Assembly (NCBI GenBank): GCA_022844125.1
Contig: JALHMI010000015.1
Span: 62,001 to 126,000 of the forward strand
Source of the DNA: Pirellulales bacterium
GTDB taxonomy: Bacteria; Planctomycetota; Planctomycetia; Pirellulales; PALSA-1355
Reading direction: 5' to 3'
Length of the DNA stretch: 64,000 nucleotides
Below the pieces are notes generated by a model. The model saw only the letters and a program-made list of their open reading frames with translations. It was not told the origin of the DNA and made no database searches. Positions 1 through 64,000 of this stretch are shown in pieces; within the stretch, counting starts at the first letter, position 1, and every line of letters starts with the position of its first letter. The position numbers were made by a program, and so were the translations under genes.

Positions 1-3000
1 GCATCGCCAGCCAGTTGCATCTGCTTCTGGCAGAGAAAATACGGCAGCATCACGCGTTGTTCATAGATCTGCGCGAAGTCCGCAGGATTGAAGCGATCGA
101 ACTTCGTGTCATCGCGGAGCGCGGTGAGAAACAGATGCGTAAGGGGTTGTTGTTGCCAGAGCGTTTCCAACTCGGCGACTGCAGCTTCGGTCGAGGTCTC
201 GCGCAGTCGGATGACGGTCGCCCCGCTCGCCGTGATCCGGTTGGCCAGCGCATCAGCCAAGGCGTTGGTTCCTTGAATTGCGACTGCGCCCTTCCAGGTC
301 GGAAACTCGGCAGGCTGCTTTTCCCAAGGGGTGGGGACGATGCGAAGCACGAACCGCACGCTGTCGGGATCGACCGCGGCCGGATCCTGCAAATCGCGAG
401 AAGTTGGCGCTTCCGCTTGTATGAGTGGCGCGGACGGTGCGACGAGTTCTGCCGGATCGCCCGCAGGTGCGCTGGGCAGCAGTGCCCCGATGTGGACGCG
501 CTGGCGAATCGCTCCGCAGTGGATGAGCAGATCGCCGCGGGCGGCATCGACAACCGCCGACAGCTTCAAGGAGCCATTCCCGGGAACTTCGCCCAAAAGT
601 GCGAGTAACTCGCCGGCGTCTTGCGGTTGCCGACCACTGGCGAGGCGAGCGCGGAGCCAATTGAACCGCGTCAGCGAAGCTTCGGGCACAGCCCGCGATG
701 ACGCGCCCAGCACGCAGTGATTTGCGGCGATCACGAGGTCGGCCGCGGGTTGCTCGATGTAGTTGCGGCCGTCGTGTTCTGCCGCGGCAAGGCGTCCGGC
801 CTGCTGATCGCTGAGGCAGGCGGTCCAGCCGCGCGTCGCATGGGCTTGCTGCAAGCCGCGCGAAGCGTGTTCCAGCGAGCCGCTGCGCTGCAGGATGCCA
901 TCGACGCGGACGGCCATGCTGGAAGCGCTGCCGTTCGTGGTGGCCACGGTATCGACTAGTGTGCCGGTTGAAGCAGCCAGTCCATTGCCATTCAAGCCGA
1001 CCAGGCTGCCGATAATCCCGGTAAAGGTGACAGTAGCGCATGCCCAGCCGTGGTCGGGCTCGCGCACCAGGACGAGCGGCGTGAGCATCTCGGCCAGGGC
1101 AGGGGGCAGCGACAGTTCGCCGGACAGGCCATGCAGGACCTGGGTCTTGCCGCCCGAGGTGTTGACGAGCGCAACCTGGGCGGCACTGGCCGCAAAGTCA
1201 GGCAGCACGGCGAGATTCAGCGCGGCCAGGTTGCCGAGCGGCACTTCGACAGCGTCGGCCAGACCGCGCAGCTCTTCGAGCTGCGCCGGCGTGAAGTAAC
1301 GCTCGGGATTGGTGCGCGCCTCAGCCGGAATGGGCAGTTCACCCCAATCGCCGTCGGTCAGATCAGCGATTCGCCTCAGGAGGCGTCGAATTTCCGTTTT
1401 TTTTTCCGCGCCGTGCTGGAAACCCAGCTCATAGGCGCTGCCGCGAACGTGCAGGACGTCGACCTGGGCTGAGCCAGTGGCGGCGATGCCGGCCGCCGAC
1501 GTCTCGGTGGTCGGGGCGTTCGAGGAGGGGGTGGCCGCCGAAGTCGTTATCGGGGCGCCAGCCTTGGTCGGCGCTTTGGCCAGGAAGTTCACGATGTGCC
1601 GCAGCGTCGGGAAGTCGTCGAGCGTCAGGCCGTCGGTCGGCGTGACGTCGAAGTACTCCTGGAGCTCACCGAACATCTGGGCCTTTTTGATGCTGTCGAT
1701 GCCGAGGTCCGCCTCCAGGTCGGCGTCGAGCTCCACGACTTCGGGCGGATAGCCGGTTTGCTCGACGACAAAGTTCACTAGAAAGGCTTCGAGCTCGCCT
1801 GTATCGACGCCGGCCGTGGGCTGTGTGGCGGCTGCTTGGGCGATGGGCTCCGCTTGCGGAGTGGCTACGCTCGCCGTCGGTGCTGGCGCCGGAGCGGGTG
1901 CCGGTGCTTGGGTTGCGGGCAGAGCTTGTGCAGCCGGTTGCGCCGCACTGGCCGCGGTCGTGACCGGAGCGCCTGCTTTCGTCGGCGCTTTGGCCAGGAA
2001 GTTCACGATGTGCCGCAGCGTCGGGAAGTCATCGAGCGTCAGGCCGTCGGTCGGCGTGACGTCGAAATACTCCTGGAGCTCGCCGAACATCTGGGCTTTC
2101 TTGATGCTGTCGATGCCCAGATCGGCTTCCAGGTCCGCATCCAGCTCGACAACTTCCGGCGGATAGCCGGTTTGCTCGACCACGAAGTTCACCAGGAACT
2201 TCTCGAGCTCGGCCATGTCGACGGACGCCGCCGGTTGAGCTGGGGCGGGCGCGACTGCCACTTGCGGCTTGGGCGCACTGGCAACCGGAGCCGGAGCAGG
2301 TGCCGGAGCAGCGGCGATCGGCGCCGGGGCAACAGGCGCTGGTGCCGGCGCTGGTCTTGGCGCGGGGGCGATGGGCGCTGCGACGACCGGCGGAGCAACG
2401 GGAGCCGGAGGAGATGGGGGCTTCGGCGTTGCGGCCGTCTTCGTTGCGGCGGCACGCATCTTCTCGCGGCGGCGGGCCGTTGCATCGAAGTGGAAAATCT
2501 CTCCGTGTTTGCTGGGGGCCGCCACAGTTGCAACCGGTGCGACGGGCTGCTGACCGCGCGGACGATCGAGTGCCCCCGTGCATTCAAGCATTGCCTGGAC
2601 GCGGACGACTTGCTCGATGCCGGGCCGCGAAGGATTGTCGCAGGCGATGCCGGCCAGTTCCTGCGGAGGCAGGATCCGCCGATTGAGCCGGGTGAGTGCC
2701 TGCTGCGGGCCGACTTCAACAAACACGGTCGGGGCCTGTGCGGCGAGCTTGCGCACCAGGTCGGCATAGCGGACGGGTGTCGTCAGGTGGGCCACGAGGT
2801 TGCGGCCGATCTCGCTCGGCTCGCGCACGACGTCGTTGTTCGCCACGCTGTAGGTCGTGACCCGCGGCAGGGCGAACTTCTCTCCGGCGATCGCCCGGTG
2901 GAACATTTCGCCGGCCGGCCGCATGAGCGGCGTGTGGAATGCACTCGGCACCTGCAGCTTGCGCGTTTCGAACAGCGACTGTTGAAGCATCGCCTCGAGT

Positions 3001-6000
3001 TCGGCCAGCGCCGGCAGCGTTCCCCCGACCACGGTCTGATCCGGCGCGTTGTGATTCGCCACATACGCCGGGCCGCTGAGCCGCGGCGTCAGGCTCTCGA
3101 TCATCTCGGGCGTTGCGGTCGTGGCCAGCATGCCGGTCTGTCCACCGGGCTGCGCGTCGATCGATTCACAGCGGCGACGCGTGACGCGAATCGCCTGCTC
3201 AAGATTCCAGGCCCCGGCGGCAAAAAGTGCCGGGTATTCGCCATAGCTGTGACCGGCAACCAGATCGGGCTCGATGCCCCGCTCTCGCAGGGCGGCCAGC
3301 ATCAACACGTCGGCCAGCAGCATCGAGATCTGCGTGGTCCAGACATCTTTGCCCAGCGGCGAGGTTTCATCCCAGGCAAGCGTCGGCCAACTGGGAAAAC
3401 CGAGCCCGCGCATCGTGGCGTCAATTTCGGCCTGTTGGCGAGCTGCGGCCGGAACTTCAGCCACAAGCTGCTTGAGCATGCCCGAGTACTGGGAACCTTG
3501 TCCCGGAAACAGGAACGCGATGCGGGTATTTGGATTGGCTTCGCGATAGAAGATGCCCTGTTGTTCAAGCACGGTCTGCGAAGCCGGGTTGTCGAGTTGC
3601 TTGAGTGCGGTGGCGAGTCGGCTGGTCAACGTCGAGACGTTGTCCGCCACGATCGCCAGTCGGAAGCGGTCGCCGGCGGTGAACTTGCGCTGGCTTGCGG
3701 CAGTAAAGGCGTTGGGATCGCTTTGGGCCGCGGTCGCCCATGCGCGGAGTGCGGCTGGATCGGTAGCGCCGAAGCGACAGATTTGCCACGGCGAAGAAGC
3801 CGCGACCGATGGAGCGGAACTGGCGGCGATTGCCGGCGCTGCTTGAGGCTGCGGAAGCGCGACGACTGGAGCGGGAGCAACGGCCACGGCCGGCGCCGCA
3901 ACGGGAACCGGCGCTGCTTGCGGAGCGCTGGCCGCGGTCGTAACGGACGCTCCGGCTTTCGTCGGCGCCTTGGCCAGGAAGCTGACGATGTGCCGCAGCG
4001 TCGGGAAGTCATCGAGCGTCAAGCCGTCGGTCGGCGTGACGTCGAAGTACTCCTGGAGCTCGCCGAACATCTGAGCCTTCTTGATGCTGTCGATGCCAAG
4101 ATCGGCTTCCAGGTCGGCGTCGAGTTCGACGACTTCCGGCGGATAGCCGGTCTGCTCGACCACGAAGTTCACGAGGAACTTTTCGAGCTCGGCCATGTCG
4201 ACAGATGTCTGGGAGTGATTGGCGGGTTGAGCAGCGACAGGGACGGGAGCAGCTCCATTCTGATAGGCCGCTGCACCATTGAGTGCTGCTGCCGGTGCAG
4301 GAGCAGGCTCCGGATGCGGCGCACCGGCCGTGGTCGTAACGGGCGCTCCGGCTTTCGTCGGAGCCTTGGCCAGGAAGTTCACGATGTGCCGCAGCGTCGG
4401 GAAGTCGTCGAGCGTGAGGCCTTCCGTCGGCGTGACGTCGAAGTACTCCTGTAGTTCGCCGAACATCTGGGCCTTCTTGATGCTGTCGATGCCCAGATCG
4501 GCTTCGAGATCAGCATCGAGCTCGACAACCTCCGGCGGATAGCCGGTCTGCTCGACGACGAAGTTCACCAGGAAGCTTTCGAGCTCGGCCATATCCACAG
4601 ACGAACTGACCGGGGCAGCGGCTGCGACAGGTTGAGCTTGGGGAGCCGCGGCGGCTCCGGGACGTTTTACTTCCACGCGGCTGCCGTATTCGAGCACGGC
4701 GTGATAGGCCAGGCCGCGCGAGCACGTGCCCACCGCAGCGAGGCGACGACCGTCGGCCGTGGTGTAGTCAATCGCGGTCCGAGCAGTCGGCGCTGCGAGC
4801 AGACCATCCTGCTGCTTGATCGCGGTGGCAGGTGTTTGCATGCCGACCGGCGGAGGCAGTTCGCCGTGGCTGACTTCCAGGATCGCCTTGAGCATCGACA
4901 CCAGCGAGCTCGCACCCTGCGTGTTGCCGAGTTGGCCCAGCACCGAGCTGATCATCAGCGGATGCTCGCGTCCATCGCGACCGTGAATGTTGGCGACGGC
5001 CCGAATCTCTTCAGCAGTCGTGGCCGGATCGCTCAGGGCATCGAGTTCCATGACGGCAACATCCGACGGCTTCGCGTTCGGGCCGAATGAACGCTCCATC
5101 GCCAGCTCGAGTGCCTTGCCCCACGAGTTGTGATCGTGAGCAGCGCCGACTCCTCGGAGGATCGCGTGAATGCGGTCGCCGTCGCGCTGGGCATCGGCCA
5201 GCCGCTTGAGCAGCAACACCACGACACCTTCGCCCGGCACGCAGCCGGCGGCCCCGGCATCCAGCGGCGAGCGAGGTGAGCCCTGCGCCAAATCGCCACT
5301 CAGGGCGAGGCTCTCATACATCGGCCAGCCCATCCGACGCTGTCCGGCGGCGCAAATCATCATGTCGCAATCGCGCGCCAGCAGCATGTCGACGCTGATC
5401 GACAGCGCGGCGAGGCCTGACGACTGACCGGCGTCGATCGCGGCGGCGCCGCCCATCAGGTTCCAAGTCTTGCCGATGCGCGAGGCCAGCGAGCTGGTGC
5501 TGAAGCTGCCGGTCTCGTCGATGAGCGCCGGCCAGGCCTTGAGCATGGCTTCGCCATAGTCCTTGCCCGCTTGCTTGGCGCTGTCGACCGTGAAGCCGCG
5601 CTTCGTGAGCAGGGCTTCGATGTGCCGCTCGAGTTCCGGAATTCGCAGCCCGAGTTGCAACTGGAACGAAAAGTCGCCACCGAACTCGGTGCCAACCACA
5701 ACACCGACGTTTTCGCGATTGAAGGGCTTTGCGTCGTAGCCGGCGTCCTTCATCGCCTGATCGCTGGCTTCCAGCAGCATGAACTGCAAGGGATCGGCCT
5801 GCTGGACCTGCTTCGGCGGTACCTTGTGACGCTTCCAGTCGTATTCGAAACCGTGGATGAAGCCGCCCACCAGGCTGTTCGGGTCGGGCGCCGCGCCTTG
5901 AGCCGAGCGAATCGCCACGGCCGGGTTCCAGCGATCGGCCGGAATCGGTCCCTTGGGATCGACGCCGCCCGAAAGCAGATTCCAGAAGGCCGTCGGATTC

Positions 6001-7526
6001 TCGGCGCCAGGGAGTACGCAGCCCAGACCGATGACGGCGATGGCCTGCTCATCGGCAGTGAGCATGTCCTGCGGCGGGCCGGGCATTGCGGCAGCCAGCG
6101 CGCGGCTCGATTCGAGATACTCATCGACCGCCACGTGCATGTTCAATCCGCCAATGCCGAACGCATTGCAGCCCGCGCGGCGCGGCTTGCCATCGGCCCG
6201 CTTGGGCCAGGGCTGGGCGGCAGTTGGCACGTAGACCGGCGAGTTGGCCCAGTCGATGTTCGGATTGATTTCCTTGATGTTGATCGCCGGCGGCACGGTC
6301 TCATTGTTGATCGCGAGCACCGCCTTGATCACGCCCGCGATGCCGGCCGTTTCGAGCGTGTGACCGATGTTGGCCTTCACGCTGGTAATCGGAATCTTCT
6401 TGTCCGGTGGAAACGCCGCGCCGAGGATGCCTTTGAGCGTGTTGAGTTCGGTCGCGTCGCCCAGCTTGGTTGCCGTGGCGTGAGCTTCGACATAGTCGAG
6501 GTCGGCCACCTCGAGGCCATCGCGATAGGCCCGCTCCATCGCCTTGGTCTGACCTTCCTTGCGCGGAGCCCACAGGCTCTTGCCCTTGCCGTCGGACGAG
6601 ACGCCGAGCCCGCGTACCACGGCCAAGACCTTGTCGCCATCGTCGAGGGCGCGCTTGAGCGTTTTCATTACCACCGCGACGTAGCCTTCGCCGACGATCA
6701 GGCCATCCGCATCGGCATCGAACGGACGCGTGCCGGTCGCACTCATGGCCCGCGCGTTCGAGAACAGCACCAGCGAGTCGCTCTTGCAATCCGAGGCGCC
6801 GCCGACGATCGCCATGTCCACACGGCCCAGTTGCAACTGCCGGGCGCCGAGCAACATCGCTTGCAGCGACGATGCGCACGCCGAGTTGATCGCCACGTAC
6901 GGTCCGTTCAGCCCAAACGCCTTGTTGATCGCCCCGGCGACAAGGCTGGCCGAGACGTCGGGCGTTTCAACTGTCGGATGCGGCAGCGGTGCCCGGACGC
7001 GCTGGATGAGTTCGTCGATGACCGCCTGCTGTTCGTGCGGCGGAAGCTGCTGGAAGGCCGGTACCTGCCGCAGAAACTCGGCGGCCTCGGCCATACAGGT
7101 GGAGTAGGTGTGGTCGCCGGCCAGGGTAGTTCCCTGGGCGTGCCCGACGTAAACGCCGGTATTGCGCAGCGGAACGTTGAAGGGATCCATGCCGGCGTGC
7201 TTGAGGGCAGCGGCGGCGACGTCGCACATGATCAGATGCGCGGCATCCACGCTGGCGGCAAGCTTCGGGTCGATCGGCAGTTGGCTCAGGTCGACTGCCC
7301 GGCTGCTGAGGGTCGCGGCCAGTTTCGAGTAGGTCTTTCCGCGAACCCCGACCTCCGGATCGAAGTACATATCCTCGTCGAAACGGTCGGCCGGCATCTC
7401 GGCGACGGCATGCCCGCCACCGACCAGCATTTGCCAGTACTGCTCGAGGTTATCCGCGCCAGGCAGGCGACATGCCATGCCCACGATGGCCAGCGGAATT
7501 TGATGCGGAGAATAGCGGTCGGCCAT
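1..7526 (-). CDS. Large iterative type I PKS / PUFA-synthase-like multidomain synthase (partial, runs off left edge)
   Basis: Open from ATG at 7526 to base 1 without a stop: 2508 codons plus two bases. Domains in order: ketosynthase, residues about 10-460, with active-site Cys217 in NSACASS and both His motifs (EAHATAT and NIGHTLE); a second ketosynthase fold, about 495-910, with Gln701 in place of Cys (DAGQSSG) and no catalytic His; ACP1 (Ser1015) and ACP2 (Ser1147), each in LGIDSIKK; acyltransferase, about 1335-1630, with GHSYGEY (Ser1427) and a PSAFH motif suggesting malonyl use; ACP3 (Ser1807) and ACP4 (Ser1945); a C45/penicillin-acyltransferase-like domain, about 2020-2345; then what looks like the start of a ketoreductase region. 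Ala/Pro-rich linkers join the ACPs. The LGIDSIKK type of ACP and the malonyl-type AT resemble PfaA/HglE secondary-lipid synthases. The product is unknown. No convincing Shine-Dalgarno site precedes the ATG. Later domains lie outside the window. Confidence 0.9.
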   Translation of the reverse strand, partial: MADRYSPHQIPLAIVGMACRLPGADNLEQYWQMLVGGGHAVAEMPADRFDEDMYFDPEVGVRGKTYSKLAATLSSRAVDLSQLPIDPKLAASVDAAHLIMCDVAAAALKHAGMDPFNVPLRNTGVYVGHAQGTTLAGDHTYSTCMAEAAEFLRQVPAFQQLPPHEQQAVIDELIQRVRAPLPHPTVETPDVSASLVAGAINKAFGLNGPYVAINSACASSLQAMLLGARQLQLGRVDMAIVGGASDCKSDSLVLFSNARAMSATGTRPFDADADGLIVGEGYVAVVMKTLKRALDDGDKVLAVVRGLGVSSDGKGKSLWAPRKEGQTKAMERAYRDGLEVADLDYVEAHATATKLGDATELNTLKGILGAAFPPDKKIPITSVKANIGHTLETAGIAGVIKAVLAINNETVPPAINIKEINPNIDWANSPVYVPTAAQPWPKRADGKPRRAGCNAFGIGGLNMHVAVDEYLESSRALAAAMPGPPQDMLTADEQAIAVIGLGCVLPGAENPTAFWNLLSGGVDPKGPIPADRWNPAVAIRSAQGAAPDPNSLVGGFIHGFEYDWKRHKVPPKQVQQADPLQFMLLEASDQAMKDAGYDAKPFNRENVGVVVGTEFGGDFSFQLQLGLRIPELERHIEALLTKRGFTVDSAKQAGKDYGEAMLKAWPALIDETGSFSTSSLASRIGKTWNLMGGAAAIDAGQSSGLAALSISVDMLLARDCDMMICAAGQRRMGWPMYESLALSGDLAQGSPRSPLDAGAAGCVPGEGVVVLLLKRLADAQRDGDRIHAILRGVGAAHDHNSWGKALELAMERSFGPNAKPSDVAVMELDALSDPATTAEEIRAVANIHGRDGREHPLMISSVLGQLGNTQGASSLVSMLKAILEVSHGELPPPVGMQTPATAIKQQDGLLAAPTARTAIDYTTADGRRLAAVGTCSRGLAYHAVLEYGSRVEVKRPGAAAAPQAQPVAAAAPVSSSVDMAELESFLVNFVVEQTGYPPEVVELDADLEADLGIDSIKKAQMFGELQEYFDVTPTEGLTLDDFPTLRHIVNFLAKAPTKAGAPVTTTAGAPHPEPAPAPAAALNGAAAYQNGAAPVPVAAQPANHSQTSVDMAELEKFLVNFVVEQTGYPPEVVELDADLEADLGIDSIKKAQMFGELQEYFDVTPTDGLTLDDFPTLRHIVSFLAKAPTKAGASVTTAASAPQAAPVPVAAPAVAVAPAPVVALPQPQAAPAIAASSAPSVAASSPWQICRFGATDPAALRAWATAAQSDPNAFTAASQRKFTAGDRFRLAIVADNVSTLTSRLATALKQLDNPASQTVLEQQGIFYREANPNTRIAFLFPGQGSQYSGMLKQLVAEVPAAARQQAEIDATMRGLGFPSWPTLAWDETSPLGKDVWTTQISMLLADVLMLAALRERGIEPDLVAGHSYGEYPALFAAGAWNLEQAIRVTRRRCESIDAQPGGQTGMLATTATPEMIESLTPRLSGPAYVANHNAPDQTVVGGTLPALAELEAMLQQSLFETRKLQVPSAFHTPLMRPAGEMFHRAIAGEKFALPRVTTYSVANNDVVREPSEIGRNLVAHLTTPVRYADLVRKLAAQAPTVFVEVGPQQALTRLNRRILPPQELAGIACDNPSRPGIEQVVRVQAMLECTGALDRPRGQQPVAPVATVAAPSKHGEIFHFDATARRREKMRAAATKTAATPKPPSPPAPVAPPVVAAPIAPAPRPAPAPAPVAPAPIAAAPAPAPAPVASAPKPQVAVAPAPAQPAASVDMAELEKFLVNFVVEQTGYPPEVVELDADLEADLGIDSIKKAQMFGELQEYFDVTPTDGLTLDDFPTLRHIVNFLAKAPTKAGAPVTTAASAAQPAAQALPATQAPAPAPAPAPTASVATPQAEPIAQAAATQPTAGVDTGELEAFLVNFVVEQTGYPPEVVELDADLEADLGIDSIKKAQMFGELQEYFDVTPTDGLTLDDFPTLRHIVNFLAKAPTKAGAPITTSAATPSSNAPTTETSAAGIAATGSAQVDVLHVRGSAYELGFQHGAEKKTEIRRLLRRIADLTDGDWGELPIPAEARTNPERYFTPAQLEELRGLADAVEVPLGNLAALNLAVLPDFAASAAQVALVNTSGGKTQVLHGLSGELSLPPALAEMLTPLVLVREPDHGWACATVTFTGIIGSLVGLNGNGLAASTGTLVDTVATTNGSASSMAVRVDGILQRSGSLEHASRGLQQAHATRGWTACLSDQQAGRLAAAEHDGRNYIEQPAADLVIAANHCVLGASSRAVPEASLTRFNWLRARLASGRQPQDAGELLALLGEVPGNGSLKLSAVVDAARGDLLIHCGAIRQRVHIGALLPSAPAGDPAELVAPSAPLIQAEAPTSRDLQDPAAVDPDSVRFVLRIVPTPWEKQPAEFPTWKGAVAIQGTNALADALANRITASGATVIRLRETSTEAAVAELETLWQQQPLTHLFLTALRDDTKFDRFNPADFAQIYEQRVMLPYFLCQKQMQLAGD
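1561..1799 (-). repeat. ACP-encoding repeat copy 4 (ACP4)
   Basis: One of four in-frame, near-identical DNA segments of about 240 bp inside the synthase gene. It encodes ACP4, with phosphopantetheine Ser1945 at bases 1692-1694. The copies differ mainly at third codon positions, which points to recent duplication or gene conversion. Confidence 0.85.
1975..2219 (-). repeat. ACP-encoding repeat copy 3 (ACP3)
   Basis: In-frame repeat encoding ACP3, with Ser1807 at bases 2106-2108. It follows a long Ala/Pro linker that comes after the acyltransferase domain. Confidence 0.85.
3955..4201 (-). repeat. ACP-encoding repeat copy 2 (ACP2)
   Basis: In-frame repeat encoding ACP2, with Ser1147 at bases 4086-4088. 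It lies directly before the linker that leads into the acyltransferase domain. Confidence 0.85.
4351..4594 (-). repeat. ACP-encoding repeat copy 1 (ACP1)
   Basis: In-frame repeat encoding ACP1, with Ser1015 at bases 4482-4484. It follows the inactive ketosynthase-like domain. Confidence 0.85.
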
Positions 7527-7746
7527 GATCGGTGATTCGCCAAATAAGGGTCAGTTGGTTGCGGATTCACCTCCCTGCCAGGCGGCGCTTCATCACCGCG
7601 ACTCGTTCCCTCCCTGGGATAGATTTTCAGTTGGCACGAGCGCTGTTCGCTCACGGCGCTGAAGCGAGCCCGCGCCTGCGCCGCGCGAACGCACTTGTAA
7701 GGCTGGTTGCACCGCAATCGCCCTCGCGGCACAGTTGGTTGTTGCG

Positions 7747-9219
7747 TTAGGCCTTCAACGGTTGGGGTGTTCGGTCTTCCGCCGCACGGGTTGTGATTAC
7801 CTGCTGGAGCGCGGACTTCAATTCGCTAAGTCGCTGCGATGCGCCTTGAACCACCAGGCGTCCGGAGTTAATCGATTCGTCGATCGAAAGTTCACCACTG
7901 GCCAAGGAGCCGAAAGTCGCGGCGCTCAAGTGGAAACCGGCCGCAACGGGCGTCGGTAGCCCGGGCTCGGCGCTCGCGACGCGTCCGCCCGCGATGTGCA
8001 GTTGCCACTGTCCGCCGCCGGCGCCGGTGACTTGCAGGGCCACGGGCGTGGTGCTTCCGTTTGCCGTTAGATTAGCCAGCAGCGGCTGCAGGTGCGCGCC
8101 GACGTTGCAGGCAGCCGCGGGGCGCTCGTGCCGCGGGGCAATGAAGTTTCGCTCCACGGGATAGCGAGAAATGCTCATCAGAACGTCAGCCGTCATCTTC
8201 GGCGATGGCAGGTGTGGCAACGCGGCCCGGGTGTTCGTCAGATCGAACTTCGGATCGTCGCGCCAGTGCGACTGGTAGATCGACATGTACTCGTAGAACA
8301 AGGCTTCGAGGGTCTGCAACTCGGACTCCGAGATCGAAGTCGCCAGTTGCTTGGGATAGTGCTTTTGGATTGCTTCGGCCACAACACGCTGAATCTCGAG
8401 CACGGGCACCGGATCGGCCGAGGCCAGGTGGTAGGTCTTGCCGTGATGTTCGGGTCGCGTGACCAGCGTGACAATCGCCTCGCTGAGCCAGTCCACAGGC
8501 ACGAGGTTCTTGCCTTCGTCCCCCTTCAGCCCAAGCTTCGAGTAGAACCGGTCGTTCATCTGCTCGACAGGTACTCGTCCGGCCATGGTGTGAGCCAGTT
8601 GCAGCGGCAGGTAAAAGCCGTGGAAACTGGTCACGTACCCGCTTTTCGAATCGCCGACGACGCTGGCCGGGCGATAGAAGGTCCGCTGCTCAAGGAAGTC
8701 AGCCGAGCGGATCAACTTCTCGGCGGCGAGCTTGCTTTGTTCGTAGACATTGCCGAGCGTCTGGCCGACGTCGATGTCGCTTTCGAGGATCTGACCCTGT
8801 CGCAGACCGCAGATGTAAGCGGTCGAAACCTGGTGGAAGTGCCGAATGCCGGTCGTGCGGCAGAGCTCCAGCAGGTGTTTGGTCCCCTCGACGTTCGTGC
8901 GGAAGGGTTCGCCGCGCTTGTCCTCGCGGAAGGTCATGCTGGCGGCACAGCTCAGGATGCGATCGCAGTGCGAAGCGATCCAGGATCGCTGGCCGGCGTC
9001 GGGCACCACCTCGTCGAGGCAGAGGTCCCCTTCAATGACAACCGGACGCGGCAAGCAGCGGCCCGCCTGCTGCTCCCAGTAGCCCATGATCCCTTCGAGC
9101 GTGGCAGGACCTTTACCTGGACGGACCATGGCGGCGACGGGGACATCCGCGGCCAACAGGTCGCGCAACAGATGGCGACCCACAAGTCCGGTCGATCCTG
9201 TCAGCAAGATGTACGACAT
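7747..9219 (-). CDS. Thioester reductase (extended SDR) fused to an SCP2-like lipid-binding domain
   Basis: About 490 residues. The first ~365 form an NAD(P)-binding extended SDR of the thioester-reductase/male-sterility type: GSTGLVGRHLL at the N-terminus for the dinucleotide, a serine-tyrosine-lysine set with YEQSK, and substrate-domain motifs further on. The last ~110 residues read like an SCP2 sterol-carrier domain, with alternating hydrophobic strands and a G-L-V-V-Q-G-A turn near the end. Such reductases release ACP-bound acyl chains as aldehydes or alcohols, as in heterocyst glycolipid synthesis, so it probably unloads the neighbouring synthase. I chose the ATG at 9219 because the GSTGLVG motif follows at once and a CGAGGT ribosome-binding site lies just upstream; an open frame extends to 9255. 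A 220-base gap separates it from the synthase. Confidence 0.8.
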   Translation of the reverse strand: MSYILLTGSTGLVGRHLLRDLLAADVPVAAMVRPGKGPATLEGIMGYWEQQAGRCLPRPVVIEGDLCLDEVVPDAGQRSWIASHCDRILSCAASMTFREDKRGEPFRTNVEGTKHLLELCRTTGIRHFHQVSTAYICGLRQGQILESDIDVGQTLGNVYEQSKLAAEKLIRSADFLEQRTFYRPASVVGDSKSGYVTSFHGFYLPLQLAHTMAGRVPVEQMNDRFYSKLGLKGDEGKNLVPVDWLSEAIVTLVTRPEHHGKTYHLASADPVPVLEIQRVVAEAIQKHYPKQLATSISESELQTLEALFYEYMSIYQSHWRDDPKFDLTNTRAALPHLPSPKMTADVLMSISRYPVERNFIAPRHERPAAACNVGAHLQPLLANLTANGSTTPVALQVTGAGGGQWQLHIAGGRVASAEPGLPTPVAAGFHLSAATFGSLASGELSIDESINSGRLVVQGASQRLSELKSALQQVITTRAAEDRTPQPLKA

Positions 9220-9289
9220 AAGACGGCTGAACCTCGTTCGGCAAACGGCTAGCAATCAGTACACAAACGCCGCATGTCGACAGCCACCG

Positions 9290-9295
9290 ATTATA
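9290..9295 (-). promoter_or_regulatory. Possible -10 box (TATAAT) upstream of the thioester reductase
   Basis: A consensus TATAAT on the minus strand lies about 70 bases before the reductase ATG, in the 219-base gap after the MBL gene. No good -35 box sits at the usual distance (nearest candidates match only TTG), so this is weak. Confidence 0.3.
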
Positions 9296-9438
9296 GGGCG
9301 TTGACAAGCGGCGCAAGTCACGATTCTACTTGGGGTCGAAAATATCGTCAACATGGCGGAAATAAACAGGATACGTCGATTAGTGTGAGCTTTTCGATTG
9401 CGCTAAGTGTGGCGATTCCGTAAACCTTGCCGGGGGCC

Positions 9439-10287
9439 TCAATTTCGCGCCGTCGTATCGACGGCCACGAACTCTTTTTTGGCATCTTTGGCCACCCGGC
9501 TGATCGCCACCCGGGGATCGTGATTCCACAGAACCAACCACCGCTCGTCGGCTGCGCGGGTCAGCAGTTCAGGCTTCCGGCGGCGGGTGTCCAGCGGATA
9601 GGTGTCGTAGGCCAGATGCCACATCCGCCGCAGGTGGACAGTCGAGGGGCAGATGTCCCCGAGGTATGCGGCCGTCTGCCCACCAGACTCGAAGTATAAG
9701 GCCATGTGGCCCCGGGTATGACCACCAGTAATCTGACACCGAAGGCCAGGGACGATCTCCTGGCCGTCCTCGACCACGTGCATCAGCCCCGCTTCGTACA
9801 GCGGTAGGATGTCCTCCATCGGGTAAGCCGTCTCAAGTTCGGGCGCGCGGCCTGTCGCGTCTTCCCATTCCAGCCGGCCGACGAAGTGTCTAGCGCGGCC
9901 GAAAATGGGTACGCGGCGCTGCTGGTCATCGAAGCGCGTCGCGCCACAGACGTGATCGAAGTGCAGGTGGCTGAAGACCACGGTGTCGATGTCCTCCGGT
10001 GCGACGCCCAACGCTGCGAGGCTGGCAATCAACGGCTCGCCTTCTTCCATCTGATAGAACCGTCGGTCGAGCTTGGCAAACTTGCCACCGTAGCCGGTAT
10101 CGATCAGGACGGTATGACGGCCGTCGCGGGCGAGCACGCAGTTGTTCGCGCACTGGATGCGATTGAGTTCATCCGGTGGGGCGACGTTCTTCCAGATCGT
10201 CCGCGGGACGACACCGAACATTACGCCGCCGTCGAGCCAGAACAGGCCGCCGTTGAGCGAATCGAGTTGCCAGTTCCCAAGGTGCAT
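9439..10287 (-). CDS. Metallo-beta-lactamase-fold hydrolase
   Basis: 282 residues, the usual length for a single-domain MBL-fold enzyme. The zinc-binding motif HLHFDH is at residues 107-112, followed by a GGHTRGH segment near residue 190, a GD-containing loop (YLGDI) and a C-terminal NHD segment, as expected for a dinuclear metal site. There is no signal peptide. It lies between the acyl-AMP ligase (55 bases upstream) and the thioester reductase (219 bases downstream) on the same strand. MBL-fold thioesterases are common helpers of iterative polyketide synthases, so hydrolysis of a thioester or lactone intermediate is a reasonable guess, but the substrate cannot be read from the sequence. Confidence 0.8.
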   Translation of the reverse strand: MHLGNWQLDSLNGGLFWLDGGVMFGVVPRTIWKNVAPPDELNRIQCANNCVLARDGRHTVLIDTGYGGKFAKLDRRFYQMEEGEPLIASLAALGVAPEDIDTVVFSHLHFDHVCGATRFDDQQRRVPIFGRARHFVGRLEWEDATGRAPELETAYPMEDILPLYEAGLMHVVEDGQEIVPGLRCQITGGHTRGHMALYFESGGQTAAYLGDICPSTVHLRRMWHLAYDTYPLDTRRRKPELLTRAADERWLVLWNHDPRVAISRVAKDAKKEFVAVDTTARN

Positions 10288-10342
10288 GGTGAGGCTCTCA
10301 AGTGACTATCGCTTGGGGCACGGCGAGGCGCGCCTACACCAA

Positions 10343-11806
10343 CTAAGGGAGTTGATCGCGAAGGATCTTGCCGGCCGGGGACCGGGGGAGCGTTTCGAGG
10401 GGCAGTATGCGCTCGGGTCGCTTGTAATACACGAGGTGCTTCTCGCAGTGTGCGCGGATGATTTGCACGTCGAGCGTGCCGTCGACGACGACTGCCGCCT
10501 TGATGAACTGGCCCCCGCTCTTGCGAGAACCGGCGTAGACTTTCACCTCGACCACGCCGGGAATGGCCGCGATGACTTCCTCGACTTCGGAGGGGATGAC
10601 CTTGAGCCCCTCGACGTTGATCACTTCTGCCTCGCGGCCAAGCAGGTGAATCTGGCCGAGTTCGTCGATTCGTGCCAGGTCGCCCGTTTCGAACCAGCCA
10701 CCCTCAAGCATCGAGGTATCCGGACCGTTGGCACCGAGGTAGCCAGCCATCATCGAACTGGAGCGAACGAACAGCCGGCCGACGTCGGGCGTGGCGCCAA
10801 CTTGATCAGGATGGGGCCGCACCTGGGCTTCGACTCCGTTCATCGGCGGGCCGACGCAGCTTCCGGCCACCTGCTGATCGCCAGCGGGGGCGACGGTGAT
10901 CCCACCGGTTTCGGTAGTTCCGTACAGTGGCCGCACGCGAATGCCGGTCTTGGCGGCGAAGCGCTCGGCGGTTCGTTCGCCAAGCGGCGAGCCGGCCGAA
11001 AGCACGGTCTTTACCGCCCCACGCAACTGCTCCGCACCGCCGAAGAGCAGCACGTCGAGCATCGCCGGTACTGCCGGCAGAATTGTCACTCGCTCTTCGG
11101 TCACACCCTGCAAGACCTTGCTAGCCGCAAACGCCCGCATTGAAACGATCGACGCCCCGCTGAGCAGCGACACCATCACGCACATGCCGTAGGCGTAGGC
11201 GTGACACATCGGCGCGATCGCCATGATCGTGTCGTCGGCCGTGACGCCAATGGTCTCAATGTAATGGCGAGCTTCTTCGGTGGCGGCGAAGCCGGGGCGA
11301 ACCGCGACCTTCGGCACGCCGGTCGTACCAGACGTCGGATGTAACGGAACCGCAGCGAGTTTGCCATATGCCTGGCTGAAACCGGGAAGCGAGAGGCGAA
11401 CCTTGGCCGCGCCCAGCTGCAGCCAGTCGCCCGCCGAAAGCGCCGCGATCGGTAGCTCTTCAGCCGCGAGATCGGCGAGCGGACACTCATCACTGAGGAT
11501 CAGGCTCGCTCCGAACTTGAGTGCCGTTCGTTTGAGCTCGGCGGCCGGCGTACGCGGATGCACCAAAAGCGGCGAGCCGCCGACGCTCAGCACCGACACC
11601 AGCGCCGTGACGAACTGAGGGCCGTTGCTGACCGAGATCACGACCCGCTCGGCCGGTTCCAGGCCCAGCGAAGTCAGACGCTCAGCAAGTTGACCGCGGG
11701 CAATGTGAAAGTCGTCGGCTTCGACGGTGCGCGCGGCATCCAGATCGACGAACCTTCCCCGATACCGGGCAGCGGCATCCAGAATCGGTTGCGGCGAAAG
11801 GTCCAT
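10343..11806 (-). CDS. AMP-dependent acyl/fatty-acid ligase (ANL superfamily)
   Basis: 487 residues with the adenylate-forming core motif TSGTTGVPK at residues 158-166, a YGTTETGG motif in the mid-region, an FETGDLARID segment typical of the A7/A8 hinge, and the C-terminal catalytic Lys480 in SPAGKI. It activates a carboxylate to an acyl-AMP and passes it to CoA or an ACP. The start ATG lies three bases after the aminotransferase stop, so the two are probably translated together. In this context it could load a starter acid on the synthase or activate an acid to be joined to an amino product. The exact substrate is not determinable. It is a little short, with a compact N-terminal domain compared with full-length FadD proteins. 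Confidence 0.85.
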   Translation of the reverse strand: MDLSPQPILDAAARYRGRFVDLDAARTVEADDFHIARGQLAERLTSLGLEPAERVVISVSNGPQFVTALVSVLSVGGSPLLVHPRTPAAELKRTALKFGASLILSDECPLADLAAEELPIAALSAGDWLQLGAAKVRLSLPGFSQAYGKLAAVPLHPTSGTTGVPKVAVRPGFAATEEARHYIETIGVTADDTIMAIAPMCHAYAYGMCVMVSLLSGASIVSMRAFAASKVLQGVTEERVTILPAVPAMLDVLLFGGAEQLRGAVKTVLSAGSPLGERTAERFAAKTGIRVRPLYGTTETGGITVAPAGDQQVAGSCVGPPMNGVEAQVRPHPDQVGATPDVGRLFVRSSSMMAGYLGANGPDTSMLEGGWFETGDLARIDELGQIHLLGREAEVINVEGLKVIPSEVEEVIAAIPGVVEVKVYAGSRKSGGQFIKAAVVVDGTLDVQIIRAHCEKHLVYYKRPERILPLETLPRSPAGKILRDQLP

Positions 11807-11809
11807 GCT

Positions 11810-13165
11810 CTAGGCCAACAGCACGGCGCGGGCCGCGTCTTCGATCCGCTCCAGCACCGTCGCAATGTCTTCGTGCGAGTGCGCGGTCGAGAGGAACATC
11901 GGCTCGAACTGGTTCGGGTGGAAGTACACGCCCGAGCGTTGAAGTTGATGCTGGAAGCGGATGAACTTCTCAAAGTCGCAGTTCTGACGCACTTCGCGGT
12001 AATTCAGCAGGGGGCCGACATCATCGTGCGTCAGGAACATCGAAAGCATCGGGCCGACGTATTGTACCTGATGCGGAACACCCAACCGAGTAAGAATCTC
12101 GTCGATTCCATCGCCCAACTGGGCAGCGATGGCGTCCAGGTGAGTGTAAATTGCCTCGCCGTGGCGATGCATTTCATCGAGCGCCGCGTCGGCAGCCGCC
12201 ATGACCATCGTGTTGCCCGAGTAGACGCCGCCGTGGAACAGCTTGCCTTCGACAATCGACTGCATGATCTCCTTGGTACTGCCCAATGCCGAGATCGGGA
12301 AGCCGCCGCCAAGCGCCTTGCTGAGGATCGTAATGTCGGCTTCCACGCCGAAACGCTGCTGGGCACCGCCGGCGGCGACTCGCATGCCGGTGATGACTTC
12401 GTCGAAGATCAGCAACGCCTCGTGGTCTTTGGTCATTGCCCGGACGTTGTCCAGGAAGTCGGGTTCCGGGGCAATGACGCCGCCGTTACCCATGACCGGT
12501 TCCATGATCACGGCGGCTACCTGACCCTGGTGATCCTTCAAGCACTGCTCGAGCGCCTCGGGCGAGTTCCAGCGGCAAACCAGCACGTCGCGCGGGGCGC
12601 CGTTCATCCCCATCGTGCCCGGAAGTGCGGGGCCATAGGGCCCTGCGGGCAATTGTTCGATCGGGGCGTGGTAGCGATGGAAGATGTTATCGCTGGAACC
12701 GTGGTAGTGACCTTCGAACGCGATGATGTATCTCTTGCCGGTGAATGCCCTCGCGAGCCGCAGCGCCGCAACGATGGCTTCGGTGCCAGTGCTGGAGAAA
12801 CGCAAGAGTTCGATGTGCGGGAACAGTCCCTTCACCTTTTCGGCGACGCGCACGGACACTTCCGCGGGAAAGCCGAGCTGCGTCCCGCTCTCGGTTATCT
12901 GGCGGACCACGGCATCAAGGATAGCCGGCGGACGATGTCCGAAGATCAGCGGCCCATAGGCCATGTTCAGATCGATGTACGACTGTCCGTCGATGTCCCA
13001 GACGCGTGAGCCTTCGCCGCGCGTGGCTACCAGCGGCAGATGATAGGGGAGCACACGCATGGTGCTGTTATCACCGCCGGCGATGCTGTGGCGAGCGCGA
13101 GCTAACAACCGCTCCGAGCCGGTAGAAACGTTCTCGTGCACTTTTCCGTTCGTGAGCTGCGTCAT
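11810..13165 (-). CDS. Class III PLP-dependent aminotransferase (glutamate-1-semialdehyde-aminomutase-like)
   Basis: 451 residues. Visible landmarks are the substrate/cofactor segment SSTGTEA near residue 125, Asp255 in IFDEVITG, and the PLP-binding Lys283 in ILSKALGGG. The fold is that of HemL-like enzymes, but the location argues against a haem role: it heads a run of lipid-synthase genes and is followed at three bases by an acyl-AMP ligase. GSA-type aminotransferases occur in polyketide loci, where they aminate beta-keto thioesters (as in mycosubtilin/iturin synthases) or aldehydes released by thioester reductases. A chain aldehyde from the reductase in this locus is therefore a plausible substrate; that is inference. 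A strong promoter lies about 120 bases upstream. Confidence 0.85.
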   Translation of the reverse strand: MTQLTNGKVHENVSTGSERLLARARHSIAGGDNSTMRVLPYHLPLVATRGEGSRVWDIDGQSYIDLNMAYGPLIFGHRPPAILDAVVRQITESGTQLGFPAEVSVRVAEKVKGLFPHIELLRFSSTGTEAIVAALRLARAFTGKRYIIAFEGHYHGSSDNIFHRYHAPIEQLPAGPYGPALPGTMGMNGAPRDVLVCRWNSPEALEQCLKDHQGQVAAVIMEPVMGNGGVIAPEPDFLDNVRAMTKDHEALLIFDEVITGMRVAAGGAQQRFGVEADITILSKALGGGFPISALGSTKEIMQSIVEGKLFHGGVYSGNTMVMAAADAALDEMHRHGEAIYTHLDAIAAQLGDGIDEILTRLGVPHQVQYVGPMLSMFLTHDDVGPLLNYREVRQNCDFEKFIRFQHQLQRSGVYFHPNQFEPMFLSTAHSHEDIATVLERIEDAARAVLLA

Positions 13166-13521
13166 GTAGGTAGGTCAACCTCTGGGGGTAAGAAGGCGGA
13201 ACACGCCGAACCGTCAAAAGGCGGGATAGTCGTTGCAGTTAAGCCAAATATCGCAATGCCCTTATCTTGACATTCGGCGGCTGTATTATCGTCTCGTCGT
13301 ATCGACTGTCAAGCCACGCAGCTTACAGCACGGAGGTAGTCAGGCGTGAGTTTGCGGGCAATTTTTGAGCCGATTCTGGCTGTTTTTTCGGTCGCTCTGA
13401 ATGCAAGCACCACTTCAGTTTCGCTGATGCGAAATGCGCTCGACGCGGTCGGATTATCATCCGCTTCGAGAACCTCATTCGATCCTATCCGAGTGGGCAA
13501 GCTGTATAAGAGATCATGATC
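13166..13521 (-). other. 356-base non-coding gap between permease and aminotransferase
   Basis: Relatively AT-rich spacer holding the promoter at 13285-13312. A 63-codon open frame at 13309-13500 has no ribosome site or recognisable feature and I do not call it. The gap suggests that the exporter genes and the biosynthetic genes are separate transcription units. Confidence 0.6.
13285..13312 (-). promoter_or_regulatory. Sigma-70-like promoter for the aminotransferase operon
   Basis: On the minus strand a perfect -35 TTGACA (bases 13312-13307) is followed after 16 bases by GATAAT (13290-13285), five of six matches to the -10 consensus. The start site would fall near 13278, giving a leader of about 110 bases before the aminotransferase ATG. 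Confidence 0.6.
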
Positions 13522-16026
13522 TTACTCGTAGGAAATGGCTGATAGTACGTTGAGCCGCGAGGCCCATAAGCCCGGTCTCCAGGCAGCGAAGAGCGCGATG
13601 AGGAGGCAGCCGCCGGCATTGGCCGCCAGCAACCAGGGATGCAATTCGAAAGGGACCGAACGCCCGAGGACCGGGCCATTGCACAAGTGGATCACGATCG
13701 CCGTGGTAATGCCGCCCAGCGTGCCAAGGATCGCGCCCATGAGCCCCAAGAGCAACGACTCGCACAACACCAACCACCGGGTTTGCCCCGGTGTTAGGCC
13801 GATGATTCGTAGTAATCCCAGCTCGCGCGTTTGCTCCAGGACGTTCAGTGTCAGTGTGTTGGCCACCGCAACGCCCCCCACGATGAAGCCCACGGCCAGC
13901 AAGCCCCATAGCGCGAACACGATGCCGTTGATCAGCCCGTCGAGCTGCGACCGCATTTCAATGAACGACTGGACGACCATGCCTTCCTCGGTCACCAATT
14001 CTTGTAGTTGTTTGGTGAGCTCTGCGACCGAGGTGTCGCTCATCGCGTAAACGATCATGAAATACGGCGGTCCGAGCGTGATGAGCCCGGCGGCCGCCTG
14101 TTGGTTCATGTAGACGCAGCGTCCGCCTTGCATGTAGTCGTTCACAACAGCCGCGATTCGCCGCTCAAAGACGCGGCCCTGGATCTCCAGCCGCAGCGTA
14201 TCGCCGGGTGCTAAACCGAGCTGGCCGGCCAGGACATTGCCCAAAGCTACTTCACCCGCGGTAAGTCGGTTCCGAAGGTCGGCCTGCTCGACCTCCGAGA
14301 GTGCCCAGGGAAGCTCGATTTCGGGTTTGAAATCGCGCACCACACACAGCGCGGATGCCCCGTTCACTTTGGCCGAGAGCAAACGAATCTGGACTACCGA
14401 CGCAACGCCGGCCTGCTGCTCGACGTTGTTTTCGATTTCGCTGCCAGGCGCCCGGGCAGTTGTTTCGTCGAGCGCAGCCGGATCGGTCAGAAACACGTCG
14501 CCGGCTAGGGATCTCCGGTACCAGCTACGCACGTCTGCGACGTTATTGATGATGGCCGTGCCCAGGCCGAGCCCGGATGACAGCGCGACGACGAGGACAC
14601 CGATCGTCAGTCCCGTCCGCGTGGAGCGGGCCAGGAGCTGGTCAGCGCCGAGTTGTCCTTCGACCCCCCAGCCACGTGCCAGGACTCGCGCCACAACTAA
14701 CATCGGACGAACCACGGCAGGGATGATCGCCACAAAGGCCACGAGCATCAGGATGCCGGCGGGAATCGCCGCGGCTGGCGGCAACCGCTTGTCCACGACT
14801 AGCCAGACCAGCGCCACGGACACGGTCCAACACGCGAGTCCGGCGACGACTGCCCGAACGGGAAGCCGCTCCGCGCGGCGGACCTCCGCGTCTCCCATCG
14901 CTTCGGCGGCGTTCATACGACGCGCCTGCAGAGCAGGCACGATCGCGGCAACTCCGGCCATCAATGGTCCCAACACCAGCACGCCGGCGACGGTTGTCAG
15001 CGAGACCTCTGGTGCCCGAGCGGTCACGCCGAGCAGAGCCGCCATCACTTGCTCGAGCCCCCAGCCCATGAGGATCCCCAGCGGGATGCCGACGACCGCG
15101 CCCAGCACGCCGAGCAGCAATCCCTCGACGAGATGCACGGAAAATAACTGCTCGCTGGTTGCACCCAAAACGCGCACAACCGCGAAATCTCGCCGTCGTT
15201 CGCTGAAGTTCAGCCGCAGCGTGTTGAGGATGATAAATGCCGCCATAGCGATCGAGAACGCTCCCGCGAGCCGCAAGGCAAGCTGCGTCGAGCGAAAAGT
15301 CGTATCGATCATCTCGGTGGCGGCCGCCGGCGTTTGCACGAACAGCTCCCCCGGCAGTTGCTCCGCCAGGGCCACTTGCGCCGCGTCGCGATCGTCCGCC
15401 GAGCTGAGGAGGACGCGAACCCGGTCGACTTGATTCTTGAGATCAAAGACCTGCTGGACATCATCGATCGGCAGGGCCAGGCTGGTCGCTGGAGCCATCG
15501 CGGCCAGGGCGCCCGCGTCCCCCAGGCCGACGATCATCGCCGTTTTCGGCGGGCGGGCGATAATCGTCACTCTATCGCCGATCTTGGCGCCCATGGCTTG
15601 AGCGACGTCGGCCGAAAGCACGGCCTCACCGGATTTCGTGGGCCTGTGACCGTCGGTCAGCAGCAATGCTTCCCAAGCGGATTCGTTCTCCAGCGGCAGC
15701 CCCGCAACCACGGTGCTGAATCGTTTGCCTTTCACCCGAGCACGCGTGGCACGGCTGGTGACGGGAATCGCTGCTTTTGCCCCGGGAACGCCATCGATGC
15801 TGGGGGCCAGATCGGGCGAGAACCGGCCGCCCGCCGTGGCCACAACTTCAATCGCCGGGAATTTGTCGACGGCCGAATTGAGTTCGCTCATCCCCCGCCG
15901 CACGCCCGACTGCGCGAGGACGGTCCCCAAAACCGTGGCGATCGCGATCGCCACGCTGGCGACGGAGAGAACCGTGCGCGCCGGCCGTTGACGCCACGAA
16001 CGCACGATCAGGTGCAAGAGATTCAT
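13522..16026 (-). CDS. ABC transporter permease with two FtsX-type lobes (LolE/MacB superfamily)
   Basis: 834 residues, about twice the length of a single LolC/LolE subunit. An N-terminal membrane segment after [11 protein letters not shown] is followed by a large extracytoplasmic domain, then two blocks of three membrane spans with an FtsX signature (NTLRLNFSERRRDFAVVR near residue 275 and the paralogous NTLTLNVLEQTRELGLLR near 725), so one chain carries two FtsX lobes. The start at 16026 overlaps the ATPase stop in ATGA, which implies translational coupling; an open frame extends to 16188 but would run inside the ATPase gene. These type VII exporters move lipids, lipoproteins or peptides out of the membrane, so export of the product made downstream is likely but unproven. 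Confidence 0.88.
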   Translation of the reverse strand: MNLLHLIVRSWRQRPARTVLSVASVAIAIATVLGTVLAQSGVRRGMSELNSAVDKFPAIEVVATAGGRFSPDLAPSIDGVPGAKAAIPVTSRATRARVKGKRFSTVVAGLPLENESAWEALLLTDGHRPTKSGEAVLSADVAQAMGAKIGDRVTIIARPPKTAMIVGLGDAGALAAMAPATSLALPIDDVQQVFDLKNQVDRVRVLLSSADDRDAAQVALAEQLPGELFVQTPAAATEMIDTTFRSTQLALRLAGAFSIAMAAFIILNTLRLNFSERRRDFAVVRVLGATSEQLFSVHLVEGLLLGVLGAVVGIPLGILMGWGLEQVMAALLGVTARAPEVSLTTVAGVLVLGPLMAGVAAIVPALQARRMNAAEAMGDAEVRRAERLPVRAVVAGLACWTVSVALVWLVVDKRLPPAAAIPAGILMLVAFVAIIPAVVRPMLVVARVLARGWGVEGQLGADQLLARSTRTGLTIGVLVVALSSGLGLGTAIINNVADVRSWYRRSLAGDVFLTDPAALDETTARAPGSEIENNVEQQAGVASVVQIRLLSAKVNGASALCVVRDFKPEIELPWALSEVEQADLRNRLTAGEVALGNVLAGQLGLAPGDTLRLEIQGRVFERRIAAVVNDYMQGGRCVYMNQQAAAGLITLGPPYFMIVYAMSDTSVAELTKQLQELVTEEGMVVQSFIEMRSQLDGLINGIVFALWGLLAVGFIVGGVAVANTLTLNVLEQTRELGLLRIIGLTPGQTRWLVLCESLLLGLMGAILGTLGGITTAIVIHLCNGPVLGRSVPFELHPWLLAANAGGCLLIALFAAWRPGLWASRLNVLSAISYE

Positions 16027-16751
16027 GGCCGCTCGTCCCACGCCTGCGCGGCACTCAAAGAAGACTCCGCTGGCGTTGCGTGCTCTTCGACAATCAAGCC
16101 GTCCTGCATCACGAGCACGCGCGACGCACTCCGGGCCATGTGCGGATCGTGGGTCACCATCACGATCGTTTGTCCCTGGGACGCGCACCCGGTGAGCAAC
16201 TCCAGAATTCTTCCGGCATTATGACTGTCTAGCGCGCCGGTTGGTTCGTCTGCCAAAATCACCGCCGGTTCGATCACCAGTGCTCTGGCGATCGCCACGC
16301 GCTGCTGTTCGCCGCCGGACATTTCATGGGGATAGTGAGAATGGCGATGAGCGATCGCGGTTCGCTCCAGCGCCGCTTTGGCCCTGGCAATTGCCTCGGC
16401 TTTAGAGACGCCGTCGATCCGCAGCGGCAGGGCCACGTTCTCAACGGCGCTGAGCGTCGGCAACAGATTGATGCGTTGGAAGACAAAGCCCATCCGCCTT
16501 CGGCGCAGAATGCTGCGCGCTGTATCGTCAAGGGAGCCAAGTTGCTGACTATCGAGCAGCACCTCGCCGGTCGTGGGAGGTTCGATTCCGCCGAGCACGT
16601 GCAACAGCGTGCTCTTGCCACAGCCCGAGGGGCCCATAACAGCAAGGAATTCGCCGCGTTCGACCACCGCACTCACTCCGGCCAGCGCCCGAACTTGCGC
16701 ATGCCCTGCGCCATAACTCTTCGTGACGTTGGTGGCGACCAGGAGTGACAT
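16023..16751 (-). CDS. ABC transporter ATP-binding protein (LolD/MacB type)
   Basis: 242 residues. Walker [10 protein letters not shown] is at residues 40-48, the signature MSGGEQQR and the Walker [13 protein letters not shown] follow, with a switch His in VTHD. The length and the ADEPTGALD motif are those of the LolD/MacB/FtsE family, which pairs with FtsX-type permeases. It overlaps the permease gene by four bases (ATGA) and is transcribed first. It powers the exporter on the cytoplasmic side. No clear Shine-Dalgarno site precedes the ATG. Confidence 0.92.
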
Positions 16752-16931
16752 ACGGTGGGCTTTCGGAGGCGGGACGCGGGCGAGCGTATTTCGGGGGAAA
16801 AAGCAGGGTAGTCAGGTTCTTGCGTGTAAATTTCCCAAACTGACCATCATACACTAAACTGAAGGCTCCGCGCGCGGCAAGTGATGACCCTCCAGGGCCG
16901 CGGCTTAACCCTCCGAGCGGAGCTTTTCTGC

Positions 16932-18749
16932 GTGAGATTCCAGGTTCACTTCGTTTTTTTGCTCCTCTCGTTGGTCTGCTGCCGCGCACGTGCCGTAGCG
17001 CAATCTCCGACCGACGTCGCCGAACATCTGCCGGCAACTGCAAGCCTGGTTTTGTACAGCGGCGACATGGGCGCCACTTGCGCTGAGTTCCAGGAGACGC
17101 GGCTGGGTGGCGTACTTACCGGCGACGCCTTTCGCCCGTTGATCGACCGCTTGCGGAAGGATCATCAGGGCGGACCGCTGAACCTGCAGCCGATCTTCGG
17201 CTTCGATTGGCGTGAGTTGCAAACCGTCCATCAAGGCGCGGCGCTGATTGTGTTTCCGCTTCAGGACGGAACTGCCGCCAGAGCCTGCTTATTCGCGGGC
17301 GAAGCATCAGAAGACCCGGCCGCGCCCCTGCCGGTCGCCACGGCCTATTTCAGCTCGCGGGGATTTGTGCGCTCTGAAGCGGGCCGCGGTGATATTCTCG
17401 TTACGACCTTCAATCCGCCGGCATCCCGCAAAAACGAGAGGTCGCGCGTGCTCTTCAGCGGCCCGGGCTTTTATGGCGTTGCTGACTCACCCGCAGCCGC
17501 TGATCTGCTGCTGGCCGTGAAGCCTCCCGATTCGCTGTCCGCGAGCGACCTCTGGCAACAGGTGACCAGGCAAACAGCGCCGCCCGCGCGACTCGGCGAC
17601 CTGAAGTTACTGCTGCGTCCGTTTGAGTTTTGGGAACAGTCGCGCCGCTCGAATCCGCCCGCGGAGAATCCGGAAGGAACCTATCCCGACGTACCGGACT
17701 CGTTCGCCTCGTCGAAGCAGGTGGGCTTTGATGGCATCCAGGCGGTGGTCGGTCACGTGGCTTTCCCCGCGTCTGCCGGCCGCGATTGGGAAATTTCGGC
17801 TCGCCTGGTCGTTAGCCAGCCTTATGAGAAAGCGATGCGACTCTTCGAGCTTCGGTCGGGAACTGTGCCCGAGATTCCCGAACTCATCGGGTCAGAGGTA
17901 ACCAGCGCTAGCTTCTGGCGATGGGATTTCCCAGTCGCCATGCAAGGGTTCGGCTCGATGTTCGACGAAGCGAACGAGCCAGGTCCGGACGGTGTGGGAC
18001 TTTTCGAGGACATGCTGGACGGCCTACGCGATGATCCCGAAGGCGTACGCGTCGACCTGCGGCGCGAAGTATTCGCCAACCTTGGTCCCGGGATCTGGAG
18101 CGTCACGGATAGGGCCGGTCCCAAGACCAAGGAGCAGCCCCACGGCGATCGTGCTCTTTACCGGACCACGGTTCGCGAGCAGGCGAAAGTCGGCGATGCA
18201 CTCAAGCGCTTCTATGCCGGCGACGATCGCGTCGCATACCAGCGATCGGGCGAGTTTGACTTGTGGACCGTGCCCGATGGTGCGTCGCTATTCGTCGAGG
18301 GTGAGAGCGAATCGGTAATCAGCGTGCGAGCGCTGGCGCTGGGTGAGGGAACGTTGCTCTTCAGCACCGATCCTGATCAATTGCGCGAAGCTCTGAATGG
18401 CACGGCAGGCAAGCCTCTCAAGGACGATCCGGCATGGCGGGGTCTGTGGGAGAGTTTTGGCGAAGGACAGGCCGGCCTGTGGGGTCTGGCGAGGCTGGAC
18501 GAAACAATGGCCCCCGAGTATGCCGCGGCGACACAAGCTGAGCTGGCAGAAGATGCGGGTGCCATGGCTGCGATGTGGCGAGTATTGCTGTTCGGAGCGC
18601 TTAACAAGCAGACCAAACCACCGGTCGATGTAGCGCCCGCATTCGACAAATTGCAGCCAGGTCTTTCGCGCACCGGCACACGAATCGTCCCGGTTGACGG
18701 CGGACTCGAAGTAACCATCACAGGACAGCGACCGGAGAATGCGCCTTGA
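16932..18749 (+). CDS. Secreted protein of unknown function
   Basis: About 605 residues from GTG 16932. I prefer this start to the GTG/ATG at 16881/16884 because GGAG lies nine bases upstream and it opens directly into a signal peptide: basic start, hydrophobic core FVFLLLSLVCC, cleavage near AVAQS. The mature protein has no membrane span and no motif I recognise. It is mixed alpha/beta in composition with many acidic residues. It is divergently oriented from the ABC exporter (180 bases apart) and coupled by overlapping stop/start to the next secreted protein, so the two probably act together in the periplasm or at the surface. Function unknown. Confidence 0.8.
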   Translation: MRFQVHFVFLLLSLVCCRARAVAQSPTDVAEHLPATASLVLYSGDMGATCAEFQETRLGGVLTGDAFRPLIDRLRKDHQGGPLNLQPIFGFDWRELQTVHQGAALIVFPLQDGTAARACLFAGEASEDPAAPLPVATAYFSSRGFVRSEAGRGDILVTTFNPPASRKNERSRVLFSGPGFYGVADSPAAADLLLAVKPPDSLSASDLWQQVTRQTAPPARLGDLKLLLRPFEFWEQSRRSNPPAENPEGTYPDVPDSFASSKQVGFDGIQAVVGHVAFPASAGRDWEISARLVVSQPYEKAMRLFELRSGTVPEIPELIGSEVTSASFWRWDFPVAMQGFGSMFDEANEPGPDGVGLFEDMLDGLRDDPEGVRVDLRREVFANLGPGIWSVTDRAGPKTKEQPHGDRALYRTTVREQAKVGDALKRFYAGDDRVAYQRSGEFDLWTVPDGASLFVEGESESVISVRALALGEGTLLFSTDPDQLREALNGTAGKPLKDDPAWRGLWESFGEGQAGLWGLARLDETMAPEYAAATQAELAEDAGAMAAMWRVLLFGALNKQTKPPVDVAPAFDKLQPGLSRTGTRIVPVDGGLEVTITGQRPENAP

Positions 18750-20869
18750 GAACCAGACGTTCGCTGCCCCGTATCGTGCCATTTGTGGCGGTTGCGATTA
18801 CCTGCCTGCTTACAAGCACGGCCCGCGCGCAACTCGACACGCCGGCTGCCAGCGAAGCACGCTCAGCGCTCCGCGCCGTGCAGCAGGCGTACCAGCACTA
18901 CGACACTTGGAACGTGTGGGCCGCGGAGCTCAACCTCCCGGACGTGCAGTACGAACTGTGGGCCGGAGAGCGGGGACGGGCCGAAACGCTGGAAGCGGCC
19001 GTGGCCCAGCTTCGCGCGGGCCGCATTCCGCAGTTTGCGGATGCACCGTTCGTTCGCCTGGCGAAAGCACTCGAAGCTCGGGCGGTTGAACTGCAGCCAC
19101 TGCCGTCCACCGAGTGGCTGAGCAGTTGTGAGTCAGCAGGGGCCGCCTTTGTGCCGGTTACGGCGGACCTGGTCGAATCCGCCCGTGCCACGAGCCGCGA
19201 CCGGCTCGCTGCATTCGCAAGACATTATCCGCCCATCCGTGACCCCAAAAACGCCTGGCATCAGTTTCTCTATTGGGACGAAGTCGAGTATCTGACTGCG
19301 CGGATGCCGGGGCCGACCCCCGCGCCGGCCGAGTTGGATCGCATCGAGATGCGCTGGTCGAACGTACCGACAGTCTGGCACGACGACTTACTCTTCGAGG
19401 CGTCGCTTGCGGTGCGACATTTTATTCGTCTCCTCCGGGCGGAGATGATTGGTGAAACCGCGCCGCAACGAACAGCCGCCTGGAGCGAACTGGCCCAGTT
19501 ATTGACGGCCAGGTCGATGGACCCAAACCTGGGAGCGCCGATTGCCGCGGCGGTCCGGCGGCGCGAAAGCCTGGGACAGGCCTCTCCGCTCACCGCCACG
19601 ATCCGTCGCGAGCTCTCGCGGCCGAACCTGCTGCTGCAAATTGACGCCAGGTGGTTGTCAAATGAAACTCGGCAGCCGGTGGACGACAGCTATGACGTGA
19701 ACGGCGTTTTCGCCGGCACACGCAGTGTCGGACGCGGTCGGATGACGGGTGAAATGACGACCAGGGTGTTACCCTCATCGGCAGTGGGGCGTTTGGAACT
19801 GCTGTTCCGAGGAACCTCGAACGCGCGAGCCAGCGGGTCGCAAGACCGCGTGAGCGTAGTCAGCCGCGCGACGACCCAGGTGGCCGCCACCAAACCCTTC
19901 CGGCTGGACGAACTCGGTTTGACGCCCGAGCGGGCGCTTGCCGGAGCGACCACGTCAATCGTCTACGAAAGCATCGACTCGCCGGGCCTGCCCCGCCGGC
20001 GCAGCCAGGCCGTGAGCGAGACGCATGCGCGGCGGCCCCAAGCCGAGCGCGAGAGCGCGGCATACGCGCGCCGATCGATTCTCGAGCAGATTAACGAGCA
20101 AGCTGCAACCATGGCGACCGATTTTAATCGGGCTTATCACCGCGATGTGCGCGACCCACGCATCACGGCCGGACGCCCCGCCCCGCGGATTCGCATCCTC
20201 GCCGACGAGCGGCTCGTGGCCTGGGAGGCGACTCTGGAAGGGCCGCAATCGTTCGCCGCTTCCAGCCAGCCGGAAGCCTACGACTGCGGCAACCCGGTCG
20301 TCATGTCCGTCGCGCCGTCGGTGCTCGAGGAGCAAGCGACCATCAGCCTTGGCGGGCGTGAGTTAACAGGTGCCGAACTGGAGCAGCAGCTGTGGCAGAA
20401 GCCCGCGGAAGCACAGCCGGTGTCGCAGCGCAAGCGCGGCGACGACGAGTTTCGGGTGACGTTTGCCCCACGTCCTTGCGAAGTGCAGTTTGTCGAAGGG
20501 GCCGTGCGTGTGCGGTTGTTTATCGAGAAGTTCGACTCGGAGGACGTAAAGTATCCGGCGATGACGGTGGACGTGGCCTATCGGCCGGAGCCGCGTGACG
20601 GCCGGCTGGTCCTCACTCGCGAGGGCAAGGTAAAAGTCATGCCGCTGGCGACGGCCGAAGGCGCGCCGAAGCTGAGCGGCCGGCAGCAGACGCTGCGCCT
20701 GGCGGTCGAGCGAAAGCTGTCGAAGGTACTGTCCAGCGAGATCGCCGCAGAGCCCGTGAAGCTGCCCATCGCAAAAGATGACGAGCGTCCGCTGCGGGTG
20801 GAAAACGTGCGATTGGCGGGGGAATGGCTGCAGATGGGGCTGGGAACCGAGCCGACACCGGCCTCTTGA
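18746..20869 (+). CDS. Secreted protein of unknown function, coupled to the gene before
   Basis: 707 residues starting at TTG 18746, which overlaps the previous stop in TTGA; GGAG at 18733 fits as ribosome site. The N-terminus is a clear signal peptide (RTRRSLPRIVPF, hydrophobic core, cleavage near ARAQL). The first ~250 residues are helical and rich in Trp/Tyr/Leu; the rest is predicted strand-rich, with Arg-rich stretches around residues 420-440. I recognise no family. The tight overlap with the upstream gene suggests a two-protein unit. Genes of this kind are common in planctomycetes but remain uncharacterised as far as I know. Confidence 0.8.
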   Translation: MRTRRSLPRIVPFVAVAITCLLTSTARAQLDTPAASEARSALRAVQQAYQHYDTWNVWAAELNLPDVQYELWAGERGRAETLEAAVAQLRAGRIPQFADAPFVRLAKALEARAVELQPLPSTEWLSSCESAGAAFVPVTADLVESARATSRDRLAAFARHYPPIRDPKNAWHQFLYWDEVEYLTARMPGPTPAPAELDRIEMRWSNVPTVWHDDLLFEASLAVRHFIRLLRAEMIGETAPQRTAAWSELAQLLTARSMDPNLGAPIAAAVRRRESLGQASPLTATIRRELSRPNLLLQIDARWLSNETRQPVDDSYDVNGVFAGTRSVGRGRMTGEMTTRVLPSSAVGRLELLFRGTSNARASGSQDRVSVVSRATTQVAATKPFRLDELGLTPERALAGATTSIVYESIDSPGLPRRRSQAVSETHARRPQAERESAAYARRSILEQINEQAATMATDFNRAYHRDVRDPRITAGRPAPRIRILADERLVAWEATLEGPQSFAASSQPEAYDCGNPVVMSVAPSVLEEQATISLGGRELTGAELEQQLWQKPAEAQPVSQRKRGDDEFRVTFAPRPCEVQFVEGAVRVRLFIEKFDSEDVKYPAMTVDVAYRPEPRDGRLVLTREGKVKVMPLATAEGAPKLSGRQQTLRLAVERKLSKVLSSEIAAEPVKLPIAKDDERPLRVENVRLAGEWLQMGLGTEPTPAS

Positions 20870-20908
20870 GCGATTCGGGCGATTGCGGTTCGCGCGGCCG
20901 CTGGAAAG

Positions 20909-20938
20909 TTGACCGAACAGGCGGTAGCTAGCTATGAT
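20909..20938 (+). promoter_or_regulatory. Sigma-70-like promoter of the tetR-RND operon
   Basis: TTGACC (20909-20914) and TATGAT (20933-20938), each five of six to consensus, are 18 bases apart. The start site falls near 20945, at the edge of the palindrome at 20946-20961. Confidence 0.7.
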
Positions 20939-20945
20939 GGGAGGT

Positions 20946-20961
20946 GACTGACTGGTCAGTC
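20946..20961. promoter_or_regulatory. Putative TetR operator (perfect 7-bp inverted repeat)
   Basis: GACTGAC-TG-GTCAGTC is a perfect inverted repeat with two central bases. It abuts the predicted transcription start and ends 20 bases before the TetR start codon, where a bound repressor would block transcription. It closely resembles known operators of TetR repressors of efflux pumps. Confidence 0.75.
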
Positions 20962-20981
20962 CGCTGCTCCTCCGCCGCCAG

Positions 20982-21662
20982 TTGACGCCCTCCCGGTTCG
21001 AACTCTCAGGTGCTGCTTTGGCCCAGCCTTCTCCCAGCCGTGATGCCGCTCTCGACGAACGTTTCGCCCTGCGACGCGAGGAAATTCTCGTCCAGGCAGC
21101 CCAACTCTTCGCCGAACACGGCTACTCCGACTGCGACACGCAGCTCCTGGCCGAAACCATCGGCGTCGGCAAGGGAACCGTCTATCGCTACTTTCCCAGC
21201 AAGCGAGCACTGTTTCTGGCCGCGGCCGATCGCGTCATGCGGATGCTGCGCGCCCACGTCGATGGCCAAATCGAGGGCCTCGAGGATCCTTTCGTACGAA
21301 TTCGGACGGGCATCCGCTGCTTCCTCGAGTTCTTCGCCGAGCATCCCGAGTTCGTGGAACTCTTGATGCAAGAACGAGCGCAATTCAAAGACCGGACGCG
21401 GCCTACGTTCATGGAGCATCGGCAGTCGAACGTCGCCCGCTGGCGCGAGATCTACCGCGGTTTGATTGGCGAATCGCGCGTTCGCGACATTCCGGTTGAG
21501 CGGATCACGGACGTGGTGGGCAACCTGCTGTATGGCACGATCTTTACCAACTATTTCAGCGGCGAGCCAAAGTCGCCCGAGGCGCAGGCTCAAGACATTA
21601 TCGACATCGTGTTCAACGGCATCCTCACCGACAGCGAGCGAAATCAGCAGCAGGGCACATGA
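20982..21662 (+). CDS. TetR/AcrR-family repressor of the RND efflux operon
   Basis: 226 residues from TTG 20982. An N-terminal helix-turn-helix is clear at about residues 33-80, with AAQLFAEHGYSD, then the recognition helix region GVGKGTVYRYFPSK, followed by an all-helical ligand/dimer domain. The first ~25 residues are a variable tail; a start further in is possible. It stands directly before the adaptor and two RND pumps on the same strand (82 bases to the adaptor), and a palindromic operator lies at its promoter, so it probably represses itself and the pump genes until a toxic or lipidic ligand binds. Confidence 0.9.
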   Translation: MTPSRFELSGAALAQPSPSRDAALDERFALRREEILVQAAQLFAEHGYSDCDTQLLAETIGVGKGTVYRYFPSKRALFLAAADRVMRMLRAHVDGQIEGLEDPFVRIRTGIRCFLEFFAEHPEFVELLMQERAQFKDRTRPTFMEHRQSNVARWREIYRGLIGESRVRDIPVERITDVVGNLLYGTIFTNYFSGEPKSPEAQAQDIIDIVFNGILTDSERNQQQGT

Positions 21663-21743
21663 AGAGGCCTAAGTGGGCGAACGCGAAACGCGTGAACCCA
21701 CCGCCGGAAAAGGGACTCTAGGAATCCCAGGGAGCAACGTAAA

Positions 21744-23030
21744 GTGGATCGCTGGACGAATTTCATACTGATCGGTCTCGTCCTGTTGTTGGGACTGTCC
21801 GCTATCGGCTGCAATCAAAGCGCTGAGAAGAGCGGGGCCGTCAGGGCGACTCCAGCCAGTCAGGGCAAGGCCGCAGTACCAGGCGGACCTGGCGCTGCAC
21901 CGCCACCGGCGGAAGTTGTCGTGGCCCTGCCGCGGACCGGGCAGATCACGGATCACGAGGACTTCACCGGCCGAACGGTGGCCAACAAAACCATCGAGAT
22001 TCGCGCACGGGTCACCGGGTACATCGACAAGATCAACTTCATCGAGAATGAAGGGCGCGACGTCGAAAGCGGTTCGGTCCTGTTTGAGATCGATCCGCGG
22101 CTTTACGAGGCCGAAGTCGCCCGCGCGCAGGCTAATCTGCTGCAAACTCAGACCCGACTAAAACGCATCGAACTCGACTACGACCGGGCGCTCAAGACAG
22201 TCGCCAGCCGCACGATCACGCAGGAACAATTCGACCAGGTGGCCGGCGATCGGGCGGAGGCCAAGGCCGAGGTCGAGATCATGAAGGCCAATCTCGATCT
22301 GGCCAGGCTGAACCTTTCATACACCAAGGTAACTGCACCGATCAGCGGCCGGGTGAGTCGCCGTCAGCTAGATCAGGGGAACCTTGTCCGCGCCGATGAA
22401 ACGGTGCTCGCCACGATCGTTTCAATGGACCCGATGTATGCCTACTTCGAACTCGACGAGCGGACGCTGCTCAAGCTGCGGCGCGCCGTGGAAGACGAAG
22501 GTATGATTAGCACGCGCAACGAAAACTCGGTGCCGATTCAGATGGCCCTCGCTGATGAAGAGGGGTATCCGCACGAAGGCGTTGTCAACTACTTCGACAA
22601 CCAACTCGACGCCGGCACCGGCACGTTACAGGCGCGAGCCGTGTTCGACAATCGCGACCGGATGCTTGCCCCCGGCATGTTTGTACGCGTGCGATTGCCG
22701 ATCGGCCGTCCCTATCAGGCGCTGCTCATTCCCGAGCAGGCTCTGGGAACCGATCAAGGGCAAAAGTTTGTCTACGTCGTGGATGATCAGAATCGGGCCC
22801 AGTATCGCCGTCTGGAAGTCGGCAAACTCGAACGGGGCGAGCGCGTGGTCCTGGGAGGCATCACAGCTTCGGATCGCGTGATCGTCAGCGGCCTGCAGCG
22901 GGTACGGCCGGGCGAGATTGTCGCCCCGCGCGCCGACGAGAAACCTACCGCCACGGCCGGAGCCGAGTCTGGCGCAACTCCAGAGTCTGCGGCGGGCGCG
23001 CCCACCACCAAGACCGCCAGTCACCAGTAA
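21744..23030 (+). CDS. RND efflux periplasmic adaptor (membrane fusion protein), lipoprotein
   Basis: 428 residues from GTG 21744, with GGGAG nine bases upstream. A signal segment ends in the lipobox LSAIGC, so it is probably lipid-anchored. The following domains are classical for AcrA/HlyD adaptors: a barrel-sandwich/lipoyl half (IRARVTGYIDKI), a helical hairpin about residues 125-185, the second lipoyl half (TKVTAPISGRVSRR), then beta-barrel and membrane-proximal domains. The C-terminal ~35 residues are Ala/Thr/Pro-rich and probably unstructured. It links the RND pumps downstream to an outer-membrane channel, but no TolC-type gene is in the window. Confidence 0.93.
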   Translation: MDRWTNFILIGLVLLLGLSAIGCNQSAEKSGAVRATPASQGKAAVPGGPGAAPPPAEVVVALPRTGQITDHEDFTGRTVANKTIEIRARVTGYIDKINFIENEGRDVESGSVLFEIDPRLYEAEVARAQANLLQTQTRLKRIELDYDRALKTVASRTITQEQFDQVAGDRAEAKAEVEIMKANLDLARLNLSYTKVTAPISGRVSRRQLDQGNLVRADETVLATIVSMDPMYAYFELDERTLLKLRRAVEDEGMISTRNENSVPIQMALADEEGYPHEGVVNYFDNQLDAGTGTLQARAVFDNRDRMLAPGMFVRVRLPIGRPYQALLIPEQALGTDQGQKFVYVVDDQNRAQYRRLEVGKLERGERVVLGGITASDRVIVSGLQRVRPGEIVAPRADEKPTATAGAESGATPESAAGAPTTKTASHQ

Positions 23031-23079
23031 CATCATGCCAGCCGCTGCGGAGACCCCGCGGTGATGAGGGATTCCCGCC

Positions 23080-26000
23080 GTGTTTTCGCGATTCTTCATC
23101 GATCGACCGATCTTCGCTTCGGTGCTGTCGATTGCGATCACACTGGCCGGGGCCATCGCCGTGCTGGGATTGCCGCTGGCCCAGTTCCCGTCGATCTCGC
23201 CGCCCAACGTAAGCGTGAGCTGCAACTATCCCGGTGCCAGCGCAGAGGACGTCGCCGGAAGTGTGGCCGCTCCGATCGAGCAACAGGTCAATGGCGTCGA
23301 AGGCATGCTCTATATGTCTTCCAGTTGCACGAACGACGGCGGCTACAGCCTCTCCGTCACCTTCCAGCACGGCGTCGACCTGGACATGGCCCAGGTGCTG
23401 GTGCAAAACCGTGTCAGCCTGGCGCTCCCCTCGCTGCCGGACGTCATCAAGCAGACTGGCGTGCGAGTGAGCAAGCGCACGCCTGACGTGTTGATGGGGC
23501 TTTCGATCATCTCGCCTAATAAGCAGTACGATCAGCTCTATCTGAGCAACTTCGCGCTGATGCAAATCCGCGATGAGTTGTTGCGCGTGCCGGGCGTGAG
23601 CGAGATCAGCATCATGGGGCAGCGCGACTACAGCATGCGGATCTGGATCGATCCCGAGCAGCTTGCCGCGCGCCAAATGACCGCCGGAGACGTCGTGCGC
23701 GCCGTGCGGGAACAGAACTCTCAAGTCGCTACCGGGATGATCGGAGCGCCCCCCGTTCGCGACGATCAACCAACCGAAATTACCCTCAGCACGCTGGGCC
23801 GGCTGGAGAACATTGACCAGTTCAACGAGATTGTCGTCAAACGCACGCCCGATGGCCGGCTCGTACGTCTGAAGGACGTTGGCCGGGTGGAATTGGGCGC
23901 CCGAAACGAAGACTTCGACGTCATGTTCGATGGTCAGCCGACGGTGCTCTTGATCGTCTTTCAGTCGCCCGATGCGAACGCTTTGGAAACGCACGACCTG
24001 GTGCTGGACAAGATGGAGGAGCTGCAGCGCAGCTTTCCGGCCGGCGTGGGCTGGGCGATTGGCTTCGATACCACGCCTTACACCCGCGAAAGCATCAACG
24101 AGGTGTTCAAGGCCCTGCGCGATGCGGTGGTGCTCGTCGCGATCGTGGTGCTCGTGTTCCTGCAGAACTGGCGGAGCGCGATCATTCCGCTGTTGGCGGT
24201 GCCCGTGGCCATTGTGGGCACCTTCGCCGCGATGGCGTTGTTTGGTTTCAGCTTGAACAATCTGACGTTGTTTGGACTGGTGCTGGCGATTGGCATCGTG
24301 GTGGATGACGCGATCGTGGTCGTCGAAGCGGTCGAACATCACATCGAGGAAGGGATGCTGCCCCGTGCCGCCACCTTCCTGGCAATGGAGCAAGTGTCTG
24401 GCCCGGTGATCGCGGTCGCGGCCGTCCTCAGTGCGGTGTTCGTGCCGTGCGCTTTCATCAGCGGCATCACAGGGCAGTTCTTCCGGCAGTTCGCGCTGAC
24501 GATCTCGGTTTCGACGATCATCTCGGCGTTCAATTCATTAACCCTGAGTCCCGCATTGACAGCGCTCTTGCTGAAGCCCAAGGCCGAGCAGGCGCGGTCG
24601 GGCGCGCTGCCGTGGTTCGCATTTGCGCTTGCCGGTGGTTGGCTGGGCTGGGCAAGAGTGGCTGACGATCTGACCGGGTCGCAGTTGGCGGGCTGGTTCT
24701 CGCCGGAGTCGCTGCCGTGGGTGGCGGCAGCCTTGGGCGCGCTCGCCGGGCTGCTCGTCGCCTGGCCAGTTAACAAGGTTCTCGGCGCCGCATTCTGGCT
24801 GTTCAATCGCGCATTCGATGGCGCATCGGTCGTCTATACCTGGCTGGTGGGCAAGCTGCTGCATGTGAGCCTGCTCGTGCTTGTTGTCTATGCTGGGCTC
24901 GTGTTCATAACCTATGAACAGTTCGTCGATACGCCCAAGGGGTTCATCCCCGGCCAGGACATGGGCTACCTTCTGGTCAGCGTGCAGCTACCGGACTCGG
25001 CCTCCGAAGAACGCACTTCGGCCGTACTGCGAAAGCTGGAAGATCTGATTCTCAGCACGCCCGGCGTCCGGCACGTTACCGGGATCAGTGGTCAGTCGTT
25101 CTTCCTGAATGCCGCCGGCTCGAATTTTGGCACGATGTTCGTCGGTCTGGACGAATACCACAAGCGGCGTGATCCCAGCTTGTCGAGCACGGCGATCGTC
25201 GGCAAGTTGATGCAAGCATTCCAGAAAGTGCCCGAGGCGTTTGTGATGGCCGTGCCGCCGCCCCCGATGCGCGGCGTAGGCCGGGCGGGTGGCTTCATGA
25301 TGATGGTCCAGGATCGAGGCGACCTGGGTTCGCCGGCGCTGCAGGCCGAGACCGAAAACCTGATGCGCCGCGTGACGGAGCATCCGGCAATGGCGAGCGC
25401 CATGTCTCCGTTTCGGGCGAATGTGCCCATGCTGGAAGTTGAGCCTGATGTGCGTGAGTGCATGGAGAAGGGCGTCTCACTGGCGGACTTCGCCGAGACG
25501 CTCCGGATCTATCAGGGCTCTCTGTACGTGAACGACATCAATATGTTCGGCCGTACCTGGCAGGTGTTGGTACAGGCTGATTTTCCATTTCGAGATCAGC
25601 TTGAAGACATCCCCAAGCTCAAAGTGCGTAACAACGAAGGCCAGATGGTTCCGCTGGGTTCGATCGCACGCATCAAGCAGGTCAACGGGCCGCTCGTACT
25701 GACGCGGTACAACATGTATCCCTCGGCCTCGATCACGGGGGCCAGCAAGCCAGGCATCAGTTCGCGCGACGCGTTGGCAATCATGGAAGAGCTTGCCGAC
25801 GAAGAACTCGCGGGGGCGATGGCTTCGCAGTGGACCGAGATGGCCTATTTGGAGCTGATGGCCGGCAACACGGCGATGATCATCTTTGGTCTGGCCGTGG
25901 TGATGGTGTTTCTCGTGCTGGCGGCGCAGTACGAAAGCTGGTCGCTGCCGCTGGCCGTGATCCTGGTCGTGCCAATGTGCCTGTTGAGCGCGATCATCGG

Positions 26001-26520
26001 CGTCAACCTGGCCGGAATGGATATCAACATCTTTACGCAGATCGGCTTCGTGGTGCTGGTCGGGCTGGCCAGCAAGAATGCGATACTGATTGTGGAATTC
26101 GCCAAGCGCAAGCGTGAGGCCGGCGAATCGCGCCGGCAGGCGACCCTCGAGGCCTGCCGCCTGCGGTTGCGGCCGATCATCATGACATCGGTAGCGTTCA
26201 TTCTCGGTGCAGCGCCGCTGATGCTGGCGACTGGCGCCGGCGCGGAGATGCGCCAGACGCTGGGAACCGCCGTGTTCAGTGGCATGCTGGGCGTCACGCT
26301 GTTCGGCGTGTTCCTGACACCAATCTTTTTCTTCACGATCGACTGGCTCGGCGGCACACGGCTGTTCGCCTCGCAAACCATGCAGTGGTTCGGCGAGCTG
26401 CCGCGGCGAGTGTTCCATCCTGTCTCGTGGCAGAAGCTGCGTGGCCGCTTCACGCGCCGCAAGCCGCCCGTGCGCGGACCCCATCAGACGACCGAGTCCG
26501 AACCAGTCTTGCACGAATAG
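23080..26520 (+). CDS. RND multidrug efflux transporter 1 (HAE1/AcrB type)
   Basis: 1146 residues, about 100 more than AcrB, starting at GTG 23080 with GAGGG upstream. The N-terminal FIDRPIFASVLS, the TM4 proton-relay Asp pair in VVDDAIVVVE near residue 410, and the relay Lys in GLASKNAILIVEFAK are present, so it should be proton-driven. Between the TM6 block and the periplasmic loop after TM7 there is an insertion at about residues 505-570 with two extra hydrophobic stretches (WFAFALAGGWLGW and VAAALGALAGLLVAW). It is closely related at DNA level to the next gene: the region around 25913-25980 is nearly identical to 29370-29440. This suggests a tandem duplication. Confidence 0.94.
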   Translation: MFSRFFIDRPIFASVLSIAITLAGAIAVLGLPLAQFPSISPPNVSVSCNYPGASAEDVAGSVAAPIEQQVNGVEGMLYMSSSCTNDGGYSLSVTFQHGVDLDMAQVLVQNRVSLALPSLPDVIKQTGVRVSKRTPDVLMGLSIISPNKQYDQLYLSNFALMQIRDELLRVPGVSEISIMGQRDYSMRIWIDPEQLAARQMTAGDVVRAVREQNSQVATGMIGAPPVRDDQPTEITLSTLGRLENIDQFNEIVVKRTPDGRLVRLKDVGRVELGARNEDFDVMFDGQPTVLLIVFQSPDANALETHDLVLDKMEELQRSFPAGVGWAIGFDTTPYTRESINEVFKALRDAVVLVAIVVLVFLQNWRSAIIPLLAVPVAIVGTFAAMALFGFSLNNLTLFGLVLAIGIVVDDAIVVVEAVEHHIEEGMLPRAATFLAMEQVSGPVIAVAAVLSAVFVPCAFISGITGQFFRQFALTISVSTIISAFNSLTLSPALTALLLKPKAEQARSGALPWFAFALAGGWLGWARVADDLTGSQLAGWFSPESLPWVAAALGALAGLLVAWPVNKVLGAAFWLFNRAFDGASVVYTWLVGKLLHVSLLVLVVYAGLVFITYEQFVDTPKGFIPGQDMGYLLVSVQLPDSASEERTSAVLRKLEDLILSTPGVRHVTGISGQSFFLNAAGSNFGTMFVGLDEYHKRRDPSLSSTAIVGKLMQAFQKVPEAFVMAVPPPPMRGVGRAGGFMMMVQDRGDLGSPALQAETENLMRRVTEHPAMASAMSPFRANVPMLEVEPDVRECMEKGVSLADFAETLRIYQGSLYVNDINMFGRTWQVLVQADFPFRDQLEDIPKLKVRNNEGQMVPLGSIARIKQVNGPLVLTRYNMYPSASITGASKPGISSRDALAIMEELADEELAGAMASQWTEMAYLELMAGNTAMIIFGLAVVMVFLVLAAQYESWSLPLAVILVVPMCLLSAIIGVNLAGMDINIFTQIGFVVLVGLASKNAILIVEFAKRKREAGESRRQATLEACRLRLRPIIMTSVAFILGAAPLMLATGAGAEMRQTLGTAVFSGMLGVTLFGVFLTPIFFFTIDWLGGTRLFASQTMQWFGELPRRVFHPVSWQKLRGRFTRRKPPVRGPHQTTESEPVLHE

Positions 26521-26540
26521 CCACTTTGTCCGAGGCCTGA

Positions 26541-29500
26541 GTGTTCTCCAAGTTTTTTATCGACCGACCAATCTTCGCCGCAGTGTTGTCGATCATCGTC
26601 ACACTGGCCGGGGGCATTGCGCTGTTCACGCTGCCGATCGCTCAGTATCCGCAGATCGCACCGCCGACTGTCGAAGTCTCGGCGATTTACCCCGGGGCGA
26701 ATGCCAAGGTTGTGGCCGACACAGTGGCGGCTCCGATCGAGCAGCAGGTCAATGGCGTTGAAGAGATGCTGTACATGTCGTCGCAGTGCGGCAACGACGG
26801 CAGCTACACGCTCACAGTCACGTTCGCCAACGGCGTCGATCTGAACATGGCCCAGGTGCTGGTGCAGAACCGCGTGGCGCTCGCGCAGCCGGTGCTGCCA
26901 GAACTCGTGCAGCGGCGCGGCGTAACGGTGAAGAAGAAGTCGCCCAGCGTGCTGATGATCGTGAACCTGTATTCGCCCTCTGGCGAGCGCGACAATCTTT
27001 ACTTAAGCAACTACGCCACGATCCAGCTCAAGGACGAACTCTCGCGCCTCGACGGGGTGGGCGACATCACTTATCTCGGCCAGCGCGACTACAGCATGCG
27101 GCTGTGGCTCGATCCGGAGCGGATGGCCTCGCGCAGTCTGTCCACCCAGGACGTCGTCACCGCGATTCAGCAGCAGAACACGCAAGTCGCGGCCGGACAG
27201 ATCGGTCAACCGCCCGTGGACAATGGCCAGGTGTTCCAGTTCACGATCAGCACGATGGGACGGCTGGCCGATCCCGAGCAATTTGCCGAGATGATTCTGA
27301 AGCGCGATCCGGCCGGCGGGCTGGTGCGGCTGAAGGACGTGGCGCGAATCGAACTTGGCGCGCAGGGGTATGACCAGACTTGCCGGCTCGATGGGCAGCC
27401 CTCCGTGGCGCTGTCGATCTATCAGCTTCCCGGCTCGAACGCCCTCGATGTGGCCGAGGCGGTGAAGGCCAAGATGGAAGACCTCAAGTCGCGATTTCCC
27501 GATGGTGTCGACTATTCGATCGTTTACGACACGACGCCGTTCATCAACGAGTCGATCGCCGAAGTGTTCAAGGCCCTGCGCGACGCCGTGATCCTGGTGG
27601 CGATTGTCGTACTCGTATTCTTGCAGAATTGGCGCAGCGCTATCATTCCGCTGATCGCCGTGCCCGTCGCCATCGTGGGCACGTTCGCTGTGATGGCCTC
27701 GATGGGGTTCAGCCTTAATAACCTCACGCTCTTCGGCCTGGTGCTCGCGATCGGCATTGTGGTTGACGACGCGATCGTGGTGGTCGAAGCCGTCGAACAT
27801 CACATCGAGCTTGGGCTGTCGCCGCGCGACGCCACGATCAAGGCCATGGAACAAGTGTCGGGGCCGGTGATCGCGGTCGGCCTGGTGCTGAGCGCTGTGT
27901 TCGTGCCGTGCGCTTTTATCAGCGGCATCATGGGGCAGTTCTTTCGGCAGTTCGCCTTGACGATCGCGGTCTCGATGGTCATTTCGACGTTCAACTCGCT
28001 GACGCTCAGCCCGGCGCTGACGGCGCTGCTGTTACGCCCGCGGGACACGAAGCGTGCTGCACCGCTGCCATGGCTGGCGTTTGTGGTCGCAGGCGGTTGG
28101 TTGGGCTGGGAATATCTGACACCCATGCTGCGCGACGGCGGCTGGTTCACGACCCTGTCGCCCTCGGGTCTTGCTTGGACGGCGGCCGCCATAGGCGCCC
28201 TTGCGGGTGCAGTGGTCACCTGGCCAATCAACCGCGTACTGTGGCTGGCATTCCGGGCATTCAATATTGCCTTCGACTTCACGGCCGGCATCTACACCTG
28301 GTCGGTCGGCCGTTTGCTTCGCGTGAGCCTGTTGGTGCTGATCGGCTACGGCGGGCTGTTGTATCTCACTTATGTTCGCTTCGAGGAGACGCCCAAGGGT
28401 TTCATTCCCGATCAGGACAAGGGATACCTCCTGGTCAACTTGCAACTCCCGGACTCCGCGTCCGTCGGCCGCACCGAGGTGGTCATGGCCCGGATCGAAG
28501 AGGTCGCCCTGGCCACCCCCGGAATACGTCACACCGTGGCGATCTCGGGCCAATCGATCTCGCTGGCGGCGAACGCACCGAACTTCGGAGCGATGTACGT
28601 GATGCTGGACGACTTTCACGAGCGGCACGGCGCCGAGATGTCCAGCGCAGCGATTGCCGAACGATTGCAAGCTTCGCTGCAGACCGAAATCCGCGACGGC
28701 ATCGTGAATGTTCTTGGAGCTCCGCCGCTCGATGGCCTGGGAACGACGGGCGGTTTCAAAATCATGATCGAAGATCGCGGCGCTGCAGGGCTAAACGCGC
28801 TGCAAGGCGTGGCCGATCAGCTCGTGGCCGAGGCACGCCTGCAGCCCGGCATCCGCGATCCGTTCACCAGCTTCCGAGCCGAGACGCCGTGGCTGTATCT
28901 AGACATCGACCGTACCGCCGCCAAGCGGATGGGCGTCTCGATGGACGAACTATTCAGCACGCTCCAGGTTTATCTTGGCTCGCTGTATGTGAACGACTTC
29001 AATCTGTTCGGACGTACCTGGCAGGTGAACGTGCAGGCCGACCAGAGCTTTCGCCGCCAGGTGGAAGACCTCAAGCAGCTCAAAGTTCGTAACGAGGCCG
29101 GCGATATGGTGCCTTTCGCGTCGCTGGTGGCGATTCGCGACGTCACGGGCCCGGTGCTGATCGCGCGGTACAACATGTACCCGTCGGCACCGATCATCTA
29201 TAACCCCGCGCCGGGCGTGAGTTCCGGCACCGCGATTCAGGACATGCAAGACCTGGTCGACGACACGCGGGGCTGGTCGATGCGGTACGAATGGACTGAG
29301 CTGGCGCTGTTGCAGCTTCAGACTGGCAACACGGCGATGCTCGTCCTGCTCCTTGCGGTCGTGCTGGTGTTCCTGGTGCTGGCGGCCCAGTATGAAAGTT
29401 GGTCGCTGCCGCTGGCCGTGATCCTGGTCGTGCCGATGTGCCTTTTGTGTTCGATCGTGGCCGTGCAGTGGGCTGCGATGGACGTGAACATCTTCACGCA

Positions 29501-30008
29501 GGTCGGATTCGTCGTGCTCATTGGCCTGGCATGCAAGAACGCGATTCTGGTGGTGGAGTTCGCCCGGGCGCAGCGGCTGGAAGGCAAAGGGCGATATGAG
29601 GCCACGCTCGAGGCGGTAAATCTGCGCTTGCGGCCGATCGTGATGACGTCGTTCGCGTTCATCCTGGGCGTGGTGCCTCTAGTGATCTCCGAGGGGGCCG
29701 GCGCCGAGATGCGCCGTACGCTAGGCACCGCGGTGTTCGGCGGGATGTTGGGCGTAACGCTGTTCGGAATCTTTCTCACGCCGGTGTTCTATTACGTGAT
29801 TGAGTGGATCAACGATCAATGGCGCGGACGCAAGGCGCGCACCGACACGATTCGTAGTTGGTTTGGCCGCGTGCCGCATCCTCTGGGACGCAGAACCGCG
29901 CAGCAAACGCATACGAACGGCAAGCCGCGACGCGCGCGACCGCACGCTCCCGTTGAGCTGCCTGCGATGACGCGCATCGATCCAGAAGAGAAGCCGCTCG
30001 CGCCGTAG
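26541..30008 (+). CDS. RND multidrug efflux transporter 2 (HAE1/AcrB type)
   Basis: 1155 residues starting at GTG 26541, 20 bases after the first pump, with CGAGG as ribosome site. The same landmarks are present: FIDRPIFAAVLS, VVDDAIVVVE, and CKNAILVVEFAR in the relay helix. It has the same extra hydrophobic insertion near residues 505-575. Its periplasmic porter domains differ more from pump 1 than the membrane parts do, which would allow different substrates or a hetero-trimer such as MdtBC. The C-terminal tail of ~60 residues is basic and Pro-rich. It shares the single adaptor upstream. Confidence 0.94.
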   Translation: MFSKFFIDRPIFAAVLSIIVTLAGGIALFTLPIAQYPQIAPPTVEVSAIYPGANAKVVADTVAAPIEQQVNGVEEMLYMSSQCGNDGSYTLTVTFANGVDLNMAQVLVQNRVALAQPVLPELVQRRGVTVKKKSPSVLMIVNLYSPSGERDNLYLSNYATIQLKDELSRLDGVGDITYLGQRDYSMRLWLDPERMASRSLSTQDVVTAIQQQNTQVAAGQIGQPPVDNGQVFQFTISTMGRLADPEQFAEMILKRDPAGGLVRLKDVARIELGAQGYDQTCRLDGQPSVALSIYQLPGSNALDVAEAVKAKMEDLKSRFPDGVDYSIVYDTTPFINESIAEVFKALRDAVILVAIVVLVFLQNWRSAIIPLIAVPVAIVGTFAVMASMGFSLNNLTLFGLVLAIGIVVDDAIVVVEAVEHHIELGLSPRDATIKAMEQVSGPVIAVGLVLSAVFVPCAFISGIMGQFFRQFALTIAVSMVISTFNSLTLSPALTALLLRPRDTKRAAPLPWLAFVVAGGWLGWEYLTPMLRDGGWFTTLSPSGLAWTAAAIGALAGAVVTWPINRVLWLAFRAFNIAFDFTAGIYTWSVGRLLRVSLLVLIGYGGLLYLTYVRFEETPKGFIPDQDKGYLLVNLQLPDSASVGRTEVVMARIEEVALATPGIRHTVAISGQSISLAANAPNFGAMYVMLDDFHERHGAEMSSAAIAERLQASLQTEIRDGIVNVLGAPPLDGLGTTGGFKIMIEDRGAAGLNALQGVADQLVAEARLQPGIRDPFTSFRAETPWLYLDIDRTAAKRMGVSMDELFSTLQVYLGSLYVNDFNLFGRTWQVNVQADQSFRRQVEDLKQLKVRNEAGDMVPFASLVAIRDVTGPVLIARYNMYPSAPIIYNPAPGVSSGTAIQDMQDLVDDTRGWSMRYEWTELALLQLQTGNTAMLVLLLAVVLVFLVLAAQYESWSLPLAVILVVPMCLLCSIVAVQWAAMDVNIFTQVGFVVLIGLACKNAILVVEFARAQRLEGKGRYEATLEAVNLRLRPIVMTSFAFILGVVPLVISEGAGAEMRRTLGTAVFGGMLGVTLFGIFLTPVFYYVIEWINDQWRGRKARTDTIRSWFGRVPHPLGRRTAQQTHTNGKPRRARPHAPVELPAMTRIDPEEKPLAP

Positions 30009-30074
30009 CGCATTCGAATACAGTCGCATCATCTGTTGATCGCGGTCGACAGGCTTGCCGCGATGCGTTAGGCT

Positions 30075-31985
30075 GTGGCTCTCATGAGCGATGCGAGCCC
30101 CCAATCGCCTGACGATTCTGCCGCGAACCGCAGTTGGTGGCCAGAATTTCTGGTCCTCGGCCAGCGCCGCGTTCGCGGCCAGATGCGGGTCCTGGGGCTC
30201 TCGATTATCGTCGGCATCGTAGCCGGCCTGGCGGCGACGGTGTTCTATGTCGCCACCGAAGCAGCTTCTCATTTCGCCCTCGACGGCCTGGCCGGCTATC
30301 GGCCTGAGCCCGCGCCCGCGGGAGAAATCAAATTCAGTTGGATGCAGCCAACGGATACCACGTTTCGCCCTTGGCTGCTGGTCCTGATTCCGACCGTGGG
30401 CGGCCTGCTGGCGGGGCTGATCATCTACACCTTTGCACCGGAAGCCGAAGGGCACGGCACCGACTCGGCGATCGCAGCCTACCATCGAAAACAGGGTTAC
30501 ATGCGGCCGATCGTGCCGATCGTCAAGATCATCGCCAGCGCGCTGACGATCGGCTCCGGTGGCTCGGGAGGGCGCGAGGGCCCGATTGCACAGATCGGCG
30601 CGGGCTTCGGCTCCTCGCTGGCCGACATGCTCAAGCTGCGTCCGGCAGAGCGGCGGATCCTGCTCGCCGCCGGCATGGGCGCAGGCATTGGCGCGATCTT
30701 TCGCGCGCCAGTCGCTGGCGCGCTGTTCGCCGCCGAGGTGCTCTATTCTTCGCCCGAGTTCGAGCCCGAGGTGATCCTGCCGGCGGCCCTCTCGAGTGTC
30801 ATTGCTTACAGCACGTTCGGCGCGATCTTTGGCTGGACGCCCCTGTTTGACACGCCAGAACTGGCCTTCGGCAGCCCGGTTCAACTGGTGGGCTATACGT
30901 TGCTCGCGCTCGCGATGGTTCCGCTGGCGATGCTCTATACGCGCACGTTTTACGGCATCACGGGACTTTTCAAACGCATGCCCGGGCCGCCGCACATTCG
31001 GCCGGCAATTGGCGCTTGCTTGACGGGACTTCTCGGCGTCGGGCTGTATTTCTCGTTCGGCGAGCAAGCCGTGCTCGGCGTGCTTTCGTTTGGCTATGCC
31101 GCGGTGCAGCAAGTGCTTACGGAGCCTGAATCGATGAGCATCAGCCTGCTCGCTGCGCTCGCGCTAGGGAAGCTCCTGACTACCAGTCTCACGATCGGCA
31201 GTGGGGGCTCGGGCGGCGTTTTCGGCCCATCAATGGTGATCGGCGCATGCGCGGGCGGCGCGATTGGGCTCGCGCTGCGCGAGTATTGGCCCGCGCTCGG
31301 AGCCGATCCGGCGAGTTACGCCGTCGTTGGCATGGCAGGTTTCTTCGCGGCCGCAGCGAAGACTCCGTTTTCCACCATGATCATGGTCAGCGAGATGACG
31401 GGCGGCTATCTGCTGTTACTTCCGGCGCTGTGGGTATGCACCGTCTCGTTCATGCTTTCGGATCGCCGCTCGATCTATAGCCAGCAGGTGGAGTCGCGAA
31501 CACGTTCGCCCGCACATCAGGCCAGCTTCGTGCGACAGATCCTCGCGGGGCAGACGATCTCGAAGCTCATTTCCACCGGCGAGATGCGCGTGCTCAAGCC
31601 CCGCGATTCGCTCGCCGAAGTGTTCCATCGCTTCGACGACGCCACGATCGCCGTGATGCCTGTCGTGGACGACAACCGCCGACTGGTGGGAGTCATTGAC
31701 CTCGAGGAGGTCTACCTGGCGTCACAGGCCCCATCGCTGTTGCCGTTGGTGCTCGCCGCGGACCTGATGCACGCGGACGTTTCGCCAGTGCTGGCCAACG
31801 AGTCGCTGGAGAATGTCTATGCGACATTCGTCGAGTCGGGCTATCAGGCGCTGCCCGTGGTCGACAATCTCGAAGATCGACGCGTGCAAGGCATGATTCG
31901 CCGCGGCGAAGTGGCGAGCGCGTATCTGCGGCTGCTCTATGGTCGACCACTTTCGGCCGGTTCCGGTTCAAGTACCGACTCCTGA
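30075..31985 (+). CDS. ClC-family chloride channel/transporter with C-terminal CBS pair
   Basis: 636 residues from GTG 30075 (ATG 30084 is an alternative). The ClC motifs are visible: GHGTD at the first selectivity loop, GSGGSGGREGP with the external gate Glu near residue 173, and GSGGSGGVFGP. In the helix that holds Glu203 of the E. coli exchanger, this protein reads LFAAEVL, so the internal proton Glu aligns with Val. About residues 490-625 form two CBS domains, probably sensing nucleotides. It probably conducts anions across the inner membrane. The gene starts 66 bases after the efflux operon. Confidence 0.9.
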   Translation: MALMSDASPQSPDDSAANRSWWPEFLVLGQRRVRGQMRVLGLSIIVGIVAGLAATVFYVATEAASHFALDGLAGYRPEPAPAGEIKFSWMQPTDTTFRPWLLVLIPTVGGLLAGLIIYTFAPEAEGHGTDSAIAAYHRKQGYMRPIVPIVKIIASALTIGSGGSGGREGPIAQIGAGFGSSLADMLKLRPAERRILLAAGMGAGIGAIFRAPVAGALFAAEVLYSSPEFEPEVILPAALSSVIAYSTFGAIFGWTPLFDTPELAFGSPVQLVGYTLLALAMVPLAMLYTRTFYGITGLFKRMPGPPHIRPAIGACLTGLLGVGLYFSFGEQAVLGVLSFGYAAVQQVLTEPESMSISLLAALALGKLLTTSLTIGSGGSGGVFGPSMVIGACAGGAIGLALREYWPALGADPASYAVVGMAGFFAAAAKTPFSTMIMVSEMTGGYLLLLPALWVCTVSFMLSDRRSIYSQQVESRTRSPAHQASFVRQILAGQTISKLISTGEMRVLKPRDSLAEVFHRFDDATIAVMPVVDDNRRLVGVIDLEEVYLASQAPSLLPLVLAADLMHADVSPVLANESLENVYATFVESGYQALPVVDNLEDRRVQGMIRRGEVASAYLRLLYGRPLSAGSGSSTDS

Positions 31986-32164
31986 TCGCGGTCGCCGGTC
32001 GGTGCGCGGTGGCCTTGTGCCGGATGTACCGGTCGTATCCCGCGAATTGCCGGGTGTTTATTTCGCCCTCGAAAAATCTTCGCTCCTGGTTGAGCTACTC
32101 TTCCTGTCGGGCTCCCCTCGCTCCGGGGGACGAATGGAGTTCGACTTTTTTGGAGAACCAGGCA

Positions 32165-32701
32165 ATGTTCCTAACTCACGACGTTCACGTCACCGCTGGG
32201 CTCAGCGGGATTGGCTGCCACCGCGATCTGGACCGGGCGCTGGCAGAACTTGCAAGACGGAAAAAGGCGGAGAGTCGATCGGCGGTCATCCTCGTCGACA
32301 TCGACTTCTTTGGAACCTACCAATTCGCCTGCGGCATCGCGGCCTGCGATCAGTGTCTGGATGCCGTGGCCGACTGCTTGCTCGAGACCACCCGCCGCTT
32401 TGGGGCCAGTAGTTACGCCTACGACACGGGCCGTTTTGCCGTCCTGCTGCCGGAGGCGGACGAGTTGGTTGCCGAACGCGTCGCCCGCGAGATTCACTTT
32501 CAAGTGGGCGGGCTCGTGATCGAGCATCCGCGATCGCCGGTTTCCCGCAGCGTTTCGGTGAGTGTGGGCCTTGCGGTGGGAAAGCTCGACGCGGAGAACG
32601 CCCCGCTGGCGGTGCTGGCCGAGGCGGAAGTCGCCCTCCGTGCCGCGCATGCCGCGGGACGCGACCGCGTGATTCGGCGTCAGCGGCCGGCTTGCGTCTA
32701 G
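32165..32701 (+). CDS. Degenerate GGDEF-domain protein
   Basis: 178 residues from ATG 32165, chosen because GGAG lies about nine bases upstream; the open frame extends to 32009 but codes nothing recognisable there. The fold markers of a diguanylate cyclase are present (ILVDIDFF near the start, ASSYAYDTGRFAVLLP, SVSVGLAVG), but the GGDEF active site reads DTGRF and the metal/substrate loop normally FKxxND is altered. It is therefore unlikely to make c-di-GMP and might bind a nucleotide or a partner instead. There is no receiver or PAS domain. A perfect hairpin begins at the last base of its stop codon. Confidence 0.7.
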   Translation: MFLTHDVHVTAGLSGIGCHRDLDRALAELARRKKAESRSAVILVDIDFFGTYQFACGIAACDQCLDAVADCLLETTRRFGASSYAYDTGRFAVLLPEADELVAERVAREIHFQVGGLVIEHPRSPVSRSVSVSVGLAVGKLDAENAPLAVLAEAEVALRAAHAAGRDRVIRRQRPACV

Positions 32702-32725
32702 AAAACGGTTCCTGACACCGTTTTC
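32701..32725 (+). terminator. Perfect hairpin at the stop of the GGDEF-like gene
   Basis: Nine-base arms GAAAACGGT and ACCGTTTTC flank a seven-base loop. The hairpin begins at the G of the TAG stop, and its second arm carries four Ts. It could be a terminator or a REP-like element. Confidence 0.5.
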
Positions 32726-32791
32726 GTCGGCACAGCGTTTGCCTGTTCGAACTCGACGGTTCAAACGGTTGTCGATTCGGAGGCTCCACGC

Positions 32792-33403
32792 GTGGCGCGT
32801 CCGCAAGGCGATCTGTACGGCAATGCACCTGAAAAAGCCGAGACGGTGCTGCTCGTCATCGATGTGATTAACGACCTCGAGTTTCCCGAGGGCGACCAAT
32901 TGCTCGAGCACATGCTGCCGATGGCTCGAGAGCTGGCCTCGCTCAAGCAGGCCGCCCGCGCGGCAGGCATACCGGTCGTTTACGTCAACGACAATTTCGG
33001 CCGCTGGCGATCGGATTTCCATGCCCAGATCGAGCACTGCCTGCACGACGACGTCCGGGGTGAGCCGGTCGTCAAGCTGCTCCGGCCCGAACACGAGGAC
33101 TACTTTATCCTGAAGCCGCAGCAGTCGGGGTTTGCCGCGACGCCGCTGGAACTAATGCTCGATCACTTTGGGGCGAAGACCGTGATTCTCTCCGGCGTGG
33201 CCACGCACATGTGTGTGTTGTTCACGGCCGCAGACGCCTATCAGCGAGGCTATCAGATCACCGTGTCGCGAGACTGCGTGGCCGCGAACACCGTCGAAGA
33301 TACGCAGCACGCTTTGTATGTGATGCAGTCTGGCATGCGTGCCGTGACGCGTCCATGGCGTGAGCTCGACTGGCACAAGCTCACGAAGCCGGCGACGTCT
33401 TGA
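32792..33403 (+). CDS. Isochorismatase-like cysteine hydrolase
   Basis: 203 residues from GTG 32792, with GGAGG eight bases upstream. The family's catalytic triad is visible: Asp in VIDVIND, Lys in ILKPQQSGF, and Cys in GVATHMCV preceded by the cis-peptide Val-Ala. Members hydrolyse isochorismate, nicotinamide, ureidomalonate and similar compounds; nothing here decides between them. There is no signal peptide, so it acts in the cytoplasm. Its 3' end overlaps the end of the convergent debranching-enzyme gene by 23 bases. Confidence 0.88.
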   Translation: MARPQGDLYGNAPEKAETVLLVIDVINDLEFPEGDQLLEHMLPMARELASLKQAARAAGIPVVYVNDNFGRWRSDFHAQIEHCLHDDVRGEPVVKLLRPEHEDYFILKPQQSGFAATPLELMLDHFGAKTVILSGVATHMCVLFTAADAYQRGYQITVSRDCVAANTVEDTQHALYVMQSGMRAVTRPWRELDWHKLTKPATS

Positions 33404-35432
33404 TCCACAGGCGCAGCAGTTCCGCCACGCTCCAGGCCTGGGCGATGCAACCTCGCGCCTTGAACGGCGCTTCGGCGTCAAAAATCTCGCTCACCGAACC
33501 GATGCACCCCGCATCGAGGTGCGGGCTGAAGCCGTCCAGAAAAGCTCGGGCTTCCTCGTACCGGCCCGGATGCACTTTCAGCCAGGCATCCACGAAGGGG
33601 CCGATCAACCAGCCCCAGACGGTCCCCTGGTGATAGGCCGCGTCGCGGGCCCGCAGGTCTCCGCTGTACTTGGGTTTGTAAGCGGCTTCATGTGGCCCCA
33701 GCGAGCGCAAGCCGACTGGCGTCAACAGTTGTTGTTGGCACGCGTTCACAACCGCTGGCCAATGCTTCTCCGTTAGCACGGGGTGGGGCAGAGCAACCGC
33801 GAACAGTTGGTTCGGCCTGAGCGACGCATCGTCCACTCCTTCGCCATCGATGACATCGTAGAGCCAACCGCGCTCCGCGCACCAGAAGCGGGCGTTGAAC
33901 GACTGGCGTGCTCGATCGGCGTGCTTGGCGATCGAGGCCGCGTCGCCCGTTTGCCCGGACTCGATCAACCAGCGTTCAACGAGTCGCAGAGCGTTGTACC
34001 ACAGGGCGTTGATCTCAACCGCCTTACCGCGGCGAGGAGTTACGACCCAGTCGCCCACCTTGGCGTCCATCCAGGTGAGTTGATAGCCCGCCTCGCCTTG
34101 TCGCAACAGGCCGTCCGCGGGATCGACGCCGATACCGAAGTGCGTGCCGCGCACGTGATGGTCGATCACGTCGAGGAGTTTCGGTAATAGCAATCGCAAT
34201 GTGCCGTCATCGCCGGTGACTCGCAGATAGCGGTCGAGCGCGTGGAAGTACCACAGCGTGGCATCGGCCGTGTGATAAAGACCCTGCTGCTCGCCCTCGG
34301 GAAAGAGGTTCGGAATTAGTCCATTGCGAATGTATTGTCCGAACGTGCGCAGAACGTAGCCCGCTTCGGCCGCACGTCCCGTCGCCAGCGTGAGTCCTTC
34401 CAGGCTGATCATCGTGTCGCGGCCCCAGTCGGTGAACCAGTGGTAGCCGGCGATGACGCTGCGCGCCTCGTCGCCGGTGGCCCTGGCACGAGCTTCGTCC
34501 GCGACGCGTGTCGATGGTTCGATGATGAACTGATCTGCGGCCAACACCAGTTCTGCCGGCACACCACTTCTGGCCGCCGCCGGGGCTTGTTCAAGCAGGC
34601 GCTGCCGCCGCCGCATCTCCATCGCGAGCGCGTCCTGGGGTTCGGCGGCTTCCAGTGCATCCCACGGCTCAGTCGATGCCGAAAGTACGACTTGTTCGCC
34701 GGGTTGTAGAGAAACGACGAACTCGCCCGGCGACCAGAGCCGATCGCGATGCGGATAGCCGCGACGCTCTTCAAGTTCGTAGTTGACGTCGTACAGCCGG
34801 CCACCGTCCAGCATCAGTTGTCCTGCCTGGCCACGCAGTTCGAGCTTAAGGCAAAAATCGCTCAACGAGATTTCGACACGATGATCGCGGACGTGCAAGG
34901 AGTAGGAATTGACGTCAGGCTCGCCAACAGGGGCTTCATGGCGACGGAAGTGAAATCCCGGCCGCAAGTGCAGCGTGAGCGGAACGGAGGTCTCCAGCAG
35001 TTGATAGAACAGGTGCACGGTGTTGGCTCCGTGTGTCATGATCAACCGCTTCTCGATCGCCGCTTCACCAACGCGATATCGCCATCTCGGGAGGCCGAGT
35101 TCCAGCGTGAAGTCATCAAGCTGAGCATGAACGCCCGTGTCCGCTGGCATCATCTGGGGCATCTCGCCAGCCAGCAGTGACATAACCCCGCTGCCGAGCT
35201 TGACCCGCTCTACCAGGTGATTGAACAGCATAATGCGGCCTAGCGGAGCGGGTAGGGCAGCGATCAACAAGCCGTGGTAGCGCCGGCTGCCGATGCCGGA
35301 GATCGTACCCGAGGCATAGCCGCCGAGTCCGTTCGCGACGAGCCACTCGCGCTCATTGAGCGATCGAATGTCGCCGATGGAGTTCGACCACCGCAAGCTG
35401 CGGCGAACCGGCGCGGATGCCGAATTGGTCAT
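33381..35432 (-). CDS. Glycogen debranching enzyme, amylo-alpha-1,6-glucosidase (GH133-like)
   Basis: 683 residues. An N-terminal beta-sandwich domain opens with NEREWLVANGLGGYASGT, a hallmark of this family, and an (alpha/alpha)6 catalytic barrel follows with DWGRDTMISLEGLTL near residue 350 (catalytic Asp), the GLYHTADATLW segment, and the DAKVGDWVVTPR and YHQGTVWGW motifs near the C-terminus. It hydrolyses alpha-1,6 branch stubs of glycogen. I chose ATG 35432 because it overlaps the treZ stop (ATGA), implying translational coupling; the frame is open to 35489. It is convergent with the isochorismatase gene. Confidence 0.9.
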   Translation of the reverse strand: MTNSASAPVRRSLRWSNSIGDIRSLNEREWLVANGLGGYASGTISGIGSRRYHGLLIAALPAPLGRIMLFNHLVERVKLGSGVMSLLAGEMPQMMPADTGVHAQLDDFTLELGLPRWRYRVGEAAIEKRLIMTHGANTVHLFYQLLETSVPLTLHLRPGFHFRRHEAPVGEPDVNSYSLHVRDHRVEISLSDFCLKLELRGQAGQLMLDGGRLYDVNYELEERRGYPHRDRLWSPGEFVVSLQPGEQVVLSASTEPWDALEAAEPQDALAMEMRRRQRLLEQAPAAARSGVPAELVLAADQFIIEPSTRVADEARARATGDEARSVIAGYHWFTDWGRDTMISLEGLTLATGRAAEAGYVLRTFGQYIRNGLIPNLFPEGEQQGLYHTADATLWYFHALDRYLRVTGDDGTLRLLLPKLLDVIDHHVRGTHFGIGVDPADGLLRQGEAGYQLTWMDAKVGDWVVTPRRGKAVEINALWYNALRLVERWLIESGQTGDAASIAKHADRARQSFNARFWCAERGWLYDVIDGEGVDDASLRPNQLFAVALPHPVLTEKHWPAVVNACQQQLLTPVGLRSLGPHEAAYKPKYSGDLRARDAAYHQGTVWGWLIGPFVDAWLKVHPGRYEEARAFLDGFSPHLDAGCIGSVSEIFDAEAPFKARGCIAQAWSVAELLRLWIKTSPAS

Positions 35433-37312
35433 GACGGCGGATCGTGTTTGGGGTGGAAAAGGACGGCGGCTTCGCCCGGAATATGCCAACCGTCGACCGT
35501 GTCGAGTTCAGGAGTTCCGCTGCCGCCGTAGGCCGGGGCTTCGCTGGACCACAAGATGTCCCATTTTGCGCCCGCCGGCGGAGCGACCAGCGGCTGGGCC
35601 AGAGAAGCTCGATCGATGGCCCGACCGAAGTTTACCACGAGCAGTCGCGTCTGGCCGTCGGGCGAAAGGTAGCGCAGCACGTAGGCGTCTTCGCTGACTG
35701 TGGCGCCTTCCAACTCTTTTGAGGATTGGCGCGAAATCACGGGGTCACGGCGGCGCAAACGGATTAAGTCGCGATGCAGAGACCAAATTGTCGAGTGCGT
35801 CAATCGCTCTTCGTGATTAAGTACGCACGCGCGAAAGTTCGACTCATCGCATGGATTGGGGAGCCTGGCCTGCATCTGGGAAGTGGCCAGCGAACGAAAC
35901 TGCGAGAGAAAAGCGGCTCGTCCCGCTCGGACCTCCGCACCGTGATCCTGCTCGCAGTCGTTGAAGTAGAAGAAGGGCGTGCTGGCTGCGAACTCCTGGC
36001 CTTGAAACACGAGCGGCGTCTGCGGAGACAGCAGCAGCGCGGCCGTCATGGCGCGCAGCCGGCCCGGACTTGTCAGGCGGTCAATTCGCTCGCCCCTAGC
36101 GGAGTTGGCCACTTGATCGTGGTTCTGCAAGTAATTCACGAATCGCCAGGCTTCCAGGTCGAGCGCCGGTGTGCCGCGAGGGTTCTTCTGCCAACTGTAT
36201 CGCTGGCCTTGATAGAGATATCCCCACCGGGCGCAGGCCACGAACTCCTCCGCCGTGCCGCGATAGTCCGAGTAGTAGGCCTCGCTACGTCCCGTGAGTC
36301 TGACCATTGCGCTGTGATGGAAGTCGTCATTCCATGCGCAGTCAAATTCATATCCGTCCTGCTCGGCCGCATGCATCAGTCGCGCGTGTTGTGGTTCGTT
36401 TTCGGCAACGAGCAGGATGCCGCGATCGCCAGCAGCTTTGCGGGCGGTGCGATTGATGTCGAGCAGAATATGCCGGTCCGAATCATCAACGATGGATTGC
36501 GTGGCATCAACGCGATAGCCATCGACGTGGAACTCTCGAATCCAGTATCGCACGTTTTCCAAGACGAACGCTCGCACCTCAGGGGCGTGTGGGCCGTCAT
36601 AGTTGATGGCGGCGCCCCATTCTGTCTCGTGCAGCTTGGAAAAATAGTGGTCCGAAAGCGACCGCAGGAGTCGTTCGCCGACCGCGCCTAAATGATTGTA
36701 CACGACGTCCATCAGGACGCCGATTCCCCAATGGTGTGCGGCATCGACGAATCGGCGGAAGTCGTCAGGCGATCCATACAGACGACTCGGAGCAAAGAGT
36801 TGTGAGCCGTCGTAGCTCCAACCAAATTCTCCGGGAAACTCGGTGATCGGCATCAGTTCGATCGCCGTGATGCCTAGTTCCGCCAGGGCTGGTAATTGCT
36901 GTGCAGCGGACTGCCACGTCCCTTCGGGAGTGAAAGTGCCCACGTGCATCTCGTACAGAACCTGTCCATGTGAGGAAAGCCCCGGCCAGGACGCGTCAGT
37001 CCAACGAAAGCGGGGATCGATGACCACCGAAGGCCCGAGCGGTCCGGCGAGTTGAAAGCGCGAAGCTGGGTCGGGGCCTTCCCAGCGACCGCGATCGAGC
37101 CGAATCGAGTACTCAGTGCCCGCGGTAGCATCCGCCAGGCAGCCGCTGAAGTACCCATCCGTATCAGCTCGCAGAGTCTCGATTTGACCGGTGGTGGTGA
37201 CGACCTCGACGATCAGGCTCTCAGGAGCCCACACGCGGAAATGCGTACCGCCCCCGGGCTGGATCTCCGCTCCGACGGACATCCGCCGAACTGGTTCCTC
37301 GTGTCGGGGCAT
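35429..37312 (-). CDS. treZ: Malto-oligosyltrehalose trehalohydrolase (TreZ), copy 1
   Basis: 627 residues from ATG 37312; the frame extends to 37573, but that stretch has no domain features and overlaps treY. An N-terminal early-set domain (GGGTHFRVWAPES) precedes a GH13 barrel with DVVYNHLG, the nucleophile region GYRVDATQSI, the acid Glu in LLVAENEP and the Asp in FLQNHDQVAN. It cleaves maltooligosyl-trehalose to free trehalose. It is divergent from treY (about 240 bases between starts) and coupled to the debranching gene. A second treZ lies at 46154-48049. Confidence 0.9.
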   Translation of the reverse strand: MPRHEEPVRRMSVGAEIQPGGGTHFRVWAPESLIVEVVTTTGQIETLRADTDGYFSGCLADATAGTEYSIRLDRGRWEGPDPASRFQLAGPLGPSVVIDPRFRWTDASWPGLSSHGQVLYEMHVGTFTPEGTWQSAAQQLPALAELGITAIELMPITEFPGEFGWSYDGSQLFAPSRLYGSPDDFRRFVDAAHHWGIGVLMDVVYNHLGAVGERLLRSLSDHYFSKLHETEWGAAINYDGPHAPEVRAFVLENVRYWIREFHVDGYRVDATQSIVDDSDRHILLDINRTARKAAGDRGILLVAENEPQHARLMHAAEQDGYEFDCAWNDDFHHSAMVRLTGRSEAYYSDYRGTAEEFVACARWGYLYQGQRYSWQKNPRGTPALDLEAWRFVNYLQNHDQVANSARGERIDRLTSPGRLRAMTAALLLSPQTPLVFQGQEFAASTPFFYFNDCEQDHGAEVRAGRAAFLSQFRSLATSQMQARLPNPCDESNFRACVLNHEERLTHSTIWSLHRDLIRLRRRDPVISRQSSKELEGATVSEDAYVLRYLSPDGQTRLLVVNFGRAIDRASLAQPLVAPPAGAKWDILWSSEAPAYGGSGTPELDTVDGWHIPGEAAVLFHPKHDPPS

Positions 37313-37550
37313 GGCGTCGTCAGGCGCGAAAATCGACACAGAAGGGGTCTCACGAGAACGGTTGATGTTTGGCTCTAACACGATGCAAGTTGTGCGCCAG
37401 GCCGAGAAACCGCTTTCGCCGCGCGGCACGATTTCTGCATGAGTCGCGGCCCAGAAAGTGCTATCATGGCCAGGCCCCCGGACGACAAGGTGATGCGGGG
37501 GAGGCCGGAAATCCCGGCTGAATGGTCCCGAAGAGTCGAACGGAATACAC

Positions 37551-40469
37551 GTGAGCGCGAATTCGCCGGCCATTCCAAACTCAACTTACCGCCTGCAACT
37601 CAGCGGGTTGTCGTTCGAGCGCGCTCGCGAGCTAGTGCCCTACCTGGCAGATCTGGGAATCGGGGCAGCCTATCTCTCTCCATTTTTCAGGGCTCGCAAA
37701 GGCAGCACGCACGGCTACGACGTCGTCGACCACGCCATGTTCGATCCTGCTCTGGGAGATGAGCGGCAATTTTCGGCCCTGGCTGAGAGGCTGCGCGGGG
37801 CCGGCATGGGGCTGCTGGTGGACATCGTTCCCAATCACATGGGAATTGACGATCCGTTCAACCGCTGGTGGCAGGACGTGCTGGAGAATGGTCCGGCTTC
37901 ACCCTTCGCAGCCTTCTTTGACATCGATTGGTGTCCGCCCAAGGAAGCCCTCCGAGGCAAAGTTCTCCTGCCCGTGCTGGGGGAGCAATTCGGTCGGGTT
38001 TTGGAAGACCAGCAGTTGAAGCTGGCCTACGAAAACGGCCGCTTCGTCATTGGCTACTACGAGCGCCGGTTGCCGACGGATCCGGCCACCTGGGTCCAAG
38101 TGCTCAAGCATGCGCTCGAATACGTCGCCAAACAATTCGAGGCCGAGGTCACCGAGCGGATGGAGCTCGAGAGTATCATCACGGCTCTGGAGCATCTGCC
38201 GCCTCGCAATGCCACCGATCCGGATGCGATTCAAGAACGCCGGCGCGAAAAGGAGGTCGCCGCGGGGCGACTCGAACGGCTGCTGGAGTCGTGCCCGGAG
38301 GTGAGTGCGGCCATCGACCGCACGATCACCGACTACAACGGAAAGAAGGGTGAGCTCGCCAGCTTCGACCAACTGGATCAGCTCCTGGCCGATCAACCCT
38401 ATCGGCTCTGCCACTGGCGGGTGGCCACCGACGAGATCAACTACCGCCGCTTCTTTGACGTCGACGAACTCGCCGCGATTCGGGTGGAAGACACCGAGGT
38501 GTTCGAGGCCGTACACGCCAAGATTCTGGAGCTCGTAGGGAAGGGAGAAGTGACCGGACTTCGAATCGATCACGCCGATGGCCTGGCCGATCCGCAGCAG
38601 TACCTGGCCAACCTGGCACAAGCGACCGGGCGGGCGCTCGGTGAGAATGGCGGTTCGCCCCGGCTGCATCTCTACACGGTCGTCGAGAAGATTCTCGCGC
38701 ACGATGAAGTCCTGCCTCGCGATTGGCTCACCCACGGCACCACGGGTTATGACTTTTTGAATCTGCTGAACGGATTGTTTGTCGATCGCCTGGGAGGATA
38801 CGCGCTGCGCGACGCTTATGCCCGATTCCTCGGCAGTTGGCGCTCGTGGAGCGATGTGCTGCATGAGAGCAAGCGAACGATCCTGTCCGCTTCGCTTTCG
38901 GCGGAGCTCTACACGCTGTCTCACCAGCTCGATCGCATTTCCGAACAACATCGCTGGTCGCGCGACTTCACCCGCTTGTCACTGTTTCGCGCCTTACGCG
39001 AGGTAGTGGCCGGTTTCCCTGTGTATCGCACTTACATTCGCCCGGACTGCGACGAGGTTCATCCCGAGGATCGCCGGCGGATCATGTCCGCCATTCGCGC
39101 CGCCAAGCGCCGGAACCCGGCCATGAGCGCTTCATTTTTCGACTTCATCGCCTCGGTGCTGCTACTGGAGGATCCCGAGGGGCTCACCGATGAAGACCGG
39201 CAGTTGCGGCGCCGCTTCGTGCTCAAGTTCCAGCAGGTGACCGGGCCGGTGACCGCCAAGGGGCTCGAAGACACCGGGTTCTATCGCTTCTATCCGCTGG
39301 CTTCGCTCAACGAAGTGGGCGGCGATCCGGCCACGCCCGGCGTCACCGTCGAGCACTTTCACAATCGCATGCGAGAGCAAGTCTCGAACTGGCCACACAC
39401 GATGCTCGCCACCGGGACGCACGACACCAAGCGCGGCGAGGATATGCGGGCCAGGCTCAACGTGCTTTCCGAGGTTCCCGAGCAATGGCAAGCCAAGCTG
39501 GCGGTGTGGCAACGGATGAATGCCGAGTCACGCCAGGAACTGGATGGCGAAGCGGTGCCAGACGCGAACGAGGAAGTGCTTATCTATCAGACGCTCGTGG
39601 GCACGTGGCCGCTGGACAACTTTCAGTGCGAATCTCGCGAAGCGTATGTGCAGCGGATTGTGCAGTATCTCGACAAGGCGCTGCGCGAGGCCAAGCTGCA
39701 CACAAGTTGGACAAGCCCCTACGAAGAGTACGATCAGGCTGTGCGGCAGTTCATCGAGCGGATTCTGGCTGACACCGGTCTGCCCTTCGTGCGCGACGTA
39801 AATGAATTCGTCCGATCGATTGCCGATGCTGGATTCACCAACTCGCTGGCCCAGACCGTGGTCAAGGTGTGCGCACCAGGCGTGCCGGATTTCTACCGCG
39901 GCGTGGAGTTCTGGGACTTCAACCTGGTCGACCCGGATAATCGCCGACCAGTCGACTTCGAAGCCCGTCGCGGCGCGCTCGCTGCAATTCGCGAGCATTG
40001 CAAAAAGGGGGCTTCGGACGCCGCAGCACAGTTGGTCGCCGCCTGGCCTGACGAACGCATTAAGTTGTTTACGATCTGGCGAGCCCTGCAACTACGAAGT
40101 GAGCGGCCGGAGCTTACGCGTGGAATTTACCTGCCGCTGGACTGTGAAGGGCCGCGGAAGGCAAATCTGATCGCCTTCGCGCGAGTCGACCAGAACTCTT
40201 GGACTCTATGCGTCGTCCCGAGACTTTCGGCCGAGGCCTGGCGCAGCGAATCAACAGGCTCAGGCAAGGGAGAATGGCCGATTGCCGATTGGTGGCGAGA
40301 GACCTGCGTACTGCTTCCCACGGAAAGTCCTGGCAAGTGGACTCACGTCTTTGACGATCGGCAACTTGTGACCGTACCGGACCCCGAGTCCGATGACTTT
40401 CGGTTGGATGCTGCCGAACTGTTTCGGCGGTTTCCGGTAGCGGTTTTAACGGCAGGAGAGGGCGAATGA
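37551..40469 (+). CDS. treY: Malto-oligosyltrehalose synthase (TreY)
   Basis: 972 residues starting at GTG 37551. TreY-specific motifs: NSTYRLQLS near the start, SPFFRARKGSTHGYDVVDH, DIVPNHMG, GLRIDHADGLADPQQYL (nucleophile Asp), VEKIL (acid/base Glu) and HGTTGYDFLN. The protein is longer than most bacterial TreY by a C-terminal region containing the family's FYRGVEFW segment. It converts the reducing end of a malto-oligosaccharide into an alpha,alpha-1,1 linkage, the first step of the TreY/TreZ route. Divergent from treZ copy 1, it precedes glgX on the same strand, 84 bases apart. Confidence 0.94.
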   Translation: MSANSPAIPNSTYRLQLSGLSFERARELVPYLADLGIGAAYLSPFFRARKGSTHGYDVVDHAMFDPALGDERQFSALAERLRGAGMGLLVDIVPNHMGIDDPFNRWWQDVLENGPASPFAAFFDIDWCPPKEALRGKVLLPVLGEQFGRVLEDQQLKLAYENGRFVIGYYERRLPTDPATWVQVLKHALEYVAKQFEAEVTERMELESIITALEHLPPRNATDPDAIQERRREKEVAAGRLERLLESCPEVSAAIDRTITDYNGKKGELASFDQLDQLLADQPYRLCHWRVATDEINYRRFFDVDELAAIRVEDTEVFEAVHAKILELVGKGEVTGLRIDHADGLADPQQYLANLAQATGRALGENGGSPRLHLYTVVEKILAHDEVLPRDWLTHGTTGYDFLNLLNGLFVDRLGGYALRDAYARFLGSWRSWSDVLHESKRTILSASLSAELYTLSHQLDRISEQHRWSRDFTRLSLFRALREVVAGFPVYRTYIRPDCDEVHPEDRRRIMSAIRAAKRRNPAMSASFFDFIASVLLLEDPEGLTDEDRQLRRRFVLKFQQVTGPVTAKGLEDTGFYRFYPLASLNEVGGDPATPGVTVEHFHNRMREQVSNWPHTMLATGTHDTKRGEDMRARLNVLSEVPEQWQAKLAVWQRMNAESRQELDGEAVPDANEEVLIYQTLVGTWPLDNFQCESREAYVQRIVQYLDKALREAKLHTSWTSPYEEYDQAVRQFIERILADTGLPFVRDVNEFVRSIADAGFTNSLAQTVVKVCAPGVPDFYRGVEFWDFNLVDPDNRRPVDFEARRGALAAIREHCKKGASDAAAQLVAAWPDERIKLFTIWRALQLRSERPELTRGIYLPLDCEGPRKANLIAFARVDQNSWTLCVVPRLSAEAWRSESTGSGKGEWPIADWWRETCVLLPTESPGKWTHVFDDRQLVTVPDPESDDFRLDAAELFRRFPVAVLTAGEGE

Positions 40470-40553
40470 GACGAAAATCAGCATGCGCCGCGAAGTAAGC
40501 TTTTCGAATTCGTGCCGTCCAGACTTTCGATGGATCACTTTCACGATTAAAGG

Positions 40554-42740
<2,187 letters not shown>

Positions 42741-42745
42741 CTCGG

Positions 42746-45700
42746 TCAGGCGTCTGGCAGCATCGCAATCCGTGCTAGCGCGATTACCACGACCTCGGGC
42801 GATCCTTCGTCGAGCGCCTTCTGTAGGTGCTCGATCGCTTCGTGTAACAGATGGAACGACAATAGCCGATCGAGTGGCTCGCCTGGTTCCGGCAGAAGCT
42901 CTCGCGCGGCGTCGTTCGCCAGATAGGCCCTCAGAAACGCCGAACTCGTCCACTTCGACCAGAACTCGGCAGCCTGTTGCCAGGCGTACGCGGCCTCGGC
43001 CTTGGCCACGCCAGACTTCAAGTGCAGTCGGACGGCCATGGTACCGGCCGTCTCAAGCGAATGGATCATGGCAGCCACATCGGCCAGCGGCGAGCGCTTC
43101 ACGCGTCGCGAGGATAGCGCCACGCCCGGATCGCCATCGAAGTCCACGATCAGGAAATCTTTCCCAGTGTACAGCACGTGCCCGAGATGAAAGTCGCCAT
43201 GGCAGCGAATCCGCTGGGCGTCGATCTTCTGCCCGATGACCTGGCCAAACTGATCGAGGATGGACTTCTCGCGCGCCAGCGCCGCGGTGGCGACGGACTG
43301 GACGTCCTCGGGCAGCGATCTGGCGAGCTTGCGAACTTGCTGAAATGTCCGCAGCGTGGCCTTGCGCGAGGCCTGATAGAGCGAGCGCTGATAGAGTTGC
43401 GAGAATGGTTCCGGCGTAAAGTCCGCATTCGTCCGGCTGGTTAGCGCGACATGCAATTCAGCGGTCCGGCGGCCCAACAGCGAGGCCCATTCGAGATCGC
43501 CTCCCAGTAGTTCCTGCGCCCGCGGTGAAGCGCTTCCCGCGGCCAATTCGCCATATCCCAGTTCCACAGGCGCGGCCGGCCGCTCGGCTTCGGGGAGGGC
43601 CATCACGTTCTCCAGGAAACGGCCGAGCAAGTCGATCGCCACCTGTTGAGCGGGGGTCGTGTTGGGAACGTATTCCTGCAAAATTGCGACCGTGGCAGAG
43701 TCTCCGCCGGAAGTGTACTCGACCGCGCCCAGAACTCTGAGTGTGGGCGGACATTCGGCCTTGCCGTTCGACAGGTAGCGACCGATTTCCAAATCGGGGT
43801 AAGTGCCAGACTCTGCCCGGCGAGCCAACTTGAGGAGCAGCTTGTCGCCCACGATCACGGCCCCGTCGCGAACTTCAAGCCGCAGCGGCACACTGGACAG
43901 ATCGATCGACGCCTCGACGAGGTCGTCGAGTCCCGGATTCGACCAGCCGGCAAGTTCGCCTTTGCCCGTGCGCAGCCGCTTGCGATGAATCATCAGCTCC
44001 AGCAGCGCCTTCACGGCCGCCCGATCCAAGGTAGCGTCATATAATAGACCTGGCGCTTTCGAGCCTGGTTTGTGCAGCGGAAGCAGAATTGCCGGCGGCG
44101 TGCCGTTCAGCGTGTGATCGATCTGCTCCTGCTCCCACGCGGTCGACAGGGTGAAAACGTATGCCTCGGGTTCCCCTTCAGTGAAGTCGGCCCGCACGAG
44201 AAACAGTCCGGGGGCCAGTCGATCGGTGCTCCGGCCGAGTGGCATCGCGTCGAGAATCTGGATCCACTGGAGTTGCCGACCCAGGATGTGAAACCAGCGT
44301 TGGCGGGGGAGTTCATCTCGCAGGGCTATCTCGAATTGTCGCTTCGCGCGGCCCGACAACAGATCCTGCCAGCCGGCCTCGACGCTCAGCGAGGGAGCCT
44401 TGCGCGGCGGCTCCGCGGGCGGAATCGCTTCGACCTTCTCGTGCTCCAGTGAGAACCAGTAAAACGCGTGCGGACCCAGCGTGAACGTGTAGGGCGTCTT
44501 GCCGATCAACGGGAATGGTGACTGCCCGAACATCTCAACCGGCCTGCGGCCGGCGAACCGCGACAAATCGAGCTCGCAGTGCTGCACGAATCGCGACAGG
44601 TTCGCGACCATTAGCACGCTCTGGTCTTCATAGTCGCGCGTGAATGCCAGGACCTTGGCGTTCTCGGGCGAGAGGATGTCCATCGTCCCGCGCCGCAGCG
44701 CGATATAGTTCTGCCGCAGCGCGATCAATCGCTTCATCCACCACAGCAGCGAGTGCGGATTCTTCTGCTGGTTCTCGACGTTCACCGTCGCGAACAAGTA
44801 CTCCGAATCGATGATTACCGGCGAGTAGAGACGCTGGGGGTTCGCCTCGGAGAAGCCCGCGTTGCGGTCGGGGCTCCACTGCATGGGCGTGCGGACGCCA
44901 TGCCGATCGCCCAGGTAAATATTGTCCCCCATCCCGATCTCGTCGCCATAGTAAATCACCGGCGTGCCGGGCAAGGCACACAGCAGCCCGTTCATGAGTT
45001 CGATCTTGCGGCGGTTGTTTGAGAGCAGGGGGGCCAGCCGGCGGCGAATGCCCAGGTTGATGCGAGCCTGGCGATCGCGAGCATACACGCGATACATATA
45101 ATCGCGCTCGTCGTCGGTTACCATCTCGAGGGTGAGCTCGTCGTGGTTCCGCAGGAAGATCAGCCACTGGCATTGTTCCGGAATGGCCGGCGTCTGATGC
45201 ATGATGTCGACGATCGGGAAGCGGTCTTCCTGGTGGATCGCCATGAACAAGCGGGGCATTACCGGGAAGTGGAATGCCGTGTGACATTCGTCGCCCTCGC
45301 CGAAATAGGCGATCGCATCCTCGGGCCACTGGTTGGCCTCGGCCAGTAGCATCCGATCGCTGAAGTTCTTGTCGACCTGCGCGCGCAGTGCCTTCAGAAA
45401 GTCGTGCGTCTTGGGCAGATTCTCGCAGTTGGTGCCTTCTTGTTCATACAGGTACGGTACGGCGTCCAGTCGCAGGCCGTCGACGCCCATCTCGAGCCAC
45501 TGATCGAGCACTTCGAATACCGCTCTCTGGACACGCGGATTTTCGAAGTTCAGGTCGGGCTGATGTGAATAGAAGCGATGCCAATAGTAAGCCTTGGCGA
45601 CCGGATCCCAGGTCCAGTTCGACGTTTCGAAGTCTTTGAAGATGATCCGCGCGTCCTGGTATTTCTCCGGCGTGTCGCTCCAAACGTAGAAGTCGCGATC

Positions 45701-46120
45701 TGGACTGCCGGGCTTGGCATGCCGGGCACGCTGGAACCACGGATGCTGGTCCGAGGTGTGATTGATCACAAGTTCGGTAATTACCCGCAGGCCGCGCGCA
45801 TGAGCCTCACGAATGAAATTCTTGAAGTCCCGCATCGTGCCATAGGAACGGTTGATTTCCGTATAGCTGGCGATGTCGTAGCCATCGTCTTTGAGCGGTG
45901 AAGGATAGAACGGCAGTAGCCAGACGGCCGTCACGCCCAGGTCCTGCAAGTAATCGAGCTTTTGCGTGAGTCCGCGAAAATCGCCGATCCCGTCGCCGTC
46001 GCTATCGAAGAATGAGCGCACATGAAGCTGGTAGATGACGGCGTCTTTGTACCACAGCGGATCGCTGGGAAAGGGGGAGTCAACGTCATCAGCGGTCGCG
46101 ACGCGTTTCGTTTTGGCCAT
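42746..46120 (-). CDS. treS: Trehalose synthase / maltokinase fusion (TreS-Mak)
   Basis: 1124 residues. The first ~550 are TreS: DPLWYKDAVIYQLHVRSFFD, GLRLDAVPYLYEQEGTNC with the nucleophile Asp, LLAEANQWPEDA with the acid Glu, and RNHDELTLEMV. The last ~550 are a maltokinase with the kinase-like motifs CHGDFHLGHVLY and IVDFDGDPG. The first domain interconverts trehalose and maltose, the second phosphorylates maltose to maltose-1-phosphate, the substrate of GlgE. ATG 46120 fits the protein start; the open frame extends 12 bases upstream to a TTG. It follows treZ copy 2 by 33 bases on the same strand, suggesting one operon. Confidence 0.95.
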   Translation of the reverse strand: MAKTKRVATADDVDSPFPSDPLWYKDAVIYQLHVRSFFDSDGDGIGDFRGLTQKLDYLQDLGVTAVWLLPFYPSPLKDDGYDIASYTEINRSYGTMRDFKNFIREAHARGLRVITELVINHTSDQHPWFQRARHAKPGSPDRDFYVWSDTPEKYQDARIIFKDFETSNWTWDPVAKAYYWHRFYSHQPDLNFENPRVQRAVFEVLDQWLEMGVDGLRLDAVPYLYEQEGTNCENLPKTHDFLKALRAQVDKNFSDRMLLAEANQWPEDAIAYFGEGDECHTAFHFPVMPRLFMAIHQEDRFPIVDIMHQTPAIPEQCQWLIFLRNHDELTLEMVTDDERDYMYRVYARDRQARINLGIRRRLAPLLSNNRRKIELMNGLLCALPGTPVIYYGDEIGMGDNIYLGDRHGVRTPMQWSPDRNAGFSEANPQRLYSPVIIDSEYLFATVNVENQQKNPHSLLWWMKRLIALRQNYIALRRGTMDILSPENAKVLAFTRDYEDQSVLMVANLSRFVQHCELDLSRFAGRRPVEMFGQSPFPLIGKTPYTFTLGPHAFYWFSLEHEKVEAIPPAEPPRKAPSLSVEAGWQDLLSGRAKRQFEIALRDELPRQRWFHILGRQLQWIQILDAMPLGRSTDRLAPGLFLVRADFTEGEPEAYVFTLSTAWEQEQIDHTLNGTPPAILLPLHKPGSKAPGLLYDATLDRAAVKALLELMIHRKRLRTGKGELAGWSNPGLDDLVEASIDLSSVPLRLEVRDGAVIVGDKLLLKLARRAESGTYPDLEIGRYLSNGKAECPPTLRVLGAVEYTSGGDSATVAILQEYVPNTTPAQQVAIDLLGRFLENVMALPEAERPAAPVELGYGELAAGSASPRAQELLGGDLEWASLLGRRTAELHVALTSRTNADFTPEPFSQLYQRSLYQASRKATLRTFQQVRKLARSLPEDVQSVATAALAREKSILDQFGQVIGQKIDAQRIRCHGDFHLGHVLYTGKDFLIVDFDGDPGVALSSRRVKRSPLADVAAMIHSLETAGTMAVRLHLKSGVAKAEAAYAWQQAAEFWSKWTSSAFLRAYLANDAARELLPEPGEPLDRLLSFHLLHEAIEHLQKALDEGSPEVVVIALARIAMLPDA

Positions 46121-46153
46121 GGGCAGTGTCAAATAGGGCGCGGGTCGTATCGG

Positions 46154-48049
46154 CTATCCAGCTATGGCCGTGAGCACCAGCGTGGCATGTCCAGGAATGA
46201 ACCAGCGCTCGGGATCAAGCGGCGGAGTCCCTAGTCCGCCGTATTGCGGGTCTTCGCTCGACCACAGCAGTTGCCACGAGTGGCCAGGCGGTGGAACCAG
46301 CAGCGGTTCGGTGATTGGTCGCCAGGTGAGATCTCGCCCCAGGTTCACCAGTAGCAGGCGGTCGTCGCCTTCCTCGCCAAAGAACCGCAGCAGAAACGCT
46401 TCGCCGGCAATCACGGCTCCGTGAATCCGATCGGCACGCTGGGCGGCGAACACAGCATCTTCTCGCCGCAGTCGCAACAGGTCCTGATGCAACTGAACGA
46501 CCGAAGCGTTCCGGGCTCGATCTTGCCAATCGAGTCGCGAGGCTTCGAAGGTTGAACGCGCGCCCGGATCGGCGAATCGCTCCGACACGTCGTGTCCCGC
46601 CTGGCGGCGGAAATTCCTCATCTCGTTTTGACGCCCTTCACGCACCAGGCGGTTGAGCTCGGGGTCGTGATCGGCGAAGAAGTAAAACGGCGTCGAGGCC
46701 GAGAACTCCTGGCCCTGAAAGAACATCGGGGTGCCGGGCGATAACAACCACAGCGCGGTCAGTGCCCGATGACGCCCCGGCGAGGTCAGCGTGTGCCCCC
46801 GCAAACTGCCAGGCGAGTTACCGACCTGGTCGTGGTTCTGCAGGAACGTTACGAATTGCGAGGCGTGCAGATCGAGTCCCGGCGAGCCGCGGAACTTCTC
46901 TTGCCGGGAGTTCCACTGGCCCTGATACAGATAGCCCCACTTCACCAGCGAGATGAACTCCTGAGGCGTGCCTTGATAGTCGCCAAAGTAGTATTCTGCA
47001 TGTCCCGTGGCGGCAACGCGGGCCACATGGTGGAAGTCGTCATTCCAGCCGGCGTCGCAGCCGTAGCCTTGCCGATCGCACGGTCGCAGGTCATGCGCGT
47101 CCTGATGTTCGTTTTCCAGGACGATCAACGTGCCGCGGTCTCCGGAAACGTGCCGCACGTGCCGCGCGATCGATTTGAGAATATGCTCCGGCGAATCGTC
47201 AAGGATCGCGTGCACGGCGTCGAGCCGCAGCCCGTCGATATGAAACTCATCGATCCAGTAGCCGGCATTGGCGACGAAGTACTCGCGGACGGGCGCCGAG
47301 CTTGGCCCGTCAAAATTGATCGCTTCGCCCCATCCGGTGTGATGTTCGGCCGAGAGGTAATCGGTCGAAAACTGTCCGAGATAGTTCCCAACCGGACCGA
47401 AATGGTTGTAAACCACGTCGAGCATTACGCCCACGCCGTGACGGTGCGCCGCGTCGACGAACCGGCGGAAGTCGTCGGGCGAGCCGTACAGTCGCGTCGG
47501 GGCAAACAGGTTGACGCCGTCATATCCCCAGCCAAATTCACCGGCAAACTCGGCGACCGGCATCACCTCGACCATCGTGATGCCGAGATCCCTCAATTCC
47601 GCCAATTTACCAACCGCCGCTTCGTACGTCCCTTCGGGAGTAAATGTCGCGATGTGCAGCTCGTAGATCACTTGCCCTTTGAGCTGCGAGCCACGCCAGC
47701 CGCGATCTTGCCACTGATACGACGCAGGATCGACGATCTCGGATAGCTCATGCGGCCCGTCTGGCTGATAACGAGAGGCTGGGTCGGGGTACAGCTTCTG
47801 GTCGCTATCCAGCCGAAAGCCGTAACGCATCCCCGCGGCGGCGTCGTTCACAAAACCGGAGAAGTAGCCGCGTCCCTCGGTCATGAGCGGCGCGTCCGCT
47901 AGCGGCTTGTGGTCCTCTCCGAAGACGACAACTGCGACGTGTTTTCGGCGCGGGGCCCAAACTCGAAAATGGACGCCACCCCTGGGCTGAAGCTCGGCTC
48001 CTATGGGGAGTCGCCGGGTAGGCTTGGCAAGCGTGGCAGTCTCGGGCAT
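46154..48049 (-). CDS. treZ: Malto-oligosyltrehalose trehalohydrolase (TreZ), copy 2
   Basis: 631 residues, ATG 48049. The same architecture as copy 1: early-set domain (RGGVHFRVWAPRR), DVVYNHFG, GLRLDAVHAI with the nucleophile Asp, LIVLENEHQ with the acid Glu, and FLQNHDQVGN. It begins an operon with treS-mak (33 bases apart). The two copies are clearly diverged paralogues rather than a recent duplication. One may prefer different chain lengths, or act in different conditions. Nothing in the sequence separates their roles. Confidence 0.9.
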   Translation of the reverse strand: MPETATLAKPTRRLPIGAELQPRGGVHFRVWAPRRKHVAVVVFGEDHKPLADAPLMTEGRGYFSGFVNDAAAGMRYGFRLDSDQKLYPDPASRYQPDGPHELSEIVDPASYQWQDRGWRGSQLKGQVIYELHIATFTPEGTYEAAVGKLAELRDLGITMVEVMPVAEFAGEFGWGYDGVNLFAPTRLYGSPDDFRRFVDAAHRHGVGVMLDVVYNHFGPVGNYLGQFSTDYLSAEHHTGWGEAINFDGPSSAPVREYFVANAGYWIDEFHIDGLRLDAVHAILDDSPEHILKSIARHVRHVSGDRGTLIVLENEHQDAHDLRPCDRQGYGCDAGWNDDFHHVARVAATGHAEYYFGDYQGTPQEFISLVKWGYLYQGQWNSRQEKFRGSPGLDLHASQFVTFLQNHDQVGNSPGSLRGHTLTSPGRHRALTALWLLSPGTPMFFQGQEFSASTPFYFFADHDPELNRLVREGRQNEMRNFRRQAGHDVSERFADPGARSTFEASRLDWQDRARNASVVQLHQDLLRLRREDAVFAAQRADRIHGAVIAGEAFLLRFFGEEGDDRLLLVNLGRDLTWRPITEPLLVPPPGHSWQLLWSSEDPQYGGLGTPPLDPERWFIPGHATLVLTAIAG

Positions 48050-48486
48050 TCGTTCCTCGATCGGGTCAGAGACGCGGCTTCCAGTACGTGGCGCATTCTA
48101 CCGGCTGCTGTCATGAGTGGCCAATCCCAGTGAATCACCGTCGGGCAATGCAAATCGAGCGCCGCTCGCCCGCCGCGGCAATGGTTGGTCGAGAGGCGTC
48201 CGCAGCCGTGACCTCACCGAATTCACACCGGTCGCTGCCTGAACAATCCCATTTTCGCGTGAACGAACGGCAATCGGCTCACGTACATTCAGTGGGCGTC
48301 CGACTGGCCGTCCGCATTCGCGTTACTCCTCTGAGCTTCATTTCTAAGAGAACGCGGGCGGCCCATCCCCTGCCGCGAAGGCGTGTTCGTAGCGCGGTCC
48401 GAGATGCTGCGCAGCAATCCGGAACCGCGAGGGGGCAGGCCCATGCCTTCTTGTACGTCTCGCGGCAGGGCTATTTTGTTCGCGCG
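48050..48486. other. 437-base gap upstream of treZ copy 2
   Basis: No convincing gene, RNA or repeat. An open frame at 48088-48777 on the plus strand runs into the opposite strand of the DNA glycosylase and looks like a shadow. The gap presumably holds the promoter for treZ copy 2, but I see no clear -35/-10 pair. Confidence 0.5.
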
Positions 48487-49371
48487 TCACTCGAGCTCGT
48501 CGAGATGGCCGGGCCAATCATCTTTAAGCAATCGCGAGAGCGATCGGTCGGCAAAGATCCTGCCCCCAGTCTGACAGCCGGGACAGTAGTTCGTCTCGTT
48601 GTCCGCGTAACGAATTCGCTGTACCGGTGCACCGCATACCGGGCATGGCTGCCGGTACTTGCCATGCACGGCCATCTCAGGCCGAAATGCGGTCACGCCC
48701 TCGGGAAAACCGCCGCCGGCTTCGCCGCGGATTCGTTGCGTCCACTCGACCAGGCTCTCCTTGGTCGCAGCCTGTAATCGAGCTACCTCCTTGCTCGATA
48801 GTTTCTGCGTATGCGCTAGCGGTGAGAGCCTGGCTCGATGCAGGATTTCGTCCGAGTAGGCGTTTCCAATCCCGCTGAACAAGCGCGGATCGGTAAGCGC
48901 GCGTTTGACGGTATGGTTCTCGCGTTGCAGAGCCGCGGCGAACTCCACCGTCGTGGCACTGAGCACGTTGATCCCACCGCGATCGTGATCGGCGAGAGCC
49001 GCTTCACCGGCAACGATGTAGAGTGCCGCGCGCCGTTTCGCCCCAGCCTCGCTAAGCAGCAGCGTCCCGTTGGGGAAATCGAAACCCGCGAGCTGGTACT
49101 TGCCGCTCAGCTTCGCCCCCGCCGGCTTCCAGTGCAGGCGGCCGGCGATCATCAGGTGCAGCACCAGCCACAGGTCGCCGTCGAGTCCGATGGCGATTCG
49201 CTTGCCCAACCGCCGGAGCTCGCGCACCGTCTTTCCACGCACCTCATCCACCGAGGGTTCGAAAGAGCGGAGCAGAAACGGGCTCGCGATCCGCACTCGC
49301 TCCAGCGTCTGTGCGAGAATGCGCGTTTCCAGCGCCTCGAGATACACCAAGATGTCCGGAAGTTCGGGCAT
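48487..49371 (-). CDS. Fpg/Nei-family DNA glycosylase
   Basis: 294 residues. It begins MPELPD (catalytic Pro2 and Glu3 after Met removal), has the lysine-bearing segment typical of the family, and ends in a zinc finger: CPVCGAPVQ then YCPGC, four cysteines, preceding the C-terminal Arg-containing hairpin ([15 protein letters not shown]). The central helix-two-turn-helix contains [19 protein letters not shown]. It excises oxidised bases and cuts the strand by beta/delta elimination. Fpg and Nei cannot be cleanly separated here. It is divergent from the phosphatase (about 105 bases between starts). Confidence 0.9.
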
Positions 49372-49406
49372 GAAATGCGCGGGGGGAGCTTTGCGCCGGT
49401 TTTGGG

Positions 49407-49435
49407 TTGTGACCGCAATCCCTCGATCTTACGAT
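49407..49435 (+). promoter_or_regulatory. Possible sigma-70-like promoter of the phosphatase gene
   Basis: TTGTGA (49407-49412) and TACGAT (49430-49435), each four of six to consensus, are 17 bases apart and would start transcription about 36 bases before the ATG at 49478. Confidence 0.4.
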
Positions 49436-49477
49436 AAGCGCTCCGCCCGTACCAAAAGCCATCCGAGGCCGTCTGCC

Positions 49478-50740
49478 ATGCACCCCCCATCTCGCCGCCT
49501 GTTCCTGCAATCATCGTCGCTGCTGCTGGCGGGTGGATATGCTCGAACGCTGCTGGGAGCCGATGCGGCCGAGAAGCCGGCGTTCGCCAGCGAACCGTCG
49601 TTCGATCCCACGGCCCTGTTTTGCACCTGGCAGCAGGACCCCACGACGACAATGACGGTCCAGTGGATCGGCGAGCAGGGAGATGCCGACAGCCGACCGA
49701 TCTGGTTTGCTAAGTCCGGTACCGACGCCTGGAGGCAGCAGCCGTTTGCCTCCAAGGGGTTTCCGATGACGGCCAAGCGAGTTTTCCGCTCGGAGCTCAC
49801 GGGGCTTGAGCCGGATACCGACTATCGGTTTCGCGTGGGGCTCGATTCGGCCGAGTTCAAGTTCCGCACGATGCCGGCCAAGGCGACACGCACGCTGCAA
49901 TTCGTTTCAGGCGGCGATGCTGGCATTGGTACCCACACGATGGCCACGAACAAGTTGGCCGCGGTACAGCAGCCCGACTTCGTCGTAATCGGCGGCGACA
50001 TCGCCTACGAAAACGGCCGCAATCCGGGCATCTTCTACACCTTCATGAAATATTATTCACGCGATCTGCGCGATCCCGAGGGACGGCTGATCCCGCTGTT
50101 GGGATGCCTGGGCAACCACGAAGTCGACGGCAGCTATGGCAAGTCGCGCAAGGAGGCGCCGTTCTTCTATGCCATGTTCGACGGGTTGTATCCCGAGACG
50201 GGCTACGCTTCGCTCGATTTTGGCGATTACATGTCGCTGGTGTTCCTCGACACGGACCACACCAGCCCGATCGCAGGTGAACAGACCGACTGGCTCGAGA
50301 AGACGCTGAAGGAGCGGGAAGAACGCGACAACTTGTTCGTATTCAATCACGTGCCCGCGTACCCTTCGTTCCGGGCTTATGACTCGGAAACGGGCGAAGG
50401 CACCGGCGGCGGCAACCGCAAACATTGGGTGCCGCTGTTCGAACGTTACAACGTTGACGCGGTGTTCGAGCACCACGATCACACCTACAAGCGAACCCAT
50501 CCGCTGATGGGCGGTCACAAGAGCGATAACGGAATTGTGTATCTCGGTGACGGATCCTGGGGACGGCTCCGCTCACCCAAGTCGCCCGAAGAGCGACCGT
50601 ATCTGGCCATGGTGGACGAGGCATATCACCTGTCGGTCCATCGCATCGAAGGGGCCGAGCGATTCCACGTGGCGCTCTCCGACACGGGCCAAGTGGTGGA
50701 CGTCTGCTCGACGACCAAGCGCGCCCACAAGCGCGGCTAG
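49478..50740 (+). CDS. Tat-exported metallophosphoesterase (purple-acid-phosphatase-like)
   Basis: 420 residues from ATG 49478; the longer open frame to 49070 overlaps the DNA glycosylase and lacks features. The N-terminus is a twin-arginine signal (SRRLFLQSS, then a hydrophobic stretch). A fibronectin-like N-terminal domain (TVQWIGE, LTGLEPDTDYRFRVG) precedes the metallophosphoesterase core: GGDAGIG, GGDIAYENG, GCLGNHEVDG, FVFNHVPAYPSF and EHHDHTYKRTHP, which hold the metal ligands. This is the two-domain layout of purple acid phosphatases. Export folded through Tat suggests that metals are loaded in the cytoplasm. Substrate unknown. Its stop overlaps the convergent BBP7 stop in CTAG. Confidence 0.88.
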   Translation: MHPPSRRLFLQSSSLLLAGGYARTLLGADAAEKPAFASEPSFDPTALFCTWQQDPTTTMTVQWIGEQGDADSRPIWFAKSGTDAWRQQPFASKGFPMTAKRVFRSELTGLEPDTDYRFRVGLDSAEFKFRTMPAKATRTLQFVSGGDAGIGTHTMATNKLAAVQQPDFVVIGGDIAYENGRNPGIFYTFMKYYSRDLRDPEGRLIPLLGCLGNHEVDGSYGKSRKEAPFFYAMFDGLYPETGYASLDFGDYMSLVFLDTDHTSPIAGEQTDWLEKTLKEREERDNLFVFNHVPAYPSFRAYDSETGEGTGGGNRKHWVPLFERYNVDAVFEHHDHTYKRTHPLMGGHKSDNGIVYLGDGSWGRLRSPKSPEERPYLAMVDEAYHLSVHRIEGAERFHVALSDTGQVVDVCSTTKRAHKRG

Positions 50741-52284
50741 AACCGATAGGCCAAGCCGAAGTTCAGGCCTTGCGCCCAGTAATCCGTGATGAACTCCGTG
50801 AAACTCGGGCGCGCGATGCCCAACAGGTCTCCGCCTTCGGCCTGCGAGAGGTTGACGTCCGAGTCGATCTGGTCGCCTGGCCGTGCGACGTTGCTCCAGT
50901 ACATGAAGTTGTAGCCGACGGTCGCCCACAGGCCGCAGCAGATTTCGTAGCCCAGGTTCACACCGATTTGCGGCACGATTGCGAAGTCGTCATCCCAGTA
51001 CGTGCCAATGTTCGACGGCATGGCGAGCAGCCCGCCCTCGTAGGTATTGGTCACGGTCCCAGCGCCGGGCACGGCGGTCATTGTGGTCGTCTGGCCGTCA
51101 ATCGTCACGTACGAACGATTGTTGCCCAAGGCCAGCGTGGCGCGAGTTTCCAACCACCAGCGGTTCTTCTTGGTCTCGGTAATGATTCCGAGCTGCACGC
51201 CGTTGAAGTAGTTGTCGGCCGAGAACTGATCGTACTCGCTGAGCGTGGCGCCGGTATTCGGAGCGGTCGGGCTTCCCAGCGTCAAACGATTCGCGTTAAT
51301 CAGCAGGTTGTCGTCCAGCCGGTTGTAGCGCCAGCCAAGCGTCCAGTCGATACGCCAGTCGCAGCCGCGAGCCATCAAGTGCCGGACAATCACTTCGGCC
51401 CCTTGCAGCGAAGACGTACCGGTCACCGAGACGCTGCCGGTATACAGCCCGGGGTAGGCAATCACCTGGGCGTCGGGCTCGATCGAGTCCGGAGTCACGT
51501 TAGTAAACGGGCGGGCCAGGATCGGATACTCCGACGAATCGCCGCTGAATCCGCTACTGGCCTGGCCGATGGCAAAATAGGTTCCCTCGACCGCCATGAT
51601 GTCGCAATGGTCGAACCAGTAGCCGATCCGCGCGCGGCCGCCCGACTGCGAGGCGTCGGCCAGCGTCTCGGTCGGAAACAACACCGAAGTGGTGGGAAGC
51701 CCCAGCACGCCGGCGTTATCGAGCGAGGTGCCGGGCGCCGAGGTCGTTACCAGCGGCGGCGCCCACATTCCCTTACCCCACCACAGCAGATAATCCGCGC
51801 GCAAGTAGACCTGCTGCCAACAGAAGCCATGCGGCAAGATTGGGCTACAGCCGTAGCGACCGACGCCGCCGTAGCGCGAGTAGCCGGCCGCCTGGTCGGC
51901 CATCTTGGCATCGTCAAAATACTGATCTGCGAAAATCGCCTCACCCGGCGCGCCGCCGACCGGGCCTTGTCCGGCCGGGGCGTAGTACGTCTCGCCCTGG
52001 GCTGATCCGCCTTCAAACTCGTACACCGGCTCGCTGGTCGTGACTTGCGGCTGCCCACCTGGTGCAGTTCTTGTCGCTGGCGGAGTGGCAACCGCCTCGG
52101 GCTGCTGCTGGAGCCGGCTGGAGGGCGCGCGTGCCATCCGGCGAGACGACTGCGCGTGGGCCGATTGCGGCGCCATCACGGCGCTCACGGCCAGCACCAG
52201 TAGTGAAAGCGATAGGCTCATCCACTGCGCGGAATTGACCGCGCGCGGTCGCAATGGCAGCGATGTTTGCGCTGACATGATCAT
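50737..52284 (-). CDS. BBP7-family outer-membrane beta-barrel protein
   Basis: 515 residues from ATG 52284, chosen because TGGAAG precedes it; the frame is open to 52440 but that region is non-protein-like. A signal segment (SLSLSLLVLAVSAV, cleavage near SAHAQ) is followed by a Gln/Ala/Pro-rich linker and then the family hallmark VYLRADYLLWWGKG near residue 175. The rest is a run of amphipathic strands ending in an aromatic Phe (FGLAYRF), the usual outer-membrane-insertion signal. This family is characteristic of planctomycetes and is thought to form surface barrels; function unknown. Confidence 0.88.
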   Translation of the reverse strand: MIMSAQTSLPLRPRAVNSAQWMSLSLSLLVLAVSAVMAPQSAHAQSSRRMARAPSSRLQQQPEAVATPPATRTAPGGQPQVTTSEPVYEFEGGSAQGETYYAPAGQGPVGGAPGEAIFADQYFDDAKMADQAAGYSRYGGVGRYGCSPILPHGFCWQQVYLRADYLLWWGKGMWAPPLVTTSAPGTSLDNAGVLGLPTTSVLFPTETLADASQSGGRARIGYWFDHCDIMAVEGTYFAIGQASSGFSGDSSEYPILARPFTNVTPDSIEPDAQVIAYPGLYTGSVSVTGTSSLQGAEVIVRHLMARGCDWRIDWTLGWRYNRLDDNLLINANRLTLGSPTAPNTGATLSEYDQFSADNYFNGVQLGIITETKKNRWWLETRATLALGNNRSYVTIDGQTTTMTAVPGAGTVTNTYEGGLLAMPSNIGTYWDDDFAIVPQIGVNLGYEICCGLWATVGYNFMYWSNVARPGDQIDSDVNLSQAEGGDLLGIARPSFTEFITDYWAQGLNFGLAYRF

Positions 52285-52877
52285 TGAGCTTCCAGACGTG
52301 TTCTGCCCCCCTGGGCAGAAGTGAACTTGTTGAATTCGGCGCGGAACCGCGCATCTCTTCGTCGATGGGAGCCAAGCCGTGGCGCAAGCGCGAACGCTGC
52401 GCACGATTTGGCGGGCGGATGTTAGTGCGAACCGCGACAAGAATCAAGCCGACTTCCCGCTGGGTGCTAGCAGGTCCGGTATACGCAGATTGATTGGGCC
52501 GCTTCCAGCGAATCCTTGCCACGCACACGCTGCCGTCGCTGCTGTGCTTTTCGCACCCGCGCGGCTCATCCATTCGGCCGCGGTTAGCCAGGTCTCCATC
52601 GGAGAGACCTGCGTCACGCCGAAATTGCCCAAACGCGCCCCGCGCGCAGGAACAAGCGGCTGCTCTGTCGCGCGAATGACGCACAACCGAGCGGGATCGA
52701 CTCAGGCCATCACCAGCGTCGAACAAGCGAGCCGCGACGCCGAGTTCCTTGGAATAACCGGCGTCGTGCGGCTCATCGCCAGTTAATGTGCGCGGCGAAA
52801 GCGAGAAGGTCGAGGCTCCCGCGATCGCCGAGGAAGCCAGAAATGACCGCCGCGAGAATTGCATCACCGCCGCCAAT
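52285..52877. other. 593-base gap upstream of the BBP7 gene
   Basis: Apart from the hairpin at 52301-52320 I see no gene or repeat. A 135-codon open frame at 52379-52786 has no ribosome site, a composition unlike its neighbours and no recognisable motif. Confidence 0.5.
52301..52320 (-). promoter_or_regulatory. Perfect hairpin in the BBP7 leader
   Basis: TTCTGCCC and GGGCAGAA form eight-base arms around a four-base loop, 16 bases upstream of the BBP7 start codon, next to its ribosome site. It could limit translation or stabilise the mRNA. Confidence 0.45.
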
Positions 52878-53720
52878 CTACTGGGCGACGTACCCCTTCG
52901 TGGCCTCTCCCAGTCGCGCACCCATGTCGGCCAATCGGTTCTCGAAGGAGAAGCCCAACTCGCCGTACCGCTTCTGCACATTCTCCCAGGCCTGTTTGAC
53001 AAATACGATGTCGGCGCCGTGGCAGATAAACAGGGCGCCCAGGTCCATCAGCATTTTGGAATGCTCGGGCGATGCGCTCACGGTTCCCCACCACTTGCCA
53101 GCTCGCTTGGCGGCGTCGGCCACGCGACGATATGCCGCGTGCACCAGCGGATGGTCGAATTGGCACGGGATGCCCGACAGCGTGCTGTAGTCGCCGGGCC
53201 CGAGCATCAGGACGTCCACGCCCGGCACGGCGGCAATCGCATCGGCGTTTTCCAGTGCCAGCGGAGATTCGAGCTGCACGATGAGCAGCGTGTGCTCGTT
53301 GGCCAGTTCGAGATACTGCGGCATCGGCGTCGAGCAGTACGGATTGTCGGGGTTCGCACCATCGATCCCGCGTTGTCCAAGCGGTGCGAACTTCGACCAC
53401 CGCACTACCTCGGCGGCCTCTTCGGCCGTTTCGCAGCGCGGATACATGATCGCCTGGGCGCCGGCCTCCAGGATGCGCCCCATTCGCATGCTTTCCCAGC
53501 GGGCGCAGCGGCACACGATGTCGGAGCTTCCCACGCGCGCGGCGCGCATCAGGTTCGAGGCCGTCTCGAGGCTCGTCGGGTGGTGCTCCAGATCGAGCCA
53601 GATCCCGTCAAACCCCATCAGGCTTGTCATTTCGTAAACACTGGGATCGATGAAGTGGCAACACACAATCAGCGCGGGTTCGCCACGGCGAAGCTTCGCC
53701 TTTACACGACTGAAACGCAT
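52878..53720 (-). CDS. HpcH/HpaI-family aldolase
   Basis: 280 residues from ATG 53720; the open frame to 53831 overlaps the end of the HEAT gene and the extra 37 residues look random. It is a TIM-barrel class II aldolase: DGIWLDLEHHP (catalytic His region), QAIMYPRCETAEEA, the metal-ligand region IVQLESPLALEN with Glu, and GVDVLMLGPGDYS with the second metal Asp. Members cleave 4-hydroxy-2-oxoacids to pyruvate and an aldehyde. No neighbouring gene indicates a pathway. It lies 107 bases downstream of the HEAT-repeat gene. Confidence 0.87.
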   Translation of the reverse strand: MRFSRVKAKLRRGEPALIVCCHFIDPSVYEMTSLMGFDGIWLDLEHHPTSLETASNLMRAARVGSSDIVCRCARWESMRMGRILEAGAQAIMYPRCETAEEAAEVVRWSKFAPLGQRGIDGANPDNPYCSTPMPQYLELANEHTLLIVQLESPLALENADAIAAVPGVDVLMLGPGDYSTLSGIPCQFDHPLVHAAYRRVADAAKRAGKWWGTVSASPEHSKMLMDLGALFICHGADIVFVKQAWENVQKRYGELGFSFENRLADMGARLGEATKGYVAQ

Positions 53721-53827
53721 AAGAGTTCTCGCGAGAATTCGGAGGGGAGCAGTCAGAACACGCTTCGCCAAAAAGGTTCTCAAGCCGAGCGAAGATGCCG
53801 CTAATGTCGTCCGGCGAGCGAAGAGCG

Positions 53828-54322
53828 TCAACCGCCGATCTGCGAAAGTGCCTCGCTTGCCAGACGCGCCAGGCGAGGGTTGCCGCCCTTGGCTGCCGCT
53901 TCCAGCGAGCTTCGGGCGCCAGCGGCTGCCGAGCCGATCTTGCCTAGCGCCCAGGCCGCGCGTTCCCGCACGGTCGACTCGGCATGCTTGTCGAGTGCTT
54001 CAGTGATCTGTGGTACGGCGGGAGCCGCTTGCGATTCCAGGCGGCCCAGCAAAGTCGCCGCCCAATAGGCCGGATCGAGCGCGGGCTTCGTGATGAGCGC
54101 CGCCAGTGCGGGCGCGTCTGCAGTCGCCGGCGCACCGAGGTCTTCAAGTGCGGCCACCAGCCAGTCGCGCAACCCGTCGTCTTCAAATTCGAGGGCCTGC
54201 ACGATCGCGATCGCCGCTGGGCTTGCTTCCACGCCAAGTCGTGCCAACGCTTCGGCCGACGCGAGCCGCTCCTCCGGTGTGCCATGGGCAAGCGAGTTGG
54301 CAAGCGAAGTCACGTCAGCCAT
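53828..54322 (-). CDS. HEAT-repeat protein
   Basis: 164 residues, ATG 54322. It consists of about four to five HEAT repeats of ~35 residues, each an antiparallel helix pair with the pattern A..L..LG (for example ERLASAEALARLGVEA, RERAAWALGKIGSAA and RLARLASEALSQIGG at the C-terminus). There is no signal peptide. Such alpha-solenoids bind proteins; phycobilin-lyase-like relatives exist but no catalytic feature is visible. It is transcribed before the aldolase. Confidence 0.85.
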   Translation of the reverse strand: MADVTSLANSLAHGTPEERLASAEALARLGVEASPAAIAIVQALEFEDDGLRDWLVAALEDLGAPATADAPALAALITKPALDPAYWAATLLGRLESQAAPAVPQITEALDKHAESTVRERAAWALGKIGSAAAGARSSLEAAAKGGNPRLARLASEALSQIGG

Positions 54323-54449
54323 CAGGGCAATCCGCGATGCGAGGCGAAGTGGGTTAACTCATGTCACGGCGGGCGATATTGTACCACGCTGCGCGGTTCA
54401 TCCAACCCTGGCTTGCGCCTGTCACAGCCTCCGGAATCTCCGTCGCTGG

Positions 54450-54683
54450 CTACAGCACCGTATCGCGCGATTCCTCGGGCGCGGGGCCGTCCCACAGGGC
54501 GGTCGCTTCGCGTTCAATGACCTGATGCACGGCGTCGGCGCCGACCGCGTCGGGCAAGCGCTTGAGCAGTTCGAGAAACTGCTGCGGCGGCAGATGCCAG
54601 TAGGCGCCGTCCAGCGAGACGCGCAGCAGACGCCCCGCTTTCGGCTCGAAGTCGGGGTCTTCCATCACTTCAAGGCGAGCCAC
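54450..54683 (-). CDS. Small conserved-looking protein of unknown function
   Basis: 77 residues from GTG 54683, or ~71 from the ATG at codon 7. Composition is normal for a cytoplasmic protein, with an acidic start and LPPQQFLELLKRLPDAVGAD in the centre. GGAGG lies just upstream. It follows the hybrid kinase-like gene by 54 bases on the same strand. No recognised family. Confidence 0.5.
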   Translation of the reverse strand: MARLEVMEDPDFEPKAGRLLRVSLDGAYWHLPPQQFLELLKRLPDAVGADAVHQVIEREATALWDGPAPEESRDTVL

Positions 54684-54737
54684 CTCCAGCCGCCGAGGTG
54701 CATTCGGATCTGGTCGGGCATGCCCGACTCCCGGTCT

Positions 54738-56312
54738 TCAAAGCTCGTTTCTGGCAGTCTCGCGTTGTTCATAGTCGGAGAGCGCTTGGATCAGTCGACG
54801 GCATTCCGCGCGAAGCGTTTCCAGTTGTGAGGTTGCCTTGCGAAAGTCTCCTTCGATCGCCAATTGCTCGACGGCGCCGGCGGCGCTGATGGTTTGCGCG
54901 TCGTCAAAATTGGCGGCCAGTCCGCGCAGATTGTGAGCAGCCCGCGACGCTAGTTCCGAGTCTGCGTTGCTCAAGCCGGAAGCGATCTTTTCCAAGAGCG
55001 AGGTCGCGTCCTGGCGAAATAAGCGGATCAGCTCCAGCAGCAAAGCCTCGTCGCCGGCGAGCCGGGCGCGAGCCCCCGCCAGAAAGTCTTGCGCCGGCAC
55101 TGCACGCTCGTTGTGCGTGCTCACCGACTCCGGGGCAGTGGCAGGCTTTGGGCCGCTATGGCCATAGTATTCCACGTGAGCGACCAGCGTCGCGACGTCG
55201 ATCGGTTTGGCCAAATAATCATCCATGCCTGCCGCCAGGCATCTCAGCCGGTCTTCCTGTAACGCATGGGCGGTCATTGCGATGATCGGGACGTGCGAGC
55301 GACTTGTCTCGGGCAGCATGCGGATGGCGGCAGTTGCCTCGAAACCGTTCATTAGCGGCATCTGCGCATCCATCAGCACAACGTCGAACTTTCGGCGGTT
55401 AAGTTGGTCGAGCGCCTGCTGACCATTGCCGGCGAGCTCAACGCGATGTCCGCGCTTGGCAAGCACTGCCTTGACGACTTTCTGATTCGCCTCGGTGTCG
55501 TCGACAACCAGTACATCCAAGGGTCCTTCGAAATCATCCACGGGCGAAGCGTCTGGTTCCGCTTGCGGTTGCTGCTGGAGGGCATCTGGCGTCTGGCCGG
55601 ATTCCAATGTCGGAGCAGTTCGCGACAGCGGCAGCTTAACGAGAAAGCGGCCGCCCGCAGTAACCGAATCTGCAAACAGCATCCCCCCAACCCGGTCCAG
55701 CCACCGTCGCACGATGGCCAACTCCAGTCCCGGAGACGCATACTTCGACGTTTCAACCGGATCGTAGGGTCTCAGTTGAGATTGTTTCTCCTGCGAGCCG
55801 AGACCGTATTCTGATATTCCCATCTTAAGCAGGAACTTGTCGGGAGACAGCGGCTCGCCACCGACTTCGACCACAATGTGCGGATGTTCCAGCCAGCGGG
55901 CGGCGTGCTCCACCAGCGTCGAAGCTAGCCGCTCCAATTGCGAGACGTCGCCGTGCAAGTTGTTCTCAACGTCGGGCGCAATGCGAACCTCAACCCGGTC
56001 TTGCGTCGCCCTAGCCAGGCGATCGAGTGCCGAGTCTACGATCTTCTTGAAGTTCAGTGGCGTTTCGCGTACCTGCGACGGCCGAGCGTTGATCTGGGCC
56101 AGTTCCAGCATCAGATTCAGGTTGCCGGCCAAGGTACGGGCCGAGTCGCATGCGGTTGACAGGTACTCGCGAACCGTCGGCGAGAGCGGTTCGTCGAGCG
56201 AAAGTTCGAGCATGCCTAAAACAGCATTCAACGGAGTGCGAAGCTCGTGGCTGACACTCGCCAGGAATGCAGTGGCAAGCTCGCGCTCAGTATGTTCTGG
56301 GCGTGACCCCAT
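54738..56312 (-). CDS. Hybrid histidine-kinase-like protein with degenerate ATPase, receiver and HPt domains
   Basis: 524 residues from ATG 56312; the frame is open to 56450 but the extra part has no domain features. A DHp domain begins at once with [15 protein letters not shown], so the phospho-His is present. The HATPase region lacks its key boxes: the N-box Asn is missing in [12 protein letters not shown], the G1 box is [10 protein letters not shown], and G2 reads [10 protein letters not shown] receiver follows ([29 protein letters not shown]) and then an HPt domain ([12 protein letters not shown]). It probably cannot phosphorylate itself and may act as a phosphatase or relay scaffold. There is no sensor domain. 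Confidence 0.85.
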
Positions 56313-56765
56313 AAGATGTGACGGCTGAAGGCTTGGAGCAGACGCGGCGTGTCTCGGCGGAGTTGTCCTGTCTGGAAGCACCCAAACATCGAGAACTTCT
56401 TTTATGAAGCAAATTAGGTGCCGTCTAAGAATCGTGGTGCCCGGGAGCAAACTCTCGAAAAAAGGGCTGCGAGTGGTTAGTTTGCGACCAGGATGATTGG
56501 CTTCGACTCAGGGATCTGCCCCACCTGGCCGCGAGTGTCAGCGTGCCCGCGAGGCACCAAGCCGGTCCTGCAGGCACCTCAGCCCATTCTGAAGGGGGAA
56601 ACGCCGACGTATACGCGTTGACCGACACTCGGCATGGAAAGTGCAAACATTCTGCGAACATCCCTTGCTACCCCGTGGGTCAGTTGGTGCGAGCGCCCTG
56701 GGTGACTCGTTACGCGGTTGAGCCCACGGCCGTGAAATGGAAAATAACCCTTCGGAGGCTTTGTC
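56313..56765. other. 453-base gap between kinase-like gene and DUF1328 gene
   Basis: Divergent regulatory space. No convincing gene; the open frame at 56543-56899 overlaps the DUF1328 gene in another frame. A strong ribosome site, GGAGG, lies at its right end (56753-56757). No clear promoter pair was found. Confidence 0.5.
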
Positions 56766-56936
56766 ATGTTGTACTGGGCTTTGGTATTCCTTGTCGTGGC
56801 GCTGATTGCCGGGGCACTCGGTTTCGGCGCGGTGAGTGGGCTGGCTGCCACGATCGCGAAGATCCTCTTCTTCGTATTCTTGGTCTTGTTTGTGATTAGC
56901 TTGATCTCCGGCTCGGTTCGACGCCCGGTGGCCTAA
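56766..56936 (+). CDS. DUF1328 (YtjA-type) small membrane protein
   Basis: 56 residues, ATG 56766 with GGAGG eight bases before it. The sequence is two hydrophobic helices, beginning [20 protein letters not shown] and followed by a second span [17 protein letters not shown], ending in a short basic tail. This matches the DUF1328 family of tiny inner-membrane proteins, which are often stress-induced. It lies between a kinase-like gene and a sigma-54 regulator. Confidence 0.9.
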
Positions 56937-56948
56937 GGTGTCGTAAAG

Positions 56949-56999
56949 CCATGGGGGTCGCCGCGCGTTGTTGGCGCACCGTTTAGCGGCGGCCCCTGG
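56949..56999 (+). terminator. Possible terminator hairpin after DUF1328
   Basis: CCATGGGGGTCGCCGC pairs with GCGGCGGCCCCTGG across a loop of about 20 bases, with small bulges. It starts 13 bases after the stop. No T-tract follows, so termination is uncertain. Confidence 0.35.
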
Positions 57000-57168
57000 C
57001 TGTCCGGTGAAAACTCGGTTCGTCGTGCCGGCGAGCGAGTTTGGCGACCGAGTCTCGCATTGGTTGTCGATTAGTTGTGGCTCTGCGATAATGACTCCGC
57101 AATCGATTCGTCGACTCGTGTGAGACGAAGAGTGCGGGGCCCCATCAAGTTTCAGGGTCGGAAATCCC

Positions 57169-58665
57169 ATGACGAAAGTACTCGCGGTTGATGATGATCG
57201 CACAGTCTTACACCTCGTGCAGCGCTGGTTCGAAGAGGCGGGGATCGAGGTAATTACGGCCGCCACCGCGGCCGAAGGACTGCAACGCGTCCGGGACGAC
57301 CGACCGGATGTGCTGCTGCTCGATATTATGCTGCCGCAGCTCTCCGGTCTCGAGGCCTGCAAGGCAGTGCGCGAAGTCGATTCGAAGCTTCCGGTAATCT
57401 TTATCACCGGACACGGCTCCAGCGAAATTGCGATCGAGTCGATGAAGCTCGGCGCCTACGATTACCTGCTAAAGCCGCTCGAAAAACAACAGGTCCTTGA
57501 CCAGGTAACCCGGGCGGCAGAGATGCGCCGCCTGATGAGGATACCCGTGGCCGTCACGCCGGAAGTCAGTGAAAGCGAAGACTCCGACATGATGCTCGGC
57601 CAGAGCGAGGCCATGCAGCGGGTGTTCAAGGCCATCGGTCGCGTCGCTCCGCAGGATGTTACGGTTTTGATTCAAGGCGAGAGCGGCACCGGCAAGGAAC
57701 TCGTTGCCCGCGCAATTTACCAGCATAGCAAACGCGGGAGTGGGCCTTTTTTGGCGGTGAACTGCGCCGCCATTCCCGAGACCTTGCTGGAAAGTGAGTT
57801 CTTCGGACACGAGAAGGGCTCGTTCACGGGCGCTGACTCGCGTCGGATCGGCAAGTTCGAGCAATGCCACGGCGGCACCATCTTCCTGGACGAAATCGGC
57901 GATATGCCCGCGCTGTTGCAGAGCAAAATCCTGCGGCTCTTGCAGGAGCAAAAGTTTGAGCGCGTGGGCGGCAATCAGACGATCTCCACCGACGTGCGGA
58001 TTATTGCCGCGACAAATCGCGACCTCGACGAGTTGGTTCGCGAGCAGAAGTTCCGCGAAGATCTGCTATACCGGCTCAAGGGATTCTTGATCTGCCTACC
58101 ACCGCTGCGCGAACGCGAAGGCGACTTGCGACTGCTGGTCGATCACTTCCTGACTCGATACAGCCGCAAGATGGACAAAAAGGTCATTCGCATCGACCCC
58201 GCCGCGATGCGTTCTTTGGAGAACTACGACTGGCCCGGCAACGTCCGCGAGCTTGAGAGCATTATCAAGCAGGCGTTGATCAATGCCACGGGAACGGTGA
58301 TTACCAGCGACTGCCTGCCGGAGGTTCGCTGCTTCAAGGAGGGCGGCGGCGGATGCAGGGATTTCGTGGATGTGGATGTCGCGCCGGTCAGCGAGGTGGG
58401 TGTCGGCCAGCTACCGCGGCAGGACCTGGCGAACTTTATTGAAAGCCGCTTCAAGGCGGGCAGTGAGGATCTGCACGCCGAAACGCTGGAAATGATGGAA
58501 CGTTATCTGTTGACGCGTGTGCTTAGGGAGACCGGCGGCAATCAGTCGCTCGCCGCCAAGATGCTCGGCATCACCCGCGGCAGTCTCCGCAACAAGATCC
58601 GCTCGCTGAGGCTCTCAATCGATCACGTCGTAACCGTGAGCGGGGTCGGGGCGGCCGGCGGATAA
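57169..58665 (+). CDS. Sigma-54-dependent response regulator (NtrC family)
   Basis: 498 residues. Receiver domain 1-115 with phospho-acceptor Asp52 in LLLDIMLP and Lys in LLKPLE; AAA+ domain about 145-375 with Walker A GESGTGKE near residue 170, the sigma-54 contact loop GSFTGA near 217 (Ser instead of the usual Ala), and Walker B GGTIFLDEIGD; then a linker and a Fis-type helix-turn-helix at the C-terminus (QSLAAKMLGITRGSLRNKIRSL). It activates sigma-54 promoters when phosphorylated. The likely partner is the hybrid kinase 114 bases downstream. ATG 57169 has no strong ribosome site. Confidence 0.94.
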   Translation: MTKVLAVDDDRTVLHLVQRWFEEAGIEVITAATAAEGLQRVRDDRPDVLLLDIMLPQLSGLEACKAVREVDSKLPVIFITGHGSSEIAIESMKLGAYDYLLKPLEKQQVLDQVTRAAEMRRLMRIPVAVTPEVSESEDSDMMLGQSEAMQRVFKAIGRVAPQDVTVLIQGESGTGKELVARAIYQHSKRGSGPFLAVNCAAIPETLLESEFFGHEKGSFTGADSRRIGKFEQCHGGTIFLDEIGDMPALLQSKILRLLQEQKFERVGGNQTISTDVRIIAATNRDLDELVREQKFREDLLYRLKGFLICLPPLREREGDLRLLVDHFLTRYSRKMDKKVIRIDPAAMRSLENYDWPGNVRELESIIKQALINATGTVITSDCLPEVRCFKEGGGGCRDFVDVDVAPVSEVGVGQLPRQDLANFIESRFKAGSEDLHAETLEMMERYLLTRVLRETGGNQSLAAKMLGITRGSLRNKIRSLRLSIDHVVTVSGVGAAGG

Positions 58666-58779
58666 ACAGGGCGGTGCGGCGTTGGGCCGCGCGGCGCCTC
58701 CGAGACGCGCGCTGCCGGCGGGGCGAAACCCGGTTGAATGGACTTGCCGGGATACCACGATAGCGGGCTCGCGTAATCC

Positions 58780-61398
58780 ATGCGTCTTCGTTCGCAAAGC
58801 TGGTTAAACCTGCTGATCGGATCGTTGCTGGTCTCTGTCGTGATGAACGGCGCGGTTTCCTATTTTAATTTGCGCGAGCTCCGCGAGAGTGCTCGCCAGG
58901 TTACCAGGTCTCATGCCGTGCTCGAAGCGATTGAGTCGACGCTCTCCACGCTCACCGACGCGGAGACTGGACAGCGGGGCTACCTGCTCGCGCACGATCC
59001 TGAGTACCTCGTCCCTTACGACGCCGCGGTGTCGCGCGTCGCCGAAGAGCTTCACGAGTTGAGTGCTCTGTCGTCGGACACTCCCCATCTCTCGAGCCGC
59101 CTGGCCGAGATCGAGGAGCTCGCCTCGCGCAAGCTGGGTGAACTCGCCGAAACGGTGGCCTTGGCGCAAAACGGCCAGTTTGATCAAGCCATCGAAATGG
59201 TACGGACGGACTGCGGCAAACAAACGATGGACCGTTTACGCGCCGTTGTCAGCCAGTTGCGACAGGAGGAACGCGGCCTGCTCGCCGAGCGCGCGCAGGC
59301 AGATGCCGGCGCCTTTCGCCGTGCAGTCGTGGGGGTCATCACCGCGGCGCTCGTCGGAATGGGCGCACTCGGCGCCGTGCTCGCGGTTCTGTACCGGCAT
59401 CTGCGCTCGATGTTCCGGTTCAACCAGCGATTGCACGAACAACAGGATCTTCTCCGGGCTACGCTGCTCAGTATTGGCGATGCGGTTATCGTGACGGATG
59501 TCCACGGGAAGATCAATCTTTTGAATCCCATCGCTGAGCGCCTGACGGGATGGTCACTCGCCGAAGCCGTCGGCGGCGAGCTGACCGAAGTCTTTCGGAT
59601 CGTGAATGAAACCACACGCGCGCCGGTCGAGAATCCTGCCTTGCGCTCGCTTCGCGAAGGAAAGATCGTCGGGCTGGCAAATCATACGATCCTGATCGGC
59701 AAGTCGGGCGCGGAATGGCCGATCGACGACAGCGCGGCGCCGATTCGCACTGCCGAAGGTGAACTGTGTGGTGCGGTGCTTGTATTTCGAGACATTACCG
59801 CGCGCAAACAGCAGGAAGCGGCGATGCAGACGCAAACCGTCGCCCTGCAATCGGCTAACACACGCCTGAGCGACCTGCTCGCCGAACTCCGAGCAAGCGA
59901 GGAGTTGTTTCACGGCATGGCCGACTCCATTCCACAACTCGCCTGGATGACTCGGCCCGACGGGCATATCTACTGGTACAACAAACGCTGGTACGAGTAC
60001 ACGGGTGCCACGCCCGAGCAGGTGGAAGGCTGGGGCTGGCAGTCTGTTCAGGATGCGAATGAGCTTCCGCGCGTGATGGCAAATTGGAAAGCCGCGCTGG
60101 CGTCGCAGCAGCCTTGGGAGGATACCTTTCCGCTGCGCCGTCACGATGGAGCGATGCGCTGGCACCTTTCGCGGGCAGTTCCGGTCCGCAACGAGCATGG
60201 CGAAGTCGTTCGCTGGTTTGGCACAAATACCGATGTGACCGAACGACTTGAAATGGAACAGGCCCTGCGCGAAGCAGATCACCGGAAGGACGAGTTTCTG
60301 GCGACGCTCGCGCATGAACTCCGCAATCCCATCGCACCGATCAGCAACGCCCTGCAAGTCTGGCCGATGGTCGAGAATGATCCGGCGGAGGTCGAAAAAC
60401 TCCGCGCGATCATGGAACGGCAAATCCGCCAGATGAGCCGCTTGATCGATGATCTGCTCGATGTCTCGCGGATCACCCGCGGCAAGATCCAGTTGCGTTG
60501 CCAGCCGGTTGATCTGAATACGATCATCGAGGGCGCTGTCGAGGCGGTTGCGCCGCTGATCGAGTCTTGTGCCCATCATCTCGAGGTGGTCAAGACCGAG
60601 ACGCCGACGATGGTCGATGGCGATGTCGCCCGGCTCACGCAGATCGTCGGCAACCTGCTCAACAACGCCGCGAAGTACACGCCGCGGGAGGGGAAGCTGC
60701 GAATCGCGGTCGAGCGTCAGGGGGCCGAGGCGATCATTCGAGTTGCCGACAATGGAGCCGGCATCCCGGCGAACATGCTCCTGAGTATTTTCGACATGTT
60801 TCAACAGGTGGATCAAACGCTTGACCGCGCCCACGGCGGATTGGGACTGGGATTGACGCTGGTTCAGCGACTGGTCGCCCTGCACGGCGGCGAAGTCGCT
60901 GCCCATAGCGAAGGGGAGGGGCGGGGCAGTGAGTTTGTTATTCGGCTGCCGCTCCTCGCTGAGCAAGCGTCCACAACCCAGGTCAACCCGCCTGTCCAGC
61001 GTGCCGCCGTGCCACGCCACCGTGTGCTAGTCGTCGACGACGTCTACGCCTCCGCTAAAACCCTTGCCATGATGCTGCAGAGCATCAATCAGGACGTCGA
61101 AATTGCCAATGACGGCCCCAGCGCCATCGAACAGGCCGACAGCTGCCGTCCCGATATCGTATTTCTGGACATTGCGATGCCCGGCATGAATGGTTATGAC
61201 GTGGCACGACTACTACGTCAGAAGCCGGAACTCGCCAGCACTTATCTCGTGGCACTTACCGGTTATGGTCATGAAGACGATCGTCGTCGGGCGATCGAGG
61301 CTGGTTTTCATCAGCATCTGACGAAGCCTACCAGTATCGATCAGCTTACGCAGTTGTTGTCGACGCTGCCCGTAGCGGGCAAGGCCACCCCAGTTTAA
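58780..61398 (+). CDS. Hybrid histidine kinase (CHASE3, two PAS, HisKA, HATPase, receiver)
   Basis: 872 residues, ATG 58780. A membrane helix (SWLNLLIGSLLVSVVMNGAV), a CHASE3 sensor domain (ETGQRGYLLAHDPEYLVPYD), and a second helix near residues 180-205 mark a periplasmic sensor. Then follow two PAS domains (about 225-350 and 365-490, the second with WYEYTGATPEQVEGWGW), HisKA with His512 in LAHELRNPI, an intact HATPase (NLLNNAAKYT, DNGAGIP, GGLGLGLTLV), and a C-terminal receiver with Asp797 in FLDIAMPG. It likely signals to the sigma-54 regulator directly or via the HPt protein. Its stop overlaps the HPt stop in TTAA. Confidence 0.93.
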   Translation: MRLRSQSWLNLLIGSLLVSVVMNGAVSYFNLRELRESARQVTRSHAVLEAIESTLSTLTDAETGQRGYLLAHDPEYLVPYDAAVSRVAEELHELSALSSDTPHLSSRLAEIEELASRKLGELAETVALAQNGQFDQAIEMVRTDCGKQTMDRLRAVVSQLRQEERGLLAERAQADAGAFRRAVVGVITAALVGMGALGAVLAVLYRHLRSMFRFNQRLHEQQDLLRATLLSIGDAVIVTDVHGKINLLNPIAERLTGWSLAEAVGGELTEVFRIVNETTRAPVENPALRSLREGKIVGLANHTILIGKSGAEWPIDDSAAPIRTAEGELCGAVLVFRDITARKQQEAAMQTQTVALQSANTRLSDLLAELRASEELFHGMADSIPQLAWMTRPDGHIYWYNKRWYEYTGATPEQVEGWGWQSVQDANELPRVMANWKAALASQQPWEDTFPLRRHDGAMRWHLSRAVPVRNEHGEVVRWFGTNTDVTERLEMEQALREADHRKDEFLATLAHELRNPIAPISNALQVWPMVENDPAEVEKLRAIMERQIRQMSRLIDDLLDVSRITRGKIQLRCQPVDLNTIIEGAVEAVAPLIESCAHHLEVVKTETPTMVDGDVARLTQIVGNLLNNAAKYTPREGKLRIAVERQGAEAIIRVADNGAGIPANMLLSIFDMFQQVDQTLDRAHGGLGLGLTLVQRLVALHGGEVAAHSEGEGRGSEFVIRLPLLAEQASTTQVNPPVQRAAVPRHRVLVVDDVYASAKTLAMMLQSINQDVEIANDGPSAIEQADSCRPDIVFLDIAMPGMNGYDVARLLRQKPELASTYLVALTGYGHEDDRRRAIEAGFHQHLTKPTSIDQLTQLLSTLPVAGKATPV

Positions 61399-61811
61399 TG
61401 CCGCTCGCCGGACGAGTTCTGCCGTCGAAACTCGTTCAAGCTCGCTTGCAGCCGTCCCAACTCGCGTTCCATATCCTGAAAGCAAGCCTGCGCGCGTTGT
61501 CCGTCGCGATGGTGCGCAGACTGCTCGACGGCCGCAGCGGCCGAAGCGAGTTGTCCTGCATCGAAATTGACAGACAGCCCCTTTAGGCTGTGAGCCGCAC
61601 GCTCGAGTGCTGGCAAGTTGCTCTGCCGGATTGACTCGCGAGCAGCTTCGAGCAGCTTGGGACTATCCTCCAGAAACAGCACGACGATTTCGGCGAAGAG
61701 CCGCGGGTCTCCGCCCAAACGAGCGAGCGAGCGGTCATAATCGAACAGCGCCGAAGGCCTTCGACGGCCAGCCTCCGACCCCGCAGGTGTGACTCTGTCC
61801 ATTGCGCACAT
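61395..61811 (-). CDS. HPt-domain phosphotransfer protein
   Basis: 138 residues from ATG 61811, with GGAG eight bases upstream; the frame is open to 61871. A four-helix HPt domain with phospho-His in AAHSLKGLSVNF, preceded by LFAEIVVLFLEDSPKLLEAA. It has no kinase or receiver domain. It is the usual third step in a His-Asp-His-Asp relay and is encoded tail-to-tail with the hybrid kinase, whose receiver it presumably serves. Confidence 0.9.
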   Translation of the reverse strand: MCAMDRVTPAGSEAGRRRPSALFDYDRSLARLGGDPRLFAEIVVLFLEDSPKLLEAARESIRQSNLPALERAAHSLKGLSVNFDAGQLASAAAAVEQSAHHRDGQRAQACFQDMERELGRLQASLNEFRRQNSSGERH

Positions 61812-62050
61812 AATATCTGCTCCAGCTTCGCCCCATCTGGAATCTGACCTCACGACACGATCGATCCACACGGAATAACATCGATAATATGCCGAGGCTC
61901 ATCGCCAACAGCCGTCGCATATCGCGTGCCGAATCGACGAATGCCGCTCTTCTGAATCGTGGCGCTTTAGAAAGGCGGCAGTCCAGGTCCAGAATTGATT
62001 GCTTGCCCCACGAGCTGGTTTCACGACGCTCATTCGCGGCCGGAACGCCA

Positions 62051-62083
62051 AAGGACCGACGGGAATTGCTCCCGCCGGTCCTT
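62051..62083 (-). terminator. Strong hairpin downstream of the PEP-CTERM gene
   Basis: AAGGACCGACGGGA and TCCCGCCGGTCCTT form a 14-base stem with one mismatch and a five-base loop, 30 bases past the PEP-CTERM stop. It carries a short T run on the minus strand. A good intrinsic-type terminator. Confidence 0.7.
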
Positions 62084-62112
62084 GTGAATCCGCTCAATGC
62101 AGGATCGCCTGG

Positions 62113-62823
62113 TTACTTACGACGACGGGGCGCGTAGGCAGACAGGCCGATCATGGCCATCGCGACCAGGACAATCGTTGAAGGTTCGGGCACGGCGGTC
62201 GGATATTGACGGAGAGTGAAACGCACGATGTCATCCGGAACGTCGATTCGCAGGGTGTATAATTGCAGCGCCAAATTGTGGAGGCCGCCGCTGAACACCA
62301 GCACGTCTTCGCTGGTCGCGACCGCTCCAAAGGCACCCGAAGTGGGTAGCAGGTCGTAGTCCGGGGCGTCAAAATCCAGCCCGTCACCCGCGGGCGACTC
62401 GAAGAAATCGCTGCCGATCTCGAAGCCCAGCACCATGGTGTAGGCGTTCCAGAAGATGCCGGTGTCGTTGTCGACCGACTCGCTGACTTTGTATTCCGTG
62501 ACGCCGTCGGTTCCGCTGACGTTGAACTCGATGTCGATGTAGCCGACGTTGTCGAATCGTTTGATCGGCACCGTGATGTTGTTATCCGCAGGACCGCCGC
62601 CCGTTTGATTGTCGTTGTTTACGCTTACTGTCGAGATGACCGGAACGCTCACGGTTCCCAATCCGGGACCGGAGATGCTGTTCACCGAGTCGATGCGCCC
62701 GGCTCTAGCGGTGAGCGGCAGGCACAGCATTGCTGCGAGCAGCGGGAAAAAGAGCCGTCCAGCGGTCCGGCTCGCACGGCGCGAAGCGCCGCAGAAGTTG
62801 ATCGATCGAACTGTTTTTTTCAT
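62113..62823 (-). CDS. PEP-CTERM sorting-domain protein
   Basis: 236 residues from ATG 62823, which opens into a signal peptide (KKTVRS, hydrophobic LFFPLLAAMLCLPL, cleavage near ARAGR); the frame extends to 62889. The C-terminus is a classical PEP-CTERM tripartite tail: VPEPSTIVL, a hydrophobic helix, then basic RRRK. The mature part is strand-rich and acidic, resembling secreted planctomycete proteins. It is exported, then probably processed by exosortase and attached at the surface or in the matrix. Exosortase is not in this window. Confidence 0.9.
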   Translation of the reverse strand: MKKTVRSINFCGASRRASRTAGRLFFPLLAAMLCLPLTARAGRIDSVNSISGPGLGTVSVPVISTVSVNNDNQTGGGPADNNITVPIKRFDNVGYIDIEFNVSGTDGVTEYKVSESVDNDTGIFWNAYTMVLGFEIGSDFFESPAGDGLDFDAPDYDLLPTSGAFGAVATSEDVLVFSGGLHNLALQLYTLRIDVPDDIVRFTLRQYPTAVPEPSTIVLVAMAMIGLSAYAPRRRK

Positions 62824-63356
62824 GGGCGTGTTTGCAAGCCATCGCCGGCAGACTGCCTCTTTCCCTGACGTGCACGTGAGATGGCTCACTCGATGAATCG
62901 AGCGAAAACCAGGGGCGTCGGAAATGAGTGTGCTTCTACGAAAAGCGGACGACGACTTTGACGTCCAAGTGAGCCGGCACGAGCCTGCCCCGTTATCACA
63001 CGGTGAAGGTGCTTGCGCAGGATTGAGTAGCTATTGCGGCAGAAGCACGTTCTGCACGGCGATCACTAGCTTACTCCATAGGGGTGGGGGGGCTCATAGT
63101 TGCAGATTCACGACGTACCGTTAGCATAATCCCGGGGGGTCGGTCGTCAACTACTTTTGCTGCGATATTTTGCGTAAATTGTGGACCAACCCACACGGCG
63201 AATCAGCGGGCATGGGGCCACGTTCGAACAACCGGGCGCGTGTTCGTAAGCGACAATGCGGCATCGGTTTCCGGCCGCGAAGCTCGCCGGCTCTGGCAGC
63301 CCAATCTTCGCTTCAGTCCGCTCGACAATCGTCCCTGCGACGACACAACGATAGCC
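62824..63356. other. 533-base gap upstream of the PEP-CTERM gene
   Basis: Non-coding as far as I can see, apart from the palindrome at 62889-62902. I checked for a sigma-54 site: a TGGC-like/TTGC pair near 62832-62850 has the wrong spacing. Open frames here (62924-63124 and 63084-63626) do not look like protein. Confidence 0.5.
62889..62902. promoter_or_regulatory. Possible operator palindrome upstream of the PEP-CTERM gene
   Basis: CTCGAT-GA-ATCGAG, a perfect six-base inverted repeat, lies 66-79 bases before the PEP-CTERM start. A regulator site is possible, but such short palindromes occur by chance. Confidence 0.3.
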
Positions 63357-64000
63357 CTAGCCGGACAGGCTGTCGGCCGCCGTGAACTCGAAAGAAGACC
63401 GGAATTGCACTCGGATCATCGCCCGGGCTCGTTCCACGTCGCGGTCACGGATTGCGGCCAGCAGTTCCCGGTGCTCCCACAGAATGCGTTCGGCCGATGC
63501 TGCCGAGGGCTCGGCATGCGGGGCAATTTGAAAGAATTGGACCAGGACCTGCTGCATGCCAGCTATGAGTTCCGAGCCAGTCATTCGCAGAATCTGGGCA
63601 TGAAACTCCAGATCAAGCTGCACTGAACGTTCGCTACGGGTATCGCTTTGCAGAGCCACCTCCATTTCGGCAGTGATCTGGGCGAGACGCTCGATCTGCT
63701 GCTCGGTTGCAGCCCGGATGGCGAGTTCGATCGCGCCGACCTCCAAGCAGTAGCGGAGCCTGGCAACTTCCTGCCAGTCGTGCGGCGAGTTGGCCAGCGA
63801 AGGCAAGCTGTTTGACAGCAGGCGCAGGGGGTCCGGTCTCCGCACGAGGAGGCCTTTGCGTTTGCGTCCTTCGAGAATCCCCAGCGCCTGCAGGCGGCTC
63901 ACCGCCTCGCGCGCGACCGTGCGCGAAACGCCATATTCGGCGGCCAACTGGGCCTCGGTCATGAAGAAGCTTCCCGGCGCAAGCTGCTCGCCCTGGACTC
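63357..64000 (-). CDS. GntR/FadR-family transcriptional regulator (5' end beyond window)
   Basis: At least 214 residues. The reading frame continues past the ATG at 63962 to the window edge with GEQLAPGSFFMTEAQL, which matches the beginning of a GntR winged helix, so the true start lies outside. The winged helix-turn-helix (LAAEYGVSRTVAREAVSRL, then GILEGRKRKGLLV) is followed by an all-helical FCD effector domain with VARLRYCLEVGAIELAI and LEFHAQIL. Such regulators sense organic acids such as sugar acids, lactate or pyruvate. The controlled genes probably lie to the right. Confidence 0.9.
   Translation of the reverse strand, partial: VQGEQLAPGSFFMTEAQLAAEYGVSRTVAREAVSRLQALGILEGRKRKGLLVRRPDPLRLLSNSLPSLANSPHDWQEVARLRYCLEVGAIELAIRAATEQQIERLAQITAEMEVALQSDTRSERSVQLDLEFHAQILRMTGSELIAGMQQVLVQFFQIAPHAEPSAASAERILWEHRELLAAIRDRDVERARAMIRVQFRSSFEFTAADSLSG

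Follow-up and report, generated by a model that had tools for sequence, protein, structure and literature searches.

A complete C45 Ntn-hydrolase-fold domain inside a planctomycete lipid megasynthase

The 64,000-nucleotide stretch of Pirellulales DNA analysed here (the window) encodes a PUFA-synthase-like megasynthase in which residues from about 2021 to 2357 form a complete C45 domain with the Ntn-hydrolase fold. The best explanation for this arrangement, which is considered probable though well short of certain, is that a C45 domain was captured between the row of ACPs and the ketoreductases (KRs), that in intact relatives it serves as a predicted in-line acyl-release or acyl-transfer domain, and that the copy in the window has become a constrained pseudoenzyme in a synthase whose chain would be released by a reductase. 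Within this explanation, fold, homology, residue loss, conservation and gene context were computed, and what is said below of self-cleavage, acyl transfer, a docking role and the type of product is conditional.

How PUFA-like and secondary lipid synthases release their chains is poorly understood. A C45 domain fused to the ACP row that one planctomycete clade apparently keeps intact and another has inactivated amounts to a natural experiment on how a megasynthase acquires, uses and then loses a domain for release or transfer. Should the copies that retain the nucleophilic Cys be functional, an Ntn hydrolase would join the domains known inside polyketide and lipid synthases, and the megasynthase carrying it would split itself. 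No description of a polyketide synthase containing a C45, penicillin-acylase or Ntn domain, or of a planctomycete synthase possessing one, was found in the open-licence literature, which accords with the statement in a preliminary description of this DNA that no iterative synthase with such a domain was known to have been described. A release domain that cuts at Gly-Cys was likewise not found described for polyketide or PUFA synthases in that literature.

The C45 domain and its host megasynthase

The megasynthase gene starts at position 7526 on the minus strand and continues past the left edge of the window, which holds residues 1-2508 (1..7526) of a full-length protein of 3,761 amino acids (G000:C15:58241-69526, equivalent to L003:4241-15526:-, on contig 15 of the window's own genome, G000). 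It is a PfaA-type synthase, scoring 1024 bits against NCBIfam TIGR02813 (PfaA; cut-off 1010) and possessing KS, AT, tandem ACPs, KR and DH. Pfam and NCBIfam models give the order KS-CLF-ACP2-AT-ACP2-[C45]-KR-KR-DH. On the minus strand of the window, the KS domain (6102..7502) has its active-site Cys in NSACASS at residue 214 and is followed by a second KS or chain-length-factor-like domain (4647..6059) in which the active Cys is replaced (DAGQSSG at residue 698). ACP1 and ACP2 (3957..4604; LGIDSIKK at residues 1011 and 1143) precede the acyltransferase domain (2670..3524; GHSYGEY at residue 1425), after which come ACP3 and ACP4 (1563..2228; LGIDSIKK at residues 1803 and 1941), the C45/AAT-like domain (456..1466) and the start of the first structural and catalytic ketoreductase unit (1..359). 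Outside the window, past its left edge, follow two KR units and then a dehydratase of the PKS type. The four ACPs (window 1563-4604) have almost the same sequence, which points to either a recent duplication or gene conversion.

The preliminary description had placed an AAT-type domain between the fourth ACP and the ketoreductase region, and the domain layout agrees with this. The motifs that it quoted are located where it put them, all on the minus strand: VRGSAYELGFQHG begins at residue 2027 (window 1448), TFTGIIGSLVGLNGNGLA at residue 2167 (window 1028) and AANHCV at residue 2267 (window 728). The segment matches the C45 proenzyme model NF040521 with an E-value of 6.6e-24 over profile positions 1-279 of 313, at 84.8 bits against a cut-off of 85, or at 85.2 bits when the segment ends are shifted slightly, and the isolated domain scores 24.5 bits against the Pfam AAT model (threshold 23.2). 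All of the 20 aligned members, the window domain and its relatives, match NF040521. With the single sequence, a search of the PDB gave weak matches only (2x1c, E 0.009); the decisive search was that with the 20-member profile, which retrieved isopenicillin N acyltransferase (2x1c) at E 5e-16, followed by acid ceramidase and NAAA. A search of plasmids with the C45 segment gave no match.

Structure prediction gave the same result. The AlphaFold (AF2) model of the domain (pLDDT 88.5, pTM 0.89) has the Ntn alpha-beta-beta-alpha fold together with the N-terminal helical part typical of AAT. Foldseek placed isopenicillin N acyltransferase first (E 6e-16), and the two structures align over 315 residues with a Z-score of 30.3 and an rmsd of 3.5. 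The C45 assignment made in the preliminary description thus holds for both sequence and structure. Since the host protein is PfaA-like, the segment could conceivably be a familiar PUFA-synthase domain (AT, DH or ER) mistaken for C45, but every search with it, by sequence and by structure alike, put C45 and related Ntn hydrolases on top and none matched a known PUFA-synthase domain; fold and profiles refute this reading, which is left with virtually no probability.

Active-site residues in the window copy and its relatives

Self-processing and formation of the acyl-enzyme in Ntn hydrolases both need the nucleophile, as is well established. In the window copy the nucleophile position, Cys in active relatives, is occupied by Ala2115 (1182..1184, minus strand) according to sequence and structural alignments, with residue 95 of the model falling on the first beta-chain residue of NAAA (Cys126), acid ceramidase (Cys143) and penicillin V acylase (Cys1). 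The preliminary description correctly noted that Cys is missing here, but it located the site one or two residues too early, at Ala2113 and Ser2114. Its candidate nucleophile, Ser2114, stands one residue before the nucleophile position and aligns with the cleavage-site Gly that precedes Cys in active relatives, and the Gly-Cys processing site is thus Ser2114-Ala2115 in the window copy. The catalytic Asp after the nucleophile strand, part of NED in the Cys-bearing (Cys-type) relatives and of NWD in isopenicillin N acyltransferase, is replaced by Glu2137 (1116..1118, minus strand). Two other residues are retained: Asn2179 of the GLN/GIN motif (990..992, minus strand), which by family analogy would form the oxyanion side, and the catalytic-type Asn2269 of the Asn-His motif ANH (720..722, minus strand). 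With Ala2115 in place of the nucleophile and Glu2137 in place of Asp, the window copy should neither cleave itself nor carry out covalent acyl catalysis. This bears out the earlier idea of a non-processing module and lends no support to the accompanying one of active transfer to an amine, the catalytic residues having been lost. The window copy is probably a pseudoenzyme that is maintained under constraint as a structural or lipid-binding part.

The domain occurs at the equivalent place in 32 Planctomycetota synthases, the search for such an order in other planctomycetes having been proposed in the preliminary description. Sixteen of 97 related genomes, the window's included, carry it in a long synthase frame, and more copies came from 392 genomes of the phylum and from a contig scan. 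The scan used the Cys-type alignment and one peptide pattern, by which records outside the phylum could be missed; the titles of its records name Planctomycetaceae, Planctomyces, Pirellula, Gimesia, Planctomicrobium and other Planctomycetota, together with a single unclassified 'bacterium' MAG. That MAG contig underlies L086 and seems to be identical to one in G309, a genome placed in the window's class. The usual order in the family is KS-CLF-AT-ACPs-C45-KR-DH, with the ACPs in a separate protein for some synthases.

The nucleophile position varies widely among the 32 in-synthase copies (Cys in 13, Ser in 7, Gly in 6, Met in 4, Val in 1 and Ala in 1, that of the window), and the full set of Gly-Cys, Asn-Glu-Asp and Asn-His is kept in 13 of them. 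Cys is present in all 28 of the free-standing planctomycete C45 proteins compared. Gly-Cys, Asn-x-Asp and Asn-His are also found in four discrete copies: L084, L089 and L090 each encode a separate ACP-C45 protein of 501-541 amino acids, and L094 encodes a related discrete C45 of 539 residues. In both G247 (L083 and L084) and the MAG NAT128 (L102 and L090), the C45 domain of the synthase lacks Cys and a discrete ACP-C45 protein has it. The freed ACP-C45 protein provides a small construct for direct testing. The Cys-type domain of L087 (synthase residues about 1978-2334) was modelled with a pLDDT of 90.4 and aligns to isopenicillin N acyltransferase with a Z-score of 36.3; its Cys101 falls on the first residue of the mature beta chain in penicillin and cephalosporin acylases, on Cys126 of NAAA and on Cys143 of ASAH1. 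Cys-type copies are probably self-cleaving where intact.

It might be argued that the window domain is still catalytic, with another nucleophile such as Ser2114 or a bound water molecule serving for transfer or hydrolysis of the chain. Ser is the nucleophile in other Ntn hydrolases. The fold of the window copy is complete with Asn2179 and Asn2269 in place. Seven relatives, namely the two nearest to the window copy (L032 being the nearest) and five others, have Ser at the true nucleophile position, and use of Ser is conceivable for them. The window residue at that position is nevertheless Ala2115, Ser2114 corresponds to the cleavage-site Gly, the catalytic Asp is Glu in the window and absent from the Ser-bearing relatives as well, and the constraint on window-type copies is weaker than that on a Cys-type pair (see below). 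Catalysis of this kind is accordingly regarded as improbable.

Descent, constraint and chain release

In a tree of C45 sequences, all but one of the in-synthase copies are separated from the 28 free-standing C45 enzymes with an SH-aLRT value of 99, the exception being a long-branch in-synthase fragment. The discrete ACP-C45 proteins nest within the in-synthase group, which the window pair joins at an SH-aLRT value of only 35. Both the separation and the nesting of the discrete proteins agree with one capture, after which at least two lineages lost the nucleophile. Judging from these sequences, the C45 domain was probably captured by a planctomycete PUFA-synthase-like megasynthase once and long ago.

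Decay of the domain can be followed in sister synthases. One, in G061, has no C45 domain, and another, in G090, retains a 68-residue remnant. Four more (L105, L107, L108 and L109) have a very diverged C45 copy between the last ACP and the KR, recognized by HHalign with a probability of 93.5 and an E-value of 2e-7. A G-x-C-D motif lies near the nucleophile position in three of these four copies.

Selection on the domain was estimated from pairs of synthases. For the Cys-type pair L081/L082, omega of C45 is 0.038 as compared with 0.037-0.042 for KS and KR. For the pair L083/L102, in which Gly replaces Cys, it is 0.066, a constraint equal to that on KS, which suggests a function independent of Cys and counts against the preferred explanation, where no such function is named. 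Window-type copies have omega values of 0.11-0.23, indicating purifying selection close to that on the structural KR subdomain and weaker than that on most catalytic domains of the same pairs. The window and L032 domains are 62 percent identical without gaps over 333 residues, with an omega of 0.23, and the linkers of the two proteins are 58 percent identical with 30 gaps.

These values bear on two further readings. The first is neutral decay, in which the domain would be a useless remnant on its way to being lost, as the repeated loss of the nucleophile, the G090 remnant and the absence from G061 might indicate. The gap-free alignment of the window domain with that of L032 at such an omega, set against the gapped linkers, and a complete fold modelled at high confidence oppose it, and it is considered unlikely to apply to the window copy. 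The second assigns the domain an acyl-binding or gating role: a pseudo-active-site pocket would hold the growing chain non-covalently, setting chain length or shielding reactive intermediates, and loss of Cys would have been adaptive. The full fold of window-type copies agrees with such a role, as do the Gly-type copies, which keep Asn-Glu-Asp and Asn-His and are constrained like KS. In several relatives, though, the domain is shortened, eroded or gone and hence is not essential for building the chain. A role of this sort is a minority possibility, if a somewhat better one than neutral decay.

In the preferred explanation, by which the window copy is a constrained pseudoenzyme descended from an active domain, a PUFA-synthase-like megasynthase of planctomycetes would first have gained a C45 domain between its ACP row and ketoreductases. 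In the intact relatives the Gly-Cys bond would break autocatalytically, exposing an N-terminal Cys and leaving the megasynthase as two associated chains; this Cys would accept the acyl chain from the neighbouring ACP and then hand it to water or to an amine. A putative role of the ancestral Cys-bearing domain in transferring or releasing the finished chain is plausible. In the window lineage, loss of the nucleophile and the catalytic Asp would have abolished both chain cutting and the acyl-enzyme, and purifying selection would preserve the fold and the two conserved Asn residues, the domain most likely acting as a structural spacer or offering a surface on which the ACP or the acyl group docks. 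The more specific proposal that an in-line Ntn-hydrolase domain cuts its own megasynthase at Gly-Cys and unloads the ACP-bound lipid as an acid or amide, the window copy having been converted into a non-cleaving and possibly acyl-binding part, is given slightly less than an even chance.

The genes upstream of the window synthase, all on the minus strand and conserved beside it in relatives, offer another route of release. They encode a thioester reductase (NAD_binding_4) fused to an SCP2 domain (7747..9255; Pfam/NCBIfam), a metallo-beta-lactamase-fold hydrolase (9439..10287), an AMP-dependent acyl ligase (10343..11806) and a class III aminotransferase resembling glutamate-1-semialdehyde aminomutase (11810..13165). 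A phosphopantetheinyl transferase and an SDR are encoded downstream, and genes of the cluster recur in relatives. The finished chain is probably released by the adjacent thioester reductase and most likely receives an amino group from the class III aminotransferase. The product may reasonably be guessed to be an amino-lipid, because the cluster resembles those for fabclavine and zeamine in combining a PUFA-like synthase with a reductase and an aminotransferase. G003 has the thioester reductase-SCP2 gene twice, and one in-frame TAA stop occurs in the additional copy (G003:C213:4898-6373).

Wherever the relevant flank of a degenerate copy could be seen, the reductase lay next to that copy. It also adjoins four Cys-type synthases (L080, L092, L097 and L101) and is present elsewhere in the genomes in which a GH3-family gene accompanies the synthase, both of which weaken the simple idea that the thioester reductase replaced C45. 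Nor is an intact C45 acting in trans supported for the window's genome, where no close C45 of the Cys type turned up elsewhere and the sole second C45 match is distant and weak (31.7 bits).

GH3 enzymes, best known as plant hormone-amido synthetases, use free acids as substrates. A GH3-family amide synthetase adjoins the Cys-type synthases of the Planctomycetaceae clade (L079/L086, L081, L082, L087, L091 and L093), with plus-strand genes at L081:15292-17010, L087:15936-17612 and L091:16064-17875. Use of a free acid by the neighbouring GH3 enzyme would suit hydrolytic release by the predicted-active C45. In G247, where the C45 domain of the synthase itself (L083) has Gly at the Cys position, only a few kb, occupied by argB-, argD- and argF-like genes, separate the gene for the discrete Cys-type ACP-C45 protein from one for a GH3 amide synthetase (L084:6330-7832:- and L084:1-1224:-).

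Elsewhere in the window are two tandem AcrB-type RND transporter genes (23080-30008), each scoring more than 1,070 bits against the Pfam model, an alpha-amylase-family cluster (37551-48049) with one member fused to an APH-type kinase domain (trehalose synthase-maltokinase-like), and two large open reading frames (16881-20869) of 622 and 707 amino acids for which there was no Pfam match at 1e-5.

Comparison with known systems

The isopenicillin N acyltransferase (acyl-CoA:6-APA acyltransferase, or AAT) of Penicillium chrysogenum (2x1c/2x1d), a C45 enzyme, has its fold in common with the window domain over 315 of 340 residues (Z 30.3), and the order of motifs is equal. Its Asn-Trp-Asp aligns with Asn-Glu-Asp of the relatives and its Thr-Asn-His with Ala-Asn-His. 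AAT puts the side chain onto penicillin, and thioesters are established acyl donors for it. The window domain differs in being embedded in a megasynthase, in being only 17 percent identical and in lacking the nucleophilic Cys and the catalytic Asp, so that AAT-like processing is not expected of it. Acid ceramidase (ASAH1) and NAAA (C89) likewise have the fold of the window domain, including the N-terminal alpha part, with Z-scores of 29.2 and 28.4, respectively. Both are self-cleaving lipid amidases. Unlike the window domain, with which they are 13-15 percent identical, they are free lysosomal enzymes that hydrolyse lipid amides.

On the side of the synthase, the PUFA synthases (PfaA/PfaC) and secondary lipid synthases (PMC3098273) have KS, CLF, AT, tandem ACPs, KR and DH in common with the megasynthase of the window, which differs from PUFA synthases in having KS and CLF fused in one chain and C45 between the ACPs and the KR. 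No penicillin-type domain is mentioned in that survey (PMC3098273). The zeamine and fabclavine polyamine synthases are gammaproteobacterial, and the portions of the reports consulted here (PMC9113149, PMC13291983) show no C45 domain in them. In the same portions these systems are described as bringing together PUFA-like synthase, thioester reductase, aminotransferase and 3-oxoacyl-ACP reductase, a combination also present in the window's cluster.

Follow-up and report, generated by a model that had tools for sequence, protein, structure and literature searches.

The window, the whole stretch of 64,000 nucleotides that was analysed, carries at its left end most of a megasynthase gene. A six-frame reading gives an open frame of 3769 residues on the minus strand (C15:58244-69550), which runs from window position 7550 past base 1, so that its 3' end lies about 3.76 kb left of the window edge. 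With numbering from the ATG at 7526, the Cys217 and Gln701 named in a preliminary description of this DNA are both exact. Plus-strand open reading frames at 4800-7500 were considered as the source of the protein and rejected; they are unrelated, and the gene lies on the minus strand. The synthase has the following features in the window.

1..7526, minus strand: megasynthase gene, N-terminal two thirds (ATG at 7526; remainder left of the window)
6111..7502, minus strand: KS1, catalytically complete ketosynthase (Pfam, catalytic and invariant columns; Cys217 codon 6878-6876; EAHATAT, KANIGHT)
4671..6059, minus strand: KS2, dead ketosynthase read as a chain-length factor (CLF) (Gln701 codon 5426-5424; both His lost; DETGSF..LASR motif)
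4341..4598, minus strand: ACP1 (LGIDSI; Pfam and repeat comparison)
3936..4193, minus strand: ACP2 (Pfam and repeat comparison)
2631..3533, minus strand: acyltransferase (AT) domain (GHSYG; FabD-like by NCBIfam match)
1971..2228, minus strand: ACP3 (Pfam and repeat comparison)
1551..1808, minus strand: ACP4 (Pfam and repeat comparison)
561..1463, minus strand: C45-type Ntn acyltransferase-like domain with no Cys in the nucleophile stretch, a putative second pseudoenzyme of the chain
1..353, minus strand: beginning of the first ketoreductase region (KRa), with KRb and a dehydratase (DH) encoded left of the window

The neighbouring genes within the window are these.

7747..9219, minus strand: NAD_binding_4 thioester/fatty-acyl reductase with a C-terminal SCP2-like domain (upstream neighbour, also in many relatives)
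9439..10287, minus strand: MBL-fold hydrolase, similar to the quorum-quenching lactonase YtnP (match below the curated cut-off)
10343..11806, minus strand: AMP-dependent acyl ligase (neighbourhood annotation)
11810..13165, minus strand: class III aminotransferase, glutamate-1-semialdehyde type (neighbourhood annotation)
13522..16751, minus strand: ABC transporter, FtsX/MacB-like permease and ATPase (neighbourhood annotation)

The complete domain order is KS1, KS2, ACP, ACP, AT, ACP, ACP, C45-type, KR, KR, DH. KS1 and KS2, which match PF00109 with 177 and 153 bits in a six-frame scan, are the only KS domains found on the 229-kb contig. Tyr is kept in both KRs, LGIDSI in each of the four ACPs and GHSYG in the AT. 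The ACP-coding stretches (window 1551-4598, minus strand) are four near-identical repeats, each 300 bases long and with 80-87% identity to a reference copy; the ACPs are split here in pairs either side of the AT, and in most close relatives all of them follow it. The order KS-CLF-AT is found in most relatives of the window protein. The PfaA model TIGR02813 of NCBIfam is matched with 1024.2 bits against a curated cut-off of 1010.1 bits, spread over nine stretches, and the relative L058 lies below that cut-off with 684.7 bits. The protein departs from the PfaA layout (KS-MAT-ACPn-KR(-DH), with no CLF) in that KS2 sits between KS1 and the AT, and from the PfaC layout (KS-CLF with FabA-like DH, no KR or ACP, and a separate PfaA) in carrying ACP, AT and KR on the same chain.

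The catalytic columns (Cys, Lys and two His) were read from an alignment of 219 KS domains. The preliminary description had taken the first KS as complete and the second as dead, and in the window protein both statements hold. KS1 shows the motifs NSACASS, EAHATAT and KANIGHT, with Cys217 and both His, and C-K-H-H is found in 82/82 alignable first-KS rows of the family. KS2 reads IDAGQSS, ELDALSD and GQLGNTQ, with Gln701 for Cys and both His motifs replaced; because these motifs occupy the same alignment columns as those of KS1, the His residues of KS2 do not realign elsewhere. This contrast between first and second KS is not due to chance. Across the family, Cys and the first His are gone from all 87 second-KS rows (0/87 for each) and the Lys column is lost in nearly all, but 61/87 rows retain His in the second His column, the loss of both His being limited to the branch of the window protein and a few others; these KS counts describe sampled sequences and not independent events, because the rows include near relatives and one row, L119_1_1, that is truncated and misaligned.

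The Cys column of the 87 second-KS rows holds D 46, E 11, A 10, H 5, T 4, N 4, Q 2, S 2, G 2 and K 1. In the same alignment the PfaC CLFs have Glu or Gly in this column, and the zeamine protein Zmn11 has Glu at the Cys position (PMC3547906). Gln is carried by the window protein and its nearest relative, which is KSQ-like and could indicate a KSQ-type decarboxylase making the starter, acetyl-ACP from malonyl-ACP. KSQ domains, however, keep Lys and His and normally stand before the AT-ACP of a loading module. By comparison with that description, KS2 follows an active KS, lacks the first His in every row and the Lys in nearly every row, and has no conserved Gln; the variability of the column, with D in more than half of the rows, argues against a decarboxylase, and the best whole-length structural match of KS1-KS2 is a KS-CLF pair (see below). 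We consider the decarboxylase reading highly improbable.

The missing catalytic residues and the drifting Cys column would also suit a decaying relic with no catalytic role, retained as a scaffold or linker. Against this, KS2 is present at full length in nearly all sampled members, many of its columns are invariant over 41 aligned sequences, and the DETGSF, LASR and KT columns are invariant across 11 members in which the Cys column drifts, a conservation pattern that does not look like neutral decay. Furthermore, a KS2 profile finds 14/392 genomes of the phylum above 485 bits, all other matches reaching at most 273, and a KS1 profile selects the same 14/392 genomes, the strong KS1 and KS2 matches adjoining in one frame. 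The two domains are also predicted with confidence to fold jointly, and we give the relic reading very little credence.

That joint fold, a check which the preliminary description had proposed, comes from a KS1-KS2 AlphaFold (AF2) model built from 41 aligned sequences, with a pLDDT of 90.8 and a pTM of 0.94. The top Foldseek match of the model is 6RIW, the KS-CLF of PfaC, with TM-scores of 0.78/0.80 over 995 columns that span both domains at once (rmsd 4.9 Å, 24% identity), and the remaining matches listed have a query TM of about 0.4, corresponding to about one domain. The KS1-KS2 profile aligns with 6RIW in one colinear stretch of 309.6 bits. 6RIW is absent among the 50 VIA-align rows listed, which mainly cover the first KS; since one domain can fill such a list, this is not counter-evidence. 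The model thus predicts that both domains fold as one KS-CLF pseudo-dimer.

The phylogenetic references were PfaA/PfaC type proteins (Persicobacter, Streptomyces plasmids), ArsA-like synthases, modular KS, type II KSalpha/KSbeta, E. coli FabF and Moritella PfaC; the Persicobacter PfaA/PfaC labels come from domain order and match, those records being unannotated, and the Moritella sequence was taken from a HMMER alignment and ends at residue 870. A quick tree of 80 rows contained long branches, and its main groups were unchanged when it was rebuilt without the longest rows. In the careful tree KS1 forms a single clade (100/100) among the Pfa-type KS, and KS2 a single clade (100/99) beside the PfaC CLF (bootstrap/SH-aLRT 93/94), a grouping that is not a starred branch and joins two long-branched groups. 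Two other placements were considered for KS2 and rejected, with modular KS and with type II KSbeta: both lie away from it in the careful tree, KSbeta sitting with the type II KS, and KS2 is neither free-standing nor in the type II clade, being part of a chain of 3769 residues. The chain-length-factor reading of KS2 given in the preliminary description is supported by the whole-didomain match to 6RIW and by the position of KS2 in the best tree.

The same mechanism could have another origin, KS2 being a duplicate of KS1 within the family, independent of PfaC, that arrived at the CLF role by convergence. Forcing KS1 and KS2 into one clade gives an AU p of 0.149, so an in-place duplication is not rejected; the KS1 and KS2 trees show like branching, from which it follows that the two domains travelled together; and the separate position of type II KSbeta in the tree indicates that a dead KS partner arose on more than one occasion. 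The best tree does not make KS1 and the PfaC KS sister groups; holding them together gives p = 0.0975, so that a single clade of these two is not rejected either. On the other side stand the 93/94 grouping of KS2 with the PfaC CLF in the best tree and the KVPP and ASRI stretches common to KS2 and the Moritella CLF. We regard such a duplication as unlikely, though by no means negligible.

A GTDB-wide pattern scan returned 76 loci, 74 of them titled as planctomycetes and two (L080 and L129) titled only 'bacterium', in a scan that could miss distant homologues elsewhere because its patterns were drawn from this synthase family; these scans found the family in planctomycetes alone. Among its carriers are two named cultured strains, Blastopirellula marina DSM 3645 (L070) and Bythopirellula polymerisocia Pla144 (L064). 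Four loci have two KS-CLF pairs in tandem (KS-CLF-ACP3 followed by KS-CLF-AT...), in two adjacent frames in L089, L092 and L103 and in a single frame in L077. The genome of the window itself has on contig C9 another PUFA-synthase-like cluster, whose KS domains are active (L011, L012); it is formed by a frame of 3063 residues (KS, AT, ACPs, KR) and a frame of 1711 residues (KS, AT and more). On its contig C4 there is a free-standing KS-like protein (L013:5227-6714) with Glu at the Cys position, near an active FabF-like KS, with which it may form a KS/CLF-like pair.

Among known systems the closest parallel to the KS pair is the PfaC KS-CLF (Moritella marina ORF10, 6RIW), in which an active KS is likewise followed by a dead KS in one chain, with a colinear profile match, a whole-didomain fold match and a CLF that groups with the dead domain of the window protein. 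In PfaC, by contrast, the pair is accompanied by DH domains, and PfaA, the protein alongside which PfaC acts, brings a further KS; here the pair opens a chain that also contains ACP, AT, KR and DH, and the contig yielded no PfaA-type KS. The preliminary description had set the locus apart from PfaC-type enzymes as placing the pair in a separate protein; the sharing of a chain with AT, ACP, KR and DH stands as a difference, but the arrangement in cis is not the novelty, because PfaC, too, unites KS and CLF on a single polypeptide.

The 'Type R' secondary lipid synthases (Koribacter, Solibacter, Elusimicrobium, Roseiflexus) are one-chain PfaA-like proteins with a CLF, ordered KS-MAT-CLF-ACP-KR and followed by a PPTase gene (PMC3098273). 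They share with the window synthase the CLF on a single chain and the PPTase gene behind it, but, by published domain order, differ in that the window synthase has its CLF immediately behind the KS and, in addition, a C45 domain, a second KR and a DH. HglC of the heterocyst glycolipid clusters, 'Type F', has the order KS-CLF-AT (PMC3098273), which most relatives of the window protein share, and the HglC cluster contains a thioester reductase and a PPTase (PMC11804610); compared by description, its other steps are performed by separate proteins. Type II PKS KSalpha/KSbeta follow the same logic of an active/dead KS heterodimer, but are separate proteins on a different tree branch. What is unusual here is that a KS-CLF pair heads a one-chain synthase with ACP, AT, C45, two KRs and DH. 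No description of a planctomycete KS-CLF synthase or of this domain arrangement was found in the literature searched, which was covered incompletely.

The neighbourhood recalls a further system. For the zeamine cluster, a route to a long-chain amine has been proposed that uses Pfa-like proteins together with a thioester reductase and a glutamate-1-semialdehyde-like aminotransferase (PMC3547906), and in this genome too a Pfa-like synthase has a thioester reductase and an aminotransferase nearby. The likeness to zeamine/fabclavine (Zmn10-14, PMC3547906) covers the Pfa-like synthase with a CLF (Cys to Glu), the SDR, thioester reductase, aminotransferase, PPTase and ABC transporter; unlike the present protein, the zeamine synthase is split over several proteins and works with NRPS partners and a PfaD-type enoyl reductase; counterparts of these were not recognised among the neighbouring genes of the window. 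Downstream of the synthase lie a PPTase and a FabL-like SDR, and strand and spacing suggest that synthase and neighbours form one operon. In the 29 relatives in which KS1, KS2 and DH are visible, the FabL-like SDR was found in 24/29, the thioester reductase in 18/29, C45 in 15/29, PPTase in 9/29, MBL in 7/29, the AMP ligase in 4/29 and the aminotransferase in 2/29, contig ends limiting these counts. An amine step is accordingly not general to the family, given the low counts of aminotransferase and ligase. At this locus the annotated neighbours point to a long chain that may be released by reduction and possibly aminated, and we think an aldehyde or amine product conceivable, if somewhat short of an even chance.

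The C45-type domain (window 561-1463, minus strand) folds, in a model with pLDDT 84, like acyl-CoA:isopenicillin N acyltransferase (2X1C) and acid ceramidase. In the window protein the nucleophile stretch, within which the exact nucleophile column was inferred, lacks Cys; of the C45 domains in the alignment, those of L113 (which is the locus of L058) and of L090/L092 still have one. Lacking the nucleophile, the domain appears to be, after KS2, a second pseudoenzyme of this protein.

The computed evidence, from the catalytic residues, the co-occurrence of the two domains among the sampled genomes, the match of the predicted fold, the place in the tree and the gene neighbourhood, leads us to consider it very likely that KS1 and KS2 are a KS-CLF pair forming one condensing unit of a Pfa-like lipid synthase. 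We propose that this pseudo-dimer heads an iterative, PUFA-synthase-like enzyme with most domains on one chain, in which KS1 would take the growing chain on Cys217 and condense it with malonyl-ACP. KS2, presumably unable to hold an acyl group, would fill the partner position of the KS dimer and shape the chain-receiving pocket, and would thereby be expected to influence the number of rounds; it is in this sense that we infer chain-length control by KS2. The AT would load malonate onto the four near-identical ACPs, armed by the PPTase, the two KRs and the DH would process the beta-carbon, and the downstream FabL-like SDR is the likely enoyl reductase. Since no other KS was found on the contig, the KS-CLF probably performs every elongation, although the synthase might receive help in trans from a KS encoded elsewhere in the genome, for instance on C9 or C4. 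The adjacent thioester reductase would probably release the chain as an aldehyde, which the class III aminotransferase may convert to an amine for export by the ABC transporter.

More tentatively, and as a conjecture that we hold to be less likely than not, the KS-CLF may be the sole condensing unit for all elongations, the dead C45 domain may have been reused non-catalytically, for example in holding or steering the finished chain, and the products may be long-chain aldehydes or amines that are new to the planctomycetes. In PUFA synthases the KS-CLF and a second KS share elongation, and their roles are hard to separate (PMC9702510). A one-chain synthase with a KS-CLF as its only apparent condensing unit would make the control of chain length by a CLF testable in one protein.

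Follow-up and report, generated by a model that had tools for sequence, protein, structure and literature searches.

Local repression of RND efflux pumps by TetR-family proteins is familiar from AcrR, which controls AcrAB, and from MtrR, SmeT and TtgR. In these systems the tetR gene lies beside the genes for the adaptor and the RND permease, a palindromic operator is found at the promoter, and release of the repressor by a pump substrate is presumed. MdtABC-type pumps are distinguished by having two different RND permeases. With regard to the form of the operator, the nearest printed examples among the literature matches listed come from Thermus thermophilus. SbtR (TTHA0167) is a TetR-family dimer that recognises a TGAC...GTCA palindrome, with a tested consensus of TGACTGGCCAGTCA, TGACCGGTCA among its natural sites, and sites reported before several genes (PMC4948773). 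The second is TTHB023/PfmR, also of the TetR family, for which a 16-bp palindrome with the consensus CTGACCGATCGGTCAG is given (PMC7022988).

The locus analysed here lies in a window of 64,000 nucleotides (the whole stretch of DNA under study) from a Pirellulales bacterium of the Planctomycetota. Like the AcrR/MtrR/SmeT/TtgR class, it has tetR beside adaptor and RND genes and a palindrome at the promoter. Unlike that class, its tetR is co-directional with the pump genes and first in the operon, and there are two RND genes and no outer-membrane gene. Moreover, scores against the AcrR and MtrR profiles fall far short of their cut-offs (NF007949, 19.7 of 271 bits; NF051852, 19.1 of 280 bits), which places the protein in neither group. 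A single adaptor gene with a pair of different RND permease genes behind it is a feature shared with MdtABC, whereas both permeases pass the cut-off of NF000282 but not those of MdtB and MdtC. As for the operator, the TGAC arms are 6 nt apart in the SbtR consensus as printed and 2 nt apart here (PMC4948773). A natural site bound by TTHB023, CTGACTGACCGGTCAT, has 13 bases (GACTGACCGGTCA) in common with the CG-centred T-type sites of the relatives described below, whereas the published consensus differs from the site here and TTHB023/PfmR is tied to fatty-acid genes rather than to a pump (PMC7022988). A search of the open-access literature (PMC) with six exact forms of the site returned no match, and a TetR operator of this form in Planctomycetota was not found among the matches listed there. 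The operator is of an ordinary type and the arrangement ordinary in kind, and the understanding of TetR regulation is unchanged. What is gained is a well-supported predicted operator for a group of Planctomycetota pump repressors; the control sites of about 100 relatives become predictable, and the operator together with its TetR makes a ready-made candidate sensor part. Our preferred reading, to which we assign a probability of about 0.88, is that the palindrome serves as the operator of the TetR encoded downstream, which would repress its own gene together with the adaptor and both permease genes from the sole promoter found (Table 1).

Table 1. Features of the predicted tetR-pump operon, in positions of the window
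Feature	Position	Strand	Evidence
Sigma-70-type promoter, TTGACC-18-TATGAT	20909..20938	+	direct sequence reading, promoter scan; TTGAC recurs in relatives
Candidate TetR operator, GACTGAC-TG-GTCAGTC	20946..20961	.	sequence; kept in relatives, controls
Likely ribosome-binding site (AGGTG) of the preferred tetR start	21008..21012	+	sequence
tetR repressor gene	21018..21662 (likely start TTG 21018; longest reading from 20982)	+	PF00440, E 8.4e-16; starts in relatives
Periplasmic adaptor (membrane fusion) gene, RND pump	21744..23030	+	TIGR01730, 256 bits, cut-off 94.9
First RND permease gene, HAE1 type	23080..26520	+	NF000282, 1289 bits, cut-off 1250
Second RND permease gene, HAE1 type	26541..30008	+	NF000282, 1351.5 bits; 58.7% identical to first
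ClC-type chloride channel/exchanger gene	30075..31985	+	PF00654; same place in family relative L062

Both the promoter and the palindrome are contained in the stretch (20870-21017) between the preceding open reading frame (18746-20869) and tetR. On direct reading, the -35 element TTGACC (20909-20914) is followed after an 18-nt spacer by the -10 element TATGAT (20933-20938), and after seven further bases by GACTGACTGGTCAGTC, whose arms (20946-20952 and 20955-20961) enclose a TG centre. The predicted transcription start, at about 20944-20946, coincides with the palindrome. The initial annotation had described this same arrangement, which the direct reading bears out, and had noticed no second copy of the palindrome in the window; indeed, the site is the single match there at up to three mismatches, with 3.18 expected by chance. 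The genome scan that it had proposed found a single exact copy of the 16-mer in 6.44 Mb, so that the notion of one site holds genome-wide. A promoter scan of 19000-27000 on both strands likewise returned this match alone, with 1.2 expected by chance, and the promoter match by itself is therefore little proof. Since the window holds seven perfect 7-2-7 inverted repeats, the palindrome alone is also weak evidence, and its significance rests on conservation in relatives; such a repeat was present in 255 of 20000 shuffles of the 20870-21017 stretch. A genome-wide excess of the palindrome was sought at up to two mismatches and gave five further places against 18 for a reversed-pattern control; on this measure, no genome-wide regulon was found.

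What makes the reading unusually solid is that the palindrome recurs at this position in relatives. Close homologs of the TetR are encoded in two of the three other genomes of the family (74% and 68%), the third having distant ones alone, and further homologs were found on a Gemmataceae contig and another Planctomycetota contig (64% and 57%). These last homologs, with the tree, point to the Planctomycetota as the group to which the window belongs. Of 392 genomes sampled from the phylum, 33 contained matches at E <=1e-25, and of 397 sampled from the class, 142 did so at E <=1e-40, the own genome included; the 29 + 60 class-level loci that we scanned were taken among the matches listed. Up to 450 bases before conserved residue 30 were searched at 123 loci including the window's own, of which 120 were examined and three (L030, L048 and L141) left out for having too little upstream DNA. 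The pattern GACKGACNNGTCMGTC (GACKGAC-NN-GTCMGTC) stood upstream of tetR exactly at 79 of the 120 loci, with one mismatch at 24, with two at 4 and with three or more at 13, so that 103 of these related tetR genes are preceded by the site with at most one mismatch. The pattern had been set on the first 34 loci (27 of 32 scannable at this threshold); among loci fetched after it was fixed, the proportion was 76 of 88 scannable (26/29 + 50/59), two of the 88 being non-independent because the same protein was counted from two collections (L021 = L093 and L022 = L105). At L046 the anchor is seemingly misplaced, and the site GACGGACGCGTCCGTC ahead of it was scored as a miss. The 17 homologs without a site at up to one mismatch include L103 (62.5%) and L104 (63.5%), both beside an adaptor gene.

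The controls came out near zero. When 32 upstream regions (at most 400 nt each) were shuffled by dinucleotide, 3200 shuffles gave no exact site and one with one mismatch, and mononucleotide shuffles of all 120 regions none and two, respectively, in 6000. None of 13 other TetR genes of the family had the site at up to two mismatches, and equal-sized stretches downstream of tetR contained it with one mismatch at one of 30 loci and in no better form. A reversed-pattern control of the upstream regions (2 exact and 24 one-mismatch sites in 120) was set aside because the palindrome half-matches its own reversal. That the palindrome arose by chance beside a chance promoter match, as the seven repeats in the window and the 1.2 promoter-like sites expected in the scanned 8 kb might have suggested, is contradicted by these figures and has a negligible probability.

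The promoter context recurs as well. Of the 103 loci that have a good site, 62 show TTGAC 28-43 bases before the operator, whereas a region of equal size placed further upstream contains it at one of 103 and shuffles have it at the right distance in 2%; it is missing from the expected place at the other 41. At 17 of 27 loci compared, the best -10-like hexamer has its end 2-8 bases ahead of the operator. Together with the TTGAC, this extends to many relatives what the initial annotation had read from a single case, an operator at the predicted transcription start. At L006, L007, L021 and L022 the palindrome (one base changed in L022) and the preceding TTGAC are shared while the surrounding DNA, judged by eye, differs. 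A predicted operator before tetR, often with preceding TTGAC and adjoining pump genes, recurs across many families of the phylum.

The central dinucleotide of the 103 sites is CG in 23, TG in 22, CA in 22, GC in 16, and otherwise in the remainder. By type, 51 are TA, 33 GC, 13 TC, 4 GA and 2 CA, mixed sites being common. A link between operator position 4 (T or G) and residues of the recognition helix was sought by eye and not found; T- and G-type TetRs mostly carry G[VI]GKGT[VIL]YRYF-like helices. Mapped on the tree, the three site classes (T, G and mixed) require 18 changes, whereas shuffling gives a mean of 43.4, which indicates that the base at position 4 drifts yet clusters by descent. 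At one locus (L065 6025-6589, genome G372), the tetR-pump operon is preceded by three operator copies, one each of TA, GC and mixed type.

The TetR_N helix-turn-helix domain (PF00440, 57.9 bits, cut-off 24, residues 35-81) assigns the protein to the TetR family, and the C-terminal domain PF17932 (TetR_C_24) scores 26.3 bits, just under its cut-off of 26.4. The best relative of solved structure by sequence is Mce3R, a distant one at 49 bits. The one point on which we depart from the initial annotation is the start of tetR, which it had placed 20 bases past the palindrome. The start is probably TTG 21018, 56 bases past it, and less likely TTG 20982, the longer form. We prefer the former on account of the AGGTG 5 nt ahead of it and its fit to the starts open to most relatives; no ribosome site is visible before TTG 20982. 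In 41 of 47 relatives listed with at least 55% identity and a site with at most one mismatch, a potential start codon, usually ATG, lies 42-63 bases before residue 30; the window's TTG 21018 is 51 bases and TTG 20982 is 87 bases before that residue. The six relatives without such a codon are L096, L099, L106, L113, L121 and L139, and L096 has a single possible start, 90 bases before residue 30.

A TetR dimer on 20946-20961 would cover the transcription start of the sole promoter found before the operon and block RNA polymerase, repressing tetR itself; through read-through, the adaptor and two RND permease genes behind tetR would be held down too, until a small molecule, presumably a pump substrate, releases the repressor. 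It is almost certain that this TetR has its operator here, at the start of the predicted tetR-adaptor-RND-RND operon, and the repressor on this start-point palindrome very probably holds the multidrug-pump operon off. We infer dimer binding, repression by blocked initiation, an inducer, and a single transcript from tetR to the second permease or the ClC gene.

Among the alternatives, an operator that governs tetR alone, with the pump genes under their own promoter or regulator, survives best and seems to us improbable. In its favour are the 81-nt gap between tetR and the adaptor gene and the locus L180 (3636-4350), where a close TetR homolog (66%) has the operator at one mismatch and no pump homolog occurs in the approximately 10 kb downstream. 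At the locus itself, however, 19000-27000 contains no second promoter-like site at the scan threshold, and 21663-21743 no 7-2-7 palindrome. Among the 103 loci, an adaptor homolog is found on the same strand beside tetR at 60 and divergent from it at 11, and within the fetched flank there is none at 32; together with L180, these 32 indicate that the regulator can be separated from the pump. The 11 divergent loci form two groups on the tree, and each has the operator between tetR and the adaptor gene, ending 139-259 bases ahead of the first adaptor codon in the match and, in several cases, at a shorter distance from the adaptor gene than from tetR; every one of the 11 adaptor frames offers a possible start past the operator. 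That the site stays at the pump when the orientation of tetR differs is an argument for a role in control of the pump as well as of tetR. The comparison of relatives establishes, at the level of sequence, the site, its pairing with this TetR group, its position behind TTGAC in many of the relatives and its association with the pump genes. The earlier interpretation as a self-repressed efflux operon is supported by the placement of the operator before tetR and between the two genes of the divergent loci, with binding and the single transcript as its inferred parts.

We regard as very unlikely that the palindrome acts in RNA, as a 5′ hairpin affecting stability or attenuation, rather than as a protein-binding site in DNA. 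The palindrome does stand where the transcript is predicted to begin and can fold into a 6-pair hairpin, but the whole 5′ leader folds no better than shuffles (z 0.87), the central dinucleotide is variable across the 103 sites, the same site lies between both genes in the 11 divergent relatives, and it is missing from the 13 other TetR genes of the family.

Under the operator reading, the genes controlled would be those of a pump of the HAE1 subfamily, to which both permeases belong by exceeding the cut-offs of NF000282 (RND_permease_1) and TIGR00915. Both retain the GIVVDDA and GLxxKNAIL stretches, which we take to have a role in proton relay. The best profile of the adaptor is MexE (NF045904), and at 338.2 bits against a cut-off of 714 the gene is not a MexE equivalog. 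From tetR to the ClC gene, the five genes follow each other on the + strand with gaps of 81, 49, 20 and 66 bases, and the ClC gene, 66 bases past the pump, is possibly the last of the operon. The pump cluster contains no outer-membrane channel gene and is thus not a tripartite pump with its own channel gene; the OEP family (PF02321) has 16 matches in the genome, one of them on the same contig (C15:217192-217737), about 123 kb past the operon. The two upstream open reading frames in 16881-20869 (622 and 707 aa) had no Pfam or NCBIfam match at E 0.001. Outside the window, about 28 kb upstream of the operon, the genome encodes a third RND permease that exceeds the same permease-family cut-off (G000 C15:51631-54939).

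The order tetR-adaptor-RND-RND is repeated in L062, L063, L064, L066, L067, L181 and L182, the second permease of L064 being cut by the contig end, and L065 has a single permease behind the adaptor within the fetched DNA. The second permease of L062 and L063 is 79-80% identical to the window's second and about 58% to its first, which implies that the permease pair is older than the divergence of the family. By analogy with MdtBC, two tandem, anciently diverged permeases behind one adaptor may form a heteromeric pump. More tentatively, and in our view less likely than not, this TetR could represent an undescribed, widespread Planctomycetota subfamily with a single layout (TTGAC, -10 and GACKGAC-NN-GTCMGTC at the start), in which position 4 can be either T or G while the recognition helix hardly changes and the main client is a heteromeric pump with two RND permeases.

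Finally, the exact sequence GACTGACYRGTCAGTC occurs at 10 places in 9 of the 392 genomes. Five adjoin close TetR homologs used in the comparison, three adjoin more distant TetR genes (L055, 24%; L059, 30%; L060, 45% over 49 residues), and at two (L053/L069 and L056/L068) no TetR homolog adjoins. The palindrome is therefore in wider use and not exclusive to this subfamily. In genome G380, a second exact palindrome (L068 3104-3119) precedes a 241-aa open reading frame of unknown role; with no homolog of this TetR adjoining, it is a possible second target.
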